From contig NZ_CACRUY010000007.1 in the NCBI RefSeq assembly GCF_902652685.1, forward strand, positions 1 through 64,000: a DNA stretch of 64,000 nt, in the 5' to 3' direction. Positions 1 through 64,000 of the stretch are shown here, in pieces. The position numbers were made by a program, and so were the translations under genes. The notes under the pieces were generated by a model. It worked only from the letters and a program-made list of their open reading frames with translations, did no database searches and had not been told where the DNA came from. The first letter of the stretch is position 1. Each line of letters opens with the position of its first letter. This DNA is from Mycobacterium sp. Marseille-P9652 (GTDB lineage Bacteria > Actinomycetota > Actinomycetes > Mycobacteriales > Mycobacteriaceae).

Positions 1-728
1 CCGCCCCCCCGGCCCCCCCCACCAGCCCCCCGCCGGCCCCCCCCACCCCCCCCGCCCCCCCGGCCGCGGGCCCCCACCCCCCCCCGGGGGGGGCCGCCGA
101 CACCGCCGCCCCCCCCGCCCCCGCCATTACCGCCCACAAAGCCGCCGGCACCCCCGGCGCCGCCGCTGCCGCCGGTGCCACCCGACGCGACAGCGGCGCC
201 CCCGTCACCACCCGGGCCGCCGTCGCCGAAGAGGCCCGCGGGCCCGCCGGGGCCACCGGGCTGGCCCGGCGCGCCGGACCCGCCGCGACCGCCGTTGCCG
301 AACAACAATCCCCCAGGGCCGCCGGCCTGCCCGCTCCCCGGCGCGCCATCCATGCCATTTCCGATCAGCGGCCGCCCCAAGAGAGATTCAGCGGGCGCAT
401 TGATTGCTGCCAATATGTTCTGTTGCAGGGCTTGCAGTGGCGGGGCGCTCTCGGCTTCGGTGGCCGCATAGGCCAAACCTCCCCCGCTCAACGCCCGCAC
501 GAACTGGTCGTGGAACCGAATTCCCTGTGCGCTCAGACCGTAATATTCCTGCGCGAAATTTCCGAAGAGCGCCGACACGGCGGCTGACACCTCATCGCCG
601 GCCGCCGGGACAATCTGCGTGGTCGCATTCACCGCGGCCCTGTGCGCCTGGCGAACCGCCAACCCCAGACCGGTGAGCTCAGAAGAAGCTGGAGCGAACT
701 CCTCCGGCATCGCGACAATAAAGGACAT
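1..728 (-). CDS. PE_PGRS family protein, 3' part cut by window edge
   Basis: Reading the minus strand from an ATG at 728 gives a PE domain (start MSFIVAMPEEF, then about 100 residues with the usual A/G-rich helical pattern and the D-E-V-S motif), a linker around codons 110-135, and then Gly-Gly-X repeats with N-G-G and G-A-G-G typical of PGRS tracts. GGAGG at 734-738 sits 5 nt before the start. The frame stays open to base 1, so the C-terminus is missing. PE_PGRS proteins are mycobacterial, exported by ESX-5-type secretion and surface associated; the role of this one is unknown. The first 100 bases are unusually rich in poly-C/poly-G runs and code for Arg and Pro that break the GGX pattern, so base errors or a contig end are possible there. 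Confidence 0.9.
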   Translation of the reverse strand, partial: MSFIVAMPEEFAPASSELTGLGLAVRQAHRAAVNATTQIVPAAGDEVSAAVSALFGNFAQEYYGLSAQGIRFHDQFVRALSGGGLAYAATEAESAPPLQALQQNILAAINAPAESLLGRPLIGNGMDGAPGSGQAGGPGGLLFGNGGRGGSGAPGQPGGPGGPAGLFGDGGPGGDGGAAVASGGTGGSGGAGGAGGFVGGNGGGGGGGGVGGPPRGGVGARGRGGGGGGGGRRGAGGGGRGG

Positions 729-876
729 GGATACCTCCGAACAATCGGCTCGCGATGGCACGCACGACCTTATTAGACATGCGCCAAACATGCGCGGCGA
801 CTAGCGCCGGATCGTCGATCGTTTTCCGGGGTCCGCGTCGGTTCACGGGCAAGCCGGTCGCCAACTCCGGCTATTT

Positions 877-1180
877 TCACCGCATCGGAGGCCACAGGTT
901 GAGATTGCCAATATGTCTGTCGCGCAGCCGGTTGCGGGTTACGCCGCGGGGGAAGCCCAGCCCTGCCGGCCAAGTGGCACCGCGCGTCCGTGGTCAGCAA
1001 GTGCACCTTGGCGAGCCCGGGGCACGCGCGGTCAATGAACCGGACGTACGCGCTCGGTCGCCGTCGATGAAGACGTGCCCACGCACGAGTGGTCGGCCGG
1101 CGCTGCGGGCTGAGGCACCAACCCACCAGGATGCCCCCTGGGGCGTCAACCACCAGCAAACGCCTCGGATACCCAGAATC
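877..1180 (-). pseudogene. Decayed gene remnant of unknown family
   Basis: No single frame codes through here, but coding-like pieces follow each other on the minus strand in alternating frames: one frame gives RGHVFIDGDRA near 1080, the next gives VRFIDRACPGLAKVHLLT near 1010-1060, then the first frame resumes with RGVTRNRLRDRHIGNLNLW and stops at 877-879. This patchwork fits an old gene broken by at least two small indels. I do not recognise the family. The rest of the 729-1350 gap shows no supportable gene. Confidence 0.35.
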
Positions 1181-1350
1181 GCGGCCGGGTCAGCAGGTCG
1201 CGGTCGCCGATCAACGCGTCCGGCGCCGACGATGGACCCCCTGTCGTTCCCGACCGCAACCTCTATGCTGGGCCGGGTGCCGGCCAACGATGGCCACTCG
1301 GGACCGGTTCGACCCGCAGGGGGCTCGTCGTGGCCGGGGGGGTTCGGTCC

Positions 1351-3051
1351 ATGACGTATGTGAATGCGCAGCCGCAGGGGATGGCGACGGCCGCGGCGGA
1401 TCTCGCGGCGATCGGCACAACGATCGACGAGGCCAGCGCCGCCGCGGCGCGCACCACGACCGGCGTCGCCGCCGCGGCCGCCGACGAGGTGTCGACCGCC
1501 GTCGCCTCCGTGTTCGATGCCTACGCCCAGGATTGGCGGGGACTGCTCGGACAGGCGGCGCTATGGCAGGCAGACTTCGCCCGGGCGCTCGCCGCCGCCG
1601 GCAACGCCTACACCGGCGCCGAGGCCGCCAACCTGGCCGCCCTCGCGGGCAGTCCCGCGACCGGTGGCCCCGCCCTTTCCGCACTGACGGCGCCGGCCTT
1701 TCCGAACCCGTACGTCACGTTGGTGATGGGCGGCAGCGGAATGCCGATCCCTCCCCCGGATTTCGTGGCCAACATCGTCGCCAAATACGTCACGCCGAAC
1801 TTTCCCGCCGGCCTCGTCCAGGCACTCGCCCTGCCGGCCGGGGAGTATCCGGACAGCGGCATCAAGGATCTGCAGCAGAACATCTCGATCGCCCGCGGCT
1901 TGACGATCCTGGACAACGCGATCCACCAGCAACTCGCCGCGGGTTACGCCGTGAACGTCGTCGGCTATTCGCAGAGCGCCAACATCGCGTCGCTGGAAAT
2001 GGGATTTCTGGATCCGACCGGCACACCGAGCAAATTGCCCATCGATTTTGTGCTGCTGGGGAATTCGATGAATCCCAACGGCGGATGGGACGCGCGGTTC
2101 CCCGGCCTGAGCCTTCCGACGCTCGGGCTTTCCACGCTCGGCGCCGCTCCCGCCAATGATTTCCTGACCAAGGCCTACACCATCGAATACGACGGGTGGG
2201 CCGACTTCCCGCAGTACCCGATCGATGTCTTCTCCGACCTGAACGCCATCGCGGGCATGGTCACCGTGCACACGGGCTACGACAGCCTCACGCCGACACA
2301 GATCGGCTCGGCGACCGTGTTGCCGACGCAGGGCCCCACCATGACGACGTACTACATGATCCCCACGCAGAACCTGCCGCTGCTGGAACCGGTCCGGTAC
2401 ATCCCCTACCTCGGCAACCCGATCGCCGACCTGGTGCAGCCGGTGTTGACGCCGCTCGTGAACTGGGGATATGGCAGCCCGGACGTCGGCTGGTCGACCG
2501 GGCCGGCCAACGTGCCCACGCCGTTCGGATTCCTGCCACCTCTCAGCGACACCCTCGCCCTCGGGCCGGCCCTCGCGAACGGGGTACCGCAGGGATTCGC
2601 CGCCGCGGCCCACGACCTCCTCGTCCAGGGGCCGCCGCAATTGCCGGACCTGTCGCAGGTGGTCGGATTGCTTTCGTCGGGGACGGGCGCGCCCGGGCTT
2701 CCCGCAAGCCCACCGTCCATCACGGGCGTCCTGGCGGCCCTGCAGACGGCGAACTCTCAGATCGTCGGCGCCGGGACGACCGCGTTCTCGACGGCCTACT
2801 CGACACTGCTTCCGACAGCGGACATTTCGACCGCGGCCCTCGTTTCCCTGCCGTCCTACGACGTCAACCTGTTCCTGGACGGGATAGGTCAGATGGTCGA
2901 TGGCCAGCCCGTGACGGGGCTCATCAACGCATTCGGCAATCCCATAGCCGCCGACGTGGGACTGCTTCCGTTTCTCGGCGGTCTGGAACTCGCCGTCCTC
3001 GGTGAGGCGGGTTATTCAATCCTGACGGGGATGCCGTACGGGAGTTTCTGA
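1351..3051 (+). CDS. PE protein with C-terminal PE-PPE (alpha/beta hydrolase) domain
   Basis: 566 aa. Residues 1-100 are a PE domain (MTYVNAQPQGMATAAADLA, then D-E-V-S-T-A-V). From about residue 125 to 350 comes a PE-PPE domain (Pfam PF08237), a serine-hydrolase-like fold; the nucleophile elbow G-Y-S-Q-S places the likely catalytic Ser at residue 207. The tail has low-complexity hydrophobic stretches. The family includes M. tuberculosis PE proteins with esterase-like domains (PE4 type), which are exported and may act on lipids or esters at the envelope. An in-frame start 21 nt upstream exists, but the one given begins exactly at the PE consensus and follows a G-rich stretch. Substrate unknown. 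Confidence 0.88.
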   Translation: MTYVNAQPQGMATAAADLAAIGTTIDEASAAAARTTTGVAAAAADEVSTAVASVFDAYAQDWRGLLGQAALWQADFARALAAAGNAYTGAEAANLAALAGSPATGGPALSALTAPAFPNPYVTLVMGGSGMPIPPPDFVANIVAKYVTPNFPAGLVQALALPAGEYPDSGIKDLQQNISIARGLTILDNAIHQQLAAGYAVNVVGYSQSANIASLEMGFLDPTGTPSKLPIDFVLLGNSMNPNGGWDARFPGLSLPTLGLSTLGAAPANDFLTKAYTIEYDGWADFPQYPIDVFSDLNAIAGMVTVHTGYDSLTPTQIGSATVLPTQGPTMTTYYMIPTQNLPLLEPVRYIPYLGNPIADLVQPVLTPLVNWGYGSPDVGWSTGPANVPTPFGFLPPLSDTLALGPALANGVPQGFAAAAHDLLVQGPPQLPDLSQVVGLLSSGTGAPGLPASPPSITGVLAALQTANSQIVGAGTTAFSTAYSTLLPTADISTAALVSLPSYDVNLFLDGIGQMVDGQPVTGLINAFGNPIAADVGLLPFLGGLELAVLGEAGYSILTGMPYGSF

Positions 3052-3283
3052 GCGCAGAAAAGGCTAAACGGTCGTCGGTTCCAAAAGGATCGACAACCGT
3101 TGCGCGAGAAAGTCTGGACGCGATCAATTTTGCGCGGCGCACGGTGTAGATAAAGCATGTTTCGGCCGGTTGAGAGCCTTTTCGGATTCCGTTGTTATTC
3201 ACGTGTCGAACGGTGCTAGGCTTCGCCGCGTCGACCTTGCTCGGTGTTCGGTTTCGGGAGCTGTTCAACCAAGGGAGGGTGCC

Positions 3284-4285
3284 ATGTCGTTTCTGAATGT
3301 CGCGCCGGACGTAGTGAATGCGGCCAGCGGCGACCTCGCGAACCTCGGCTCTTCTCTGCGCGCCGCGCACGCTGCGGCGGCGGCCCAGACGACGGCCATC
3401 GCCGCCCCGGCCGCCGACGAGGTCTCGGCGGTGGTGAGTTCCTTCTTCGGCAGCGCCGGCCAGCAGTTTCAGACGGTCGCGGCGCAGGCGGCAGCGTTCC
3501 ACGACGAATTCGTCGGCGCCCTGAGCGCCGGGGCCGGCCAGTACGTCGCCGCCGAAGCCGCCAACGTCCAGCAAGCGCTGACGAATGCGGTCGAGGCGCC
3601 GCTTCAGGCCGTGTCGGGGGCGTCCGGCGCCCTCACCTCGGCCGCCAACACCGTCACCATCCCGCCGCTATCCATCAACCTCCCACTGCTTGGGAATGTT
3701 GCGGTGTCACTCAGCGGAACTTTCCCCACTTTGGGCACAACCGGCCCCTTCTCGGGTATCGCGAACGCGACCAACCAATTGATCGGCACAGCAAGCCTGA
3801 GCGTGAACGGGACGGTCGCCGTCCTCGGCCCGGCGACGGAGGAAGTCCTAGTCACCGGGGCCAATCTCAACGCCCCCACGCTGATCAACTTCCTGGTCGC
3901 CGGCGCCGGCCCCACGGTCACGGGCAACCTCTCGCTCCTCAACAGCACCGAGACATTCTTTTCCCAGATACGCCGCGGCGACCTGCTCGGTGCCGCCATC
4001 ACGGGCGTCACCGCTCCGGCCAACTACTTGCAGGCGGTGACGGTCGGAAGTACGACGGTCAGCGTGCCGATCGACACCAGCGCGTATGGCGGACCGGTTG
4101 GCACGCTCAACATTCCGTTCGAGGGGGTGTTCGCGCCGCCTCAGCCGATAACCGCATCGTGGCCGACGTTCCACGTGACGAACGGGCCGGTCACTATCCA
4201 GGTCGACGGCGTCACCAATCTGCCGATCGGGAGCACCAGCGGCTTCTTTCCCTTCCTGGGGCAGACGCTCCTTAGCCTGATCTGA
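3284..4285 (+). CDS. PE family protein with unique C-terminal domain
   Basis: 333 aa. AAGGGAGGG at 3271-3279 just upstream and the PE consensus MSFLNVAPDVV fix the start. Residues 1-100 are the PE helical hairpin. The remainder (about 110-333) is neither PGRS nor PE-PPE hydrolase; it is rich in Thr, Val, Gly and Asn with repeated beta-like strands (ITG, TVS, TNLPIGSTSGF) and resembles the C-terminal domain common among PE proteins of unknown function. It lies 232 bp after the PE-PPE gene in the same direction, with a possible promoter in that gap, and is convergent with the UvrA-like gene. Exported surface protein by family; specific role not known. Confidence 0.85.
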   Translation: MSFLNVAPDVVNAASGDLANLGSSLRAAHAAAAAQTTAIAAPAADEVSAVVSSFFGSAGQQFQTVAAQAAAFHDEFVGALSAGAGQYVAAEAANVQQALTNAVEAPLQAVSGASGALTSAANTVTIPPLSINLPLLGNVAVSLSGTFPTLGTTGPFSGIANATNQLIGTASLSVNGTVAVLGPATEEVLVTGANLNAPTLINFLVAGAGPTVTGNLSLLNSTETFFSQIRRGDLLGAAITGVTAPANYLQAVTVGSTTVSVPIDTSAYGGPVGTLNIPFEGVFAPPQPITASWPTFHVTNGPVTIQVDGVTNLPIGSTSGFFPFLGQTLLSLI

Positions 4286-4310
4286 GTCGGCTGACTGCTG
4301 TGTCCGGGCA

Positions 4311-6848
4311 TCATCGAATAGCGGGCGGCGCCAACCGTTTCGCCAAATAGGGCGCCGTGCGGCTGTGCTCCGCGCGTGCCACCTGCGCCGGCGCGCCCGC
4401 CGCGACAACCCGACCGCCGTTGCTGCCCGCCCCCGGGCCGAGGTCGATCACCCAGTCCGCGCCCGCGACCATCCGCATGTCGTGCTCGGCCACGACGACG
4501 GTGTTGCCCGCGTCGACGAGGCGGTGCAACTGACGATCGAGGAGATCGACATCGGCGGGGTGAAGCCCGGTGGTCGGCTCGTCGAGGACGTAAAGGGTAT
4601 GGCCACGGCGGGGTCTCTGCAGTTCGGACGCGAGCTTGATCCGTTGCGCCTCGCCACCTGACAGCTCGGTCGCGGGCTGTCCGAGACGCAGATATCCCAG
4701 CCCGACCTCCCGCAGTGTGGTGAGGCTCCGCGCCGCCCTTGTCACGTCGGCAAGAAAGTCCGAGGCCTCGTCGACGGTCATCGCGAGCACGTCGGCGATC
4801 GTACGATCGCGGTAACGCACCTCGAGCGTTTCGTCGGAGTAGCGCGCTCCTTGGCATGCCGGGCAGGTGGCGTATGTGCCTGGCAGGAACAACAATTCGA
4901 CCGACACGAACCCCTCGCCCTGACAGGTGGGGCAGCGGCCTTCGGCCACGTTGAACGAAAACCTACCCGCCGTCCAACCGCGGCGACGGGCCTTCGGGGT
5001 CGCGGCGAATTCGTGGCGCACGGCGTCGAACAAGCCGGTGTAGGTCGCCAGCGTCGAGCGCGGGGTGCGTCCGATCGGGCGCTGGTCGACGGACACCAGC
5101 CGATTGATCTCCTCGACACCCTCCGCCGTGACGCCGACGCTGGCATCGTGATCGAGATCGACGACCTCAGTGTCGGTTTCGTCGTCATCGGTTGCGGCCG
5201 GCTCGGCTGCGCGTCCGGTGCCGAGATGGCTGTTCACGACGTCGCCGAGGACCTTGACGACGAGCGTCGACTTGCCCGACCCGGACACTCCGGTGACGGC
5301 GGTGTACACGCCAAGTGGCAGGTCTACGTCGAGATCCCGCAGGTTGTGGAAGCAGATCCCGCGCAGCCGCAGCTGCGCGGAGCGCGCTCGCGGTCTGCGA
5401 GGCGGCGGAGTGACCTCGTCGAAAAGGTATCTGCGCGTGATCGATTCCCCGACGTCGGCGAGGCCCGGCACCGGCCCGCTGTAGAGGACATTCCCGCCAA
5501 GCTCTCCCGCCCCGGGTCCGACGTCGACGATCCAGTCGGCACGGCGCACCACGTCCATGTCGTGCTCGACCACGAACAACGAATTGCCCGCGCGCCGCAG
5601 GCGATCGAGCACGTCGAGCAGCGGTTCGGCGTCCGCTGGGTGCAGGCCGGCCGACGGCTCGTCGAGCACGTAAAGCACGCCGAACAAGCCGGCGCGCAGT
5701 TGGGTGGCCAGCCGCAATCGCTGCAACTCGCCGGGTGACACCGTCGGGGTGCGTCGACTCAGCGTGAGATAGCCGAGGCCGAGATCGATGAGTACCTGCA
5801 GCCGTGCGACGAGGTCGGCGGCGATCATCGTCGCCACCTCCGTCAACTCACCGGATTCCGTTGACTCGTAGGCGGCCACGGCATCCGTTCGAGAAGCCGT
5901 CGGGCGCAACGCGTCCGCGAGGTCGGCCAACGGCATCCCCGTGTAGTCGGCGATGGTGCGGCCGGCGAATGTCACCCTCAGCGCCTCCGGTCGCAGCCCG
6001 GAGCCGTCGCATACCGGGCACTCCACGGCGTCGACGAACTGCAGCACGCGCCGGCGCATCATCGCGCTGTGTGAGTTGGCCAGCGTGTGGCGGACGTGGC
6101 GTTCGGCACTGGAGAACGTGCCGTTGTAGTAGTAGTCGGCCTGGACGGGGTGCCGGCTCGGGTTGATCTCGACCGTCGGCTGCTCATCGGTGAACAGGAT
6201 CCAATTGCGTTGCCGCTTGGGCAGTTTCCGCCATGGCTTGTCGATGTCGTACCCCAGCGTGACCAGGATGTCGCGCAGGTTCTGACCCTGCCACGCGCCG
6301 GGCCAGGCGGCGACGGCGCCTTCGCGGATGGTCAGCGAAGGGTCCGGTACCAGTGTCTCTTCGGTCACCCGATGGATCCGGCCCAACCCGTGGCATTCGG
6401 GGCACGCCCCAACCGCGGTGTTCGGGGAGAACGCGTCGGAGTCCAGTCGTTCCGTGGTCCCCGGTGGGTAAGTTCCGGCGCGGGAGAACAGCATCCGCAG
6501 CAGGTTCGACAGGGTAGTGACGGTGCCGACCGTCGACCGCGACGTCGCCGAACCGCGGCGCTGCTGCAAAGCGACGGCGGGCGGTAGACCGGTGATGTCA
6601 TCGACCTTCGGCGCGCCGGCCGGCAGCAGCAGCCGACGGGCGTACGGGGCGACCGATTCGAAATAGCGGCGCTGGGCCTCGGCATAGATGGTCCCGAAGG
6701 CAAACGACGATTTGCCGGATCCGGAGATCCCGGTGAACGCCACCAGCGCGTCGCGGGGCGCCGCGACGTCGACACCCCGCAGGTTGTGAACCTGCGTCCC
6801 GTAAACGCGCACGCAGGAGTCGAGTTCGTCCGTGCGCCGGTCAGACAT
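4311..6848 (-). CDS. UvrA-like ABC ATPase (excinuclease subunit A paralogue)
   Basis: 845 aa, shorter than housekeeping UvrA (about 950-970). It has the duplicated UvrA layout: first Walker [10 protein letters not shown], a C-x2-C pair (CPECHG) later matched by CPVCDGSG, a degenerate first signature VSPGELQR and Walker [13 protein letters not shown]; then second Walker [10 protein letters not shown], second zinc module (CPTCQGEG...CPACQG), a full signature ELSGGEAQR and [12 protein letters not shown]. Standalone UvrA paralogues of this type occur in Streptomyces and mycobacteria and have been linked to drug or DNA-adduct resistance; it is probably not the main repair UvrA because the true one sits elsewhere with uvrB/uvrC. 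Start chosen at MSDRRTDEL; an in-frame start lies 45 nt upstream. It follows the DJ-1 gene by 55 nt, probably one transcript. Confidence 0.9.
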
Positions 6849-6903
6849 TGCTGGCATCGTGCTCTGACGGATACCCGTGCTGCAGCCGCGCAAGCATGCT
6901 CGT

Positions 6904-7629
6904 CTAGCTGTTGATGGAAACCCGTCTCCGCAGCGGGGACGCCAGTGCCGCCGCGGCCACGCTGGTCAGCGCCGCCGCCGAGGGCTTCGGTGACCAGCGC
7001 AGTGCCGACACCGCCCAGCCGAGCGGCTTTTCGAGTTGCGGATCCGAGCCGTTATGGTTCGTGACCGTCTGCGATTGATCCGCCGACTCGGCGAAGATAT
7101 CGAGCGTCGCCGGCAAGAACGCCCTCATGTCCTGAGGCCCCCGGCTCGTGACGAGGTTGCGGTCACGCACAACCTCGCGGTCAAGCCAGGTGCCGCCGGC
7201 GTTCACCAAGTCGTCGCGGATGCCCGGCCACGATGTCAACGTGCGCCTAGTGAGCAACCCTGCCGACGCAAGCACCCACGGCCCGTGGCACAGCGTGGCG
7301 ATCGGTTTCCCGGCGTCGTCGAACGCGCGGACGAAATCCCGGGCAGGCGCCGACTGGCGCAACAGGTCGGGGTTGATGAAGCCGCCTGGAAGCAGCAGTC
7401 CGTCGTATTCACCAGGGTCGGCGTCGGTGACGAGCTTGTCCACACCGACCCTGGTCGCCGGCATATGCAGATTGACCCCACGGATGCGGCCACGTCGCAG
7501 CGACACGACATCCACCTTGGCGCCGGCCAATTGCAATGCGCGCATTGGAACCACCAGTTCCACTTTTTCGAAGCCGTCGGCTGCCAGTGCCGCGATTCTT
7601 CGGCCCGAAAGTCGTCGTGCCTGTGACAT
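6904..7629 (-). CDS. DJ-1/PfpI family protein (type 1 glutamine amidotransferase-like)
   Basis: 241 aa. Residues about 10-180 show the DJ-1/PfpI fold: ALAADGFEKVELVVP at the start, the G-E-Y-D-G-L-L-L-P-G-G strand-turn carrying the conserved Glu/Asp region, and the nucleophile elbow T-L-C-H-G-P with the catalytic Cys followed by His. The family covers stress-linked deglycase/protease-like and glyoxalase activities. The last 60 residues (ALRWSPKPSAAALTSVAAAALASP) are an added hydrophobic Ala-rich tail that may bind membrane. GGGAG precedes the ATG at 7629. Upstream of and codirectional with the UvrA-like gene, suggesting a shared damage or toxicity response (inference). Confidence 0.85.
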   Translation of the reverse strand: MSQARRLSGRRIAALAADGFEKVELVVPMRALQLAGAKVDVVSLRRGRIRGVNLHMPATRVGVDKLVTDADPGEYDGLLLPGGFINPDLLRQSAPARDFVRAFDDAGKPIATLCHGPWVLASAGLLTRRTLTSWPGIRDDLVNAGGTWLDREVVRDRNLVTSRGPQDMRAFLPATLDIFAESADQSQTVTNHNGSDPQLEKPLGWAVSALRWSPKPSAAALTSVAAAALASPLRRRVSINS

Positions 7630-7738
7630 CTTGCTCTCCCTCACGTGATGGCGCTCGAAGCGCCGGTTTACCTTCTTCCGCGTCGGCTGGCTGCTCAACC
7701 GACCGCGACGTGTTCATCTGCGCGAGTGCGGGGTTCGC

Positions 7739-8897
7739 TCAACGCGCCTGTCCCGCCAAAGCCGGACCGACCCGCGGACGCCGCCAAAGTTCCCAGACCA
7801 ACCGGCAAACCCCGATGCCGGCGAGCAAGCCGAGCGCCGCGAGGGCGGGCATGTGCAACAAGGCAGGCAGGCTCGCCGCGGCGGCCATTCCGGTAATGGT
7901 GCGATCGGGCGGGGCCTGCCGGTGATCACGCCATCGGTAAGCGACATCCGCGAAGTAGAACAACGCCATGCCGCCGGCCAGTGCGACCGCGGGCAGCAAG
8001 GGCAGCGGGACGGTGGCGTGCTCGATGGTGGCATGCGCTCCGACGGCGAACAGCATGATGCCGGCGACCAGCGGTAGATGCAGGTAGCTGTACGCATCAC
8101 GGGCAAGATGGGCCCGTTCTGTACCGGTGGCCTGCTCCAGCCGCTGCCGCGCTCCGGACGCCAGACCGAAGTAGGTCCACCAGAAGGTAGCCATGACGGC
8201 CACGCCCAGCACCAGAGCAGCAACGACCTGCCATCGGCCGAGATCCTTTGCCGCTCCGCCCAACTCCACAACCGCCTCACCGAGCGCGATGATGATGATC
8301 GAGCCGTGACGCGAGACGAAGTAGGACGGCGAGACGCGGAATCCGCCCAGGCCGAGAATGCCCGGTGCGCCGTAGTCGATCAGCGCCGCGGGCGACCCAC
8401 AGCAGTTCGCGGCCGGGCGAGTCGACGAAGGCGGCGGCCACGATGCATGCGGGGGCGGCGACGAATGCCGGCGCTATTCGACGGGTGCCCCGCCGCGGCG
8501 CGGCGTCCGCGCGCGAAGAAAGCGAGACGAACTTCGCCCCGTGGATCAACCGAACCACCAGCAGGGCGATCGCGAAGACCAGCGCGCCCGCCCCGAACGC
8601 TGTCGGAAGCGCTGCTGAGGCGACCAACATCGCAGCCATCGCGGCGATGACTACCGCTTCGTGCCACACGTTGGCGGTGTCGAACGTGTTGATCAGCCAC
8701 GTGTAACCCACCCAGGGCCACCACACCGCAAGCAGCGCCAGCGCGGCCCGGCCGAATCCCGTCGGCGAGAGATCGTGCAGCGCAAGTAGCGTGACCTGAG
8801 ACATGGCGAAGGTGAACACCAGGTCGAAGAACAACTCGAGGTTGCCCTCGGAGCGTCGGCCCTGGGACTGATCGGAATCGTCATCGCCGTCGCCCAT
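7739..8897 (-). pseudogene. LtrA-type (low temperature requirement A) membrane protein, broken by one frameshift
   Basis: The minus strand codes an LtrA-family membrane protein in two frames. The 5' part starts at ATG 8897 behind GGGGGAG, with N-L-E-L-F-F-D-L-V-F-T-F-A typical of the family, and runs to about 8392. There the frame becomes nonsense (VARGADRLRR), while the +1 frame continues with family-like sequence (ALIDYGAPGILGL, then VSRHGSIIIIALGEAVVELG) through six or more hydrophobic segments to the stop at 7739. One extra base in the GGG run at 8390-8392 explains it. Either a real inactivating mutation or a sequencing error; if corrected, the protein is about 385 aa. LtrA proteins have no settled biochemical role. 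Confidence 0.8.
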
Positions 8898-9254
8898 GGC
8901 GTGAACTCCCCCTTCATGCATCAACGCGCCGCGAGCAATCGTCGAGGGGCGCACCGATCGACCGCGAGCCGCGCTCAACACGCGGTCAACCACCACCCGG
9001 GGTAACCCGAAAGACTGCTGTCAACCGAAAAATTCGCCAGCCGTGACAGATTGGTCCCACCGCCACATGTTCGGCGCGTGTTTTCGGGTGCCTCATGACC
9101 TGTCAGGCCGAACCGGCAAGGCGAAGTTGCGCCTGCGGGTCCGGTTGGGTGCCGCCGACGACACCGCCAATGTTGGGCTTAAGCCTGCCTGGCCGGTTCT
9201 GATTTGGGAGGGCATCGAGTGGTTCTTTCGCTCGGCCGCGAGCATCAATCGACC

Positions 9255-9274
9255 GGAACGACCTAGGTCGTTCC
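9255..9274. promoter_or_regulatory. Perfect 20-bp palindrome, candidate operator
   Basis: GGAACGACCT followed directly by AGGTCGTTCC, a perfect inverted repeat without spacer, in the 600-bp gap between the divergent LtrA-type gene and the membrane-protein gene. Its size and symmetry fit a dimeric repressor site (TetR-like). No regulator gene is adjacent. The rest of the gap (8998-9498) shows no supportable gene. Confidence 0.45.
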
Positions 9275-9498
9275 CAAGACGTGAATGATCAGATCGACGA
9301 CATTGCCATCGCGGGTCACATCTCGGCACAGGCGAACGCACGCGAATGTCCGCATCTCATTGTGGCGCAATACCTTCAGATAACCGAGGGCGTCCAGGAG
9401 CGAATGCGCGATTCGACAAGTCAGATCGATGTCGTGCCAAACTCAATGAATTCACCACGGACGTTTGGCCGCGTGGGGTACGGGTATGCCGGGGACCA

Positions 9499-10536
9499 AT
9501 GCCAAGCGCTCCGTCATCGATCTTGCTCATCGCCGACCCCGGTGCTCCGGCGGCGATCGCCGAACGCCTTTCGGATTCGCTCCCGAGTGCGCTGTTGAAC
9601 GGCGATGCCGCAGATGGCAAGTGGGACGTGTCGGTGCGACGCGACTCCTATCCGGTCGACGAGCATGCCGAAGTCTCAGACGTGCTACGCATCATTGACC
9701 CGGCTGGCAAGCCCGAGGACATCGTTATCTACCTGACTGATCTACCGAGACGTGTCGGGACGACGCCGGTGATCGTTGACATCAGCGTGAATAACCGGTT
9801 CGGACTGATTTCCATCCCTGGAGCCGGCGGTGTGTTCATCGATCGCCGCGTGCGGAACCTGGCGCAGACAGTCGTGACCGAGCTGACATGCCAGTCGCGG
9901 AGGCAACACGGATCCATGAAGCGGCTGAGGCGGACACAGGACGACGACGATGTTGTCCGCTACGTCGCGCCGACCGCCCTGTCACGTCTGCGCCTTCTGA
10001 TGGGGATGGTTTACGCCAACCGCCCCTGGCGATTGGCTGCTGGTTTGTCCAAGGTGCTGATGGCGGCGTTCGCCGCCGGGGCCGTGAGCCTGGCATATCC
10101 GACAATGTGGCAGTTGTCCGACACGATGGGCCCGTGGCGTTTGAGCGTGGCGACGATCTTGGCGAGCGCAGCGATGATCGGGTGGCTCATCCTCCACCAC
10201 AACTTATGGGAACGGCCGCCGTCGGCCGGCGAACGTGAACGCGCAGTGTTGTACAACACAGCGACCGTCGTCACCCTGACCATCGGCGTCGCCATTCTCC
10301 ACATCGGCCTATTTATCCTGCTGCTGGTGACCGCCTGGTGGACGCTTCCGCCTCAACTGGTCGCCCACAACATCGGGCACCCCGCCGGCCTGTCAACCTT
10401 GTTGCTGATGGCCTGGCTGGTGTCTGCGGTCGCGACATTGGGCGGTGCCCTGGGATCCGGGATGGAGGACGACGAGGCCGTCAAGGCCGCGGCATATGGG
10501 ATTCGGCAACGCCAGCGATTCGACAACTCGGACTGA
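9499..10536 (+). CDS. Conserved membrane protein, unknown function
   Basis: 345 aa. The N-terminal half (1-150) is soluble and alpha/beta-like (ILLIADPGAPAAIAERL, DIVIYLTDLPRR, TPVIVDISVNNRFGLISIPG), followed by a basic stretch (SMKRLRRTQDDDD) and four hydrophobic helices between about residues 175 and 325 (centred on AAFAAGAVSLAYP, ATILASAAMIGWLI, TIGVAILHIGLFILLL and LLLMAWLVSAVATLGG). The start follows GGGGACC. I do not recognise a named family; a cytosolic sensor-like domain on a membrane anchor is all that can be said. Not obviously in an operon. Confidence 0.7.
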   Translation: MPSAPSSILLIADPGAPAAIAERLSDSLPSALLNGDAADGKWDVSVRRDSYPVDEHAEVSDVLRIIDPAGKPEDIVIYLTDLPRRVGTTPVIVDISVNNRFGLISIPGAGGVFIDRRVRNLAQTVVTELTCQSRRQHGSMKRLRRTQDDDDVVRYVAPTALSRLRLLMGMVYANRPWRLAAGLSKVLMAAFAAGAVSLAYPTMWQLSDTMGPWRLSVATILASAAMIGWLILHHNLWERPPSAGERERAVLYNTATVVTLTIGVAILHIGLFILLLVTAWWTLPPQLVAHNIGHPAGLSTLLLMAWLVSAVATLGGALGSGMEDDEAVKAAAYGIRQRQRFDNSD

Positions 10537-10874
10537 CGCACTTGCCCACGTGGTGCGTCGGTTCCATCGCAAGCCGACTCACTCGACGGCACCGGTCGCC
10601 GGTATCGCCAAACCATTCGTCTGCAATGGATTTGCGATTCCGAGAATTCCTTCCGCCGCTGACGACAGCGCCCCACCCTCACACCGGCGTCCTCAGGCGT
10701 CCTCAGGACCCCTTCCCCCCGAGGCCGATTGACGACGGCAATTGGCAGCTGCGAGCCGAAGGCGCGCCTACCGTTTCCCGAGATCGGTTGTCCCGCCCGG
10801 GCGTTGGCGCCGTTAGCCCCTACTGGTTGAATCGATGCTCCCCGGCGGCTGCGGCAGGCTCCGACAACTATCGG
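10537..10874. other. Intergenic, no gene seen
   Basis: 338 bp between convergent genes. The only structure noted is a perfect tandem 10-mer, GGCGTCCTCA twice at 10686-10705. Open frames here are antisense or out-of-frame continuations. Confidence 0.5.
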
Positions 10875-11486
10875 CTAGTGTCTGCCGCCGCGGCCGCCTT
10901 TCCTACCCGCGGCCTTCAACGCTTTTCTCGCCAGGGAGGCGATGCCCTGGCCGCCCAGGATCCATGGGCCGGCCACGATAAATGGATCCATCCAGATGTG
11001 GGCCAGGTCGCTCCGCTTGCGACCCAACCGCGACGTGATGCCGTGATGTGTCAGTTCGCTCTTGATTCCCGTCTCCGTCACAGGATTGTCGGGACGCGTG
11101 GTCAAGAACGAACGCAGGTGATGCTCGGCCGCGTCCACCCGATCCGCATAGAGCAGAATCAGCCAGTGTGCCGCACGGCCCTCGCTGAATGTGTAGGCGT
11201 ATTTGCGCAGCATGCCGGAGATTCCGCTGGGCGGCTGTGCCGTGCCGAACACGGGTGTGAGGAACCGGTGTTCTGTAGACCGCTCCCGCGGCCACTTCTC
11301 GGGTTGCCGCTCGGGGAAGTCCCAGTGCGTTTCGGTGGGTAGGTCCTGCCGCAGCTTGGGATTTGACGGCCGGTCCTTCGGGTCGAGGTCAGCACCCCAA
11401 CCGGGGATCTGTGCCCGCAACTCGTCGCTGCTCGGCGTCGGCGGATGTGCTTCGGTGTAGGCCGGTAGCCCTTCTGTCTGAGTCAT
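10875..11486 (-). CDS. Conserved hypothetical protein linked to alcohol dehydrogenase
   Basis: 203 aa, soluble, no signal peptide. Pro-rich N-terminus (residues 10-75), then a compact central part (GISGMLRKYAYTFSEGRAAHWLILLYADRVDAAEHHLRS is split here as two blocks: GISGMLRKYAYTF and HWLILLYADRVDAAEHH), ending in a basic Gly/Arg/Lys tail (ALKAAGRKGGRGGRH). The family is not recognised. It starts 18 nt after the alcohol dehydrogenase stop on the same strand, so the two are almost certainly cotranscribed and may act on the same substrate or stress. Confidence 0.65.
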   Translation of the reverse strand: MTQTEGLPAYTEAHPPTPSSDELRAQIPGWGADLDPKDRPSNPKLRQDLPTETHWDFPERQPEKWPRERSTEHRFLTPVFGTAQPPSGISGMLRKYAYTFSEGRAAHWLILLYADRVDAAEHHLRSFLTTRPDNPVTETGIKSELTHHGITSRLGRKRSDLAHIWMDPFIVAGPWILGGQGIASLARKALKAAGRKGGRGGRH

Positions 11487-11504
11487 TTCCCTGCTCCTGT
11501 CTGT

Positions 11505-12653
11505 TCAGCTTGCCTGCGGAAGTACGACCGGCTTGATGATGTCGTCGAGCTTGGATGAGAAAATGTGATACCCCTCTGCGATGTGCTCGAGCGGGATCCG
11601 GTGTGTCACAATATCACTCGGCTTCAGATAGCCGTTCTTGATGTGGGAGAACAGCCGGGGCCACTGCCGTTTGACCGGGCACTGATTCGTGTGAATGGTC
11701 AGACCCTTGTTCATGGCATCGCCGAACTTGATCGCGCTGAACATTGGGCCGTAGGCGCCCATGACAGAGATGGTTCCCCCCTTCCGGACCGAATCGATGG
11801 CCCAGTTCAGGGCGACCGGGGAGCCGCCCTGCAACTTCAACTTCGCCGCCGTGACGTGTTGCAACAGGTTTCCGTCGGCCTCCGCCCCCACAGCGTCGAT
11901 GGCCACATCCGCACCGAGGAAGTCGGTGGCCTTCTTCATCTCGAGCACGATGTCGTCGTAGTCGGTGAAGTTGTATGTCTCGGCGTGAGCGAAGCTGCGA
12001 GCCTTGTTCAGTCGGTACTCCAGGTGGTCGATCACGATCACGCGGGCGGCCCCCATCAACCACGACGATTTCGCGGCGAACAGGCCCACCGGGCCGGCGC
12101 CGAAGACGACGACGGTATCGCCCTCGACAATGTCCCCGAGCTGAGCCCCGAAGTATCCGGTGGCCAGCGCGTCGGTGCACAGCAGCGCGTCCGTATCGTC
12201 CATCCAGTCGGGAATCGGGGATGGGCCAACGTCGGCGAAGGGCACCCGCACGTACTCGGCCTGCCCGCCGTCGTATCCCCCGCAGGTGTGTGAGTAACCG
12301 TAGATTCCGCCCACCGCGGTGGCGTTCGGATTGACATTGTGACAGTTCGAATACAGCCCTCGGGCACAGAAGTAGCACGACCCGCAGAAGATGTTGAACG
12401 GCACCATCACCCGGTCGCCGCGCTGCAAGTTCTCGACGGAGGAGCCCACTTCCTCGACCACGCCAATGAACTCGTGTCCGAAGGTGTGGCCGACTCGGGT
12501 GTCCGGCATCAGGCCGTGGTAAAGGTGCAGGTCCGAACCGCATATAGCGGCCAACTGCACCCTGACGATCGCATCATTGGGATGCTCGATCGCCGGCATC
12601 GGCTTGTCTTCGACCCGGACCTTGTAGGGACCGCGGTAGGTCATCGCGCGCAT
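11505..12653 (-). CDS. Zinc-dependent alcohol/formaldehyde dehydrogenase-like
   Basis: 382 aa medium-chain dehydrogenase. It carries the catalytic-zinc Cys (AAICGSDLH), the G-H-x2-G-H-E motif (GHTFGHEFIG), a structural-zinc lobe C-x2-C-x2-C-x7-C (CGSCYFCARGLYSNC) and the NAD-binding G-A-G-P-V-G loop. The insertion-rich middle (GYSHTCGGYDGGQAEYVRVP) and long C-terminal domain are most like the glutathione-independent formaldehyde dehydrogenase branch, but substrate is uncertain. AGGAGGAG sits 5 nt upstream of the ATG; longer in-frame starts lack it. It lies downstream of the PucR regulator in the same direction and upstream of the hypothetical gene ending at 10875. Confidence 0.88.
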   Translation of the reverse strand: MRAMTYRGPYKVRVEDKPMPAIEHPNDAIVRVQLAAICGSDLHLYHGLMPDTRVGHTFGHEFIGVVEEVGSSVENLQRGDRVMVPFNIFCGSCYFCARGLYSNCHNVNPNATAVGGIYGYSHTCGGYDGGQAEYVRVPFADVGPSPIPDWMDDTDALLCTDALATGYFGAQLGDIVEGDTVVVFGAGPVGLFAAKSSWLMGAARVIVIDHLEYRLNKARSFAHAETYNFTDYDDIVLEMKKATDFLGADVAIDAVGAEADGNLLQHVTAAKLKLQGGSPVALNWAIDSVRKGGTISVMGAYGPMFSAIKFGDAMNKGLTIHTNQCPVKRQWPRLFSHIKNGYLKPSDIVTHRIPLEHIAEGYHIFSSKLDDIIKPVVLPQAS

Positions 12654-12840
12654 GAAGCTCCTCCTGGACGTGGGTGACGATGGGGCCGGGTTACCCGCGC
12701 CAGGCGACCGGAACACTGACCCAGGAGGACCAAAAGTGGGCACCGAAGTTGTCCTCGCGGAACATGAGCGGAGTCACCGAGGAATGCGCGTGAAAGCTGA
12801 AGCACGTTGCGGCGCCGGATAGTTTGGCCGCGATGCACAC

Positions 12841-14550
12841 TTACGATTTCGGGGGGTTGAGGAAGAGCCAAGCGCGCGTCGCGGCATGCAGGTTGAAGCG
12901 CGTGTCAACGTCCTTCAGGTCAAGACCCGTCAGGGCCGCGATGCGGCCGAGCCGATATCGCAACGTGCTGCGGTGGACATGCAATGCAGCGGCTGATTCG
13001 TCGTAATTACCACCGCACTCGAGATAGCTGCTCAAGGTTTGGGCCAGGTCGGAGTTCTTCCTGGCGTCGTAATCGATCAGCGGTCCCAGCCATTGGCGCA
13101 GGTAGTCGTCGACGACGCCGGCGGAGTGCGCAGCATCGACCAGGTGGTAGAAACCGAGTTCGTCATAGTCAGACGCCCCGTGTGAGTGGGCGGAGTGCCG
13201 CCGGACATTTAGCGCGCGACGGGCTCTGAGGAAGGACTGGGGAATATCTTTCGGATTGTCACAGCGCGATCCGATGCCAATCGCACATGAGATGTTTCCG
13301 AGTTGCTTGCTGAGTTCCCGGTGGAGTGCATCGGGAGCCGGATGACTGTCGACGAGCAGTACAACCAGCCCTCCCTTGCGGCCCGCCAGGTAGTTCATGT
13401 GCAGGTTCTCCGCGGCGCGGCCCGCGGCGACAATGCCGGCATTGTCGGCACCGCGCCCGCTGTGGATCACCACGGCGTAGTGCGGACGGCGCAAGTCATG
13501 AGTCAGCGCCTGGGCACGTGCGTAGGCCTCATCCTCGTCGACACCGGTCAGCAGATCCTCGACCAGGTCACGGCACAGACTCAACTGCAGCTCGGCGAGG
13601 TTGCGCTGATGGGCCAACTCGAGTCCGAGCACATTGCTGCAATACCTGAGCGCGAAGAGCCGGTCCTCGTCAACCTCATTTCGGGGGTCGATGAGGGCGA
13701 CAGCACCGAGCATCTCCGCGTGCGGCTTAATCGAGACCCACAGGCGATCTCCTGAGCGCACCGGCCCGGACTCCGTCGACAGAGATCGCAGAAACCGTTC
13801 GCGCTGGCGAGGATTCGGCTTCGGATACCGAACCGGCCGTTCGGGCCCGGCCCACGCGTCAAGGTTCCCGAACCGGTCTTCGACGCAGACCGCAAGCCCC
13901 GTCAATCGATGAAGTGCGTCGGCAATCCCTTGCTGGCCCTCGCCGGCGGTCAGCGCCGCCTCCAGGCGCTCGTGGGCATGCGCCCGGGACTCCAGCCGGT
14001 GCACCGCTTCGGCGAGAACCTCATTCGCCGCGGCGAGTTGGGCAGCTCGTCGAACTTCCCGCTGATTCAAATCAGCGCATGCCAGCGCGGCACCGGCCTT
14101 TTGCGCGAGCAGCTGCAGCAGCAACATGTGCTCCGGGGTGGGCTCGGCGCTGGCGCAGACCACGACGCACCCTCGTACGTCGTCCCGGTGGCATAGGAGG
14201 AACGCCCACGCCCAGCCTCCCCGCGGCAGGTCAATCCTGCCCTCCCAGCTCGACCGCTGGAGTATGTCAGTCAGTTCCGGGCGCTCGGGTTGAGAGGGCG
14301 GGCACAGCTTCATTCCCTCGTCGATCGCGCAGTAACTTGCCTCGACTCGGCAGGTACACAGGGCCGCAGCCCCCTCGGTCACCACCGCGAAGATGTCCGT
14401 GTGGTCCAACGAATGAAAGTTGATTCGGGTCAGCTCCGCCAGACCTCCCGGGCCGCCGGCGGGCCCGTCATCGTCAGCGATCGTCGGGTTGGCATTCATG
14501 ACGGATTTGCGACTGCCGTAGACGCCTTGCGTCTCAACCAGATTCCGCAC
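12841..14550 (-). CDS. PucR-family transcriptional regulator (GAF-like plus C-terminal HTH)
   Basis: About 552-569 aa (ATG at 14499 or GTG at 14550; neither has a strong ribosome site). Residues 40-190 look like a GAF-type sensor, followed by a coiled helical stretch (REVRRAAQLAAANEVLAEAVHRL), a second sensor region (about 230-320), a CdaR/GGDEF-like region (350-480) and a PucR C-terminal HTH (TLSSYLECGGNYDESAAALHVH, given here in part: SAAALHVHRSTLRYRLGRI). Members control catabolic genes in response to small molecules. Its position directly upstream of the alcohol dehydrogenase pair suggests it controls them (inference). Divergent from the LuxR-type regulator across a 370-bp gap. Confidence 0.85.
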   Translation of the reverse strand: MRNLVETQGVYGSRKSVMNANPTIADDDGPAGGPGGLAELTRINFHSLDHTDIFAVVTEGAAALCTCRVEASYCAIDEGMKLCPPSQPERPELTDILQRSSWEGRIDLPRGGWAWAFLLCHRDDVRGCVVVCASAEPTPEHMLLLQLLAQKAGAALACADLNQREVRRAAQLAAANEVLAEAVHRLESRAHAHERLEAALTAGEGQQGIADALHRLTGLAVCVEDRFGNLDAWAGPERPVRYPKPNPRQRERFLRSLSTESGPVRSGDRLWVSIKPHAEMLGAVALIDPRNEVDEDRLFALRYCSNVLGLELAHQRNLAELQLSLCRDLVEDLLTGVDEDEAYARAQALTHDLRRPHYAVVIHSGRGADNAGIVAAGRAAENLHMNYLAGRKGGLVVLLVDSHPAPDALHRELSKQLGNISCAIGIGSRCDNPKDIPQSFLRARRALNVRRHSAHSHGASDYDELGFYHLVDAAHSAGVVDDYLRQWLGPLIDYDARKNSDLAQTLSSYLECGGNYDESAAALHVHRSTLRYRLGRIAALTGLDLKDVDTRFNLHAATRAWLFLNPPKS

Positions 14551-14923
14551 CAGTCAGTACAGGGAAGGCGTTCCAATCGCGCGTCGCACACCTCCCCGAG
14601 CCGGTAGGCCACCGGACGATTCGCGGCTCCGAACGACTCGGAGCCAGCCCGGCGAGGCCGTAAGTCGCGTGTCTACCCGTGATTTAGCTGCCTAAACCCG
14701 TGGGGCGGCGGTTCGGACCGGGTCGGAGCAGCGACGGTACCGCTGCAAACCTGCAACCCTAGCCGGGGGTCTCGCCGCGGCACGCGGCTAAGATTCGGTG
14801 TACCGAAGTCGGTCTGCAGCGTTTCGCGCGCTCAGCCTCGAGGGTCGCCGATCGGCACCCGCGCATCGCGCTGCAGCGGGCGCTACCATCAGGTCCGGAC
14901 CGGAGGTCATTCGGAGAAAACCA

Positions 14924-17749
14924 ATGGCGAGGTCCGCCGGAATCAGACGCGGTGGTGCTATGTCGAGCCAGGGCCGGGGGGGACGCCTGCACGGTCGCAC
15001 TGCCGAATGCGAGAGGCTGGGCGGTCTGGTCGCGACGGTCCGATCAGGTAGCCACGAGGTTTTGGTTCTGCGCGGTGAAGCCGGCGTCGGAAAAACCGCC
15101 CTGCTGGGCTACGCGGTAGAGCTCGCCCCTGAGTTCCGCCACGTCCAGGTGTCAGGCGTCGAGTCGGACATGGAACTCGCGTTCGCCGGCCTGCAACAGC
15201 TGTGCGCGCCCCTGATGGATCGATTCGACGACCTGCCGCCACCGCAGCGCGAGGCGCTCAACGTGGCTTTCGGCCGCGGTGTCGGACCCGCACCCGACCG
15301 ATTCCTGGTCGGGTTGGCGGTGCTGAGCTTGATCGCTGCCACCACCAACGATCAAGCCTTGATCTGCACAATCGATGATGCGCAATGGCTCGATCAGGTA
15401 TCCGTGCAGACATTGGCCTTCGTCGCGCGGCGCCTGCTGGCCGAGCCGGTTGCATTGATCTTCGCGGCCCGCGACGACGGCGCCCAGGCTTTGGCCGGCC
15501 TGCCGGAACTCACAGTCGAAGGGCTGTCCGATGGCGAGGCCCGGGAGCTGTTGAGTTCCGTGGTGCCGGGCCGGATCGACGAGCGGGTACGAGACCGCAT
15601 CGTCGCCGAGACGCGGGGGATTCCCCTCGCGCTGCTCGAGGTGCCACGGAATCTGTCCGCTGCGGAGCTCTCCGGCGGCTTCGGGGATCTGGCCGTACGC
15701 CGCTCGGCAGGACAGCTGGAGGACGGCTTCGTGGCGCGCATCAAGTCACTTCCCGCTGAGACTCAACGGTTGTTGCTCGTCGCCGCAGCCGAGCCGGTCG
15801 GCGATGCGGCGCTATTTCTGCGAGCGGCAGCCGTTTTGGGCATCCCGGTCGATGCGCTCGCGCCGGCAGAGGCCGCCGGCGTGATCGAGTTCGGTCCGCG
15901 CATGCGCTTTCATCACCCGTTGGTGCGCTCAGCCGCATACCGCGCCGCTGATCTGACTGATCGCAGAGCCATACACCAGGCTTTGGCCGACGCGACGGAT
16001 TTTCAGTCGGACCCAGATCGGCGGGCATGGCACGCCGCCAATGCCGCGGCAGGACCCGACGACGAGGTGGCCGCCGAATTGGAAGCCTCCGCCGGCCGCG
16101 CCCAGAGCAGGGGCGGAATCGCCGCGGCGGCAGCATTTTTGGAGCGCGCAACCGCGTTGACCTTCGACCCGGCCCGGCGCGCTGACAGGGCAATCGCTGC
16201 CGCACAGGCCAAGGGCGACGCGGCCGCGCCTGAGGGCGCCTATGACCTCCTCGCCATAGCCGAACTGGGCCCGCTGTCCGACTTTCAACGCGCCCAAGTG
16301 GCTCGGTTGCGCGCTCAGATGGATTTTGCCCGTAATCGTGGGAGTGCTGCCGGCGCTCCCGCGCTCGCCCACTCCGCGGCGCAACTGCTCATGGCCGCCA
16401 TGTGCCTGGATGAGCTCGACTCGGAACTGGCCCGGGAGACCTACCTCGAGGCGCTCGCCGCGAGCATGTACGCCGGGCGACTTTCAGACCCCGACGCACT
16501 GGCGAAAGCGGCGAGGGCCGCCCGTGCCGCGGCCGGTCCCGAATCCGCCGCGCGTGAACCGATGGACCTGCTGTTGGTCGGGGCGGCCAACCGAATCATT
16601 GGCGATGTCAACAGCGGTGACCACGTGCGCGCAGCACTGGAGCTCATCTGCGCCCAGACGAATCGAACCGATGGCCAGGTGCTGCGCTGGATGTCGCTGG
16701 CCTTCCCAGTCGTGCAGGAGTCGTTCGCAGCCGAACTGTGGGATGACGCGATCTACCACCAATTGGCGAAGGACATCGTCCGGCAGACTCGCGACGCCGG
16801 TGCACTGGCAATCATCCCGCGAGCTCTCGCGTACCAGGCCAGAGCCCACATACTGGCAGGCGAATTCGCCACGGCAGCAGCACTTATCGAAGAGGCCGCC
16901 TCGATCACCGCGGCGACAGGTTACGCGCCGATGAAGTACGACGCATTGCTTCTGGCTGCCTGGCGGGGTATCACGGCCGACGCTGTTCCCTTGATCGAGG
17001 CAGCCACCTCCGAGGGCACCGCCAGAGGCGAGGGCCGGCTGCTCGGACTGGCGGGGTATGCGGCCGCTGTGCTCTACAACGGACTCGGCCGATACGAGGA
17101 CGCGTTCGTCGCCGCCCGCCAGGCATGTGAACACGAGGACCTCGGCTTCCACGGATGGTGCTTGATCGAACTGATCGAAGCTGCGGCACGCTCCGGCGAG
17201 CAGGAGACGGCTGCCGACGCGATCCGCCGGCTCGAACAACGCGCGGGCGCCAGCGAAACCGATTGGGGCCTTGGTGTATTGGCGAGTGCGCGAGCCTTGC
17301 TAGCCGACGATCAAACCGCCGACAGTCTGTTCACCGAAGCCATCGAACGCTTGGAGCGCACCAAAATCGTCGTGCATTTGGCTCGAACGCACCTGCGTTA
17401 CGGGGAGTGTCTGCGCCGCGCCAACCGGCGACTCGATGCGCGTCGACACCTCACCGAGGCCCATTCGATGTTCACGCGAATGGGCGCAAAGGCTTTCGCG
17501 GAGCGGGTTCGACGGGAACTGGTGGCCCTTGGCGAGAAGGTGCGCAAGCAATCGGTCGGATCAGGGGATCGGCTGACCGCCCAGGAGGCGCAGATCGCAC
17601 GGCTGGCGGCGGACGGGCTGACGAACCAAGAGATCGGGGCGCAGTTGTTCATCAGCACGCACACCGTCGAATGGCACCTCAGGAAGGTGTTCGTCAAGCT
17701 CGGCATCACTTCGCGTCGGCAGCTTCGCACCGTGTCATGGGCCAGCTAG
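14924..17749 (+). CDS. Large LuxR-family ATPase regulator (LAL/STAND type)
   Basis: 941 aa. Residues about 25-200 form an AAA/STAND ATPase with Walker A G-E-A-G-V-G-K-T and Walker B LICTIDDAQWLD; a long helical TPR-like middle rich in Ala and Arg (about 400-860) follows; the C-terminal 60 residues are a LuxR HTH (LTAQEAQIARLAADGLTN, then HTVEWHLRKVFVKLG). This is the LAL layout (MalT-like): ATP and ligand binding drive oligomerisation and promoter activation. GGAG at 13 to 8 nt before the ATG supports this start; another ATG lies 36 nt downstream. Target genes unknown; the nearest are the divergent PucR gene and the tRNA cluster. Confidence 0.88.
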   Translation: MARSAGIRRGGAMSSQGRGGRLHGRTAECERLGGLVATVRSGSHEVLVLRGEAGVGKTALLGYAVELAPEFRHVQVSGVESDMELAFAGLQQLCAPLMDRFDDLPPPQREALNVAFGRGVGPAPDRFLVGLAVLSLIAATTNDQALICTIDDAQWLDQVSVQTLAFVARRLLAEPVALIFAARDDGAQALAGLPELTVEGLSDGEARELLSSVVPGRIDERVRDRIVAETRGIPLALLEVPRNLSAAELSGGFGDLAVRRSAGQLEDGFVARIKSLPAETQRLLLVAAAEPVGDAALFLRAAAVLGIPVDALAPAEAAGVIEFGPRMRFHHPLVRSAAYRAADLTDRRAIHQALADATDFQSDPDRRAWHAANAAAGPDDEVAAELEASAGRAQSRGGIAAAAAFLERATALTFDPARRADRAIAAAQAKGDAAAPEGAYDLLAIAELGPLSDFQRAQVARLRAQMDFARNRGSAAGAPALAHSAAQLLMAAMCLDELDSELARETYLEALAASMYAGRLSDPDALAKAARAARAAAGPESAAREPMDLLLVGAANRIIGDVNSGDHVRAALELICAQTNRTDGQVLRWMSLAFPVVQESFAAELWDDAIYHQLAKDIVRQTRDAGALAIIPRALAYQARAHILAGEFATAAALIEEAASITAATGYAPMKYDALLLAAWRGITADAVPLIEAATSEGTARGEGRLLGLAGYAAAVLYNGLGRYEDAFVAARQACEHEDLGFHGWCLIELIEAAARSGEQETAADAIRRLEQRAGASETDWGLGVLASARALLADDQTADSLFTEAIERLERTKIVVHLARTHLRYGECLRRANRRLDARRHLTEAHSMFTRMGAKAFAERVRRELVALGEKVRKQSVGSGDRLTAQEAQIARLAADGLTNQEIGAQLFISTHTVEWHLRKVFVKLGITSRRQLRTVSWAS

Positions 17750-17881
17750 GCCGTCGTCGGCGCCGGATTGACAGCTACGACCTTCGCCAGCTCCCGGCCC
17801 CGAGTCGACCACCCCGCCGCCAACCCGGTGAAGGCTGACTCAACTGGGGCTGAGAATGCCCGTAGTCGCACCGATATTTAG

Positions 17882-17955
17882 TGGCCAGGGGCGGGATCGA
17901 ACCGCCGACCTTCCGCTTTTCAGGCGGACGCTCGTACCGACTGAGCTACCTGGCC
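17882..17955 (-). tRNA. tRNA-Phe (GAA)
   Basis: Full cloverleaf: acceptor GGCCAGG pairs with CCTGGCC, D-arm AGCTCAGTCGGTA, anticodon stem CCGCC/GGCGG-type around loop CTGAAAA with anticodon GAA, T-arm GGTTCGATCC, discriminator A. CCA is not encoded. The order Phe-Asp-Glu on this strand next to Lys on the other matches the pheU-aspT-gluT-lysT cluster of M. tuberculosis. Confidence 0.95.
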
Positions 17956-17984
17956 GGAAGGCAGCTAGTGCCTCGCCGTGCTGG

Positions 17985-18058
17985 CGACCCTGACGGGACT
18001 CGAACCCGCGACCTCCGCCGTGACAGGGCGGCGCGCTAACCAACTGCGCCACAGGGCC
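17985..18058 (-). tRNA. tRNA-Asp (GTC)
   Basis: Acceptor GGCCCTG pairs with CAGGGTC (one G-T), anticodon loop CTGTCAC gives GTC, T-arm GGTTCGAGTCC, discriminator G; CCA appears to be encoded just after. Confidence 0.95.
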
Positions 18059-18089
18059 TTGCTGCTGCTCCGCGTCACCGCGTCGCACG

Positions 18090-18162
18090 TACCCCCTACG
18101 GGATTCGAACCCGCGCTACCGCCTTGAAAGGGCGGCGTCCTAGGCCGCTAGACGAAGGGGGC
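18090..18162 (-). tRNA. tRNA-Glu (TTC)
   Basis: Acceptor GCCCCCT pairs with AGGGGGT, anticodon loop CTTTCAA gives TTC, T-arm GGTTCGAATCC. No CCA encoded. Confidence 0.95.
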
Positions 18163-18287
18163 CAGAACCGAATCTCTCCGGGGTACTCGCCACATGGTGA
18201 CCGATGGGAGCCAAGTCAGCTTAGGTCACCGCGGGCCGAATCCTCAAACGAGCGTCCTCAGCCACCCAGTATCCTGAATCTTCGCGC

Positions 18288-18360
18288 GCCCCTATAGCTC
18301 AGTTGGTAGAGCTACGGACTTTTAATCCGCAGGTCCCAGGTTCGAGCCCTGGTGGGGGCA
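18288..18360 (+). tRNA. tRNA-Lys (TTT)
   Basis: Acceptor GCCCCTA pairs with TGGGGGC, D-arm AGCTCAGTTGGTAGAGC, anticodon loop CTTTTAA gives TTT, T-arm GGTTCGAGCCC, discriminator A. Opposite strand to the other three tRNAs. Confidence 0.95.
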
Positions 18361-18498
18361 CCGAGAGCTTCCTCATCCCCGTCGACACCGCACGAATCAC
18401 CGGTGGGCTGGACCCGCCGACCCGGGAGCGTCCCCGGCGCGAAGTTGTGCCGCCGCGCAGTGTGCCCCCTTTGCCCGCCGAACGGCTTGGCTATGGCT

Positions 18499-19308
18499 AT
18501 GCTTCGCAGCGTGAGTGTCGATGCGGCCTACCCGAAGGCGCCAGTAGCCCTGGTCACGATGGAAATTCGCCATCCGGCAACGGATTCCCTGACCGAGTCG
18601 TCGAGCGGCGAACTCAGACGCCTGCTCGCCGACCATCTGCCGATCGAACGCCAGGCCCAGGACGTGGCCTGGGGCATGGGCGCCGGCGGGAGCCCGCAAC
18701 CGCAGGCCGAGCGGTTCGTCCGCTACGTCAACCGCGACAACACGCTCGCCGCGTCGATGAAGAGCCAGGCGATCACCATCGAGACCACCGCCTACACCAC
18801 CTTCGAGCAACTGCTCGAGGTCGTGATGCGGGTCATCGATGCCCGCTCCTCGGTCTCCGACATCGTCGGGGTGGAGCGCCTCGGGCTGCGCTACGTCCTC
18901 GAGGTCCACGTTCCGGTCGGCGTCGCCGGCCGCGTCGAGTGGGCCAACTGGATCGCCGAACCGCTGCTCGGCCCGCAGCAGATCGCACCCGCCGGACTCA
19001 CCCTCACCGAATGGCAGGGGGCCGCGGTCTACCGCGAGACGCAGCCGGGACGGTCGATGATCGTGCGCTACGGCCCCGGAATGGGCCAGGCGCTCGACGC
19101 AAGCTACCACCTGCGCCGCACCATGCCCGTCGAGCAGGGCCCGTTCTTCCTGCTGGACATCGACAGCTTCTGGACGCCCACGGGCTCGATCCCCGAGTTC
19201 GACCGCAACTCTGTGCTCGTGACCTTCCAGGACCTCTACGAGCCGGCCCGCGCCGTGTTCCAGGACATGCTCACCAGCCGGCTCAAGGACGACCTGCTCA
19301 GCCGCTGA
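18499..19308 (+). CDS. TIGR04255 family protein (Rv0831c-like)
   Basis: About 269 aa. Matches the sporadically distributed TIGR04255 family: opening YPKAPVALVTMEIRHP, middle R-L-G-L-R-Y-V-L-E-V, and closing F-x-x-L-Y-E-P-A-R-A-V-F. Function unknown, cytosolic by lack of signal or membrane helices. The exact start is unclear: ATG 18499 and GTG 18511 are both possible and neither has a good ribosome site. Position next to the tRNA cluster and the methyltransferase matches M. tuberculosis Rv0831c. Confidence 0.75.
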   Translation: MLRSVSVDAAYPKAPVALVTMEIRHPATDSLTESSSGELRRLLADHLPIERQAQDVAWGMGAGGSPQPQAERFVRYVNRDNTLAASMKSQAITIETTAYTTFEQLLEVVMRVIDARSSVSDIVGVERLGLRYVLEVHVPVGVAGRVEWANWIAEPLLGPQQIAPAGLTLTEWQGAAVYRETQPGRSMIVRYGPGMGQALDASYHLRRTMPVEQGPFFLLDIDSFWTPTGSIPEFDRNSVLVTFQDLYEPARAVFQDMLTSRLKDDLLSR

Positions 19309-19317
19309 GCCCCCGCG

Positions 19318-20235
19318 TCACACCGCGTTGTCGCGCTTGTCGCGCAGCACCGCGCTGCTGTAGGTGACGTCGGAGAAGGCGGCCGCGAGGTCGTCGTCGG
19401 GATAGTCGAACCCGTTCGCGGCGTGCAGCTCAGCGACGGTCTGCGACGACGTGTCCCAGCCACGCTCGGCCAGGTAGTCCAGGATGTGGCTGCGCTGGCC
19501 GTGGTACACCAGGTCGTTGAAGTCGATCTCGAAGCCCAGCTCGCTCATCCGGTCGTGGTGCGAACGCCAGCGCTCGTCCTCGAAAATCGCCGTGTCCGGC
19601 ACGAACTCGAAGGCCAGCCGGCTACCCGGGGCGCTCAGCGCGGTGACGTTGTCGAACAGCGCGTCCTGCGCGTCGTCCGGCAGGTAGACCAGCAGGCCCT
19701 CCGCGCTCCACGCCGACGGGGCCTGCGGGTCGAATCCCGCCGCCCGCAGCGCCGTGGCCCAGTCGTCGCGCAGGTCGACGGCCACGGTGCGCCGCTCGGC
19801 CGTCGGCTCGGCCCCGAGGTCGCTCAGGGTCAGAGTCTTGAACTCGATGACCTCGGGCATGTCAACCTCGTAGACGACGGTGCCCGCCGGCCACGGCAGG
19901 CGGTAGGCACGGGCGTCGAGCCCCGACGCCAAGATCACGGCCTGGCGCACGCCGGCCTGCGCCGCGTCGAGGAAGAACCGGTCGTAGAACCGGGTTCGGC
20001 AGCCCATCCCCCTGGCCATCCGATGCGGATCGAACTCGATGTCCCCACCGGTGGGAATCTCGCCGTTGACCAGCCGCACGTAGACGTCGATGCCCACGGC
20101 GCGCACCAGCGGCGCGGCGTAGGGGTCGTCGATGATCTTCTCGTCGGTCGACAGCGCCCGCTGCGCCGCGACCATCGTGGCCGTCGCGCCGACGCTCGTC
20201 GCCAGATCCCAACGATCGCGATCGGTGCGAGCCAT
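19318..20235 (-). CDS. Class I SAM-dependent methyltransferase (Rv0830-like)
   Basis: 305 aa of the mycobacterial putative S-adenosyl-methionine methyltransferase family (PPM1/LCMT-like fold). Opening [16 protein letters not shown] and F-Y-D-R-F-F are family hallmarks; SAM-binding region [22 protein letters not shown] follows. GGAAGGA precedes the ATG. Methyl acceptor unknown. Tail-to-tail with the TIGR04255 gene with only 9 bp between stops. Confidence 0.88.
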
Positions 20236-20351
20236 GGTCGTGTCCTTCCGGCCGAAAAATATAGACAGGCTTAGTACTACCACAGCGCGGTGAGGCCACA
20301 CGCCGCAACTACGCTGCGGGGTACCTGTTTCGCCAGCGCCCCGGAGGCCTC

Positions 20352-20852
20352 ATGACCGACTTCGCCGAGCGCACCATCGAACTCGCCCGCGCGAACGTCG
20401 CCGAGGGCGGCCGGCCATTTGCGACGGTGATCGTGCGAAACGACGAGGTGATCGCCGAAAGCGCCAACAAGGTGGCCCAGACCAACGATCCGACCGCCCA
20501 CGCCGAAATCCTGGCGATCCGCGACGCCTGCACCAAGCTCGGCGCCGAGCACCTGGTGGATTGCACCATCTACGTGCTGGCCCACCCGTGCCCCATGTGC
20601 CTGGGTTCCCTGTACTACTGCTCGCCCCGGGAAGTCGTTTTCCTCACCACCCGCGAGTCCTATGAGCAGTACTACCTCGACGACCGGAAGTATTTCGAGG
20701 TGTCGACCTTCTACGAGGAATTCGCGAAGACCTGGGATCAGCGTCGCCTGCCGATGCGCTACGAACCGCGTTCCGCAGCGGTCGACGTCTACCGAAGCTG
20801 GAACGAGCGCAACGGCGGTCAGCCACGCTCGACCGTGGTGCCACCGGGCTGA
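20352..20852 (+). CDS. Nucleoside/nucleobase deaminase (Rv0828c-like)
   Basis: 166 aa, cytidine-deaminase fold of the guanine deaminase/tRNA-adenosine branch. Zinc site is complete: H-A-E (His ligand and catalytic Glu) and P-C-P-M-C (two Cys ligands). GGAGG precedes the ATG. Substrate cannot be fixed from sequence; guanine or a related purine is likely from family resemblance. Gap of 19 bp to kmtR, which has its own promoter. Confidence 0.85.
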   Translation: MTDFAERTIELARANVAEGGRPFATVIVRNDEVIAESANKVAQTNDPTAHAEILAIRDACTKLGAEHLVDCTIYVLAHPCPMCLGSLYYCSPREVVFLTTRESYEQYYLDDRKYFEVSTFYEEFAKTWDQRRLPMRYEPRSAAVDVYRSWNERNGGQPRSTVVPPG

Positions 20853-20859
20853 ATTGGTC

Positions 20860-20885
20860 TACTATCTGCGCATGCATGCAGATAG
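20860..20885 (+). promoter_or_regulatory. kmtR leaderless promoter overlapped by inverted repeat operator
   Basis: TACTAT at 20860-20865 is a good mycobacterial -10 box, placing the transcript start at the ATG 20872. CTATCTGC at 20862-20869 and GCAGATAG at 20878-20885 form a perfect 8-bp inverted repeat with an 8-nt spacer across that start. The layout fits autorepression by an ArsR/SmtB protein. Confidence 0.65.
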
Positions 20886-21279
20886 CCGCGAACGCCGCCT
20901 GCCCGACGACCAGGCCGGCCTGGTGGTCGAGGTCTTCCGGATGCTGGCCGACGCGACCCGCGTGCAGGTGCTGTGGTCGCTGACGGACCGCGAGATGTCG
21001 GTCAACGAGCTCGCCGAGCACGTCGGAAAGCCCGCGCCCTCGGTCTCGCAGCACCTCGCCAAGCTCCGCATGGCCCGATTGGTGCGCACGCGGCGGGAGG
21101 GCACGACGATCTTCTACAGCCTCGAGAACGACCACGTGCGCCAGCTCGTCATCGACGCGGTGTTCAACGCCGAGCATGCCGGTCCGGGGGTTCCGCATCA
21201 CCACCGCGGCCGCGGCGAGCTGAAGACCGCCCCGGAACCGTCGTCCGGTGCCTCCCGCGTGCAGGGCGGCGCCGGCTGA
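20872..21279 (+). CDS. kmtR: ArsR/SmtB-family nickel/cobalt sensor KmtR
   Basis: 135 aa winged-helix repressor. Recognition helix region SVNELAEHVGKPAPSVSQHL; C-terminal metal site with His88, Glu101, His102, His110 and His111, the residues described for M. tuberculosis KmtR (Rv0827c), plus Asp87. KmtR represses its own gene and a cation-diffusion efflux gene until Ni or Co binds. The efflux gene is not in this window. The Gly/Ala tail after residue 112 is variable in the family. Transcript is probably leaderless, which fixes the start. Confidence 0.92.
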   Translation: MHADSRERRLPDDQAGLVVEVFRMLADATRVQVLWSLTDREMSVNELAEHVGKPAPSVSQHLAKLRMARLVRTRREGTTIFYSLENDHVRQLVIDAVFNAEHAGPGVPHHHRGRGELKTAPEPSSGASRVQGGAG

Positions 21280-21293
21280 CCGGTGTGTGACCC

Positions 21294-22322
21294 CTAGGAA
21301 ACGTTGGGGCAGTAGTGCTTTGGATCTCCGCGCTCGTCGATCGGCGGCAGGTTGCGCGCCGGCGTCTGCGGCAGCGGCGCGTCGGGCGCGATGCGCCCGG
21401 CGGCGCGATCCAGGCCGGCGCGGGCCCGCGGATGCTTGCGGTACCTGGGCGGCACGAAGGCGAAGACCACCCGAACCAGATTGCCGAAGCGCCGGTGCAG
21501 CCACTCGTCGCGGGGCGACCACTCATAGCCCAACCGTTCGCGCACCGCGGGGTGATACAGACCGACCGTCAGCCAGACGAAGAACGGCGCGAACGACTTC
21601 GTCAGCCTCGCCCACAGCCAATCCGGAAGCCACGGGGCGATCGGCGGCTTGTCGTACCTCGTCAGATCGAGCACGGCTCGCGTGGCGAAGTTGTCCTCTA
21701 ACACGTTGCGGCACATGTGGTCCCAGTAGGCCTGGAACTCTTCCCAGGTCTTCGGCACGGGCCGCATGCTCATGCCGTACAGGCGATACCACTGGATGTG
21801 TTCCTCGAAGAGCTGGCGCTTGTCCGCCTCGGTCAGACCACTGCCGAACCGTTCGGCAACGTGGATGGTGCCGACGAAGAAGGTGGTGTGCGCCCAGTAG
21901 AAGACGTCGGGGTTCAGGGCGTGGTAGCGACGTCCTTGATCGTCGACGCCCTTGATGTCGACGTGGTAGTCGCGCACCTCGGCGGCCGTCACCGGGGCGC
22001 GGTCACCGTCGAAGACCACGCCCCCGATCGGGTACAGCGACCGCATTACCCGGGGCAAGGGCTCCCGCAGAAAGGTCGAATGTTGCTCGACGGCCGCGCC
22101 CAGCTGGGGGTGCATGTTCTGCATGGAGCCGGCGAACGGGCCCTGCAGTATGCCGCGCCAGTCGCCGAAGTACTTCCACGTCAGCGAGTCGGGTCCGAGC
22201 GGCGTCGGCGGTGCCTCGTAGCCGAGGGTCGACACCGGGCAGCCCGAAGCGACGCCGACGGCGGCGTCGGGCGCGTCGTCGCAGCTGGTCTGCGGGCGGT
22301 CGGCGGACGTATGTTGAGTCAC
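21294..22322 (-). CDS. Oxygenase MpaB family protein (DUF2236, Rv0826-like)
   Basis: 342 aa. The DUF2236/MpaB pattern is visible: PLPRVMRSLYPIGGVVFDG near residue 90, a heme-type H-x motif region (A-H-T-T-F-F) near 145, and W-Y-R-L-Y-G-M. Relatives include latex oxygenase and fungal MpaB; in mycobacteria the substrate is unknown. GTG start. Divergent from the TetR gene across 65 bp, so the regulator may control it. Tail-to-tail with kmtR (14 bp). Confidence 0.85.
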   Translation of the reverse strand: MTQHTSADRPQTSCDDAPDAAVGVASGCPVSTLGYEAPPTPLGPDSLTWKYFGDWRGILQGPFAGSMQNMHPQLGAAVEQHSTFLREPLPRVMRSLYPIGGVVFDGDRAPVTAAEVRDYHVDIKGVDDQGRRYHALNPDVFYWAHTTFFVGTIHVAERFGSGLTEADKRQLFEEHIQWYRLYGMSMRPVPKTWEEFQAYWDHMCRNVLEDNFATRAVLDLTRYDKPPIAPWLPDWLWARLTKSFAPFFVWLTVGLYHPAVRERLGYEWSPRDEWLHRRFGNLVRVVFAFVPPRYRKHPRARAGLDRAAGRIAPDAPLPQTPARNLPPIDERGDPKHYCPNVS

Positions 22323-22387
22323 TATTGGATCCCTGCGTATCGGTAAAATTGACTACATGCGTTGTCAGAATCCAGCTTAGGAGCGAT

Positions 22388-23002
22388 GTGCCGACCGGTC
22401 AACGACGAAGCCGTTGGACCGGCGTCCCGCTGGAGAGCCGCCTGGCCCTCCGGCGCGACAATCTGATCGCGGCCGGCGTTCAACTGCTCGGCGGCGAGCG
22501 CGGACCGGCGCTGACGGTCCGGGCGGTGTGCCGCAAGGCGGCGCTGACCGAGCGGTACTTCTACGAGAGCTTCGCCGACCGGGACGAGTTCGTGCGCGCG
22601 GTGTACGACGACGTCTGCACACGGGCGATGAATACCCTCACCTCCGCGAAAACCCCCCGCGAGGCCGTCGAACGATTCGTCGAGCTGATGGTCGACGACC
22701 CGGTGCGCGGCCGCGTGCTGCTCCTGGCGCCCGCGGTGGAGCCCGTGCTCACCCGCTCGGGCGCCGAGTGGATGCCCGACTTCATCGACCTGCTGCAGCG
22801 CAAGCTGTCGCGCATCGGCGATCCGGTGGTGCAGACGATGATCGCCACCAGCCTGGTGGGCGGTCTGTCGAGCCTTTTCACCGCCTACCTCAACGGCCGA
22901 CTCGGCGCCACGCGCGAGCAGTTCATCGACTACTGCGTCAACATGCTGTTCACCACGGCCGCCCCGTACGTGCCGACTCCCGAACTCGGGAAATCCGAGT
23001 AG
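22388..23002 (+). CDS. TetR-family transcriptional regulator (Rv0825c-like)
   Basis: 204 aa. N-terminal HTH spans about residues 15-60 (RDNLIAAGVQLLGG, then V-C-R-K-A-A-L-T-E-R-Y-F-Y-E-S-F), the rest is a ligand-binding helical domain with L-V-G-G-L. The GTG start has AGGAG 4 nt before it; an overlapping ATG 2 nt upstream is out of frame. The 65-bp divergent region holds TTGAC...GTCA, an imperfect inverted repeat that may be its site. Possible targets are the divergent MpaB gene and the downstream desA1 (inference). Confidence 0.85.
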   Translation: MPTGQRRSRWTGVPLESRLALRRDNLIAAGVQLLGGERGPALTVRAVCRKAALTERYFYESFADRDEFVRAVYDDVCTRAMNTLTSAKTPREAVERFVELMVDDPVRGRVLLLAPAVEPVLTRSGAEWMPDFIDLLQRKLSRIGDPVVQTMIATSLVGGLSSLFTAYLNGRLGATREQFIDYCVNMLFTTAAPYVPTPELGKSE

Positions 23003-23079
23003 TCCGTATCTTTTTCGCCTCGTTCGGCGCGTCGCGCGGCCCCGCGGCGCGCTCACGAGGGAACTTGATGCTACCGATG

Positions 23080-23117
23080 GACACAGATATATTGACTGCA
23101 ACCCGCAGACACAGATA
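23080..23117 (+). promoter_or_regulatory. Direct repeat in desA1 promoter region
   Basis: GACACAGATA occurs twice, at 23080-23089 and 23108-23117 (28-bp period), just upstream of the desA1 ribosome site. In M. tuberculosis desA1 is repressed by the TetR protein MadR; whether these repeats are that site cannot be told here. Confidence 0.4.
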
Positions 23118-23129
23118 ACTGGAGGCCCA

Positions 23130-24146
23130 ATGTCAGCCGAGCTGACCGACCTACAGCTGTTGCACGAACTTGAACCGGTGGTCGAGAAGAACCTCAACCG
23201 GCACATCAGCATGCACAAGCCCTGGAACCCGCACGACTACATCCCCTGGTCGGACGGCAAGAATTACTACGCCCTGGGCGGCCAGGACTGGCACCCCGAG
23301 GAGAGCAAGCTCTCCGACGTCGCGCAGGTGGCCATGGTGCAGAACCTGGTGACCGAGGACAACCTGCCGTCGTACCACCGCGAGATCGCCATGAACATGG
23401 GGATGGACGGCGCCTGGGGGCAGTGGGTCAACCGCTGGACCGCCGAGGAGAACCGGCACGGCATCGCGCTGCGCGACTACCTGGTGGTGACCCGCGCCGT
23501 CGACCCGGTGGAGCTGGAGTTGCTGCGGCTCGAGGTGGTCAACCGTGGCTTCAGCCCGGGCCAGAACCACCAAGGTGACTTGTTCGCCGAGAGCCTCGCC
23601 CACTCCGTCCTCTACGTCAGTTTCCAGGAACTGGCGACCCGGATCTCGCATCGCAACACCGGCAAGGCCTGCAACGACCCCATCGCCGAGCAGCTGATGG
23701 CCAAGATCTCGGCCGACGAGAACCTGCACATGATCTTCTACCGCGACGTGAGCGAGGCCGTGTTCGAGCTGGCCCCGAACACGGCGATGAAGGCGCTGCA
23801 CCTCATCCTGCGGAACTTCCAGATGCCCGGCTTCCAGGTCCCGGAGTTTCGGCGCAAGGCCGTGGTCATCGCCGTCGGCGGCGTCTACGACCCGCGAATC
23901 CACCTCGACGACGTCGTCATGCCGGTCCTGAAGAAGTGGCGCATCTTCGAGCGCGATGACTTCACCGGCGAGGCGGCCAAGCTGCGGGACGACCTCGCGG
24001 TGCTGGTCAAGGAGCTCGAGGCGTCCTGTGACAAGTTCGAGGAGTCCAAGCGGCGCCAACTCGACCGCGAGGCCCGCACCGGCAAGCGAACCACCGCGTT
24101 CGAGTTGCACAAGACCGCGGGCAAGCTGGCGATGAGCCGCCGGTAG
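23130..24146 (+). CDS. desA1: Acyl-ACP desaturase DesA1
   Basis: 338 aa soluble diiron desaturase. The two iron-binding helices carry E-E-N-R-H-G and D-E-N-L-H-M (the E/D-E-x2-H pattern). In mycobacteria DesA1 is essential and introduces a double bond in the acyl-ACP feeding mycolic acid synthesis. GGAGG stands 5 nt before the ATG. Codirectional with and downstream of the TetR gene; the dus gene begins 7 nt after its stop. Confidence 0.95.
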   Translation: MSAELTDLQLLHELEPVVEKNLNRHISMHKPWNPHDYIPWSDGKNYYALGGQDWHPEESKLSDVAQVAMVQNLVTEDNLPSYHREIAMNMGMDGAWGQWVNRWTAEENRHGIALRDYLVVTRAVDPVELELLRLEVVNRGFSPGQNHQGDLFAESLAHSVLYVSFQELATRISHRNTGKACNDPIAEQLMAKISADENLHMIFYRDVSEAVFELAPNTAMKALHLILRNFQMPGFQVPEFRRKAVVIAVGGVYDPRIHLDDVVMPVLKKWRIFERDDFTGEAAKLRDDLAVLVKELEASCDKFEESKRRQLDREARTGKRTTAFELHKTAGKLAMSRR

Positions 24147-24153
24147 CAGCGCC

Positions 24154-25287
24154 TTGCGTATCGGCCCGATCGAGCTCGCCAGCCCGGTGGTGCTGGCCCC
24201 GATGGCCGGTGTGACGAACGTCGCCTTCCGGACGCTGTGCCGCGAGCTCGAACGCTCGAAGGTCGGCACCGTCAGCGGCCTGTACGTGTGCGAGATGGTC
24301 ACCGCGCGGGCGCTCGTCGAGCGCCACCCGGTCACCATGCACATGACGACGTTCGCGCCGGACGAATCGCCGCGCTCGCTGCAGCTCTACACCGTCGACC
24401 CGGCGACCACGTACGCCGCCGCGCGGATGATCGTCGACGACAACCTCGCCGACCACATCGACATGAACTTCGGCTGCCCGGTGCCCAAGGTCACCAAGCG
24501 CGGCGGCGGCGCGGCGCTGCCGTTCAAGCGCAGGCTCTTCGGCCAGATCGTGGCGGCCGCCGTCCGCGCCACCGAGGGCACCGAGATCCCCGTGACGGTC
24601 AAGTTCCGCATCGGCATCGACGACGAACACCACACGCACCTGGACGCCGGCCGCATCGCCGAGGCCGAGGGCGCGGCCGCCGTCGCCCTGCACGCCCGCA
24701 CGGCCGCGCAGCGCTACTCCGGCACGGCCGACTGGAACCAGATCGCCCGGCTCAAGCAGCACGTGCGGACGATCCCGGTGCTCGGCAATGGCGACATCTA
24801 CGACGCCAGCGACGCGTTGGCGATGATGGCCAGCACCGGGTGCGACGGCGTCGTGATCGGGCGCGGCTGCCTCGGCCGGCCGTGGCTGTTCGCCGAACTG
24901 TCGGCCGCGTTCACCGGTAGCACCCCGCCCACGCCGCCCACCCTGGGTGAGGTCGCCGACATCGTCCGCCGGCACGGGCGGCTGCTGGCCGAGCACTTCG
25001 GCGAGGATAAGGGCATGCGGGACATCCGCAAGCACGTCGCCTGGTACCTGCACGGATTCCCCGCGGGATCCGAGCTGCGCCGCGCACTCGCGATGGTCCG
25101 GACGCTCGACGAGCTCGACTCGCTGCTCGACCGGCTGGACGGCTCGGTGCCGTTCCCGGACGCCGCGACCGGGCCGCGGGGCCGGCAGGGATCGCCCGCC
25201 CGCGTGGCGCTGCCCGACGGGTGGCTGACCGACCCCGACGACTGCACCGTCCCCGCCGGAGCCGACGTCATGCACTCCGGCGGCTGA
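24154..25287 (+). CDS. dus: tRNA-dihydrouridine synthase
   Basis: 377 aa FMN enzyme reducing uridine in tRNA D-loops. Seen: A-P-M-A-G-V-T-N FMN loop, M-N-F-G-C-P with the catalytic Cys (the N-F-G-C-P-V-P-K-V motif), K-F-R-I-G, H-A-R-T-x3-R-Y-S and G-N-G-D-I. Start is TTG at 24154, 7 nt after desA1, so translation is likely coupled. Orthologue of Rv0823c. The C-terminal 60 residues extend past the catalytic core and are Pro/Gly rich. Confidence 0.93.
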   Translation: MRIGPIELASPVVLAPMAGVTNVAFRTLCRELERSKVGTVSGLYVCEMVTARALVERHPVTMHMTTFAPDESPRSLQLYTVDPATTYAAARMIVDDNLADHIDMNFGCPVPKVTKRGGGAALPFKRRLFGQIVAAAVRATEGTEIPVTVKFRIGIDDEHHTHLDAGRIAEAEGAAAVALHARTAAQRYSGTADWNQIARLKQHVRTIPVLGNGDIYDASDALAMMASTGCDGVVIGRGCLGRPWLFAELSAAFTGSTPPTPPTLGEVADIVRRHGRLLAEHFGEDKGMRDIRKHVAWYLHGFPAGSELRRALAMVRTLDELDSLLDRLDGSVPFPDAATGPRGRQGSPARVALPDGWLTDPDDCTVPAGADVMHSGG

Positions 25288-25524
25288 ACCGCAACCTGCG
25301 CGAAATCGCGTCGAAGCCGATTACTCAGTACGATGTGGACCTTGCTGCAGTGCGCTTTGTGGGGGAGCGATTCGGGCCGCCACACGAGCATGACGACCGC
25401 CACGTGAACCCCGCTGGGTGACGTGGTCGCGGCACTGACGACGCCAGTGCCGCCCCGACAGGTGTGCCGGACACCGCGAGTGTCCGCACCAGAGCTTGCG
25501 TGAGTGTTTTGGAGGCCGGTGGAC

Positions 25525-27618
25525 ATGGGTGACGGCGGGCACGACGCCACTCCCCACCGTCGGCGCGGATCGGGCCGCCCTGAGGCGCCGGGGGCGCAGC
25601 CGCTCAGCGCCGCGCCGTGGGAGCGGTTCGCCGAGGCGCCGAGCGACGACAGCGTTCACCGGTGGCAGCCCGAGCCGCCTGCCGAGGACCCGGATTCCCT
25701 GGATGCCCACGCCGACCAGGCCGGCTCCCACGCCGCCGGGGCGCTGACCGTCGCGGACCTGATCGCCAAAGTCGGTGCGCCCGCCCCGACACGGCCCGCT
25801 CATCACCACGTCGCCCCCGATGACGAGGCCGCCGAGGTGCCCGTCGAACTCCAGGACACCCAGGTGATCGACACGGTGGCCTACTCGTCGGAGGTCGTCT
25901 CCGAGCTTCCCGATCTCGGGGCCGCGAACTACCCGTGCGACGACGAGCCCGACCCCGGCTCGGCGGCCCCGAGGTTGCGCCGCGGTGGGCGCGGTCGCCC
26001 GCACCGGGCACCGGAGGAGGCCGCCGGCACCGAGGAACCGGGAGCGCGCCACCGGCGCCGCCCGGTGCTCGTGGCCGCGCGGTCGCTGATGGCCCTGGCC
26101 GCGGTGCTCGCCCTCGCCATGACGGGCGGGGCGTGGCAGTGGAGCACCTCGAAGAACGCGCGGCTGAACACGATCAGTGCGCTCGACCCGAACTCGGGCG
26201 ACATCCGCGACCGGGCCGGCCAGTACGGCGACGAGGACTTCCTCATCGTCGGGATCGACTCCCGCATGGGCGAGAACGCCGAGATGGGCGCCGGCGACAC
26301 CGAGGACGCCGGGGGTGCCCGCTCGGACACCATCATGCTGGTCAACATCCCGGCTAACCGCAAACGCGTTGTCGCGGTGTCGTTCCCGCGCGACCTGGCG
26401 ATCACTCCCATCCAATGCGAGGCCTGGAATCCCGACACGGGCAAGTACGGGCCCGTGTACGACCAGAAGAAGGGCACGTTCGGGCCCAAGATGGTCTACA
26501 CCGAGACCAAGCTGAACTCGACGTTCTCGTTCGGCGGCCCGAAGTGCCTGGTGAAGGAGATCCAGAAGCTGTCCGGCCTGAGCATCAACCGCTTCATCGC
26601 CGTCGACTTCGCCGGATTCGCGAAAATGGTTGACGCGCTCGGCGGCGTCGAGGTCTGCAGCAAGACCCCGTTGCACGACTACGAACTCGGCACGGTGCTC
26701 GAGCACGCCGGACGCCAGGTCGTCGACGGGCCCACGGCGTTGAACTACGTGCGCGCCCGCCAGGTCACCACCGAAACCAACGGCGACTACGGACGAATCA
26801 AGCGCCAACAGCGGTTCCTGTCGTCGCTGCTGCGATCCCTCATCTCCGAAGACACGATGTTCGACCTGAACAAGCTCAACAACGTCGTCAACCTGGTCAT
26901 CAACGACACCTACGTCGACAACGTCCAGACCAAGGACCTGGTCCAGCTCGGGCAGTCGTTGCAGGGCATGGCCGCCGGGCACATGACGTTTGTGACCGTC
27001 CCGACGGGCGTCACCGACCAGAACGGCGACGAACCGCCGCGCATGGCCGACATGCGGGCGCTGTTCGACGCCATCATCAACGACGACCCGCTGCCGGAGG
27101 AGAACGACCAGAACGCGCAGAGCCTCGATTCGTCGTCGACCACGGGCCCGACCAAAGCACCGACCACGAAGAAGACGCCGCCGCCCACTCCGGAGGCCCA
27201 GCACGAGCAGGTCACGGCAACCTCGCCGGGCGACGTGACGGTGCGGGTGTCCAACGCGACCACCCAAAGCGGGCTGGCGTCGAGCGCGACGAGCCAGCTC
27301 AAGCGCAACGGGTTCAACGTGATGACGCCTGATGACTACCCCAGTTCGGTGAGCACGACGACGGTGCTGTTCTCGGCCGGCAACGAGCAGGCCGCCGCGA
27401 CGGTTGCGGCATCGTTCACCAACCCCAAGGTTCAGCGGGTCTCGGGCTACGGGCAGGTCGTGCAGGTGGTGCTTGGACCCGATTTCAACTCGGTGGGCGC
27501 TCCCCCGCCCAGCGGCTCGTCGATCAGCATGCAGATCGAGCGCAGTTCCGGCAGCGCGCCCGCGAAGCTGCCCGAGGACCTGACGGTGACCAACGCCGCC
27601 GACACCACCTGCGAATAG
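25525..27618 (+). CDS. LytR-CpsA-Psr family cell-wall ligase with LytR_C domain (Rv0822c-like)
   Basis: 697 aa. A long Pro/Asp/Glu-rich cytosolic N-terminus (1-185), one membrane helix (about 190-212, [19 protein letters not shown]), an LCP domain (about 250-420; [13 protein letters not shown] and N-Y-V-R-A-R motifs with the Arg/Asp that hold polyprenyl phosphate), and a LytR_C domain (about 570-660; V-T-V-R-V-S-N-A-T). LCP enzymes attach arabinogalactan to peptidoglycan. GGAGG lies 9 nt before the ATG. It is encoded between dus and phoU on the same strand. Confidence 0.9.
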
Positions 27619-27661
27619 CCGCCTTTCAGCGCGCGCCGCCACGTTTTCGCCGCGAAGAACG

Positions 27662-27674
27662 TAGGCTGGGTCAC
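27662..27674 (+). promoter_or_regulatory. Likely leaderless promoter of phoU
   Basis: TAGGCT at 27662-27667 lies 7 nt before the ATG at 27675, the usual mycobacterial -10 spacing for a transcript starting at the start codon; no ribosome site is present. Confidence 0.55.
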
Positions 27675-28364
27675 ATGCGGACCGCCTACCACGAGCAGCT
27701 CGAGGAGTTGTCCGAGCGGCTCGGCGACATGTGCGGGCTGGCCGGAATCGCCATGGAGCGAGCGACGCAAGCCCTGCTCCAGGCCGACCTGGTGCTGGCC
27801 GAGCAAGTCATCTCCGATCACGAGAAGATCGCCACGCTGAGCGCCCGCGCGGAGGAGAGCGCGTTCGTGCTGCTGGCCCTACAGGCCCCGGTCGCCGGCG
27901 ATCTCAGGTCGATCGTGAGCGCGATCCAGATGGTCGCCGACATCGACCGGATGGGCGCGCTGGCCCTGCACGTCGCCAAGATCGCGCGCCGCCGGCACCC
28001 CCAACACGCGTTGCCCGAGGAAGTCAACGGCTATTTCGCCGAAATGGGCCGCGTCGCAGTCGAATTGGGTAACAGCGCACAGGAAGTCGTGTTGTCGCAC
28101 GACCCCGAGAAGGCCGCCCGGATCCGCGAAGAAGACGACGCCATGGACGATCTGCACCGGCACCTGTTCTCGGTGCTGATGGACCGTGAGTGGAAACACG
28201 GCGTCGCGGCCGCCGTCGACGTGACGCTGTTGGGCCGCTTCTACGAGCGCTTCGCCGATCACGCCGTCGAGGTGGCCCGGCGGGTCATCTTTTTGGCGAC
28301 GGGCAGTCTCCCCGAGGACGACGCGAAACCCGCCCCGCGTCAGACCGACGAATCATCCGCCTGA
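27675..28364 (+). CDS. phoU: Phosphate uptake regulator PhoU/PhoY2
   Basis: 229 aa, two three-helix PhoU bundles (1-110 and 120-215) with the E-x3-D metal-type motifs (D-I-D-R-M-G-A-L-A in the first, F-Y-E-R-F-A-D-H-A in the second). PhoU links the Pst transporter to the SenX3-RegX3 two-component system and affects persistence in mycobacteria (phoY1/phoY2). Orthologue of Rv0821c by position. Convergent with phoT. Confidence 0.93.
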
Positions 28365-28414
28365 CACAGGCTGTTTCAGCGCCGGATTGCCGCGCCCCTC
28401 GGGAGTGAACTCAC

Positions 28415-28480
28415 GGCGTCGAGTGTGCGCACAGGGCGCCGAAACGCCGAAATCACCTCCACCAGTACACACTCGACGCC
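28415..28480. terminator. Long-armed hairpin between convergent phoU and phoT
   Basis: GGCGTCGAGTGTG (28415-28427) and CACACTCGACGCC (28468-28480) are perfect 13-bp complementary arms around a 40-nt loop. Placed between two converging genes it may stop both transcripts; the loop is long for an intrinsic terminator, so it could also be a dispersed intergenic repeat. Confidence 0.5.
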
Positions 28481-28511
28481 CTGACGCCCGGCCGCGCCGT
28501 GGCCGCCGCCC

Positions 28512-29288
28512 CTAGCCGAAGCGCCCGGAAATGTAGTCCTCGGTGGCTTTCTGGCTCGGGTTCGAATAGATCTTCTCGGTGCTGTCGATCTCGATCAATC
28601 GGCCGGGCTTCCCCGTCGCTTCCAGGTTGAAGAACGCGGTGTAGTCGCTCACCCGGGCGGCCTGTTGCATGTTGTGGGTGACGATCACGATCGTGTAGTC
28701 CTGCTTCAGCTCGCTGATCAGGTCTTCGACGGCCATCGTCGAGATCGGGTCGAGCGCCGAGCAGGGCTCGTCCATCAGCAACACGTCGGGCTGCACCGCG
28801 ATCGCCCGCGCGATGCACAGGCGCTGCTGCTGGCCACCGGACAATCCGCCGCCGGGCCTGTCCAACCGGTCCTTGACCTCGTCCCACAGGTTCGCGCCGC
28901 GCAATGAGCGTTCGGCCACCTCGTCGAGCACCTGGCGGTTGCGCACACCCTGCAGCTTCAGCCCCGCCACCACGTTGTCTTTGATCGACATGGCGGGGAA
29001 GGGATTCGGCCGCTGGAAGACCATCCCGATCGCGCGACGCACACCCACCGGGTCGACACCGGGCGCGTAGATGTCTTCGCCGTCGAGCAGCACGCTGCCC
29101 TCGACGCGGCCACCCGGCACCACCTCGTGCATCCGGTTGAGCGTGCGCAGCACCGTCGTCTTGCCGCACCCCGACGAACCGATGAACGCCGTCACGCTGC
29201 GCGGCAGAACCGACATCGTCACATCCGCGACCGCGTGGAACGCCCCGTAATAGATGTTGACGCCCTTGAGGTCCAGCCGCTTGGCCAC
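28512..29288 (-). CDS. phoT: Phosphate ABC transporter ATPase PstB/PhoT
   Basis: 258 aa. Walker [10 protein letters not shown]-loop F-Q-R-P-N-P-F-P typical of PstB, signature L-S-G-G-Q-Q-Q-R, Walker [14 protein letters not shown]-loop V-T-H-N-M-Q-Q. It powers phosphate import. GTG start with AGGAG upstream, directly abutting a 51-codon frame. The membrane subunits pstC and pstA that should sit before it are absent here, as in M. tuberculosis where phoT is isolated. Confidence 0.95.
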
Positions 29289-29444
29289 CTAATGCTCCTG
29301 CCTCTGTTCCTGCCAACGATGTCCGCAACCAGCGTTCTCCCCAGCGCGGTGGGGCGTCACCAGCATGAGGCCTGACGCGGCACCCCACAACCGATCGGGG
29401 CGAAACCGGTGCGCGCACCCTCCGGCCGCCATCCGGTCAGACAT
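29289..29444 (-). pseudogene. Short frame between pstS and phoT, possible pstC/pstA remnant
   Basis: 51 codons starting MSDRMAAGG, 38 nt after the pstS stop, ending in TAG that touches the phoT GTG. It contains RFRPDRLWGAASGLML, which resembles the region before the first membrane helix of PstC proteins (x-[DE]-R-L-F, then a hydrophobic Ala/Gly stretch), but then loses hydrophobicity. This is what a deletion from early pstC to late pstA would leave. It could also be a chance frame. Confidence 0.35.
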
Positions 29445-29481
29445 CGACCCGCCGAAAACGCTGCCACTCCTTCGTGCTTGG

Positions 29482-30612
29482 TCACTGGATCGCATCGATC
29501 GCGGTAACCAACCGGTCCCTGACATTATCGGGCAACGGGACATAGCCGGCCGAGGTCAGGGCCGCCTGCCCGTGGCCGGCGACGACCGCCAAAAACGACT
29601 TGATCGCGCCCGTGCTGTCCCCGTCGTAGCCTTTCGAGCACACGATGTCGTAGCCGGCCAGCACCAACGGGTAGGCGCCCGGCGCCTCGGTGGTGTACGT
29701 CGGGTTGAGGTCGAGCAGCAGATCGTTGCCGTCGGCCACGAAGTTCGCGGCTTTGACCGCCCTGCCGGCCGTGTCGTCGGTGAGCGGAATCACACCGCCG
29801 GCCGTCCCGATCCGGGCGTAGGGAACGCCCGCGCGGTCCGCGATGCCCTTCTCGACGTATCCGATCGAGCCGGGCGCCCCGCGCACGGCGGCGACGACCC
29901 CCTCCGACGTGGCGGCACCCTCGCCCACGCCGCCCCTGAAGTCGGTGCCGATGCCGTTGGCCCAGCTCTGCGGCGCCGCGGCCGTCAGGTATCTCTGCAG
30001 GTTGTCCGTCGTCCCCGACGCGTCGGACCGGTAGACGGGCACGATTCTCGTGGCGGGCAGGGCGGCACCCGGGTTGAGGGCCGCGAGGATCGGGTCGTTC
30101 CACGCGGTGATCCTGCCGCTGAAGATCTTGGCCAGGGCGTCACTGCTGACGACCAGAGCCGGCACGCCCGGCAGGTTGTAGACCAGCGCGATGGGACCGA
30201 ACACGACGGGGAGGTCCCACGCGGGGTTGCCGCCGCAGCGCTTGGCGGCGGGCCCGATCTGGTCGGCGACCAGCGGGGAGTCGGTCGCGGCGAAGTCGAC
30301 GTGGCCGGCGATGAATTGCTCACGGCCCGCGCCCGACCCGGTGGCGGTGTACGACACGCTCTTGCCCGGGCAGGCTTGGCCCCACGCCTGGTTGAACAAC
30401 GCCACCGCCCGTTCCTGGGCGGTCGACCCTTCGGCCGTGAGGTTGTTCTTGCCGTCACACGCCGGGCCGGCCGTCAGCGCCGCAACGCGACCGCGCCCTC
30501 CGTCACCGCAGGCGGCGGTCCCGGCACACAGCCCGACGATCAGGGCTGCAGCGGCCAGCGCCCTCCCCTCCCCGACGAGCCTCACCGATCTCGCTTCCTG
30601 ACGCGTTCCCAA
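29482..30612 (-). CDS. pstS: Phosphate-binding lipoprotein PstS
   Basis: 376 aa. Signal peptide followed by a lipobox G-T-A-A-C (Cys about residue 35). The phosphate-binding fold shows A-E-G-S-T-A-Q, the T-G-S-G-A-G-R-E motif, A-A-T-D-S-P, D-A-S-G-T-T-D and G-Y-V-E. It captures phosphate outside the membrane for the Pst transporter. M. tuberculosis has no pstS at this spot, but M. smegmatis has a full pstSCAB operon here, so this looks like an intermediate state. The cognate permease must be elsewhere if the protein is functional. Confidence 0.92.
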   Translation of the reverse strand: MGTRQEARSVRLVGEGRALAAAALIVGLCAGTAACGDGGRGRVAALTAGPACDGKNNLTAEGSTAQERAVALFNQAWGQACPGKSVSYTATGSGAGREQFIAGHVDFAATDSPLVADQIGPAAKRCGGNPAWDLPVVFGPIALVYNLPGVPALVVSSDALAKIFSGRITAWNDPILAALNPGAALPATRIVPVYRSDASGTTDNLQRYLTAAAPQSWANGIGTDFRGGVGEGAATSEGVVAAVRGAPGSIGYVEKGIADRAGVPYARIGTAGGVIPLTDDTAGRAVKAANFVADGNDLLLDLNPTYTTEAPGAYPLVLAGYDIVCSKGYDGDSTGAIKSFLAVVAGHGQAALTSAGYVPLPDNVRDRLVTAIDAIQ

Positions 30613-30698
30613 CAGATGCGGGCGGCGCTGGCCACCCCCCGAAGGGAGGTTGCCTGATCACGGCAAAAGTATGCTCCGCCGCCGGCCGCACGGCATCC

Positions 30699-32389
<1,691 letters not shown>

Positions 32390-32563
32390 ATAAGGCCCCT
32401 CCAGCTCGTGGGAAAGGCATCTCCCAATTCATAACGCAATCGCACGTTAGTGGCCAGGTCATCTAACGATAACGTGCTACCAGCACTTTGGGCCGATGTA
32501 ACAGCAGTGTGACGCTGACCACCGCGGGTCCCGGGCCGAGCCGCGCCGCGAACCTGCGCGAGA

Positions 32564-33379
32564 ATGTTCCGCGTGCGCAAGGTGCTGATCGCGGCGACGG
32601 CGACGGCGATCGTCGTGGCCGTCCTCGTCCTCGGCGCCGTCGGGGTGGACTACGGAACCAGCATCTACGCCGAGTACCGACTCTCGACGACCGTCCGCAA
32701 GGCGGCCGACCTTGGCACCGACCCGTTCGTCGCCATCCTGGCGTTCCCCTTCATCCCCCAGGCCCTTCGCCGGGACTACAACCAGGTGGAGATCAAGGCC
32801 AACGCGGTCGACCACGCCAGGGTCGGGCAGGCGACCCTCGAGGCCACCATGTACTCGGTCGACCTGACTTACGCGTCGTGGCTGATCCGGCCCGACGCCA
32901 AACTGCCGGTGGGCAAGATGGAGAGCCGGATCATCATCGACTCGATCCACCTGGGCCGGTACATGGGCATGAACGACCTGATGGTCGAAGCGCCCCAGCG
33001 GGAAACCAACACCGCCACCGGGGGCGTCACCGCCTCGGGCATCTCCGACAGCCACGGGCTGGTGTTCAGCGGCACCCCCAAGTCGGCCGGTTTCGACCAC
33101 CGCGTCAGCGTCTCGGTGGACCTGTCGATCGCCCCCGAGGACCAGGCGACGCTCGTGGTCACGCCCACCGGCGTCCTCACCGGCCCGGACACCGCGAACC
33201 AGCCGGTTCCCGACGACAAGCGCGACGCGGTGTTGCACGCGTTCAGCCTCAGGCTGCCCGACCAGAGGCTGCCCTTCGGGTTGGCGCCGACGACCGAGGG
33301 CGTGCGCGGCTCCGACGTCATCATCGAAGGCGTCGCCCGGGGAGTAACGGTGACCCTGGATCGGTTCAAACAGTCATGA
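32564..33379 (+). CDS. lmeA: Mannan chain length/elongation factor LmeA (DUF2993)
   Basis: 271 aa. One N-terminal signal-anchor helix (residues 6-28), then a DUF2993 phospholipid-binding domain (about 30-270) of the tubular lipid-binding type. In M. smegmatis LmeA is a periplasmic protein needed for mature lipomannan/lipoarabinomannan. Position matches Rv0817c, ahead of thiX. A 73-bp gap follows, containing the thiX start region. Confidence 0.85.
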   Translation: MFRVRKVLIAATATAIVVAVLVLGAVGVDYGTSIYAEYRLSTTVRKAADLGTDPFVAILAFPFIPQALRRDYNQVEIKANAVDHARVGQATLEATMYSVDLTYASWLIRPDAKLPVGKMESRIIIDSIHLGRYMGMNDLMVEAPQRETNTATGGVTASGISDSHGLVFSGTPKSAGFDHRVSVSVDLSIAPEDQATLVVTPTGVLTGPDTANQPVPDDKRDAVLHAFSLRLPDQRLPFGLAPTTEGVRGSDVIIEGVARGVTVTLDRFKQS

Positions 33380-33452
33380 TCCGCGCCGGCGACGATGCAG
33401 AACGTAGTGATGGGGTGGGGGCACCTCCCGCTTGCGGGGGAGAGGGGCGCAG

Positions 33453-33863
33453 ATGTTCACCGTGCTAGTAGCGATCGCGGCGGCCATCGCCGTCGCGACG
33501 CTTGCGGGCTGGTTGCTGACGCGCCGCTCGGGGCGGGTGAGGGCCGTCGGATCCGCTTCGGATCCCGGCGCCGCCGATCTCGGCCTGTCGCCCGGCGAAC
33601 CGACCGTCGTCCACTTCAGCGCACCGTGGTGCGGACCCTGCGACCGCGTTCGCCGGGTTGTCGAGCAGGTCTGCCGGGACCTCGGCGAGGTGGCCCATGT
33701 CGAGGTCGACCTCGACGCCGACCGCGCGGCGGGCAGGCGGTTCTCGGTGCTATCGCTGCCGACCACGCTGATCTTCGACCGCGACGGACGGCAGCGTTAC
33801 CGCACCTCCGGGGTGCCAACCGCTGCCGACCTTCGGTCGGCCCTGGCACCGCTGTTGGCTTGA
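33453..33863 (+). CDS. thiX: Membrane-anchored thioredoxin-like protein ThiX
   Basis: 136 aa. Residues 2-22 are a membrane helix (FTVLVAIAAAIAVATLAGWLL), then a thioredoxin fold with W-C-G-P-C and cis-Pro S-L-P-T-T. Outward-facing thiol-disulfide activity is likely but not proven here. The start at MFTVLV follows GGGGGAGAGGGG; this G-rich site lies inside a hairpin (CTCCCGC at 33425-33431 against GCGGGGGAG at 33434-33442), which may limit translation. Orthologue of Rv0816c. Confidence 0.85.
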   Translation: MFTVLVAIAAAIAVATLAGWLLTRRSGRVRAVGSASDPGAADLGLSPGEPTVVHFSAPWCGPCDRVRRVVEQVCRDLGEVAHVEVDLDADRAAGRRFSVLSLPTTLIFDRDGRQRYRTSGVPTAADLRSALAPLLA

Positions 33864-33892
33864 TCACCGTGTCATTGGTTAAACTGGCCGGC

Positions 33893-33982
33893 GTGTCACC
33901 CCGCCTCGAGCCCACGCTCACCAAGCGCCGCGCAGTCGATCTGTGCCGCCTCGCGGGTTGTCGCTGTTGCTGTAGCTGCTGA
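33893..33982 (+). CDS. Leaderless cysteine-rich leader peptide (attenuator uORF)
   Basis: 29 codons from GTG to TGA: it starts M-S-P-R-L-E-P-T-L-T-K-R-R and ends C-R-C-C-C-S-C, seven Cys in the last thirteen residues (one more at position 18). TAAACT at 33880-33885 lies 7 nt upstream, so transcription starts at the GTG. Polycysteine leaderless uORFs have been shown in mycobacteria to act as cysteine-responsive attenuators of downstream sulfur genes; the DUF4395, cysA2 and sseC2 genes follow. Plenty of charged Cys-tRNA lets the ribosome pass and lowers downstream expression. Confidence 0.85.
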   Translation: MSPRLEPTLTKRRAVDLCRLAGCRCCCSC

Positions 33983-34083
33983 GCTGCCGCGCCCTTCTGC
34001 GTAGCGCTCGGAGCAGCCCGGATTCCACCGTGGCATGCCTCCCAACCTTTTTCGTGCATATAGGCGTATCGAGGAGCAATCAC

Positions 34084-34554
34084 GTGCCGACCGGCAATAC
34101 CACCCCTGACCCCGACGTCGTCGACGTGCGCGGACCGCGGTTCGCCGCCTGGGTCACCACCGCAGTCCTGGTCATCGCGCTGCTCGTCGCGGCGGTCAGC
34201 CCGCCCGCGGCCGCCGCCGTGCTCGCCGCGCAGGCGGTGATCTTCGCTATCGGCGCCGTCGGAGGCCCGCGCCGTCACCCTTACGGGCGGGTGTTCGCCC
34301 GGCTGGTGGCGCCCCGGCTGGGGCCCGTCAAGGAGCGCGAACCGATCCCACCGCTGAAGTTCGCCCAGCTCGTCGGCCTGATCTTCGCGGTCGTCGGCGC
34401 GGCCGGGTTCGCGGCCGGCGCCTTCCTGGTTGGAGTCGTCGCCGCCGCGGCCGCGCTGGTGGCCGCCTTCCTCAACGCGGCCTTCGGCATCTGCCTCGGC
34501 TGCCAGCTCTACCCGCTGGTGGCGCGGCTGCGCCGCACGCCCCATCCCGCATGA
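34084..34554 (+). CDS. DUF4395 membrane protein
   Basis: 156 aa. Hydrophobic helices around residues 20-65 and 100-140; near the end G-I-C-L-G-C-Q-L-Y-P carries a C-x2-C pair of the DUF4395 family, which often sits beside sulfurtransferase/thioredoxin genes. GTG start with AGGAG 8 nt upstream. It lies between the Cys-rich uORF and cysA2, so it probably shares that control and may handle sulfur or redox at the membrane. I recall no orthologue at this position in M. tuberculosis. Confidence 0.8.
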   Translation: MPTGNTTPDPDVVDVRGPRFAAWVTTAVLVIALLVAAVSPPAAAAVLAAQAVIFAIGAVGGPRRHPYGRVFARLVAPRLGPVKEREPIPPLKFAQLVGLIFAVVGAAGFAAGAFLVGVVAAAAALVAAFLNAAFGICLGCQLYPLVARLRRTPHPA

Positions 34555-34600
34555 CCACCGGCCCCCGGGCCATCTGTAGGTAATCGAAAGGAATCACCCC

Positions 34601-35434
34601 ATGGCACGCTCCGACGTCCTGGTCTCCCCCGACTGGGCTGAGAGCAACCTCGACGCCCCGAAGGTCGTCTTCGTCGAGGTCGACGAGGACACCGACGCGT
34701 ACGACGTCGCCCACATCCCCGGCGCGATCAAGCTCGACTGGCGCGACGACCTGCAGGACGCGGTCAGGCGCGACTTCGTCGACGCCCAGCAGTTCTCCAA
34801 GCTGCTCAGCGAGCGCGGCATCTCCAACGACGACACCGTGATCCTCTACGGCGGCAACAACAACTGGTTCGCCGCGTACGCGTACTGGTACTTCAAGGTC
34901 TACGGCCACGAAAACGTCAAGCTGCTCGACGGCGGGCGCAAGAAGTGGGAACTCGACGGGCGGCCCCTGTCCAGCGACCCCGTCAGCAGGCCCGCAACGT
35001 CGTACACGGCGGCGGCGCCGGACAACAGCATCCGTGCCTTCCGTGACGAGGTGATCAACGCGATCAATGTGAAGAACCTGGTCGACGTGCGCTCCCCCGA
35101 CGAGTTCTCCGGCAAGATCCTGGCGCCCGCGCACCTGCCGCAGGAACAAAGCCAGCGGCCCGGACACATCCCCGGCGCGATCAACGTGCCCTGGAGCAGG
35201 GCCGCGAACGAGGACGGCACCTTCAAGTCCGATGAGGAGCTGGCCAAGCTGTACGCCGACGCCGGCCTGGACGACTCCAAGGAAACCATCGCGTACTGCC
35301 GGATCGGGGAGCGTTCCTCGCACACCTGGTTCGTGCTGCGGGAATTACTCGGGCACAAAAACGTCAAGAACTACGACGGCAGTTGGACGGAATACGGCTC
35401 CCTGGTGGGCGCCCCGATCGAGTTGGGAAGCTGA
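34601..35434 (+). CDS. cysA2: Thiosulfate sulfurtransferase (rhodanese)
   Basis: 277 aa, two rhodanese domains (10-125 and 150-270). The C-terminal active-site loop C-R-I-G-E-R-S holds the persulfide Cys. AAGGA lies 8 nt upstream. In M. tuberculosis cysA2 (Rv0815c) is followed by sseC2, as here. Control by the Cys-rich leader upstream is likely. Confidence 0.93.
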   Translation: MARSDVLVSPDWAESNLDAPKVVFVEVDEDTDAYDVAHIPGAIKLDWRDDLQDAVRRDFVDAQQFSKLLSERGISNDDTVILYGGNNNWFAAYAYWYFKVYGHENVKLLDGGRKKWELDGRPLSSDPVSRPATSYTAAAPDNSIRAFRDEVINAINVKNLVDVRSPDEFSGKILAPAHLPQEQSQRPGHIPGAINVPWSRAANEDGTFKSDEELAKLYADAGLDDSKETIAYCRIGERSSHTWFVLRELLGHKNVKNYDGSWTEYGSLVGAPIELGS

Positions 35435-35435
35435 T

Positions 35436-35738
35436 ATGTGCTCTGGACCGAAACAAGGACTGACGTTGCCGGCCAGCGTTGACCTCGAGAAGGAAACGGT
35501 CATCACCGGACGCGTCGTGGACCGCGACGGCCAGACGGTGGGCGGTGCCTTCGTCCGCCTGCTGGACTCGTCGGACGAGTTCACCGCCGAGGTGGTCGCC
35601 TCGGCCACCGGCGAGTTCCGCTTCTTCGCCGCGCCGGGGTCGTGGACCCTTCGCGCGCTGTCCCGGGTCGGGAACGGCGACGCCGTGGTGACCCCGTCGG
35701 GCGCCGGCATCCACGAGGTCGACGTCAAGGTCGCCTAG
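35436..35738 (+). CDS. sseC2: SseC-type DUF1416 protein
   Basis: 100 aa. Begins one base after the cysA2 stop, so it is translationally coupled. An N-terminal C-S-G-P-K-Q-G and an Ig-like/CarboxypepD_reg-type beta fold (V-I-T-G-R-V-V-D-R-D-G-Q-T-V-G-G-A-F-V) are typical of DUF1416. Role in thiosulfate/sulfate metabolism inferred only from constant linkage to cysA2. Confidence 0.88.
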   Translation: MCSGPKQGLTLPASVDLEKETVITGRVVDRDGQTVGGAFVRLLDSSDEFTAEVVASATGEFRFFAAPGSWTLRALSRVGNGDAVVTPSGAGIHEVDVKVA

Positions 35739-35792
35739 ACCGGATTGCCCTGAGCGACTTGATCGACCGCGGGGGCGAATAGACTCGACGGT

Positions 35793-35891
35793 GTGGTGCT
35801 CTTCTTCGAGATCATGCTGGTCGTAGCGGTGGTCGTCATTTCCTGGTTCGCCCTGTACACGCTCTACCGCCTCATCACCGACGAATCGTGA
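35793..35891 (+). CDS. Tiny single-helix membrane protein (32 aa)
   Basis: GTG-GTG-CTC start gives 32 residues: one membrane helix ([18 protein letters not shown]) with a short charged end (R-L-I-T-D-E-S). TAGACT at 35780-35785 is 7 nt upstream of the GTG, fitting a leaderless transcript. The stop overlaps the nitrobindin start by 4 nt (GTGA), which argues that it is real and coupled. Function unknown. Confidence 0.7.
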
Positions 35892-36547
35892 CTTCCGGCG
35901 AGACCCCTGAAGGACCGGTGGGCTCCGGCGACCGTGCGGTCGCCGCCGCCGCCGAGCGCGCCAAAGTGACCGCGTCGCGCAACATTCCCGCCTTCGACGA
36001 TCTGCCGGTTCCGGCCGACACCGCGAACCTGCGCGAGGGCGCCAACCTGCACGATGCGCTGCTGGCCCTGCTGCCGCTGGTCGGCGTGTGGCGCGGAGAG
36101 GGCGAGGGCCGCGCACACGACGGCGACTACCGGTTCGGCCAGCAGATCGTGGTGTCCCACGACGGCGGCGACTATCTCAACTGGGAAGCGCGGTCCTGGC
36201 GGCTGGACGACAACGGCGACTATCACCAGCCCGGCCTGCGGGAGACGGGCTTCTGGCGGTTCGTCAACGACCCCGACGACCCGACCGAATCCCAGGCGAT
36301 CGAACTGTTGCTCGCGCACTCCGCCGGATACGTCGAACTGTTCTACGGCCGCCCTCGCAACCAGTCGTCGTGGGAACTGGTGACCGACGCGCTGGCACGC
36401 AGCCGCTCGGGTGTTCTGGTGGGCGGGGCGAAACGCCTCTACGGCATCGTCGAGGGTGGCGACCTGGCCTACGTCGAGGAGCGGGTCGACGCCGACGGCG
36501 GCCTGGTGCCGCACCTGTCGGCGCGGCTGTCACGGTTCGTGGGCTGA
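35888..36547 (+). CDS. Nitrobindin family heme protein (Rv0813c-like)
   Basis: 219 aa. A disordered 50-residue N-terminus, then the nitrobindin beta-barrel: G-V-W-R-G-E-G-E-G opening strand-turn, G-F-W-R and F-Y-G, with the C-terminal H-L-S-A-R-L-S-R-F whose His is the likely heme ligand. Family members bind ferric heme, NO and peroxynitrite. GTG start overlapping the tiny membrane gene. Confidence 0.88.
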
Positions 36548-36653
36548 CCGCCCGCGGGTCTCGCCCGCCGTTTCCGGACAATCTCGCCCTATCCTTCTGT
36601 ACTGTTCGACGTCGCAGCGGCCCATCGCATGCCAGAAGGGAGGGCGGCGCCCC

Positions 36654-39035
36654 ATGCGTTCCGCGCGGAGAACTTCGCCCCTGCTGCGGTGGACGGTGAC
36701 CGGCGTCGGCGTCCTGCTCGTCGGCTACCTGGCCGTACTGGCGTTGTGGCCGTGGATCATTGATGCGCTGCCGCCCTGGCTCGCGTGGTTCGGCCGGCCC
36801 GGCTCGATGGCCACGCTCGCCGTCATGGTGGCGGTGCTGGTCGCGGCGTGTGTGTTGACGTTCCGCTCGGGCGGCAACCACCGGCTCGTCGGGGTGTCCT
36901 TCACCGTCATCGCGGTCCTGGTGACCATGGACGCGGTGCTGGGCCTGGCCTCGTACTGGTACTGCCACGACGCCAACCACCCCGCCTTCTTCACGCCACT
37001 CATGGCGACGGCGCAGTTGGTAAAGGGCAGCATCGGCGACTACTCACTGAGCGGACGCACCTGTCCGAATCCCACGCCCGTCGGGCTGGAGCTGGCGCGG
37101 ATCGCCGCGCTGGCGGCCATCTTCACCGGTCTGGGCGGGGTTGTGGTGGGCGTCTTCCGGTCGCAGGTCGACCGGCTGCGCGCCAACCTCGCCGACTCGG
37201 TCGCCGTCATCGTGGGCGTCGACGACGACACGCAATCCATGATCAGTGCGGTCGCCCGGACGCTCGACCGCCGCACCACGCTGGTGGTCCTCACCGGCGC
37301 GGGCGACGACCGCGTCCAGCGCGTCCGCCGCCAGGGCGCCAAGGTGGTGCTGGTCGACTTCAACGCGCCGTCCACCCTCGTGTCGCTTCGGCTGTGGCGC
37401 AACCTTTCCCGGCTCTACCTGATGGCGCCCGACCCGGCGATCAACCTGATGTGGCTCGATCTGATCAGCCGCCGGCTCGCCGAGGTCGCCCACAAGCAGC
37501 GGCTGCCGCTCATCGTGCGCATGGACGACCCCTGGCTGGCCGAGGCGTGGCGCGCCCAGCAGTTCGGCGGCTCCGACACCCGCTGGGCGGCCGATGTGGT
37601 CGGCAAGTTCGAGGTGACCGCCGGCCGGCTGCTCGACGACATCATCGCCACGGGCCAAACCAGGCACGTATTCGTCTGCGGCACTTCCCAATTGACCCTG
37701 GCGCTGTGCGCCAACCTGACCCAGCGCGCGCTCGAGCGGGAGTTCTACACCCCGCCCGGCGCCACGCCGTTGCCCGCCCTCACCCTGGTCGAGCGGGACG
37801 CGGACGAATACCTGCGCGATCACGAGTTCTATCGGCAGCAGGCCGGTTTCGTATCGGACGGGCCGACCATCGACGCCATCGCGGAGTCGCCCACGATACC
37901 CACGCTGCTCAAGCTCATCGGCGACGCCGATCCCGCCACCAGCGCGGTGATCCTCGTCGATGCGCGCGCCGCGACGACCTCCACCCGGCTGGCCGCCCGC
38001 TACCCCGAGATGCCCGTCTACGCATCGGATCTCAACACCAGCATCGCCGACGACTCGATTCAGGTCGTCGGCATGCTGCAGTCCTACTCCCTCGTGCTGG
38101 ACACCCGCGAGGGGCAGGTCCAGGACGCCTGGGAGCGTGCCGCCAGGCTGATCCACGAGCGTTACGTGTCGACGATCGACCCGGGCGCCCCGCGATCCGC
38201 GGCGGCGATGCCGTGGTCCGAACTCAACGAGTTCTACCGCGGCTCCAACCGCCGTCAGGTGCGAAACGCCCTGTGGATGGTCGAGCAGATCGCCGGGCAC
38301 ACCTGGAACACCTGGGGCAGCCCGCCCACCCAGCTGTCGGCCCGCGACATGGCCGGGCTGCCGGCGCTGGAACAGCTTGCGCTGATGGGCTTCGACCGCG
38401 GTTCGGCTCTCAGCATGGCCAAGGCGGAACACGAGGACTGGTGCCGCTACTACCGGCACAACGGATGGAAATACGGCACGCCCCGCGACGACTCCCGGAA
38501 GATCCACGACAAGCTGGTCGACTGGTCCGTCGTGGAGAGCACGCCCGACCTACTCAACGCCGCGGTGCGGAGCCTGGCGGGCACCCTGTGGAGCCTGCGG
38601 CAACTGGGTTTCCGGTCGCGGCCGCTGTGGCAGTCCTTCACTCGTTCCGGGACGGTCTCCGCCGAGCAGCACAGCAGCCCCTGGACGTGGACATCGGATT
38701 CCGGGCACACCATGCGCGCCGACGCCGGGGACTGGGCGGTGCACGAGGACGGCAAGACGTGGTCGGTGCGCGACGACATCTTCCGGGAGACCTACGAACC
38801 GGCCGGCGACGGGCGCTGGCAGCGCAAGGGCCGGGTTCAGGCGCGGCCGGCACACCCCGGAGAGGTCGTCAACACGTTGGAGGGCCCCAACACCGCCGCC
38901 GAGGGCGACTGGATCGTCCGGGGTGAGGGCGGCGAGCAATGGCCGGTTCCCGGTGCCGAATTCGCCCGTCGCTACGCCGAACTCCCGCCGCCCGCGGACG
39001 CTCGCGTTCCCGACGACGGCGACGGACCCCTATGA
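36654..39035 (+). CDS. Membrane protein with TrkA_N (Rossmann) and RyR domains
   Basis: 793 aa. Four hydrophobic segments at about 13-35, 51-69, 78-99 and 147-167, the loop between the third and fourth holding G-S-I-G-D-Y and Cys residues. Then a Rossmann unit at about 180-260 (S-V-A-V-I-V-G-V-D-D-D-T) and a second at about 340-460 (H-V-F-V-C-G-T-S-Q-L-T-L), as in RCK/TrkA gating domains. Around residues 560-660 lies a RyR-type module: M-A-K-A-E-H-E-D-W-C-R-Y-Y, then N-G-W-K-Y-G. The tail (670-793) is Trp/Gly rich. Start has GGGAGG before it. The layout suggests a ligand-gated membrane channel or sensor. Absent from this spot in M. tuberculosis. Followed 118 bp later by the TIR gene. Confidence 0.75.
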   Translation: MRSARRTSPLLRWTVTGVGVLLVGYLAVLALWPWIIDALPPWLAWFGRPGSMATLAVMVAVLVAACVLTFRSGGNHRLVGVSFTVIAVLVTMDAVLGLASYWYCHDANHPAFFTPLMATAQLVKGSIGDYSLSGRTCPNPTPVGLELARIAALAAIFTGLGGVVVGVFRSQVDRLRANLADSVAVIVGVDDDTQSMISAVARTLDRRTTLVVLTGAGDDRVQRVRRQGAKVVLVDFNAPSTLVSLRLWRNLSRLYLMAPDPAINLMWLDLISRRLAEVAHKQRLPLIVRMDDPWLAEAWRAQQFGGSDTRWAADVVGKFEVTAGRLLDDIIATGQTRHVFVCGTSQLTLALCANLTQRALEREFYTPPGATPLPALTLVERDADEYLRDHEFYRQQAGFVSDGPTIDAIAESPTIPTLLKLIGDADPATSAVILVDARAATTSTRLAARYPEMPVYASDLNTSIADDSIQVVGMLQSYSLVLDTREGQVQDAWERAARLIHERYVSTIDPGAPRSAAAMPWSELNEFYRGSNRRQVRNALWMVEQIAGHTWNTWGSPPTQLSARDMAGLPALEQLALMGFDRGSALSMAKAEHEDWCRYYRHNGWKYGTPRDDSRKIHDKLVDWSVVESTPDLLNAAVRSLAGTLWSLRQLGFRSRPLWQSFTRSGTVSAEQHSSPWTWTSDSGHTMRADAGDWAVHEDGKTWSVRDDIFRETYEPAGDGRWQRKGRVQARPAHPGEVVNTLEGPNTAAEGDWIVRGEGGEQWPVPGAEFARRYAELPPPADARVPDDGDGPL

Positions 39036-39153
39036 CGGCCGAGTTTGCGCCATGCCGAAGGCCCAGACACTGATACGGTATCGGCGCGTGTGCAACAGCC
39101 GCACGCAGGCTTTCGCCCGTTTCGTTCGATGCGGCTCACTCTAGGAGACTGCG

Positions 39154-40662
39154 ATGGCGCTGTTCATCAGCTATTCGAGCCAGGACAGGTTGACCGTCGA
39201 TGCGCTGACGAACGCGCTTCGCAAAGCGCAGCAACAGGTGTGGTTCGACCAGGAACTCGGGGGCGGCGACTCCTGGTGGAACAAGATCCTCGAGCAGATC
39301 CGCCAATGCGACGTGTTCGTGGTCGCGCTGTCCAACAACTGGCTGCAGTCCAAGCCCAGCCAGGCCGAACTGCGCTACGCGCAGGCGCTGCACCGGCCGA
39401 TCCTGCCCGTGCGGATCGGTGACATCGACAGCATGCGGGTGAATCCCCTTGCGACGCTGCAGATCATCGATTACCGGGAGCCCACCGTCGACGCCGGCAT
39501 CCAATTGGTGACCGCGGTGCACGCGCTGCAGCGAAACCCGGCGCCACTGCCGGATCCGCTCCCCGACGAGCCGCCGGTGCCGTTCGGCTACATCACCCGG
39601 CTCGGCAACACCCTCGCCGAGAAGGAGCTCAGCCCCCAGCAGCAGATGCAACTCCTGGTCGAGTTGCGATCGGGGCTTGACGAGGACGGGGACGACCCGA
39701 GCGCCCGCGGCGACATCGCCCAGCTCCTGCGCATGCTGCGCCTGCGCCACGACGTGACGTATCGAACCCGCACCGAGATCGACAACGTGCTGGCCGAGAT
39801 CGAGGCCAAGGACGGCCCACCGGGGGCCCACCCGGCCCCGGCCGCCGAGGCCGCGACGACCGCCGCGAAGCCGAGCGCCCCGGCCGCCCCCTCGGCGGCT
39901 CCCGCTACCGCGCCGTCCAGCGGCGGGTCGAACAAGCGACTGCTTCTGATCGGCGGGGCGGTCGTTGCCGTGATCGTCGCCGTCGCAATCGTGGTCGTCT
40001 TGGCCACCCAGGGCGGCAAGTCGAAGCCGGCGTCCAAGGCCGGTCCAGCCTCGACGACCTCGGCGCCGGCGGGCGCGGCGAACACCAACGTCACGGACGC
40101 CGGGAGGCTCGACTCCTACCTGGTCGGCGCCGAGGACGTCGGCGCGATCGTGGGCGAGCCGAATCTCGTCGTGTCGGAGAAGGCGAGCGCGATGCGTTCA
40201 CCCAGGTGGGCCCTGTCCAACCCCGATTGCCTGGGCGCCTATGAGCCCATGGCGGACGCCGCGTACAAGGGCAGCGGCTACACCGCCGTCGCCGGCCAGG
40301 CCGTCCACAGTCCCGGTGAGGAACCGGCGCACCGGATCTTCGAATCCGTGGTCGCGTTTCCGTCGGCCGACAAGGCCGGTGCGTTCGTCCAGGGCTCGGC
40401 GGACAGGTGGAAAGCCTGTGCGGGGCAGATGGTGACAACCACCTACGGCGGCAAGACCTACGGGTGGAAATTCGACGCCCTCGACGGCACCCCGCCGCGG
40501 ATCGCCCAGCAGCGGACGCAGGCGGACGGCACCCGGATCTGCCACCACGTGTTGCGGGCGGCGTCGGCGGTGGTCATCGACGTGCTGCTGTGCGGACCCG
40601 ATTCGGAGGCGGGTCAGGCGGGCCGGATCGCGGAGCAGATCTCGGCGAAGGTGGCGCAATAA
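39154..40662 (+). CDS. TIR domain protein with membrane helix and PknH-type extracellular sensor domain
   Basis: 502 aa. Residues 1-130 are a TIR domain (M-A-L-F-I-S-Y-S-S-Q-D, then D-Q-E-L-G-G-G-D-S-W-W); Glu72 in K-P-S-Q-A-E-L-R sits where TIR NADases have their catalytic Glu. Residues 140-230 are helical and charged, 230-262 Ala/Pro rich. A membrane helix spans about 264-286 (LLLIGGAVVAVIVAVAIVVV). From 312 to 502 is a PknH_C-like sensor domain with four Cys (P-D-C-L-G, K-A-C-A-G, I-C-H-H-V, L-L-C-G-P) able to form two disulfides. So an outside sensor may control a cytosolic TIR. GGAG-containing ribosome site at 39142-39147. TIR domains in bacteria mostly serve immune NAD+ cleavage; here the fusion suggests envelope signalling. 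Confidence 0.8.
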   Translation: MALFISYSSQDRLTVDALTNALRKAQQQVWFDQELGGGDSWWNKILEQIRQCDVFVVALSNNWLQSKPSQAELRYAQALHRPILPVRIGDIDSMRVNPLATLQIIDYREPTVDAGIQLVTAVHALQRNPAPLPDPLPDEPPVPFGYITRLGNTLAEKELSPQQQMQLLVELRSGLDEDGDDPSARGDIAQLLRMLRLRHDVTYRTRTEIDNVLAEIEAKDGPPGAHPAPAAEAATTAAKPSAPAAPSAAPATAPSSGGSNKRLLLIGGAVVAVIVAVAIVVVLATQGGKSKPASKAGPASTTSAPAGAANTNVTDAGRLDSYLVGAEDVGAIVGEPNLVVSEKASAMRSPRWALSNPDCLGAYEPMADAAYKGSGYTAVAGQAVHSPGEEPAHRIFESVVAFPSADKAGAFVQGSADRWKACAGQMVTTTYGGKTYGWKFDALDGTPPRIAQQRTQADGTRICHHVLRAASAVVIDVLLCGPDSEAGQAGRIAEQISAKVAQ

Positions 40663-40679
40663 GGGTCCTGACATGGTGC

Positions 40680-40728
40680 GGCCCCCGAGCAAAGCTCCCG
40701 ATTGGACGGACCGGGAAGCTCGGGGGCC
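40680..40728 (+). terminator. Strong hairpin after the TIR gene
   Basis: GGCCCCCGAGC (40680-40690) pairs perfectly with GCTCGGGGGCC (40718-40728), with an inner stem AGCTCCCG/CGGGAAGCT. No T-run follows. Likely ends the TIR transcript and marks the last chromosomal structure before the integrated element. Confidence 0.65.
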
Positions 40729-40887
40729 GGGTGGCTGCGGGGAATTCGCCAGCGCAATCTGCCGGTTATTCCAAGCCACTGCTGCTAGCGCGCAGCCACC
40801 TCACATGTCCATGAAGCTATCAAATTCTTGGACTAACGATCCGGTGGCCTTAGCGCCCTGAGCTGCTGTTATGGGGCGTAAATCCAC

Positions 40888-40898
40888 TTCCGTTTCAC
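40888..40898 (+). repeat. TTCCGTTTCAC copy left of integrase
   Basis: 11 bases identical to the arms of the inverted repeat at 42118-42163. Lies 29 bp before the integrase ATG; a candidate arm-type integrase site. Confidence 0.5.
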
Positions 40899-40926
40899 GG
40901 ACAGCGCTCCATGTCACAATAACTGC

Positions 40927-41811
40927 ATGAACGCATCTTTGCTCACAGCGCTACTCCCCTCCTGGCGGCTCGCCATGGAGGGCAACAAGTCACCCGGCAC
41001 AATCACCACCTACACCTATGCCGTGACGGTGTACCTGGAGTGGTGCGAACGGCTCGAACGACCAGCCCTCGACCGCGACTCGCTGCGGGCCTGGATTGCC
41101 GACATGCTCGGCAGCCTGTCTGCCTCGACCGCCCGTATCCGGCAGCAGGCCGTCAAGAGCTATGCGGCCTGGCTTCATGAGGAAGGTGAGATCGACGCAA
41201 ACCCGTTCACGGGCGTGGCACCCCCGAAGCTCTCCGCGAAGGTCACCGAGGCCCTACGCGACGACCAAGTGGCGGCCATGATCAAAGCCTGCAAAGGAAC
41301 GTCTCTAGCAGATCGCCGCGACGAAGCGTTAGTGCGGTTCATGGCAGAGACCGGCACCCGCGCACAAGAGACGGTCGGAATCCTGCTGGCCGAGACGGAC
41401 CTCGCCGCACGCCGCACCATCGTCCGTAAAGGCAAGGGGCGGAAGGAACGAGTGGTTCCATTCAGCAGGGAGTGTGCAGAGGCTATTGACCGATACCTGC
41501 GAATGCGGCGGCGACTGAATATGGCCATGGAAGGCCCGCTCTGGGTAGGGGTTGGCGGAAAGTCGTTCGGGTACTACGGATTACGCAAGACACTGCAACA
41601 ACGGGCTGAGAGCGCCTCTGTGCCCAATTTCCATCTGCACCTGATGCGGCACACTGCCGCAACACGTTGGTTGCGCCAGGGGGGCAGCGAGGGTGGTCTG
41701 ATGGCCATCGCTGGATGGGACCAGCGCAGCATGTTGGACCGCTACACTCGGGCCAGCGCCACCGACAGGGCGCTCAGCGAGGCACAGACCCTTAGCCTCG
41801 GCGCTTTCTAG
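40927..41811 (+). CDS. Tyrosine recombinase/integrase
   Basis: 294 aa, XerC/D size. Core-binding SAM-like domain at about 5-90; catalytic domain at about 105-290 with Arg (T-G-T-R-A-Q-E), Lys near K-G-K-G-R-K-E, H-L-M-R-H-T (His/Arg) and nucleophile Tyr273 in L-D-R-Y-T-R-A. All key residues are present, so it is probably active. It stands at the left end of the inserted block and is flanked by the TTCCGTTTCAC repeats. Its stop overlaps the convergent small gene by 20 bp. Confidence 0.92.
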   Translation: MNASLLTALLPSWRLAMEGNKSPGTITTYTYAVTVYLEWCERLERPALDRDSLRAWIADMLGSLSASTARIRQQAVKSYAAWLHEEGEIDANPFTGVAPPKLSAKVTEALRDDQVAAMIKACKGTSLADRRDEALVRFMAETGTRAQETVGILLAETDLAARRTIVRKGKGRKERVVPFSRECAEAIDRYLRMRRRLNMAMEGPLWVGVGGKSFGYYGLRKTLQQRAESASVPNFHLHLMRHTAATRWLRQGGSEGGLMAIAGWDQRSMLDRYTRASATDRALSEAQTLSLGAF

Positions 41812-42037
41812 CGCGGGCCGATTTCAGGGCCAGCCGTTTAAAGTAGGCCGTCTTCAGGTTCTCGGCGCGCTTCATGCGTTCTTCTGGCGGTAGCACACTG
41901 TCGGGGTCTACCTCACGCTCAAACTTGGCCATCATGGCGGCGCGGGCCGGTGCGGTGCGGGCTGCGCGATCTTCTGTGCGCGCCCATGATTCGTGGGAAG
42001 CGATGGATGCGAGTAGCTTTCGTTCAGTCTGGTTCAT
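41792..42037 (-). CDS. Small conserved protein of mycobacterial mobile elements
   Basis: 81 aa from ATG 42037 (a TTG at 42079 would add 14). Charged, helical: M-N-Q-T-E-R-K-L-L-A-S-I, S-W-A-R-T, then P-P-E-E-R-M-K-R-A-E-N-L and a Lys/Arg-rich end (LALKSARARKRRG). Reads like a small DNA/RNA-binding or regulatory protein, but no family can be named. Convergent and overlapping with the integrase; sits inside the repeat-bounded unit 40888-42163, so it may work with the integrase. Confidence 0.6.
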   Translation of the reverse strand: MNQTERKLLASIASHESWARTEDRAARTAPARAAMMAKFEREVDPDSVLPPEERMKRAENLKTAYFKRLALKSARARKRRG

Positions 42038-42117
42038 CACATACGCGCCGAACAATGTAGGCGCGAGGGACTCGTCCAACGACTGAGGTCATGCTGCCAT
42101 CCTCCCATGCCAGTTTT

Positions 42118-42163
42118 GGCGTGAAACGGAAACAGGTGGCCGAATTATCTTCCGTTTCACGCC
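42118..42163. repeat. 14-bp perfect inverted repeat right of the integrase unit
   Basis: GGCGTGAAACGGAA (42118-42131) and TTCCGTTTCACGCC (42150-42163) with an 18-nt loop. Its 11-bp core is the same as at 40888-40898. Candidate integrase/excisionase arm sites or an operator for the divergent small gene. Confidence 0.6.
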
Positions 42164-42858
42164 GAGGCCGAACGCCTACACTGGTCCTGTCAGTCGCGGC
42201 AGCAACCGCTGATTAATATCGAAATCGGAAGGCATGCAGTACAATTACAAGTAGAAGAGATGAAAGATGTTGGACATCCAGGTGATCGAGAGTCTTCTCT
42301 CCACCGTCCTAAACCTTGAACTCTAAATCTTCTTCCCATGGACCCGCGTAACGCTATCTCCGCACGAGGGGTACGGTGCAGCTACGCCGCGCGGCGCGGT
42401 CTCCACAACTGGTGATCACCAACATGTTTGGTGTGACAATCGAATAGAAAATGCTCCCCCGAACTACCTGGGTAAGCCAAGGCAAGCGGGGAGAGTTAGC
42501 TGGCGGATGGAGCAACCCCGGTCAACGTTGGCCCGAGTCACGGGCTGGGGTTCGTCGTGTCTCCGAGAGGACTGTTTCGTATCAAGCCTGCTATCTCGGA
42601 CACGGCTAGGCAGCACGAAGCGCGCTGCCAGGATTGGCTTGTCCATCTCCGCAATGGAATTGACAAGACCCAGAGGACTGCCCCACATCGGTGCCCAGGC
42701 AGCCGCAAGAGTTCTGGACCAAGCGCGTGCCCCGACCCCTGGGGCGCAGAAATAGCGAGACTCGCCACCGATAACGACGCAAATGATTTCGGACTGGCGA
42801 GTCACAACTACAGCGAGCCAGTTCCGCTCGCCACAACGGCAGGGAGAGAGTCGAAGCC
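42164..42858. other. AT-richer spacer with no clear gene
   Basis: About 700 bp. The only coding candidate I would mention is a 19-codon frame at 42267-42326 (starts M-L-D-I-Q-V-I-E-S, ends L-N-L-E-L) behind a purine-rich GAAGAGATGAAAG. Longer frames here show no protein-like pattern. Confidence 0.4.
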
Positions 42859-43086
42859 ATGAGGGGCAACGTCCGTACCGCCGCGAAGCGGCATATGAAA
42901 GAGGACCGTCGTCAGGCAGCTAAAGAGAAGGCCGATCTAAGCAGGGCCAAGAACAACAACTGGGGTCCACTAGAACAATCGGCGCGGCAGGCACTCGCCG
43001 CTGAGCGTCGCCGCCAGGGGATACCAGACACCCCACTCCCAAGCCAGTGTTGGCGCCGAACAAAAGATTTGGAGAAAGCGACATGA
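42859..43086 (+). CDS. Small basic hypothetical protein
   Basis: 75 aa, strongly charged and helical (K-R-H-M-K-E-D-R-R-Q-A-A-K-E-K-A-D-L). Its TGA overlaps the next ATG (ATGA), which points to coupled translation and supports it as a gene. Purine-rich AGGGAGAGAG precedes the start. Function unknown; likely a partner of the HTH protein. Confidence 0.55.
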   Translation: MRGNVRTAAKRHMKEDRRQAAKEKADLSRAKNNNWGPLEQSARQALAAERRRQGIPDTPLPSQCWRRTKDLEKAT

Positions 43087-43286
43087 CACAGACAGATCGA
43101 CTACTCGGCGTTCGGGAAGTCGCCGGGCTGCTCGGCGTATCACCTGGCACCGTCTACAGCATGCGGTACAGGGGCACCGGCCCGGCCGGGTGGCGGCGTG
43201 GCAAGCGGCTCGTGTTCCGCCGCAGCGACGTAGAGAATTTCCTTATCCGCGAGTGTGAACGGACGCTGAAGGGTGAGGGTGGTTGA
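43083..43286 (+). CDS. HTH DNA-binding protein, excisionase/AlpA-like (MerR-type helix)
   Basis: 67 aa. L-L-G-V-R-E-V-A-G-L-L-G-V-S-P-G-T-V-Y and R-R-G-K-R-L-V-F-R-R-S-D-V form the excisionase-type winged HTH (PF12728). Such proteins direct integrase toward excision or act as regulators of element genes. GGAG at 43073-43076 precedes the ATG. Overlaps the previous gene by 4 nt. Confidence 0.85.
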   Translation: MTQTDRLLGVREVAGLLGVSPGTVYSMRYRGTGPAGWRRGKRLVFRRSDVENFLIRECERTLKGEGG

Positions 43287-43305
43287 GCGCCAAAGGCTTT
43301 GGCAG

Positions 43306-43322
43306 ACCCTCCGACGGAGGGT
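43306..43322 (+). terminator. Short stem-loop after the HTH gene
   Basis: ACCCTCC, loop GAC, GGAGGGT; a 7-bp perfect stem 20 bp after the stop. No T-run. Confidence 0.5.
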
Positions 43323-43878
43323 GTCGCGACCAGGGCTTTTAGCGAAAAGCGGTCTCGCGCATCAATATCGTCAAAGTTGGCGGCGGACCCGACCTGCGGT
43401 TTTGCAGAAAACCTCCCGACCGGATATGCCCGGGGAGAGAGAGGCAGATATGCTCGAGGTGTCAGGATTTCCGGCGCCTTGGGGTACCCCCCAGGCAACC
43501 CAAATGCACTGTGCCGCAGTCGCATAGAGAAGGGGTGAGCTAGAGGCGGGGCGTGGCGCTACAGCGGGCGCACTCGCGTAGGTGATGCGCGACGCACAAC
43601 CGCTGCCGGTCCGTCCAGGCTCATGGATGCGCCGATGAGGCGCTACGTGCGGATACAAGAGCCGGTGGGCAGTCCCAATGAGCCAGCAGACGGGTAGCCG
43701 GTTCGACGAAAGCGAAAGAGCCGTTCGAGGCTCAGTGGGTGTTGTTGAAGGAACTTGGCTTGGCCTGAGAGTCGGAACATGCCCGCCAGGCTGCTGCATC
43801 GAGGCGGCGGTCGGGGTTGCGAGGGGATCGCTTCCTGTCTGCCCGCTAGCGTTGCGCATTACAGATCAAGGAGTGCAT
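43323..43878. other. Spacer, no supported gene
   Basis: About 555 bp. Frames present are low-complexity or out of keeping with coding; one 25-codon frame near 43450 follows GAGAGAGAGG but has no other support. Probably holds the promoter of the UDG-like gene. Confidence 0.4.
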
Positions 43879-44463
43879 GTGAGCCTCTTCGAGACGATGG
43901 AGCCATACGCCTGGCATGGAAGTTGGGCAGTCTGGGGATCGTGGGATGCCATACCTCCGTTTGACCGGCACGGCAACCTCCGATTCCCAACGCACGAAAC
44001 CCAGCACCTCAACAGACTGCACGGCCAGGCCGTGATCCTCGGACTCAACCCAGCGGGCGATGGGCAACCCCCGGTGCGCATACCCGGGCGCGAATGGGCC
44101 AACTTTCACACGCCGGGCGTACACAACGACCACTTTCTTGCCACAGCGTTTTACGGAACGTGGCTTTGGGGTTGCTACATGACAGACCTCATACCAGAGA
44201 CACATCAAAGCAAGTCGGCAAAGGTGAATCCCGGCGATAGGGATGTCGAAGCCTTCATGCAGGAAGTGTCCTTGCTTGGGGAACCAGACCAGTTGTTCGT
44301 GTGCCTGGGTGACAAGAGCTACAAGGCGCTGTCCAGGTCATTACCTGCGGATTCGCGGGTTGTGAAAGTTCCGCACTACAGCGCCTCCAATGCGCGTGTG
44401 CATAAGGGACGGCCAGAGGTGTATCGAGAGTTCTGCCAGCAAGCGTTGGCTGAATACCTCTGA
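43879..44463 (+). CDS. Uracil-DNA-glycosylase-fold-like protein
   Basis: 194 aa. GTG start with AAGGAG 7 nt upstream (a longer frame to 43678 lacks support). The pattern suggests the UDG superfamily: first motif A-V-I-L-G-L-N-P-A-G-D-G (compare G-x-N-P-G), a middle C-Y-M-T-D-L-I-P, F-V-C-L-G-D-K-S-Y strand, and a last motif V-P-H-Y-S-A-S-N in place of the usual H-P-S-P-x-S. Motif residues differ from known classes, so base specificity or even glycosylase activity is uncertain. As cargo of a mobile element it may act on modified or foreign DNA (inference). Confidence 0.6.
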   Translation: MSLFETMEPYAWHGSWAVWGSWDAIPPFDRHGNLRFPTHETQHLNRLHGQAVILGLNPAGDGQPPVRIPGREWANFHTPGVHNDHFLATAFYGTWLWGCYMTDLIPETHQSKSAKVNPGDRDVEAFMQEVSLLGEPDQLFVCLGDKSYKALSRSLPADSRVVKVPHYSASNARVHKGRPEVYREFCQQALAEYL

Positions 44464-44559
44464 TCTGCCGCTCCGGGCCTAATTCCCGCTGCCTCACGCG
44501 AGGGACGCCATGATGGCCGTTGCTAGGTGGGAGAGGGTCTGTTGTGGGAGTCTGCTGGG

Positions 44560-47241
44560 GTGTCCGCTGATCCGGCGGCCACTGCTCCCTCGGGGGTGGT
44601 GACGTTTCTGTTCACCGACGTGGAGGGTTCGACCCGTCGGTGGGAAGCCGATGCGGACGGCATGCGGGTGGCACTGGCCGCGCACGACGAAGTGTTGCGC
44701 TCAGTGATCGACGCTCACACCGGCTTCCTGTTCAAACACACCGGCGACGGGGTGTGCGCGGCATTTAGTTCGCCGAAGGCAGCGGTCGATGCGGCGGTGG
44801 CCGCCCAGAGAGCACTGAAATTGCCGGTACGGATGGGCATCGCGACCGGGGAAGCCGAACTGCGCGACGGGGATTACTTCGGTGCGGTGCTCAACCGAGC
44901 GGCGCGGGTTATGGCCGCCGGGCATGGTGGGCAGATTCTTGTGGGCGAGTCAACAGCGGGTCTGCTCAGTGGTGTGGAGCTGGTGGATTTGGGGCCGCGA
45001 CGGTTGCGAGACCTACCCATCCCGGTCGGAGTGTTTCAGGTCCGAGCGCCGGGCCTGCAGGCAGACTTTCCCCCGTTGCGGGCGCTTGATGCTAGCCCGG
45101 GGAATTTGCGGCCTGTGAGCACGAGCTTTATCGGGCGTGAGTCGGAGGTCGCCGAGCTGCAATCGGCGGTGAAGGCTCATCGATTGGTGACGTTGACTGG
45201 GGCGGGCGGGGTCGGCAAGACCCGGCTGGCCACCGAGGTCGCGGCACGGGTAGCCGACGACTTTCCCGACGGGGTGTGGTTTTTCGACTTGGCTGCGGTG
45301 GCTGATCCGGCGGCGGTGCCCGACGCGGTGGCTGCGGTGTTGGGCATCATCCAGCAGCCGGGCAAGACGGTGACCGAGTCGGTGGCGTCGGCGTTGGAGG
45401 GCCGGGTGCGGCTGCTGGTGTTGGATAACTGCGAGCACGTGGTCGACGCGGCGGCCGATCTGGTTGAGGCGATCCTGGCCACTTCGGTGACGGTCAGCAT
45501 CCTGGCTACCAGCCGCGAAGGTTTGGGGGTCAACGACGAACAGCTCTGGCGGGTCCCGTCCCTCGACGTCAATTCTGGCAGCCAATCGGCTGCGGTGAAC
45601 CTTTTCCTCGACCGTGCTCGCAGCGTCGTGTCGGACTTCTCGCTGGGCCAGCACGGCGAGGCCGACGCGGTCGTGGAAATCTGCCGCAGACTCGACGGCA
45701 TCCCGTTAGCGATCGAGTTGGCGGCCTCGCGAATGGCGTCGATGACCGCACGCGAGGTCCGTGATCGTCTCGACCAGCGGTTCCGGCTGCTGGTCGGCTC
45801 CCGGCGTGGCCTGTCGCGCCACCACACCCTGCGGCACGCGGTGGCGTGGTCCTATGACCTGCTCGACGACGCGGAAAAGAAGCTGCTGGAGCGGTGTTCG
45901 GTGTTCGCGGGTGGATTCGATTTGCACAGCGCCTGCGCCGTTGCTGGATTTGATGGCCACGACGACTTCGCCGTGCTGGATCGGCTGGACGCCTTGGTGC
46001 GCAAGTCGTTACTGGTGGCTGACCGGTCTTCGGGGCGGACCCGGTTTTCGATGTTGGAGACGATTCGCGAGTTCGCTGAGGAGCAGCTCGTCTGCTCAGG
46101 CGCAGTAAATGAGGTGCGAACCGCGCATGCTCGCTATTTCGCCGGGCGCGAAGCCGACATCCTGGCCCTGTGGGACAGCGCCCGCCAGCGCGAGGCGTAT
46201 GACTGGTTCTCTGCTGAGTTAGCCAATTTGCGCACCGCGTTTCGATGGGCCACCGATGAAAGTGACCTCGACAGGGCCGTCACCATCGCAACGTTCGCAT
46301 CGTTTCTGGGTTATCTGGTGGAAAGTTATGAACCGATCACTTGGTCAGAAGAGCTGATCGAACCCGCTCGCGCCGTTGACCATCCCCGGCTGGCAGCTCT
46401 GTACACCATGGCGTCGAATTGCTATACGGCAGGACGGGTCGAGGCGGCGATTCGATACAGCGACGACGGAAGCAAAATCGTTCTCGGCAGGAGTTGCGAT
46501 GTGCTGCCGTACGGCTTCGAAGGCAACATCGGAGGTGCTTACATGTACGTCGGGCATCCCGAACGGTGGGTCGAAATATGTCGTGCCGAGCTGCGTCGCC
46601 GCCGCGACGCAGCGGTCGGCATCCGGGCATCTCTGGTTATGGGGCTGGTGTTCGCCGGTTCGGGTGAAGAAGCGAGGGTTGTCGCGGCTGGCCTGATTGA
46701 GGCAGCGGAATCAACGGAGAACCCGTGCGTGGTGTCCTTCGCGCTCTCCGCTGACGGCCTCGCGTTCAGCGACACAGACCCTGCCCGCGCACTCGATGCC
46801 TTACGACGGAGCCTGGCAATCGCCCAAGACAGCGGCAATCGCTTCATCGAGTCCATGATTGCGTATAACCTGTCTCGCCTAGAGGCCACGCACGGCGACA
46901 TGGCGTCCGCGTTCGACTGTCTCAGTTTGGCAATCCGGAACATGCACGACTCGGGCGACACCACCACGATGCGCACGCCTCTGGCTCTCCTCGCCACGGT
47001 CTTGGACCAGCTCGGACGCTACGAGTCGGCGGCCACAATTGCCGGGTTCGCTCTAAGTCCCCTCACCGAAATGCTGTACCGGGAGGTAAGCGCCGGAGTT
47101 GCACACCTCCGCGAAGTCTTCGGCGATCAGACCTACGAATCACTCGCACGCAAAGGCGGGGCGATGACCACCGCAGCGATGGTGACCTACGCCTACGACC
47201 AAATCGACCAGGCCCGAACAGAACTCGAACACCCTGGTTGA
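44560..47241 (+). CDS. Class III cyclase-STAND ATPase regulator
   Basis: 893 aa. Residues about 10-170: nucleotidyl cyclase with F-T-D-V-E-G-S-T and H-T-G-D-G-V (metal Asps), Lys in F-K-H-T-G-D-G, and L-N-R-A-A-R (Asn/Arg), but Ala where the purine-reading Asp normally sits. Residues about 200-480: NB-ARC/STAND ATPase (T-G-A-G-G-V-G-K-T, L-V-L-D-N-C-E-H, G-I-P-L-A-I-E-L-A-A). The rest is TPR-like helical. No LuxR HTH at the end, unlike Rv0386/Rv1358-type relatives. GTG start after GGGAG; other in-frame GTG at 44527. Role: cAMP-linked signalling or regulation. Confidence 0.88.
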   Translation: MSADPAATAPSGVVTFLFTDVEGSTRRWEADADGMRVALAAHDEVLRSVIDAHTGFLFKHTGDGVCAAFSSPKAAVDAAVAAQRALKLPVRMGIATGEAELRDGDYFGAVLNRAARVMAAGHGGQILVGESTAGLLSGVELVDLGPRRLRDLPIPVGVFQVRAPGLQADFPPLRALDASPGNLRPVSTSFIGRESEVAELQSAVKAHRLVTLTGAGGVGKTRLATEVAARVADDFPDGVWFFDLAAVADPAAVPDAVAAVLGIIQQPGKTVTESVASALEGRVRLLVLDNCEHVVDAAADLVEAILATSVTVSILATSREGLGVNDEQLWRVPSLDVNSGSQSAAVNLFLDRARSVVSDFSLGQHGEADAVVEICRRLDGIPLAIELAASRMASMTAREVRDRLDQRFRLLVGSRRGLSRHHTLRHAVAWSYDLLDDAEKKLLERCSVFAGGFDLHSACAVAGFDGHDDFAVLDRLDALVRKSLLVADRSSGRTRFSMLETIREFAEEQLVCSGAVNEVRTAHARYFAGREADILALWDSARQREAYDWFSAELANLRTAFRWATDESDLDRAVTIATFASFLGYLVESYEPITWSEELIEPARAVDHPRLAALYTMASNCYTAGRVEAAIRYSDDGSKIVLGRSCDVLPYGFEGNIGGAYMYVGHPERWVEICRAELRRRRDAAVGIRASLVMGLVFAGSGEEARVVAAGLIEAAESTENPCVVSFALSADGLAFSDTDPARALDALRRSLAIAQDSGNRFIESMIAYNLSRLEATHGDMASAFDCLSLAIRNMHDSGDTTTMRTPLALLATVLDQLGRYESAATIAGFALSPLTEMLYREVSAGVAHLREVFGDQTYESLARKGGAMTTAAMVTYAYDQIDQARTELEHPG

Positions 47242-47283
47242 GTTGCGCTAGCCGCGTGTCCAACGCAAAAGCGCCGCAGCCTC

Positions 47284-47889
47284 TCAATCAGCAGTTTGTT
47301 CGGCCAAGACGCGGTATACCGTCGCCCGACTCACGCCGAGGGCATTGGCAATCGTGCTCGCCGACTCACCATTAGCGTGCATCCGCTGCGCCAGACCGGC
47401 CTTCTTCGCGTCAAGCGCCTTGGGTCGTCCGATGTGCTGGCCGCGTGCCCGACGCGCTTCCCGTGCCGCTGTACGGCGCTCACGGCCGAGTTCCAGTTCA
47501 AGTTCCGCCAGACTGGCAAGCACCCCGGCCACCATGCGGCCTGTGGCGTTGGACGTATCGATTCCCTCGCGCAACGAGCGGAGAACGATGTTTCGCTCGC
47601 CAAGCTCGCGAATAGTCATCATGACCTCGGCGGCATTACGGCCCAACCGATCTATTCCGACCACGACGATTGCGTCACCGGGTCGTGCGTAGTCCATTAA
47701 GGCGGCGAGGCCGGGCCGCTGCTCGCGGGTTGACGTTCCAGAAAGCTTGTCTCTGTAAATCCGATCCGGATTCACGCCCGCTGCTGTGAGGGCGTCGAGC
47801 TGCTGGTCCAAAGATTGGTGGCCGGTTGAGACGCGGGCGTATCCGATTTGGACGCCCGTGGTCGTGGCAGTCGTTGCGTTCACGATCAC
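47284..47889 (-). CDS. Serine recombinase (resolvase/invertase)
   Basis: 201 aa. Catalytic Ser21 in Y-A-R-V-S-T-G-H-Q, D-R-L-G-R-N and E-R-R-T-A-A motifs, long E-helix, and a C-terminal Hin-like HTH (STIANALGVSRATVYRVL). Size and layout match small Tn3-resolvase/invertase types. GTG start. Convergent with the STAND gene (42 bp) and divergent from the first cyclase; the intervening region has inverted TGTCTCAGAA copies that may be its sites. Confidence 0.9.
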   Translation of the reverse strand: MIVNATTATTTGVQIGYARVSTGHQSLDQQLDALTAAGVNPDRIYRDKLSGTSTREQRPGLAALMDYARPGDAIVVVGIDRLGRNAAEVMMTIRELGERNIVLRSLREGIDTSNATGRMVAGVLASLAELELELGRERRTAAREARRARGQHIGRPKALDAKKAGLAQRMHANGESASTIANALGVSRATVYRVLAEQTAD

Positions 47890-47894
47890 CAGTC

Positions 47895-48027
47895 TGTCTC
47901 AGAAGTATCTCAGGCACAAGGTTGTGCGACTCTTAATTTGAGGCAAGTTTTGCGACACACCCATCTGGGCGTTTCTCTCCGGCTGTAGCACTCGCTGCGT
48001 ACCGTCGGAATCTAAGGTTCTGAGACA
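47895..48027. repeat. Inverted TGTCTCAGAA / TTCTGAGACA pair
   Basis: TGTCTCAGAA at 47895-47904 and its exact complement at 48018-48027, 113 bp apart, between the recombinase start and the first cyclase. A related TGAGACA.AC occurs at 49746-49755 before the second cyclase. Could be recombinase subsites or a regulator site. Confidence 0.45.
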
Positions 48028-48126
48028 TACCGACTCGGGGAACCAAGTAGGTTCGTCGTTTGTCTTGTCAACGTTGCCCTTCCTCTGCGAACGAGAGTCG
48101 GCTCGCTTCACGTTTAGTCTTCCGGC

Positions 48127-49626
48127 ATGGATCGCATCTGGCAGTGGGCGTGGGATCGGTACGGACCGAGGTACTCGTGGGCGATGTGGGCGATGGCGTC
48201 TTCCAGTGCCCTGGCGATCTACCTGTTCGAGTCGTTTGTCGTCGTGGCTTTAGAGCAGTCTCATCGTTACGTCGAGGCAGCCGCCATCACGGTGGTCGTC
48301 GTCGCGGTCTTCGGTTACGTGAGTATTCTTCCGGGCCAAGGTGTCGCGCGCCGTGTGGAGCGGTGGGCAGCCGGTTACGAGGTCGATCGGGAAGCGGCAC
48401 TGGCTGCCACCTACACGTTTGCTCGCAGGTTCTTTGCGCGAACGTTCGCCGCTATGGTCGCGTCTGCCGCTCTGCTAGCGGTTGCAATTGGTGGGATTAC
48501 CGGAGCGGCGGGGTCGCGGCTGGCTCAGTATGGGGTCTGGGGTGCTTTCGTCGGATTCTCCGCGATGCTGGTTGCTGGGCACAGCTTGGTGGAAGCGATG
48601 CTGCGGCCAGCCAGAATCACGATTGCGGGGGGCGCGGGGATCGGCGATGTCTTGCCCCGCTCGCGTCCGACTGTCGCTGCGTGGTCCATGATGGCCCTGC
48701 TCTCGACGGCGTTCTCCTACGTCGTCGTAGGTGTGATGCTGGGAGCCATATTCCACCGAGTCGCTCAGGTTCCTGTGCTTGCTGTTGTGATTGGGTGTGC
48801 GGTGACACTCGGCTTTGCGGTGCCGATTACCGTCTGCGTCGGATACTCACCGTTGTTGAGGCCCCTACGAGACCTTGCCGAAGGCACTGAGCGTGTCGCG
48901 GCGGGCGACTACAGCCAACGCCTGCCGGTGGTTCAGGACGATGACCTCGGCGCGCTGGCCGCGTCTTTCAACCGCATGCAGGCGGGTTTGGCTGAGCGAC
49001 AACGACTTCACGCCGCGTTCGGCACGTACGTCGACCCCGCCCTCGCCATAAGGCTCCTTGAGCAAGGGGACGATGTATTCACCGGTGAGCGCAGAGAAGT
49101 GACGGTGATGTTTGTCGACATCCGCGACTTCACCCCATTCGCGGAGGCCAACACCGCCGAAGACACCGTCGCCCGACTCAACGCGTTGTTCGAGATCGTG
49201 GTGCCTGCGGTGGTTGATGCGGGTGGGCATGTCAACAAGTTCCTCGGAGACGGCGCATTAGCCGTGTTCGGCGCACCCAACGACCTAGCAGACCATGCCG
49301 AGTCGGCTTTGACTGCCGCCGTGAGGATTCACCGCCTGGTTGCCGAACGCTTCGGTGGAGAGCTTCGGATTGGCATCGGGATCAACACAGGCACCGTGAT
49401 CGTCGGAACCATCGGCGGCGGCGGCAAGCTGGAGTTCACCCTCATCGGGGATGCCGTCAACGTCGCGGCCCGCGTCGAGCAACTCACCAAGACCACGGGC
49501 GACACGGTTCTGCTCACCCAACAGTGTGTTGATGCTCTGCCGTCGCGACCGCCCGGACTTATCGACCGGGGATTGCATGTCCTGAAGGGAAAGTCAGCTT
49601 CCGTGCAAGTCTTCGGCCTCGACTAA
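48127..49626 (+). CDS. Membrane adenylate cyclase (6 TM-HAMP-class III), first copy
   Basis: 499 aa. Six hydrophobic segments within 1-250, a HAMP region (about 250-300; R-P-L-R-D-L-A-E-G-T-E-R-V-A-A-G-D), then a class III cyclase (about 310-490): F-V-D-I-R-D-F-T and K-F-L-G-D-G (metal Asps and substrate Lys), G-D-A-V-N-V-A-A-R (substrate Asp, Asn, Arg). All catalytic residues for ATP to cAMP are present. Similar to the Rv1318c-Rv1320c/Rv3645 family. TAGTCT at 48115-48120 is 6 nt before the ATG: leaderless. Confidence 0.92.
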   Translation: MDRIWQWAWDRYGPRYSWAMWAMASSSALAIYLFESFVVVALEQSHRYVEAAAITVVVVAVFGYVSILPGQGVARRVERWAAGYEVDREAALAATYTFARRFFARTFAAMVASAALLAVAIGGITGAAGSRLAQYGVWGAFVGFSAMLVAGHSLVEAMLRPARITIAGGAGIGDVLPRSRPTVAAWSMMALLSTAFSYVVVGVMLGAIFHRVAQVPVLAVVIGCAVTLGFAVPITVCVGYSPLLRPLRDLAEGTERVAAGDYSQRLPVVQDDDLGALAASFNRMQAGLAERQRLHAAFGTYVDPALAIRLLEQGDDVFTGERREVTVMFVDIRDFTPFAEANTAEDTVARLNALFEIVVPAVVDAGGHVNKFLGDGALAVFGAPNDLADHAESALTAAVRIHRLVAERFGGELRIGIGINTGTVIVGTIGGGGKLEFTLIGDAVNVAARVEQLTKTTGDTVLLTQQCVDALPSRPPGLIDRGLHVLKGKSASVQVFGLD

Positions 49627-49863
49627 GACACCAACGTGCGGGTCAACGTCACCCGCTAAGGGGCGGTGAAACAGGCGTCTGCCGCTTCACCATAGCGGTC
49701 CCTACTTCCGCTGCAGCTTTCGAGAAATTCACACAACGAAAGTATTGAGACAGACGGGACCCGACGCGGCCAACGGGGTCCGTCGTTCTCTCGCAATCAG
49801 CGTGACACTGCGTAGAGCCGGAAGTATCCGCCCGTCGAGGCGCTAAACGTTTAATGTCGCGGG

Positions 49864-51369
49864 ATGGATCGCATTTGGCAGTGGGCGTGGGATCGGTACG
49901 GGACGCGCTATTCCTGGGTGTGTTGGCTCGTCGCATTTGCGTCACTGTTGCCGACCTTCCTGCTTTGGTCGTTTGTTGTTGTCGCTTACGAGAAGTCAAG
50001 TCACTACGTCGAGGCGGCAGTGGTCACCGGCGTCGCCGTAGTGGTGTTGGCGTTCGTGGTGAATCTTCCCGGTGTGGGACCGATCCGTCTGGTTGAGCGG
50101 TGGGCGGCTGGCTGCGCGGTCGATCGTGCGACGGCACTCGGAGCGACATACGCCTGGGCACGCGCAGCGGGGGTTCGAGGGTTGTTGATCACGCCGGTTT
50201 GGGCCGTGGTGCTGTTGATGGTTGTCGGCGTGATCGCCGGGGCGAGCGGGTCGCGGCTCGTCCAGTACGGGACTTTGGCCGTGATTGTGGGCATCGCTAC
50301 ATATCTCATCGGTATGCACACCGGTTTGGAGGGAGGAATGCGACCGGCGCGGGCCGCTCTCGCGGGGGACACGGGGATTGGTGACTCTCTGCCGCGCTCC
50401 CGTCCGACTTTTGCTGCGTGGCTGAACCTCTCAATCGCTGCTTGTGTGTTTGCGTTCACGACTGGGGGCGCCATGCTGGGGGTCGTGTTGGACCGGGGCG
50501 GGGAGCTACCCGTCGTTGCCGTTGTGATCGGGGGCGCGGTGACGCTCGGCTTCGGAGTACCGGTCACCGTGGGTGCGGCTGTCTCGCCGTCGCTTCGGCC
50601 CATTCGCGACCTTGCCGAAGCGACTGTGCGGGTGGGGGCCGGTGATTACAGCCAACGCCTTCCGGTGGTTCAGGACGATGATTTGGGTGCGCTGTCGGCG
50701 TCGTTCAATCGGATGCAGGCGGGGTTGGCTGAGCGGCAACGACTTCAGGCCGCGTTCGGCACCTACGTTGACCCGGCGTTGGCGGCGCGGCTGCTGGAGC
50801 AGGGCGACGATGTGTTCACCGGTGAGCGCCGCGAAGTGACAGTGATGTTCATCGACATCCGCGACTTCACCCCGTTCGCGGAGGCCAACACCGCCGAGGA
50901 CACCGTCTCCCGCCTCAATGCCTTGTTCGAGATCGTGGTGCCTGCCGTTGTCGACGCCGGTGGGCATGTCAACAAGTTCTTGGGTGACGGGGCGCTGGCC
51001 GTTTTCGGCGCACCCAACGACCTAGCCGACCATGCCGACTCGGCTTTGTCTGCTGCCGTGATGATTCACCGCCTTGTTGCCGAGCGGTTCGGTGGGGAGC
51101 TTCGGATTGGTATCGGCATCAACACCGGGGTGGTGATCGCCGGAACCATCGGTGGTGGCGGCAAGCTTGAGTTCACCCTCATCGGTGACGCCGTGAACGT
51201 GGCAGCTCGCGTCGAGCAACTGACCAAGACCACCGGCGACGCTATCCTGCTCACCCAGCAGTGCGTTGGTGCTCTGGCTTCGCGACCCTCTGGACTGATC
51301 GACCGAGGACTCCATGTGTTGAAGGGGAAGGCCGCCGCCGTCCAGGTGTTCGGCATAAATCAAGAGTGA
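49864..51369 (+). CDS. Membrane adenylate cyclase (6 TM-HAMP-class III), second copy
   Basis: 501 aa, close paralogue of the preceding gene: same opening M-D-R-I-W-Q-W-A-W-D-R-Y-G, almost identical HAMP-cyclase half with all catalytic residues, but a divergent membrane half. That contrast suggests selection for different input sensing with shared output, or gene conversion of the catalytic half. TAATGT at 49852-49857 is 6 nt before the ATG (leaderless). Downstream spacer resembles the spacer after the first copy. Confidence 0.92.
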   Translation: MDRIWQWAWDRYGTRYSWVCWLVAFASLLPTFLLWSFVVVAYEKSSHYVEAAVVTGVAVVVLAFVVNLPGVGPIRLVERWAAGCAVDRATALGATYAWARAAGVRGLLITPVWAVVLLMVVGVIAGASGSRLVQYGTLAVIVGIATYLIGMHTGLEGGMRPARAALAGDTGIGDSLPRSRPTFAAWLNLSIAACVFAFTTGGAMLGVVLDRGGELPVVAVVIGGAVTLGFGVPVTVGAAVSPSLRPIRDLAEATVRVGAGDYSQRLPVVQDDDLGALSASFNRMQAGLAERQRLQAAFGTYVDPALAARLLEQGDDVFTGERREVTVMFIDIRDFTPFAEANTAEDTVSRLNALFEIVVPAVVDAGGHVNKFLGDGALAVFGAPNDLADHADSALSAAVMIHRLVAERFGGELRIGIGINTGVVIAGTIGGGGKLEFTLIGDAVNVAARVEQLTKTTGDAILLTQQCVGALASRPSGLIDRGLHVLKGKAAAVQVFGINQE

Positions 51370-51577
51370 GAGGCGCGGGTCGAACTGACCCGTTGAGGGC
51401 ATCACTTTGGCTGCGGCTTTCGAGAACCTCACAACGAAACTTTCGGACATCTCCGTACGACCAACGTCACGTCTAATCGGATCGCACCGGGGCGGAGCTG
51501 GACCAGCGTTTCGTTTACAGACCAGACGGACCGCGCGAAGGTAAAGTTTCATTTCGTGAAGGCGCGGGACGCCCGGT

Positions 51578-52054
51578 ATGACCTTTAACGCGTCGGAAAC
51601 GGGATGGTTGCTCGGCGGTCGCAGCGGCCTTCGAGCGTATGGGCCGATGAATTGGCAAGATGTCAACGCTAGCTTCGTCGCGAAGCTTCCCCTTGAGGCG
51701 ACCGGCTTTCAGTCAGGCGAGGCCGAGTTTGTCTACCGTATCGGCAAGAAACGTGCCTCTGAGCCGACGTTGCTTGTCACTCTGCGCCAGATTTGCATTT
51801 ATCGACTAGATGTCAATGGCACGCATCGCGATGGAAGCAAACTGCACCAATTTGTAACGCACATTCAGCGGCGGCCCGCCTTCAGCGCTCCGGAGTCCTT
51901 CTACCCAAACCCAACCGGCGTTCCCACCGTCCAGGTGGGACAACGTGTCACACCTCAGGTCTATCGTGCGATCCTGGCAGCGTTCGCCGCACCGATCGGG
52001 ATGGATATTCTTGATGTGCAGTGGAGTGATCCGCCAGCAGGGAGGCAGCCATGA
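51578..52054 (+). CDS. Hypothetical protein, first gene of a coupled pair
   Basis: 158 aa, soluble mixed alpha/beta (L-L-V-T-L-R-Q-I-C-I-Y-R-L-D-V-N-G). No family recognised. Its last codons overlap the next gene by 4 nt (ATGA), so the two form a unit. Ribosome site weak. Lies within the element after the cyclases. Confidence 0.6.
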   Translation: MTFNASETGWLLGGRSGLRAYGPMNWQDVNASFVAKLPLEATGFQSGEAEFVYRIGKKRASEPTLLVTLRQICIYRLDVNGTHRDGSKLHQFVTHIQRRPAFSAPESFYPNPTGVPTVQVGQRVTPQVYRAILAAFAAPIGMDILDVQWSDPPAGRQP

Positions 52055-52800
52055 AAGTCATCGACGCGATTGTCAAGGGCTACCGCGAGACTCTGAAGGC
52101 AGTGCCGTATGGCGACGGGCACTTGGTCAGCCTCCCAACTACCTTTGCGTCCGGAAATCTAGTGACGGTGCTGGTCACGATTGATGACGGGGTAGTGACA
52201 GTTACCGACCGGGGTTTGGCCGCTGACGAACTCTCGGATGCGGGCCTCGACTTCTCGTCTGGCCGTCTCGCGCGGTCGTTCGCGGCTGTACGTGACTCAA
52301 CAGGGCTTCCGCCGATGTTCGGGGCCGAAGAATGGGAACTCACGGCGGCGGCGGATGCCGCTGACGTAGCGGTCGCCATCCAGGCCGTCGCGGACGCTGC
52401 GATCCGTGCGGAGGGTTTGCGGGCCTTGGCCGGGTCAAGGAGGTCCGCCACTTTCGCCGACCGCGCGATAGATCGCGTAGCCGCTAGGACACCCGTGGTC
52501 CCCCGCGCCAGGATGCCCGGGAAGTATGGGCCGGGCCGCCTCGTCACGCTCTCTTACGCGGGTCGCGATAGTGAGAACTACTACCTCCAGGCTTTGGCAG
52601 GACGGGACAGCGACACCAGGATTCGTTCGTACGACCACGCCTCCGGCTTGTTCCTAGGAGCAACGCCGAGTCTTAATCACCGCGTGGCGCTCTTACAAAA
52701 GGGCGACTGGGAACCGTGGCAGGTGCATAACCTCACAGAGGTCTGCAAAGTAATCGATGAAACCGAAGCTGATCAGTTCATCGCAGAAACAGCGGCATAG
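52051..52800 (+). CDS. DUF1828-like hypothetical protein, second gene of a coupled pair
   Basis: 249 aa. Residues 25-75 (S-L-P-T-T-F-A-S-G-N-L-V-T-V-L-V, D-D-G-V-V-T-V-T-D-R-G) resemble the DUF1828 pattern of a beta-sheet reading D-D-G. The C-terminal half (150-249) is a second domain (Y-A-G-R-D-S-E-N-Y-Y-L-Q-A-L). DUF1828 proteins are common on phages and plasmids; function not settled. Coupled to the gene before it. Confidence 0.55.
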   Translation: MKVIDAIVKGYRETLKAVPYGDGHLVSLPTTFASGNLVTVLVTIDDGVVTVTDRGLAADELSDAGLDFSSGRLARSFAAVRDSTGLPPMFGAEEWELTAAADAADVAVAIQAVADAAIRAEGLRALAGSRRSATFADRAIDRVAARTPVVPRARMPGKYGPGRLVTLSYAGRDSENYYLQALAGRDSDTRIRSYDHASGLFLGATPSLNHRVALLQKGDWEPWQVHNLTEVCKVIDETEADQFIAETAA

Positions 52801-52870
52801 CCCCTTCAGATCATTCTCTGCGTCTACCCAGACACATCCGAAGGGGACCGCTTCTCCGTTGGCCCGGACA

Positions 52871-53446
52871 TCAGCCGCCGAGTTGAGGACAGTAGGCGCT
52901 GACGGCAGCGTCGATCATCGCGGTGGCCGCGCCAAGCGTCCCGTTAGGGGTGTTTCGTAGCGTCGCCGAGATCGCGTCGTCCCTGGTTTCGTCGCCGTTT
53001 TGAAGGTGCATGCATACCTCGCGACCGCTAGAAGTCATAGCCCCTGGGTCGCGGATGATGAGGTTGGGAATCTGAGACAGCAGGCCGAGAAAGTATTCGT
53101 CGGCAGCTTGCGGTGCGGCCGCGCTTGCGACTGCTGAGGACGCATCGCCGCACGGACACCACTTTTCGACACCGCCGTGATGCGAACATGTGCCGTTTCG
53201 GGTGACGCTGTGTGAGTACAGGCCGTCTCTACACTCGGCGGAGGCACCAACTGGGTTGTCGTCGACACCTTCGACACATTCCCCAGTCCGCTTGCTTCTG
53301 TAGTCGCATGGCGACTCGGGGAACGGCATCCGCACCGTTGGGACGCGGTCAAGCGACCCCGGGTAGGCACCTGAATAAGCCGATGGCACAGAAGCGAACG
53401 TGGCCATGACGACAGCTACGCACAGCAAGCCACGACAAATGAACAT
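52871..53446 (-). CDS. Secreted protein with DUF3761 and DUF732 domains
   Basis: 191 aa. Signal peptide (residues 1-24, L-L-C-V-A-V-V-M-A-T-F-A, A-Y-S). Residues 50-100: DUF3761 (G-E-C-V-E-G, A-E-C-R-D-G, G-T-C-S-H-H-G-G-V). Residues 115-190: DUF732, a mycobacterial secreted helical domain ending in A-Y-C-P-Q-L. Seven or more Cys point to disulfides outside the cell. Function unknown. Opposite strand to the neighbours. Confidence 0.8.
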   Translation of the reverse strand: MFICRGLLCVAVVMATFASVPSAYSGAYPGSLDRVPTVRMPFPESPCDYRSKRTGECVEGVDDNPVGASAECRDGLYSHSVTRNGTCSHHGGVEKWCPCGDASSAVASAAAPQAADEYFLGLLSQIPNLIIRDPGAMTSSGREVCMHLQNGDETRDDAISATLRNTPNGTLGAATAMIDAAVSAYCPQLGG

Positions 53447-53841
53447 GCCGACCCCTACGTGATACGCCTGCTTTTGATGACGTTGCCCGAGCGTATGCGT
53501 CCAAAGAGTTGATCACATCAGTTCTGTAAAAATTCCATCGCATGCGCTTCTATATCCCCTAAATTGACCTCAGGGGAGCGCTTTAACGGCTACGCAGGGC
53601 GGTGCTTTCCCTTCAGATGGCCGTTACTAATAACCGTTGAGCATTGATAGAAGCGCACTGCTTAGCAGCTAGTACGCCTGGATTGTCCATCAGCAACTCA
53701 CGCCAGCCATATCGCCTAGTCGTCGTCGTTCGGGACAAGGAGGACATAGGCGTTTGACCTTGCGGCCTGGGCACGGTCTGCCCCCAACGAATACAGTTGA
53801 GCGCCTACTCAACTCGTGAATGATTGGCTACCGTTCGGCGC
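53447..53841. other. Intergenic, divergent promoters
   Basis: About 395 bp, AT-richer than average, no gene. TCCCCT (53555-53560) and AGGGGA (53572-53577) form a short inverted repeat. TACCGT at 53829-53834 fits a leaderless promoter for the next gene. Confidence 0.45.
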
Positions 53842-54033
53842 ATGACCCCTCAGCAGAACGTCACCGCCACACAACTCGCCCAGGAGCCGGAATGGTTACC
53901 CATCAAGGCGTCCAAGCTCAGCGCTGAGACGCTGGCCCATATCGACAGACTCGTGGACGAGTCGCCGCTCCTCGCCGCCGAGGACGTAGCCGCGCTCTCG
54001 ACCATTCTCGGTCGCCAACCCCTGCTTCCGTAA
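53842..54033 (+). CDS. Small hypothetical protein (63 aa)
   Basis: 63 aa, acidic and helical (LSAETLAHIDRLVDESPLL). ATG lies 7 nt after TACCGT, so a leaderless start is likely; the terminator at 54040 follows at once, making a neat monocistronic unit. Family unknown; could be an antitoxin-size regulator, but no toxin is next to it. Confidence 0.55.
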   Translation: MTPQQNVTATQLAQEPEWLPIKASKLSAETLAHIDRLVDESPLLAAEDVAALSTILGRQPLLP

Positions 54034-54039
54034 CCACAC

Positions 54040-54078
54040 AAAACACCCGCGCCCAACACGACGAGGCACGGGGGTTTT
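54040..54078 (+). terminator. Hairpin terminator with A/T-tracts
   Basis: AAAACACCCG (54040-54049) and CGGGGGTTTT (54069-54078), one mismatch in the stem, ending in TTTT. Confidence 0.65.
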
Positions 54079-54104
54079 GGCTGGTTCACACCTACGATGT
54101 GGGT

Positions 54105-54767
54105 GTGGATACGCCGAAAACCCCAGGTCAAATCGCCGTTGGCTGGGCCTTCTCGAAAGTCCCAGTGGTCGGCGATCTGGCGAAGGACCTTTACCACAAT
54201 CTCAATGAGTGGCGGAGGTACCGGGCTGAGCAAACTGGGCAACAGATAGCCGAAATCGTTGGCGTCGAGGAGCTGTATCGACTCGCCCGCGAAAACGAGG
54301 ACTTGGCTGCGCTGCTGGTTCAGGTTCTAGACGCAGTGGAGCGCTCGGGCTTCGAGGCCAAACGGCGGCTGTTGGTGTTGGCTGCTGCAAATGCCTTCAA
54401 GAACAGCGAAGAGGTAGATGTTGCGATACTCATCGCCACTGCACTGAGCCAGTTGGACACAGTGCACATCCGGGCACTGGCTCGTCTGGTAGCGCTTTCG
54501 GATTCGCGAGGCCCTCGGCCGGAGAAATATGACAGCAATGGGGACGCAGCGCGCGACTACGACGGCCCAATGAAGCAGGCGGGAGCCGACCTGCCGGTTC
54601 CCGTTCTAGTTACGTTGGTCAACACTGGTGTTGTCTTACAGTATGGAATGACCTTCGGCCCGGGGAGCTTCCTTCACGACGTGAGCGACTTTGGTCGCCA
54701 AATTCTGCGAGAGCTTCAGAGGGCGGACCCGGACGACGAAACCATCCGCTGGGTTCCGCCGGATTAG
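54105..54767 (+). CDS. Hypothetical helical protein
   Basis: 220 aa. TACGAT at 54093-54098 is 6 nt before GTG 54105, supporting a leaderless start (two codons shorter than the longest frame). Mostly helical (L-A-K-D-L-Y-H-N-L-N-E-W-R-R-Y-R-A, V-L-D-A-V-E-R-S) with a Gly-rich C-terminal hydrophobic part (V-L-V-T-L-V-N-T-G-V-V). No membrane helix certain, no family recognised. Last gene of the element. Confidence 0.55.
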   Translation: MDTPKTPGQIAVGWAFSKVPVVGDLAKDLYHNLNEWRRYRAEQTGQQIAEIVGVEELYRLARENEDLAALLVQVLDAVERSGFEAKRRLLVLAAANAFKNSEEVDVAILIATALSQLDTVHIRALARLVALSDSRGPRPEKYDSNGDAARDYDGPMKQAGADLPVPVLVTLVNTGVVLQYGMTFGPGSFLHDVSDFGRQILRELQRADPDDETIRWVPPD

Positions 54768-54786
54768 GAAGCCTGGCCACAATGGC

Positions 54787-54820
54787 AGACCCCCCGGCAC
54801 AATTGGGCACCGGGGGGTCT
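54787..54820 (+). terminator. Strong hairpin at the right end of the element
   Basis: AGACCCCCCGG (54787-54797) and CCGGGGGGTCT (54810-54820), perfect 11-bp stem, 12-nt loop. The region from here to 55015 has no gene; it includes GTACGG/CCGTAC around 54965-54980 and the possible right attachment site. Confidence 0.65.
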
Positions 54821-55015
54821 GGGTTGTAGTGCACGGGCTGGGGGGTTAGCCCAGTCCAAGATAACTAGGACGACAGCGCGTCCACCTGACCTTGTAGTCC
54901 CTTATAAGCGGACAGCGCATGTCCATCGGTATCTATCAATTTCGCGGACCACCTCCTTCCCTGTGTACGGCCGACCGTACCGATAATTCGGGCCGCCGAC
55001 AACAGGATTCAGCGC

Positions 55016-55891
55016 TCAGCGATCACCGGCTATCGCGGAGTCGACCAGTTTCGCGAACTCGGCGCCCATGGGCGGCGGCGGCAGTCGCCGGCCGTCGAGC
55101 GTGTGCACCCGAGCGGCCAGGGTCATGCTCGACACCAGCCAAACCCCTTGCGCGGCAAACAGGTCCGGCACCCGCAGCGCGCGGTAGTCGCAGTCGTAGC
55201 CTTTGGCCCGGGCGACCTCGAACAGCGCCTGCTGGGTGGTTCCGCGCAGGATCGGATACCACGGCGGCGGTGTCAGCAGGCAGGGCGCGCCGGTCTCGGA
55301 TTCCACCGCGATGACGACCGTGGACCGCGGGCCTTCCAGGACGTAGCCGTCGGAGCTGACGAAGACGACGTCGCCGGCCCCCTGCCGCGCGGCGTGCCGC
55401 AGCGCGGCCATGTTGACCGCGTAGGAGAGCGTCTTTGCGCCGGCGAGGAGCCACGGCATCGCGTCGGCGCCGGTCGCGGGCAGGCCGCGGTCCAGCGTGA
55501 TCGCCGCGAGCCCGTCACGCCGCACCGCCGTCACCCGCTCGGGGACGGCGGTGACCATCACGTACGCCGTCGGCGCCGAACCGCCCTCGCGGCCGCGGCT
55601 GTAGATCAGCCGCATCGCGCCCTCGTCGGCGGTTTGCGCGGCCCACTGCCGGGTGGCGATGCCGATCGCCCCCCGCCAGCTCGCCAGGTCGGGCGCGGGC
55701 AGGTCCATCAGCCGGGCCGACTGGGTCAACCGCTGCAGGTGCGACTCCAGAAGGCAGGCCGCGCCGTCGCGCACGAGCAGGGTCTCGAAAATGCCGTCGC
55801 CCCGCACGGCGGCGAGGTCGTCGGCGTGCAGCAGCGGCGCGTCCGGCGCGTGCAGCTCGCCGTCGAGCGTGACGATCACCCCCGTGGCCAT
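55016..55891 (-). CDS. pabC: Aminodeoxychorismate lyase (Rv0812-like)
   Basis: 291 aa fold-IV PLP enzyme that makes p-aminobenzoate from 4-amino-4-deoxychorismate for folate. PLP Lys in G-A-K-T-L-S-Y (about residue 145), F-E-T-L-L-V-R-D-G and G-Y-V-L-E-G-P-R-S-T-V phosphate loop. Start chosen at MATGVIVTL; a longer frame would run into the 30-bp tandem repeat. Divergent from the ygfZ-like gene. Some family members are branched-chain/D-amino-acid aminotransferases. Confidence 0.88.
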   Translation of the reverse strand: MATGVIVTLDGELHAPDAPLLHADDLAAVRGDGIFETLLVRDGAACLLESHLQRLTQSARLMDLPAPDLASWRGAIGIATRQWAAQTADEGAMRLIYSRGREGGSAPTAYVMVTAVPERVTAVRRDGLAAITLDRGLPATGADAMPWLLAGAKTLSYAVNMAALRHAARQGAGDVVFVSSDGYVLEGPRSTVVIAVESETGAPCLLTPPPWYPILRGTTQQALFEVARAKGYDCDYRALRVPDLFAAQGVWLVSSMTLAARVHTLDGRRLPPPPMGAEFAKLVDSAIAGDR

Positions 55892-55932
55892 GGAGCAGAA
55901 GCCTAGTACCCGCGTGTCTCGGCTCGCCGCCA

Positions 55933-55992
55933 CGAGCGTGACGCTGGCGGCACACTCGGCGGCGAGCGTCACGCTGGCGTCACAGTCGGCGG
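55933..55992. repeat. Two tandem 30-bp imperfect repeats between pabC and ygfZ-like gene
   Basis: Units at 55933-55962 and 55963-55992 differ at three positions; each begins CGAGCGT and ends TCGGCGG. A MIRU/VNTR-like short tandem in a divergent promoter gap. Confidence 0.6.
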
Positions 55993-56022
55993 ACTCGAGC
56001 TGCTGATCCGTAGAGTTGACGT

Positions 56023-57117
56023 GTGAACCCCGCAGTACCCGCACCCGATCCCGGCCCCGACGCCGGGGCGGTCTGGCATTACGGTGATCCGCTCGGTGAG
56101 CAGCGCGCCGCCCAGAATGACGCTGTCGTGGTCGATCGCTCGCACCGCGCGGTGCTCACCCTGACCGGCGGCGACCGGCAGACGTGGCTGCACAGCCTCA
56201 CGACCCAGCACGTCAGCGATCTGCCCGAGGGCGCCAGCACACAGAACCTCAGCCTCGACGGCCAGGGCCGCGTCGAAGACCACTGGATTCAGACCGAGCT
56301 CGGGGGCACCACCTACCTCGACACCGAGCCCTGGCGGGGCTCGCCGCTGCTCGAGTACCTGCGCAAGATGGTCTTCTGGTCCGACGTGGCGCCGGCCGCC
56401 GCCGACATGGCGGTGCTCTCGCTGCTGGGGCCACGGCTCGCCGACCGCGCGGTGCTCGACGCGCTCGGCCTCGACAGCCTGCCCGCTGAACAGGTCGCGG
56501 TGCCCCTGGCGGGCGGCGGCTTCGCCCGCCGAATGCCGAGCACGCCCGGCGGGCCGGTCGAAGTGGACCTGGTCGTCCCGCGCGCCGAGTCGCCCGGCTG
56601 GCAACGCCGCTTGGAGCAGGCGGGCCTGCGGCCGGCCGGGGTGTGGGCTTACGAAGCGCACCGGGTGGCGGCCCTGCGCCCGCGGTTGGGCGTCGACACC
56701 GACGAACGCACCATCCCGCACGAGGTGGGCTGGATCGGCGGGCCGGGCGAGGGCGCGGTGCATCTCGACAAGGGCTGCTATCGGGGGCAGGAGACCGTCG
56801 CGCGGGTGCACAATCTCGGCAGGCCGCCCCGGATGCTGGTGCTGTTGCACCTCGACGGGTCGGTGGACCGGCCGTCGACGGGCGATGCGGTGCTCGCCGG
56901 GGGCCGGGCCGTCGGCCGCCTCGGCACGGTGGTCGAGCACGTCGATCTCGGGCCGGTCTCGCTGGCGTTGGTCAAGCGGGGACTGCCCGCCGACACCGAA
57001 TTGGTGACCGGTCCGGAGGGGTCGGTGGCCGCCGTCATCGACCCGGATTCGCTGCCGTCGACCGAACACGTCGGCGCCGGACGGCTGGCCGTTGAACGCT
57101 TGCGGGGCGGTGCGTGA
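56023..57117 (+). CDS. Folate-binding protein YgfZ/GcvT-like (Rv0811c-like)
   Basis: 364 aa. The hallmark K-G-C-Y-R-G-Q-E lies near residue 253; N-terminal barrel as in GcvT. YgfZ uses folate to help Fe-S cluster enzymes. GTG start with TAGAGT 6 nt upstream (56011-56016), so a leaderless transcript is likely. Not a glycine cleavage T protein: it lacks gcvP/H neighbours and has the YgfZ motif. Confidence 0.88.
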   Translation: MNPAVPAPDPGPDAGAVWHYGDPLGEQRAAQNDAVVVDRSHRAVLTLTGGDRQTWLHSLTTQHVSDLPEGASTQNLSLDGQGRVEDHWIQTELGGTTYLDTEPWRGSPLLEYLRKMVFWSDVAPAAADMAVLSLLGPRLADRAVLDALGLDSLPAEQVAVPLAGGGFARRMPSTPGGPVEVDLVVPRAESPGWQRRLEQAGLRPAGVWAYEAHRVAALRPRLGVDTDERTIPHEVGWIGGPGEGAVHLDKGCYRGQETVARVHNLGRPPRMLVLLHLDGSVDRPSTGDAVLAGGRAVGRLGTVVEHVDLGPVSLALVKRGLPADTELVTGPEGSVAAVIDPDSLPSTEHVGAGRLAVERLRGGA

Positions 57118-57196
57118 TAATCGTCGATGACGTCCGCCACAGCGGGCAGGGGGCTCCGACAGTCCTCCGTGAGGCACGGTAAACTGTCGGCAGGAC

Positions 57197-57267
57197 AATA
57201 ACGAAACCAGGAGATCGGAGCCGCCTACTCGTTAGGCCGCTCCGTTATTGCGCGAGGGGGTTCCCCC
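57197..57267 (+). promoter_or_regulatory. Structured leader with RBS-sequestering hairpin before DUF3073 gene
   Basis: AATAACG (57197-57203) pairs with CGTTATT (57243-57249) around an inner GGAGCCGCC/GGCCGCTCC stem. Immediately before the ATG, GGGGG (57256-57260) pairs with CCCCC (57263-57267) across TT, covering the ribosome site. Confidence 0.45.
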
Positions 57268-57450
57268 ATGGGCCGCGGCCGGGCTAAGGCAAAGCAGACC
57301 AAGGTTGCAAGAGAACTCAAATACAGTTCTCCGCAGACCGACTTTCAGCGGCTTCAGCAGGAGCTGTCCGGAACGAGCGCCGACGAACCCGGCGCGGTGG
57401 ACAGCGACCTCTTGGACGACTCCCTTGAAGAAGACGACTGGCGCCGTTAG
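57268..57450 (+). CDS. DUF3073 small acidic protein (Rv0810c-like)
   Basis: 60 aa. N-terminal G-R-G-R-A-K-A-K-Q-T-K-V-A-R-E-L-K-Y is the DUF3073 signature; the C-terminus is acidic (D-S-L-E-E-D-D-W). Conserved in actinobacteria next to purM, role unknown, possibly nucleic acid binding. Its ribosome site lies in a hairpin. Confidence 0.88.
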   Translation: MGRGRAKAKQTKVARELKYSSPQTDFQRLQQELSGTSADEPGAVDSDLLDDSLEEDDWRR

Positions 57451-57492
57451 CGCTTTCCCAGCGGGGGCGTCAGTGGTGACGTTCCCGGCCCC

Positions 57493-58587
57493 CTAGAACC
57501 TCGGGTGCTGCCCGACCAGGTTTACTCTCGGACTTCCTTTTCCGCCTTTGCCGACTGTGCCGAGCACCCAGCAATCCAGGTGCCGGGCGGTCAGTATGGC
57601 CAGGGCCCGGTCGGTGTCCTCGGGCGCCACGACGGCCACCATGCCGACGCCCATGTTGAACGTCTTCTCCATCTCCTCGCGGGACACCCGGCCGCGCTGG
57701 GCGATCATGGCGAACACGGGTGCGGGCGTCCAGGTTCCGCGGTCGATTTCGGCGACCAGCCCGTGCGGGACGACCCGCTGCAGGTTGCCAGCAAGACCGC
57801 CTCCGGTGACGTGGCAGAACGTGCGCACGTGGGTTTCGGCGGCCAGCGCCAGGCAGTCCTTGGCGTAGATCCGCGTCGGTTCCAGAAGTTCCTCGCCGAG
57901 GGTGCGGCCGAATTCTTCGACGTAGCCCGCCAGGTTCATCCGGTCGATCTCGAGCAGCACCGCGCGGGCCAGCGAGTAGCCGTTGGAATGCAGGCCCGAC
58001 GAGCCCATCGCAATGATCACGTCGCCGGGTTTGACGCGGTCGGGTCCCAGCACGTCGTCGGCCTCGACCACGCCGACGCCGGTGGCCGAGATGTCGTAGT
58101 GGTCCGGTTCCATCAGGCCGGGGTGCTCGGCGGTCTCGCCGCCCAGCAGCGCGCAGCCGGCGCGCACGCATCCCTCGGCGATGCCCGCGACGATGGCGCT
58201 CAGCCGTTCCGGCACGGTGCGGCCGACGGCGATGTAGTCCTGCAGGAACAGCGGCTCGGCGCCGCACACCACGAGGTCGTCGACCACCATGGCGACCAGG
58301 TCCAGGCCGACGGTGTCGTGTTTGTCCATCGCCTGCGCCACCGCCAGCTTGGTGCCGACGCCGTCGGTGGACGCCGCCAGCACCGGCTCCCGGTAACCGC
58401 CCCGCAGGGCGAACAGACCGGCGAACCCGCCCAGCCCGCCGCGAACCTCGGGTCTGGTGGCCTTCGTGGCCAACGGCCGGAACAGTTCGACGGCGCGGTC
58501 ACCGGCTTCGATGTCCACCCCGGCCGACGCGTAGGTGATGCCCTGGCTGCCCGGTTCGCGTCCGGGGCTTTTTCCGGGATCCGTCAT
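57493..58587 (-). CDS. purM: Phosphoribosylformylglycinamidine cyclo-ligase (AIR synthetase)
   Basis: 364 aa, fifth step of purine synthesis. ATP-grasp-like PurM fold with I-T-Y-A-S-A-G-V-D-I at the N-terminus, S-T-D-G-V-G-T-K, G-G-E-T-A-E, S-S-G-L-H-S-N-G-Y-S and G-G-G-L-A-G-N. Downstream of purF (72-bp gap), same transcript likely. Confidence 0.96.
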   Translation of the reverse strand: MTDPGKSPGREPGSQGITYASAGVDIEAGDRAVELFRPLATKATRPEVRGGLGGFAGLFALRGGYREPVLAASTDGVGTKLAVAQAMDKHDTVGLDLVAMVVDDLVVCGAEPLFLQDYIAVGRTVPERLSAIVAGIAEGCVRAGCALLGGETAEHPGLMEPDHYDISATGVGVVEADDVLGPDRVKPGDVIIAMGSSGLHSNGYSLARAVLLEIDRMNLAGYVEEFGRTLGEELLEPTRIYAKDCLALAAETHVRTFCHVTGGGLAGNLQRVVPHGLVAEIDRGTWTPAPVFAMIAQRGRVSREEMEKTFNMGVGMVAVVAPEDTDRALAILTARHLDCWVLGTVGKGGKGSPRVNLVGQHPRF

Positions 58588-58659
58588 CGCGATAAAGGCT
58601 ACCGGGCGCCGCTTGAGGCCGGTATCACCCGTCTGTGAAGTAATTTCACTTCAACACGG

Positions 58660-60195
58660 TCAGTGAACGACCGGCACCTCGTCCGGCGCCAGGTCGTCGA
58701 GCCCTGCCCCGCGCGCGGCGTTGGCGAGCATGTGCTCGATGACGTTCTTGCCCAGCGCACTCTCGCTTGGCAGTTCGATCGGGTACTTGCCGTCGAAGCA
58801 GGCGGTGCACAGCCGAGACGCCGGCTGCTCGGAGGCCGCCACCAGTCCCCGCAGCGAGATGTACCCGAGCGTGTCGGCGCCGATGGCGTGCCGGACCGCC
58901 TCGAGCATTTCCTCTTTGTCCTGCACGGCGTTGGCGATCAACTCGGCCGGGGACGGGAAGTCGATGCCGTAAAAGCAGGGCCACTTCACGGGCGGAGAGG
59001 CGATGCGCACGTGCACCTCGACCGCGCCGGCCTCGCGCAGCATCCGCAACAGGGCGCGCTGGGTGTTGCCCCGCACGATCGAGTCGTCGACGACGATCAG
59101 CCGCTTCCCGCGGATCACCTCTTTGAGCGGATTCAGCTTGAGCCGGATGCCCAGCTGCCGGATGGTCTGCGACGGCTGGATGAACGTGCGCCCGACGTAG
59201 GCGTTCTTCATCAGGCCCTGCCCGTACGGGATTCCGGACTCCTGCGCGTAGCCGACCGCGGCGGGGGTGCCCGATTCCGGGACGCCGATCACCAGGTCGG
59301 CCTCGACGGGGCATTCGCGGGCCAGCCGGCGACCGATCTCGACCCGGGTGCCGTGCACCGACCGGCCGGCGATCGTGCTGTCGGGCCGCGCGAGGTAGAC
59401 GTACTCGAAGACGCAGCCCTTCGGGGTGGGGTTGGCGAAGCGGGTGGAGCGCACGCCGTCGGCGTCGATCGCCAACAGTTCGCCGGGCTCGATGTCGCGG
59501 ACGAACGAGGCGCCGACGATGTCGAGGGCGGCGGTCTCGGAGGCGACGACCCAGCCACGGTCCAGCCGGCCCAGCGACAGCGGCCGCACGCCGTGCGGGT
59601 CGCGGCACGCATACAGGGTGTTCTCGTCCATGAAGGTGAGGCAGAACGCGCCGCGCACGGTCGGCAACAGTTCCAGCGCCGCCTGCTCGAGCGTGGAATC
59701 GGCGGCCCCGTGGGCCAGCAGCGCACCGAGGATGTCGGAGTCCGTCGTAGCGGGGGCGGGCGCGCGCTTGGCGATCAATCCCTCGTCCCGGGCGCGGGCG
59801 GCAAGCTCCGCGGTGTTGACCAGATTGCCGTTGTGCCCCAGGGCCACTCCGGTGCCCGCCGCGGTGTTGCGGAACACCGGCTGGGCGTTCTCCCACGTGG
59901 TGTCGCCCGTCGTGGAGTAGCGGCAGTGCCCGATCGCGACGTGGCCCTGCATCGCCGCGAGGGTCTGCTCGTCGAACACCTGACTGACCAGGCCGAGATC
60001 TTTGAACACGAGCACCTGCGAGCCGTCGGCGACGGCGATGCCGGCCGCCTCCTGCCCCCGGTGCTGCAGCGCGTACAAGCCGTAATAGGTGAGCTTCGCG
60101 ACGTCCTCGCCCGGGGCCCAGACCCCGAAGACGCCGCACTCTTCACGGGGTGAGTTCAGGTCCTGCTCGGGTGCTTCTGGTCCTGAGACGGTCAC
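58660..60195 (-). CDS. purF: Amidophosphoribosyltransferase
   Basis: 511 aa. After a short propeptide (N-S-P-R-E-E) comes the catalytic N-terminal Cys (C-G-V-F-G-V-W), glutaminase half (Q-H-R-G-Q-E-A, G-H-N-G-N), then the PRTase half with V-V-D-D-S-I-V-R-G-N-T and P-S-Q-T. C-S/A-C motifs C-T-A-C-F at the end bind the Fe-S cluster in PurF of this class. First committed purine step. Confidence 0.96.
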   Translation of the reverse strand: MTVSGPEAPEQDLNSPREECGVFGVWAPGEDVAKLTYYGLYALQHRGQEAAGIAVADGSQVLVFKDLGLVSQVFDEQTLAAMQGHVAIGHCRYSTTGDTTWENAQPVFRNTAAGTGVALGHNGNLVNTAELAARARDEGLIAKRAPAPATTDSDILGALLAHGAADSTLEQAALELLPTVRGAFCLTFMDENTLYACRDPHGVRPLSLGRLDRGWVVASETAALDIVGASFVRDIEPGELLAIDADGVRSTRFANPTPKGCVFEYVYLARPDSTIAGRSVHGTRVEIGRRLARECPVEADLVIGVPESGTPAAVGYAQESGIPYGQGLMKNAYVGRTFIQPSQTIRQLGIRLKLNPLKEVIRGKRLIVVDDSIVRGNTQRALLRMLREAGAVEVHVRIASPPVKWPCFYGIDFPSPAELIANAVQDKEEMLEAVRHAIGADTLGYISLRGLVAASEQPASRLCTACFDGKYPIELPSESALGKNVIEHMLANAARGAGLDDLAPDEVPVVH

Positions 60196-60333
60196 GGTTC
60201 GGCGGCTCCCTGGCGAACGATTGGTGACGTACCGGAGTCTACGGGCACGGCGACCGCAGTACCCAATTCACAGCGCGTGTTGCGGGCCGAAAATTCCGGG
60301 TCGATACCCTAAACCTGCAGTTCACGGTTATGT

Positions 60334-60723
60334 TCAGCTGATATCGAACAAGGGCAGCCAGTGTTCAATCTCACCGGCGCGCGACCCGGACAGGCTCAGC
60401 GCACCGTCGCTCTTCGCCTCCGCAATCGACGACAGCCCGGTGACCAGTCGCAGCCACGTCCGGGGGTCGGCCTCGACGACGTTGGGCGGCGTGCCGCGGG
60501 TGTGCCTGGGCCCGGCGATGCACTGCACCGCGGCGAACGGCGGAATGCGGACCTCGACGCTGGAACCGGGCGCCATCGCGGCCAGCGTGCGCGCCGTGAG
60601 CCGGACGGCGGCCGCCAGGGTCCCGCGGTCGGGCGCCGGCCGGGATCCGTCGCGCAGCCATTCGGCCACGGCCAGGACGGCCTGCCGGGTCTTCGCCGGA
60701 TCGGCTCTGTCGCGGGCGGCCAT
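60334..60723 (-). CDS. Sterol-carrier-type protein (Rv0807-like)
   Basis: 129 aa of the SCP/MDMPI-like family: P-A-K-T-R-Q-A-V-L-A-V-A-E-W-L start, V-E-V-R-I-P-P-F-A-A-V-Q-C, D-P-x-T-W-L-R-L-V-T-G. Lipid-binding-like fold, exact role unknown. Upstream of purF on the same strand (138 bp), divergent from the Mce gene. Confidence 0.82.
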   Translation of the reverse strand: MAARDRADPAKTRQAVLAVAEWLRDGSRPAPDRGTLAAAVRLTARTLAAMAPGSSVEVRIPPFAAVQCIAGPRHTRGTPPNVVEADPRTWLRLVTGLSSIAEAKSDGALSLSGSRAGEIEHWLPLFDIS

Positions 60724-60742
60724 ACCTTAGGGTCTCAGAACC

Positions 60743-61948
60743 ATGGATCCGCGCGGCGGGCCACCATACAAGGCCGTGGGCCTCGTGACGATCGCGGTCA
60801 CGGGGTTGGTCAGCCTGGTGTTGTATCTGCAATTCCGCGGCGATCTGACGCCGAAGGTGAAGTTGACGATGCTGGCGCCCCGGGCCGGCCTGGTCATGGA
60901 TCCCGGGTCCAAGGTGACCTTCAACGGCGTCGAGATCGGCCGGGTGTCAGCCATTTCCGCCGTCGACCGGGACGGCGAACCGGCGGCCAGGGTCGTCCTC
61001 GACGTCCAGCCGGCGTACGTCGCGCGGATTCCGGCCAACGTCATCGGGGCCATCAAGGCGACCACCGTCTTCGGCAACAAGTACGTGGCGTTGACATCGC
61101 CCAGAGCCCCGGCGGCAGAGCCGATCTCGCCGGCGAGCCTGATCGACGCGACGTCGGTGACGACGGAATTCAACACGCTGTTCGAGACGCTGACCTCGAT
61201 CACGGAGCGGGTCGACCCGGTCAAGCTGAACCTGACCCTCGGCGCCACGGCGCAGGCCCTGGCCGGGCTCGGCGAGAAGTTCGGTGCGGCACTGACCAAC
61301 GGCGAAGCAATCCTCGATGACGTAAACCCTCGAATGAGACTTGCCCGCAACGACATCCGCCAACTGGCCAACCTGGGCGACACCTACGCCGACGCGTCCC
61401 CCGACCTGTGGGACGCGCTGGAGCACGCGGTGGTCACCGCACGCACCGTCGACCGTCAGGAGCGCGACTTGGATGCCGCGCTGCTGGCCGCCGCCGGGGT
61501 CGGCGAGGACGGCGCGGAGGTCATCGGCCGGGGCGGGCCGTACCTGCGGCGCGGGGCGGCCGATCTGGTGGGCACCAGCGAGCTGCTCGACGAGTACAGC
61601 CCCGCAATCTTCTGCACCATCCGCAATTTCCACGACGTCGCGCCGAAGATCCGAAACGCCCTCGGCGACAATCGCTATTCGCTGGGGGCGCACGCGAGCG
61701 GCGCGATCGCCGGCGCGCCCAATCCCTACATCTATCCGGAGAACTTGCCGAGGACCAACGCGCGGGGCGGTCCGGGCGGGCGGCCGGGCTGTTGGCAGAC
61801 GATCACCCGGCAACTGTGGCCGGCCCCGCTGCTCGTGATGGACACCGGCGTGAGCATCGCCCCCTATAACCATTTCGAGCTCGGTTCGCCGTTGATCGTC
61901 GACTACGTGTGGGGCCGCCAGCTCGGCGACTACACCATCAACCCCTAG
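60743..61948 (+). CDS. Orphan MCE family (MceA-like) protein
   Basis: 401 aa. N-terminal membrane helix (10-30), MCE domain (about 38-115; G-L-V-M-D-P-G-S-K-V-T-F-N-G-V-E-I-G-R-V), a helical needle region, and a C-terminal end typical of MceA (A-P-Y-N-H-F-E-L-G-S-P, Y-V-W-G-R-Q). MCE proteins normally occur in operons of six with two YrbE permeases to import lipids. None of those is near, so this is an isolated copy. Its stop overlaps the convergent CPBP stop on a shared CTAG. Confidence 0.85.
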   Translation: MDPRGGPPYKAVGLVTIAVTGLVSLVLYLQFRGDLTPKVKLTMLAPRAGLVMDPGSKVTFNGVEIGRVSAISAVDRDGEPAARVVLDVQPAYVARIPANVIGAIKATTVFGNKYVALTSPRAPAAEPISPASLIDATSVTTEFNTLFETLTSITERVDPVKLNLTLGATAQALAGLGEKFGAALTNGEAILDDVNPRMRLARNDIRQLANLGDTYADASPDLWDALEHAVVTARTVDRQERDLDAALLAAAGVGEDGAEVIGRGGPYLRRGAADLVGTSELLDEYSPAIFCTIRNFHDVAPKIRNALGDNRYSLGAHASGAIAGAPNPYIYPENLPRTNARGGPGGRPGCWQTITRQLWPAPLLVMDTGVSIAPYNHFELGSPLIVDYVWGRQLGDYTINP

Positions 61949-62562
61949 CTATTTCGCACCGCCAGCGCGGCGATCGCACCGGCCTCGTTGATCGCCAGGT
62001 GCGCCAGCATCGGCGCGGCGAGGCTGCCGGACCGGTCGGCCAGCCAACCGAACACCCAGCCGGCGGCGCCGGTGACCAGCACCGTGGGCAGGACCGGCGC
62101 GCCCGCCTCGCGCGCGTCGACGATGTGGGAGAGCCCAAAGGCGAAGGCCTGCAACATCCTTCCGCCGCGTCGGCCGAACGCGTCCGAGGCGGCGCGCGCC
62201 AGCGCCGCGCGAAAGGCGGCCTCCTCGGCCCACACGGTGCCCAGGGGTATGCGCACCAGCAGCCAGACCCGCACCGACGGCGGCAGCTCGCGGGTGGCCA
62301 TCGATGCGCGCACGGGCGGCAGCCACGCGGAGGCGGCGATCGCGCCGCCGGCCGCCGCCGCGGCCGCCGACCCGATCCGCAGGCCCGAACCCAGGCTCGG
62401 TGGCCGCAGGCCGAGCCCAGGGCGGGTGCCCAGCACCAGCAACCCGCCGACGCCCGCCTGCGCCGCCACCCGCGTGGCGGTCGGCAGCCGCGGCGTCACA
62501 AAGCTCCAGCCGACCAGGGCGGCGGCCAGCGCCAGCGCCCGAAGGCCGCCTACCCGAAGAAT
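61945..62562 (-). CDS. CPBP intramembrane metalloprotease-like protein (Rv0804-like)
   Basis: About 205 aa. Motifs E-E-A-A-F-R, F-G-L-S-H-I and H-L-A-I-N-E are the three CPBP/Abi metal-site motifs, set among six hydrophobic helices. Family members cleave prenyl or membrane proteins. The start is unclear: coding pattern reaches back into the purL 3' end, where only an ATT (62562) is available; GTG at 62499 would give a shorter protein. Confidence 0.78.
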
Positions 62563-64000
62563 CGCGGCAGCACCGCCTCGGAGGTCTCGCGGAGTTCTGT
62601 CAGCGAGACGGTGAACAAGCCCTGAACCTCGACAACTTCTGAATCCGGGTCCGCCACACCGATGCGGGTCGCGGGCAGTCCGCGCGCCTCGCACATCGAG
62701 CGGAACCGGCTCTCCTCGGTGCGCGGCACGGCGACCAGCACGCGTCCGGAGGACTCGGAGAACAACGTCACGAAGGGATCGACGTCGTCGGGAAGCACAA
62801 TGCGGCAACCGGTTTCGCCCGCCAGGGCGGACTCCACGATGGCCTGGGCCAGCCCGCCCTCGGACAGGTCGTGGGCCGCGGACACCAACCCGTCGCGGGA
62901 GGCCGCCGTGAGCACGTCGGCCAACAGCTTCTCGCGCGCCAGGTTGACCCTGGGCGGCAGCCCGCCCAGGTGGTCGGCGGTCACCTGTGCCCACACCGAG
63001 CCATCGAACTCGTCGTGGGTGTCGCCGAGCAGGATGAGGGTTTCGCCCGGCTCGGCGCCCAGGCCGGTGGGGATGCGCCGTGCTACGTCGTCGATGACGC
63101 CGAGCACGCCGACCACCGGCGTGGGCAGGATGGCAACGGACCCGGTCTGGTTGTAGAAGCTCACATTGCCGCCGGTCACCGGAATGCCAAGGGCCGCACA
63201 GCCGTCGGCGAGCCCGCGGACCGCTTGCGAGAACTGCCACATCACACCGGGGTCCTCCGGAGAACCGAAGTTGAGGCAGTTCGTCACCGCGACGGGGGTG
63301 GCGCCGGTGACGGCGACGTTGCGGTAGGCCTCGGCCAGCGCGAGCTGGGCGCCGGTGTAGGGGTCGAGCGCGGTGTAACGCCCCGACGCGTCGGTCGAGA
63401 TCGCGATGCCGCGGCCGGTGGTTTCGTCCACGCGCAGCACGCCGCCGTCCGCGTGCTCGGCCAGCACGGTGTTGCCGCGCACGTACCGGTCGTACTGCTC
63501 GGTGATCAGCGCACGGCTGCACAGGTGCGGGCTGCCCAGCAGCGCAAGCAAAGTCGCGCGCAGCTCCGCCCCGGTCGCGGGCCGCGGCAGCGCGCCCGAC
63601 CCGTCGGCGTTCAGGGCGTCCTGCGACTCCGGCCGGGCGACGGGCCGCTGGTACACCGGCCCCTCGTGGGCCACGGTGCGGGGCGGCACGTCGACCACCG
63701 TCTCCCCGTGCCAGGTGATGCGCAGCCGGTCGCCGTCGGTGACCTCGCCGATCACGGTGGCGAGCACCTCCCACTTGCGGCAGACCGCGAGGAAGGCGTC
63801 GACGTTCTCCGGCGCGACCACGGCGCACATGCGCTCCTGCGACTCGCTGCAGAGCACCTCGGCGGGGGTCATCTCCTTGGCGCGCAGCGGGACGGTGTCG
63901 AGCCGGACGGACATGCCGCCGTCCCCGGCGGACGCGAGTTCCGAAGTGGCGCAGGCTAATCCGGCGCCACCCAGGTCCTGGATGCCGATCACCAAACCGC
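62550..64000 (-). CDS. purL: Phosphoribosylformylglycinamidine synthase large subunit, C-terminal part
   Basis: The frame reads in from the right edge at 64000 and ends at 62550; an internal methionine at 63995 is not the real start. Seen: [27 protein letters not shown] and [13 protein letters not shown] typical of PurL class II (PurQ/PurS partners). About 480 residues of about 760 are present. Fourth purine step. Confidence 0.95.

Follow-up and report, generated by a model that had tools for sequence, protein, structure and literature searches.

In the genus Mycobacterium, RyR-domain genes and TIR-domain genes lie together far more often than chance would give. One such pair lies in the window, that is, the whole 64,000-nucleotide stretch of Mycobacterium sp. 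Marseille-P9652 DNA analyzed here, and on balance its two genes probably belong to a single signalling system based on an NAD-derived nucleotide, one encoding the enzyme/receptor and the other the effector. The features of the pair are as follows.

36654..39035, + strand: gene one (P0001), RyR-bearing, RCK channel-like membrane protein, 793 aa (ORF, Pfam, predicted model, fold matches)
36678..36746, + strand: membrane helix 1, residues 9-31 (predicted model, hydropathy)
36807..36869, + strand: membrane helix 2, residues 52-72 (predicted model, hydropathy)
36885..36956, + strand: membrane helix 3, candidate outer pore helix, residues 78-101 (predicted model, GsuK/MthK alignments)
36990..37022, + strand: short pore-like helix without a TVGYG-like filter, residues 113-123 (predicted model, conservation)
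37080..37190, + strand: membrane helix 4, long candidate inner helix, residues 143-179 (predicted model, hydropathy)
37200..37601, + strand: first RCK-type Rossmann domain, residues about 183-316 (predicted model, fold matches)
37665..38093, + strand: second RCK-type Rossmann domain, residues about 338-480 (predicted model, fold matches)
38364..38603, + strand: RyR (R12-type) helical domain, residues 571-650 (Pfam, alignments)
38631..38981, + strand: two C-terminal beta domains, PGDYG (Pfam, predicted model)
39154..40662, + strand: gene two (P0002), TIR receptor-like protein, 502 aa (ORF, Pfam, predicted model)
39154..39528, + strand: TIR domain, residues 1-125 (Pfam, conservation, fold matches)
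39367-39369, + strand: Glu72 of the TIR domain (conservation)
39586..39813, + strand: conserved helical domain behind TIR, residues about 145-220 (predicted model, conservation)
39937..40008, + strand: single membrane helix, about residues 262-285 (hydropathy; low-confidence part of the model)
40087..40659, + strand: PknH-type ectodomain with four conserved cysteines, residues 312-502

The linkage count covered 148 Mycobacterium genomes, which are partly related and hence not independent samples. A TIR domain is no more than 8 kb away for 66 of their 69 RyR matches; if placement were uniform, about 0.5 would be expected with a limit of 10 kb. All 69 RyR and 149 TIR rows entered the count, which was 65 by the TIR_2 match list and became 66 when G121, with its nearest listed TIR at 28.9 kb, was counted as near after a further TIR had been found at 4.2 kb. 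Co-occurrence of the two genes across Mycobacterium, set beforehand as a check on the original prediction, is thereby borne out. TIR is present in 59 of 60 genomes with RyR and in 20 of 88 without it, and the dependence is one-way, RyR being absent from 20 of the 79 genomes that hold TIR. That a RyR gene almost never occurs without a nearby TIR in the genus is suggestive of cyclic-ADP-ribose signalling in a bacterial form.

Such linkage might also arise simply because both genes reside in defence islands or because their synteny is inherited, and the order of the two genes is syntenic in the window's own group. This explanation is highly improbable, given that all four orientations occur (39 RyR-to-TIR, 17 convergent, 9 divergent and 1 TIR-to-RyR) with several partner designs, and that RyR and TIR domains number exactly two each in the genome of the window, where they form two separate pairs. 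Control counts also argue against it: among the matches listed, TrkA_N matches outside RyR genes are near a TIR in 0 of 124 cases and those inside RyR genes in 4 of 4. The control rested on 128 TrkA_N rows, none with an E-value above 2.5e-15 since weaker rows were left out, and on 40 TIR places in the same 25 genomes. The second RyR protein of the genome (P0004) gave no plasmid match at E 1e-8.

Of the three unlinked RyR matches, one is truncated at a contig end, another is a decayed gene and the third is a true exception. In G041 (the same genome as L153), the RyR gene has more than 8 kb of open sequence on both sides and no TIR; L148, L181 and the second copy L147 are further exceptions to linkage, and TIRs sit elsewhere in the genomes of all four. 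In M. fragae, RyR and TIR are unlinked yet both present, one each. Beyond the genus, within its taxonomic order, the strict link to TIR is weaker, our TIR profile placing a TIR near only 4 of 27 RyR loci; DUF4062-STAND proteins are neighbours at 7 of these loci, an AAA_16 protein at 7, and none of these at 9. The DUF4062 loci were kept out of the TIR count, comparison of the DUF4062 and TIR profiles giving E 0.037 and a probability of only 1.4%.

The four membrane segments ascribed to gene one are seen in the predicted model, helices 1, 2 and 4 also in hydropathy, and its two TrkA_N/RCK-like Rossmann units correspond to tandem RCK-type domains in the model and its fold matches (TrkA/KtrA, CASTOR/DMI1, Slo1 and GsuK), the first unit being weak in Pfam (TrkA_N, E 0.078). 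As in RCK-gated K+ channels, pore helices are followed by tandem RCK domains in the predicted model; the GsuK alignment covers model residues 77-491 with an rmsd of 12.9, and the pore-like part aligns over full-length GsuK/MthK, starting at model residues 77-89. Unlike MthK, GsuK, Slo1, the TrkA/KtrA rings and CASTOR/DMI1, P0001 adds two N-terminal helices, RyR and PGDYG domains, and it is without the K+ filter signature: no motif like TVGYG, the selectivity-filter signature of K+ channels, was found in residues 100-145. The pore of P0001 is a predicted one, and its short pore-like helix is flanked by Cys104 and Cys137, both invariant in 34 rows. The PGDYG beta domains, overlooked in the original prediction, were found by Pfam and the model. 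Among the matches listed, phage records share just RyR or PGDYG pieces with P0001, and none covers 80% of it. No sigma-70 or terminator patterns were found near the two genes.

The RyR module proposed for gene one aligns to PF02026 with 30.4 bits, above the curated cut-off of 27.4, and solved R12 domains are recovered for this segment by both sequence and fold; a chance domain match is thus ruled out. Burroughs et al. reportedly proposed nucleotide sensing for prokaryotic RyR domains in 2015, and priority may lie there. In a 2026 preprint, RyR domains from phages are shown to act on 2'cADPR and 3'cADPR, as sponges that bind them or as glycosidases that cleave them (PMC13232231). The phage RyDEP/R12 proteins (PF02026; PDB 35TM) belong to the same Pfam family, and P0001 His593, Trp596 and His618 are the counterparts of the RyDEP adenine-ligand residues H75, W78 and H100, which are kept in 39/40, 40/40 and 36/40 family members, respectively. 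Three of the four RyDEP ligand contacts are therefore conserved in P0001, but the catalytic Asp position is not; the D117 position, where the alignment is loose, is Asn in P0001 and Asp in 13 of 40 family members, and the glycosidase dyad H75 + D117 was not found in P0001 by this alignment. A further difference from phage RyDEP is that the domain here lies inside a host RCK channel-like membrane protein beside TIR.

The sponge and glycosidase roles of the phage domains, together with the retained His, Trp and His contacts, are what would be expected if the RyR protein were an off-switch like RyDEP, tethered to the membrane and soaking up or hydrolysing the TIR signal, with TIR working via NAD+ loss or another effector. 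The off-switch is nevertheless unlikely, as it leaves the RCK tandem and the pore-like helices unexplained, the catalytic Asp position is variable in the family, and TIR accompanies RyR in nearly every genome, yet the reverse does not hold (59/60 and 20/79, as above).

R12 domains are also described as binding adenine nucleotides (PMC13232231, section 4), and the structure entry titles of the R12 fold matches of P0001 name AMP-PCP or ATP. Binding of ATP analogues by the R12 fold means that the ligand may be a different adenine nucleotide. Such binding is compatible with a membrane complex devoid of a diffusible signal, in which TIR gates the channel directly and RyR binds a housekeeping nucleotide (ATP or ADP-ribose), and both proteins are membrane-bound and mostly neighbours. 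Direct gating is quite unlikely, however, in view of the high diversity of the partner TIRs, some of which resemble soluble STAND proteins, and of L182, where RyR is a separate small protein adjoining TIR-PNP.

For gene two, Pfam, conservation and hydropathy agree with the predicted TIR domain carrying Glu72, membrane helix and four-Cys PknH-type outer domain; Glu72 is kept in 32/32 rows, and the ectodomain shows both the PF14032 profile match and the conserved cysteines. P0002 differs from PknH and TiME ectodomain proteins in that TIR replaces the cytosolic kinase, and its TIR shares only 14-27% identity with those of SARM1, SPARTA TIR-APAZ, AbTir and ThsB. Over seven relatives, dN/dS is 0.04-0.25 for the RyR, RCK and TIR parts and 0.25-0.56 for PknH_C, which makes the ectodomain of the TIR protein the fast-evolving part.

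The TIR partners have several designs, namely TIR-TM-PknH_C, TIR-nSTAND1-WD40, plain TIR, TIR-NHL and TIR-WD40, and partner swaps keep TIR and alter the sensor part of its protein. Sets A3 (33 relatives) and A4 (31 relatives) were drawn from 80 named loci. The tree was built from 44 RyR proteins (40 from the 80 named loci, the one in the window and three others), with L136 dropped; on the resulting 43 rows the partner label requires 12 changes, with the contig-cut L163 and L167 and also L091 set apart, and L170 labelled STAND though its matches are TIR and a weak WD40 only. Many P0001 relatives appeared to be without TIR; a TIR-less group was nevertheless rejected, the adjoining protein of 1,360-1,430 aa having an N-terminal TIR before nSTAND1-WD40.

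The direction of the signal might be reversed, the RCK-RyR protein sensing nucleotide or ion state and TIR being an NAD+-destroying effector. RCK domains bind nucleotides and ions, and the TIRs of SARM1 and SPARTA, which destroy NAD+, are among the nearest folds of the P0002 TIR. This order is distinctly improbable: the fast ectodomain and the swaps in the sensor part of the TIR protein are as expected if TIR is upstream.

As in Thoeris, a TIR protein with a conserved Glu at the catalytic position adjoins a protein with a nucleotide-binding domain, and P0002 matches the PADLOC ThsB models weakly (E 9.4e-6). The Thoeris effector ThsA is of SIR2-SLOG or TM-Macro type; P0001 gave no SIR2, SLOG or Macro match in Pfam and no PADLOC match. 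Unlike in Thoeris, TIR here is receptor-like, with a membrane helix and an ectodomain.

Under the reading we prefer, with TIR as enzyme/receptor and RyR protein as effector, we infer that an outside cue would meet the PknH-type ectodomain and activate the cytosolic TIR, which would convert NAD+ to an isomer of cyclic ADP-ribose (2'cADPR, 3'cADPR or a related molecule). P0001 would bind this product with its RyR module and, by way of the RCK gating ring, alter ion flow at the putative pore. In other mycobacteria, in which TIR is fused to nSTAND1-WD40, a cytosolic sensor would drive a RyR protein of this kind, as in an anti-phage system. Of the original prediction of cADPR coupling, the co-occurrence and the PF02026 alignment stand, and the binding of cADPR isomers by phage domains (PMC13232231), together with the three conserved contacts, lends support to it; the coupling itself would require that this TIR be an NADase, its product the ligand, P0001 an ion conductor and the ectodomain the trigger.

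Like the R12 repeat of the animal ryanodine receptor, the RyR domain of P0001 is a homologous domain carried on a (predicted) channel, but the channel part is of the RCK kind rather than the animal RyR pore. Section 5 of PMC13232231 describes cADPR as implicated in animal RyR function, presents its action on RyR channels via the R12 module as open in animal calcium signalling, and calls for studies. An R12 module on a channel-like protein beside TIR offers a linked gene pair small enough for purification and reconstitution. The pair is also a concrete candidate for what phage RyDEP targets in mycobacteria, and P0002 is a membrane receptor uniting a PknH-type ectodomain with TIR in place of a kinase. 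It is plausible, if somewhat short of probable, that Mycobacteria and some relatives have a true cADPR-to-RyR-to-channel pathway, in which modular TIR receptors (of the envelope-sensing PknH_C or the cytosolic STAND-WD40 type) make a cADPR isomer, which acts via R12 to open an RCK channel dedicated to it; this would be the bacterial equivalent of cADPR/RyR signalling in animals, and mycobacteriophage RyDEP proteins would have evolved to silence it in the host. Among the papers listed, no title or abstract opening describes a TIR and RyR-channel pair, and RyR did not turn up in a text search of PMC9503650.

The FAD monooxygenase, TetR, patatin, SnoaL and GCV_T neighbours were rejected as constant partners. 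Patatin recurs beside the TIR-STAND type, and one patatin neighbour scores as a defence phospholipase.

The co-occurrence of RyR and TIR genes across Mycobacterium, named as a check in the original prediction, is borne out by a profile search of 148 genomes of the genus, in which PF02026 was present in 60 genomes and TIR_2 in 79. A TIR place lies within 8 kb of 65 of the 69 RyR places (within 1.5 kb of 41), and a later search found a TIR 4.2 kb from the RyR of one further genome (G121), giving a total of 66/69, counts that overstate independence because the surveyed genomes are related. Uniform placement would be expected to leave about 0.5 RyR places with a TIR within 10 kb. At the level of genome comparison, both the linkage and an asymmetry of dependence in the genus are shown (both genes, 59 genomes; RyR alone, one, G089; TIR alone, 20; neither, 68). 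As a control in 25 of the surveyed genomes, no TIR was found within 8 kb of the 124 TrkA_N places outside RyR genes; a TIR was found within that distance of all four TrkA_N places inside RyR genes.

One of the three unlinked RyR places (genome G032) has a partner-like ORF of the TIR-nSTAND1-WD40 family that runs off the contig end. In G089, RyR is present as pieces with internal stops, which are adjoined by pieces of gene two. G041 is a true exception, because its 18.1-kb contig is free of TIR for more than 8 kb on either side of the RyR match; 12 TIR matches lie elsewhere in that genome. When 80 named RyR loci (L handles) were kept of 105 relatives found, TIR was near RyR in 71 of the 80, 70 by the TIR profile built in this analysis and L156 by Pfam. 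Among the TIR-less loci, L163, L167, L173 and L175 meet a contig end beside the gene, and the contig of L139 is only 9.6 kb; true exceptions within the flank examined are L147 (a second copy), L148, L153 (same genome as G041) and L181. All five TIR-less loci checked (L139, L147, L148, L153 and L181) have TIRs elsewhere in the genome; M. fragae (L181) has one TIR and one RyR in its whole genome, on separate contigs. In two genomes of 3.27 Mb, very small for mycobacteria (G075 and G115; loci L100 and L101), both genes were found only as pieces with internal stops.

The 66 pairs are arranged as RyR->TIR (39), convergent (17), divergent (9) or TIR->RyR (1). TIR partners include TIR-TM-PknH_C (Pfam), TIR-nSTAND1-WD40 of about 1,360-1,430 aa and frequently accompanied by a patatin gene, plain TIR (L092, and L165 and L169 of Gordonia), TIR-NHL (L166) and TIR-WD40 (L156). 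In a tree built from 43 RyR proteins, the partner label, whose classes include 'none' and contig-cut, requires 12 changes. These varied orientations, partner designs and label changes argue against mere synteny. In another mycobacterial group (L076 and relatives), a patatin-like phospholipase gene, which scores as a defence effector, lies between the RyR channel and TIR-nSTAND1-WD40 genes. The window's genome has two RyR and two TIR places in all, forming two pairs, that of the window and the following:

1214-4430 of locus L093 (G000, contig C79), convergent: TIR-PknH protein and 565-aa TrkA_N-RyR protein, the latter with two hydrophobic stretches close to its N-terminus

Outside the genus, linkage is weaker. 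RyR occurs in 43 genomes of the order, 27 of them from other genera; in the one locus fetched from each of these 27, TIR is near RyR in four (L182 by Pfam; L196, L205 and L217 by our TIR profile), DUF4062-STAND in seven (L197, L204 and L218 by Pfam; L201, L206, L210 and L211 by 77-79% identity to L197) and an AAA_16 protein in seven. None of the three was found near RyR in 9/27 loci, Pfam having covered nine proteins of seven loci; L209 and L215 are on short contigs. A wider search at phylum level (15 of 296 genomes) yielded 10 further loci from nine genomes outside the order, several on short contigs, among them two with TIR (L191 by Pfam, L190 by profile) and two with DUF4062 (L187 by Pfam, L188 by alignment), a domain that may be a TIR relative. 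In another family of the order, the AAA_16 ATPase gene stands divergently beside TrkA_N-RyR (L202, L203, L207, L208, L209, L212 and L213), and may be another sensor partner. Around positions 8950-11512 of L182, the gene directly 3' of one for a TIR-PNP_UDP_1 protein encodes a stand-alone RyR protein, whose RyR part resembles animal R12 repeats far more closely (RyR2, E 1.2e-41) than does that of the window protein (best E 1.2e-7). At L193, whose genome belongs to a different family within the order, a caspase and alpha-amylase domain ORF (4875-7481) lies near a TrkA_N-RyR gene.

According to a preprint on phage RyR domains that bind or cleave 2'/3'cADPR, RyDEP, the RyR protein of phage DyoEdafos, contacts its ligand through H75, W78, H100 and D117, H75 and D117 forming the catalytic dyad, and six of eight phage relatives assayed bind 2'/3'cADPR, none of these cleaving them (PMC13232231, 29 May 2026). 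RyDEP was located in a phage collection, and its identity was confirmed by comparison with PDB 35TM. Among 40 aligned RyR domains, H75 is conserved in 39, W78 in 40 and H100 in 36, the four without H100 being the TrkA_N-type proteins, including the second RyR of the window's genome; the D117 column holds D in 13, N in 14, including the window protein, and other residues in the rest. Because the first three positions are conserved and the D117 column is variable, the domain appears capable of accommodating an ADP-ribose-type ligand, with the published dyad absent. In the phage search, Aegeus and Baudelaire, isolated on M. chelonae, gave similar pieces as weak matches (E ~2); DyoEdafos itself gave only E 0.9.

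Against seven relatives, dN/dS is 0.04-0.16 for the RyR part, 0.13-0.22 for RCK, 0.09-0.25 for TIR and 0.25-0.56 for the PknH ectodomain, whose identity is just 35-70%. Conservation of enzyme and effector with a fast-changing outer part is the pattern expected of a receptor system, and does not indicate the cue itself. The modules and key residues of the pair are established by sequence or model. A cue at the ectodomain would act on TIR, which would produce a cADPR isomer; the RyR domain would bind this product, and the RCK ring would gate the pore. The pair resembles Thoeris in coupling a TIR signal to an effector but has no ThsA domains, and resembles RCK channels in working but gene one has no K+ filter; it is therefore assigned to neither. 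An anti-phage defence role of RyR-TIR systems is plausible because of the TIR-STAND-WD40 and patatin variants and the phage-borne RyDEP; the PknH-type pair could equally serve in envelope stress. No earlier account of a TIR and RyR-channel pair was found in the open-access library searched, among the matches listed.

In relatives such as L042, genes of clusters c7 and c5 directly follow the TIR gene; in the window about 14 kb intervenes, which looks like an integrated element:

40663-55015, about 14 kb: lower-GC stretch (mostly 0.60-0.66) between the TIR gene and the genes that follow it in relatives
40927-41811: tyrosine integrase (Pfam), at the start of the stretch
48127-49626 and 49864-51369: two similar tandem ORFs within the stretch, which look like membrane adenylate cyclases
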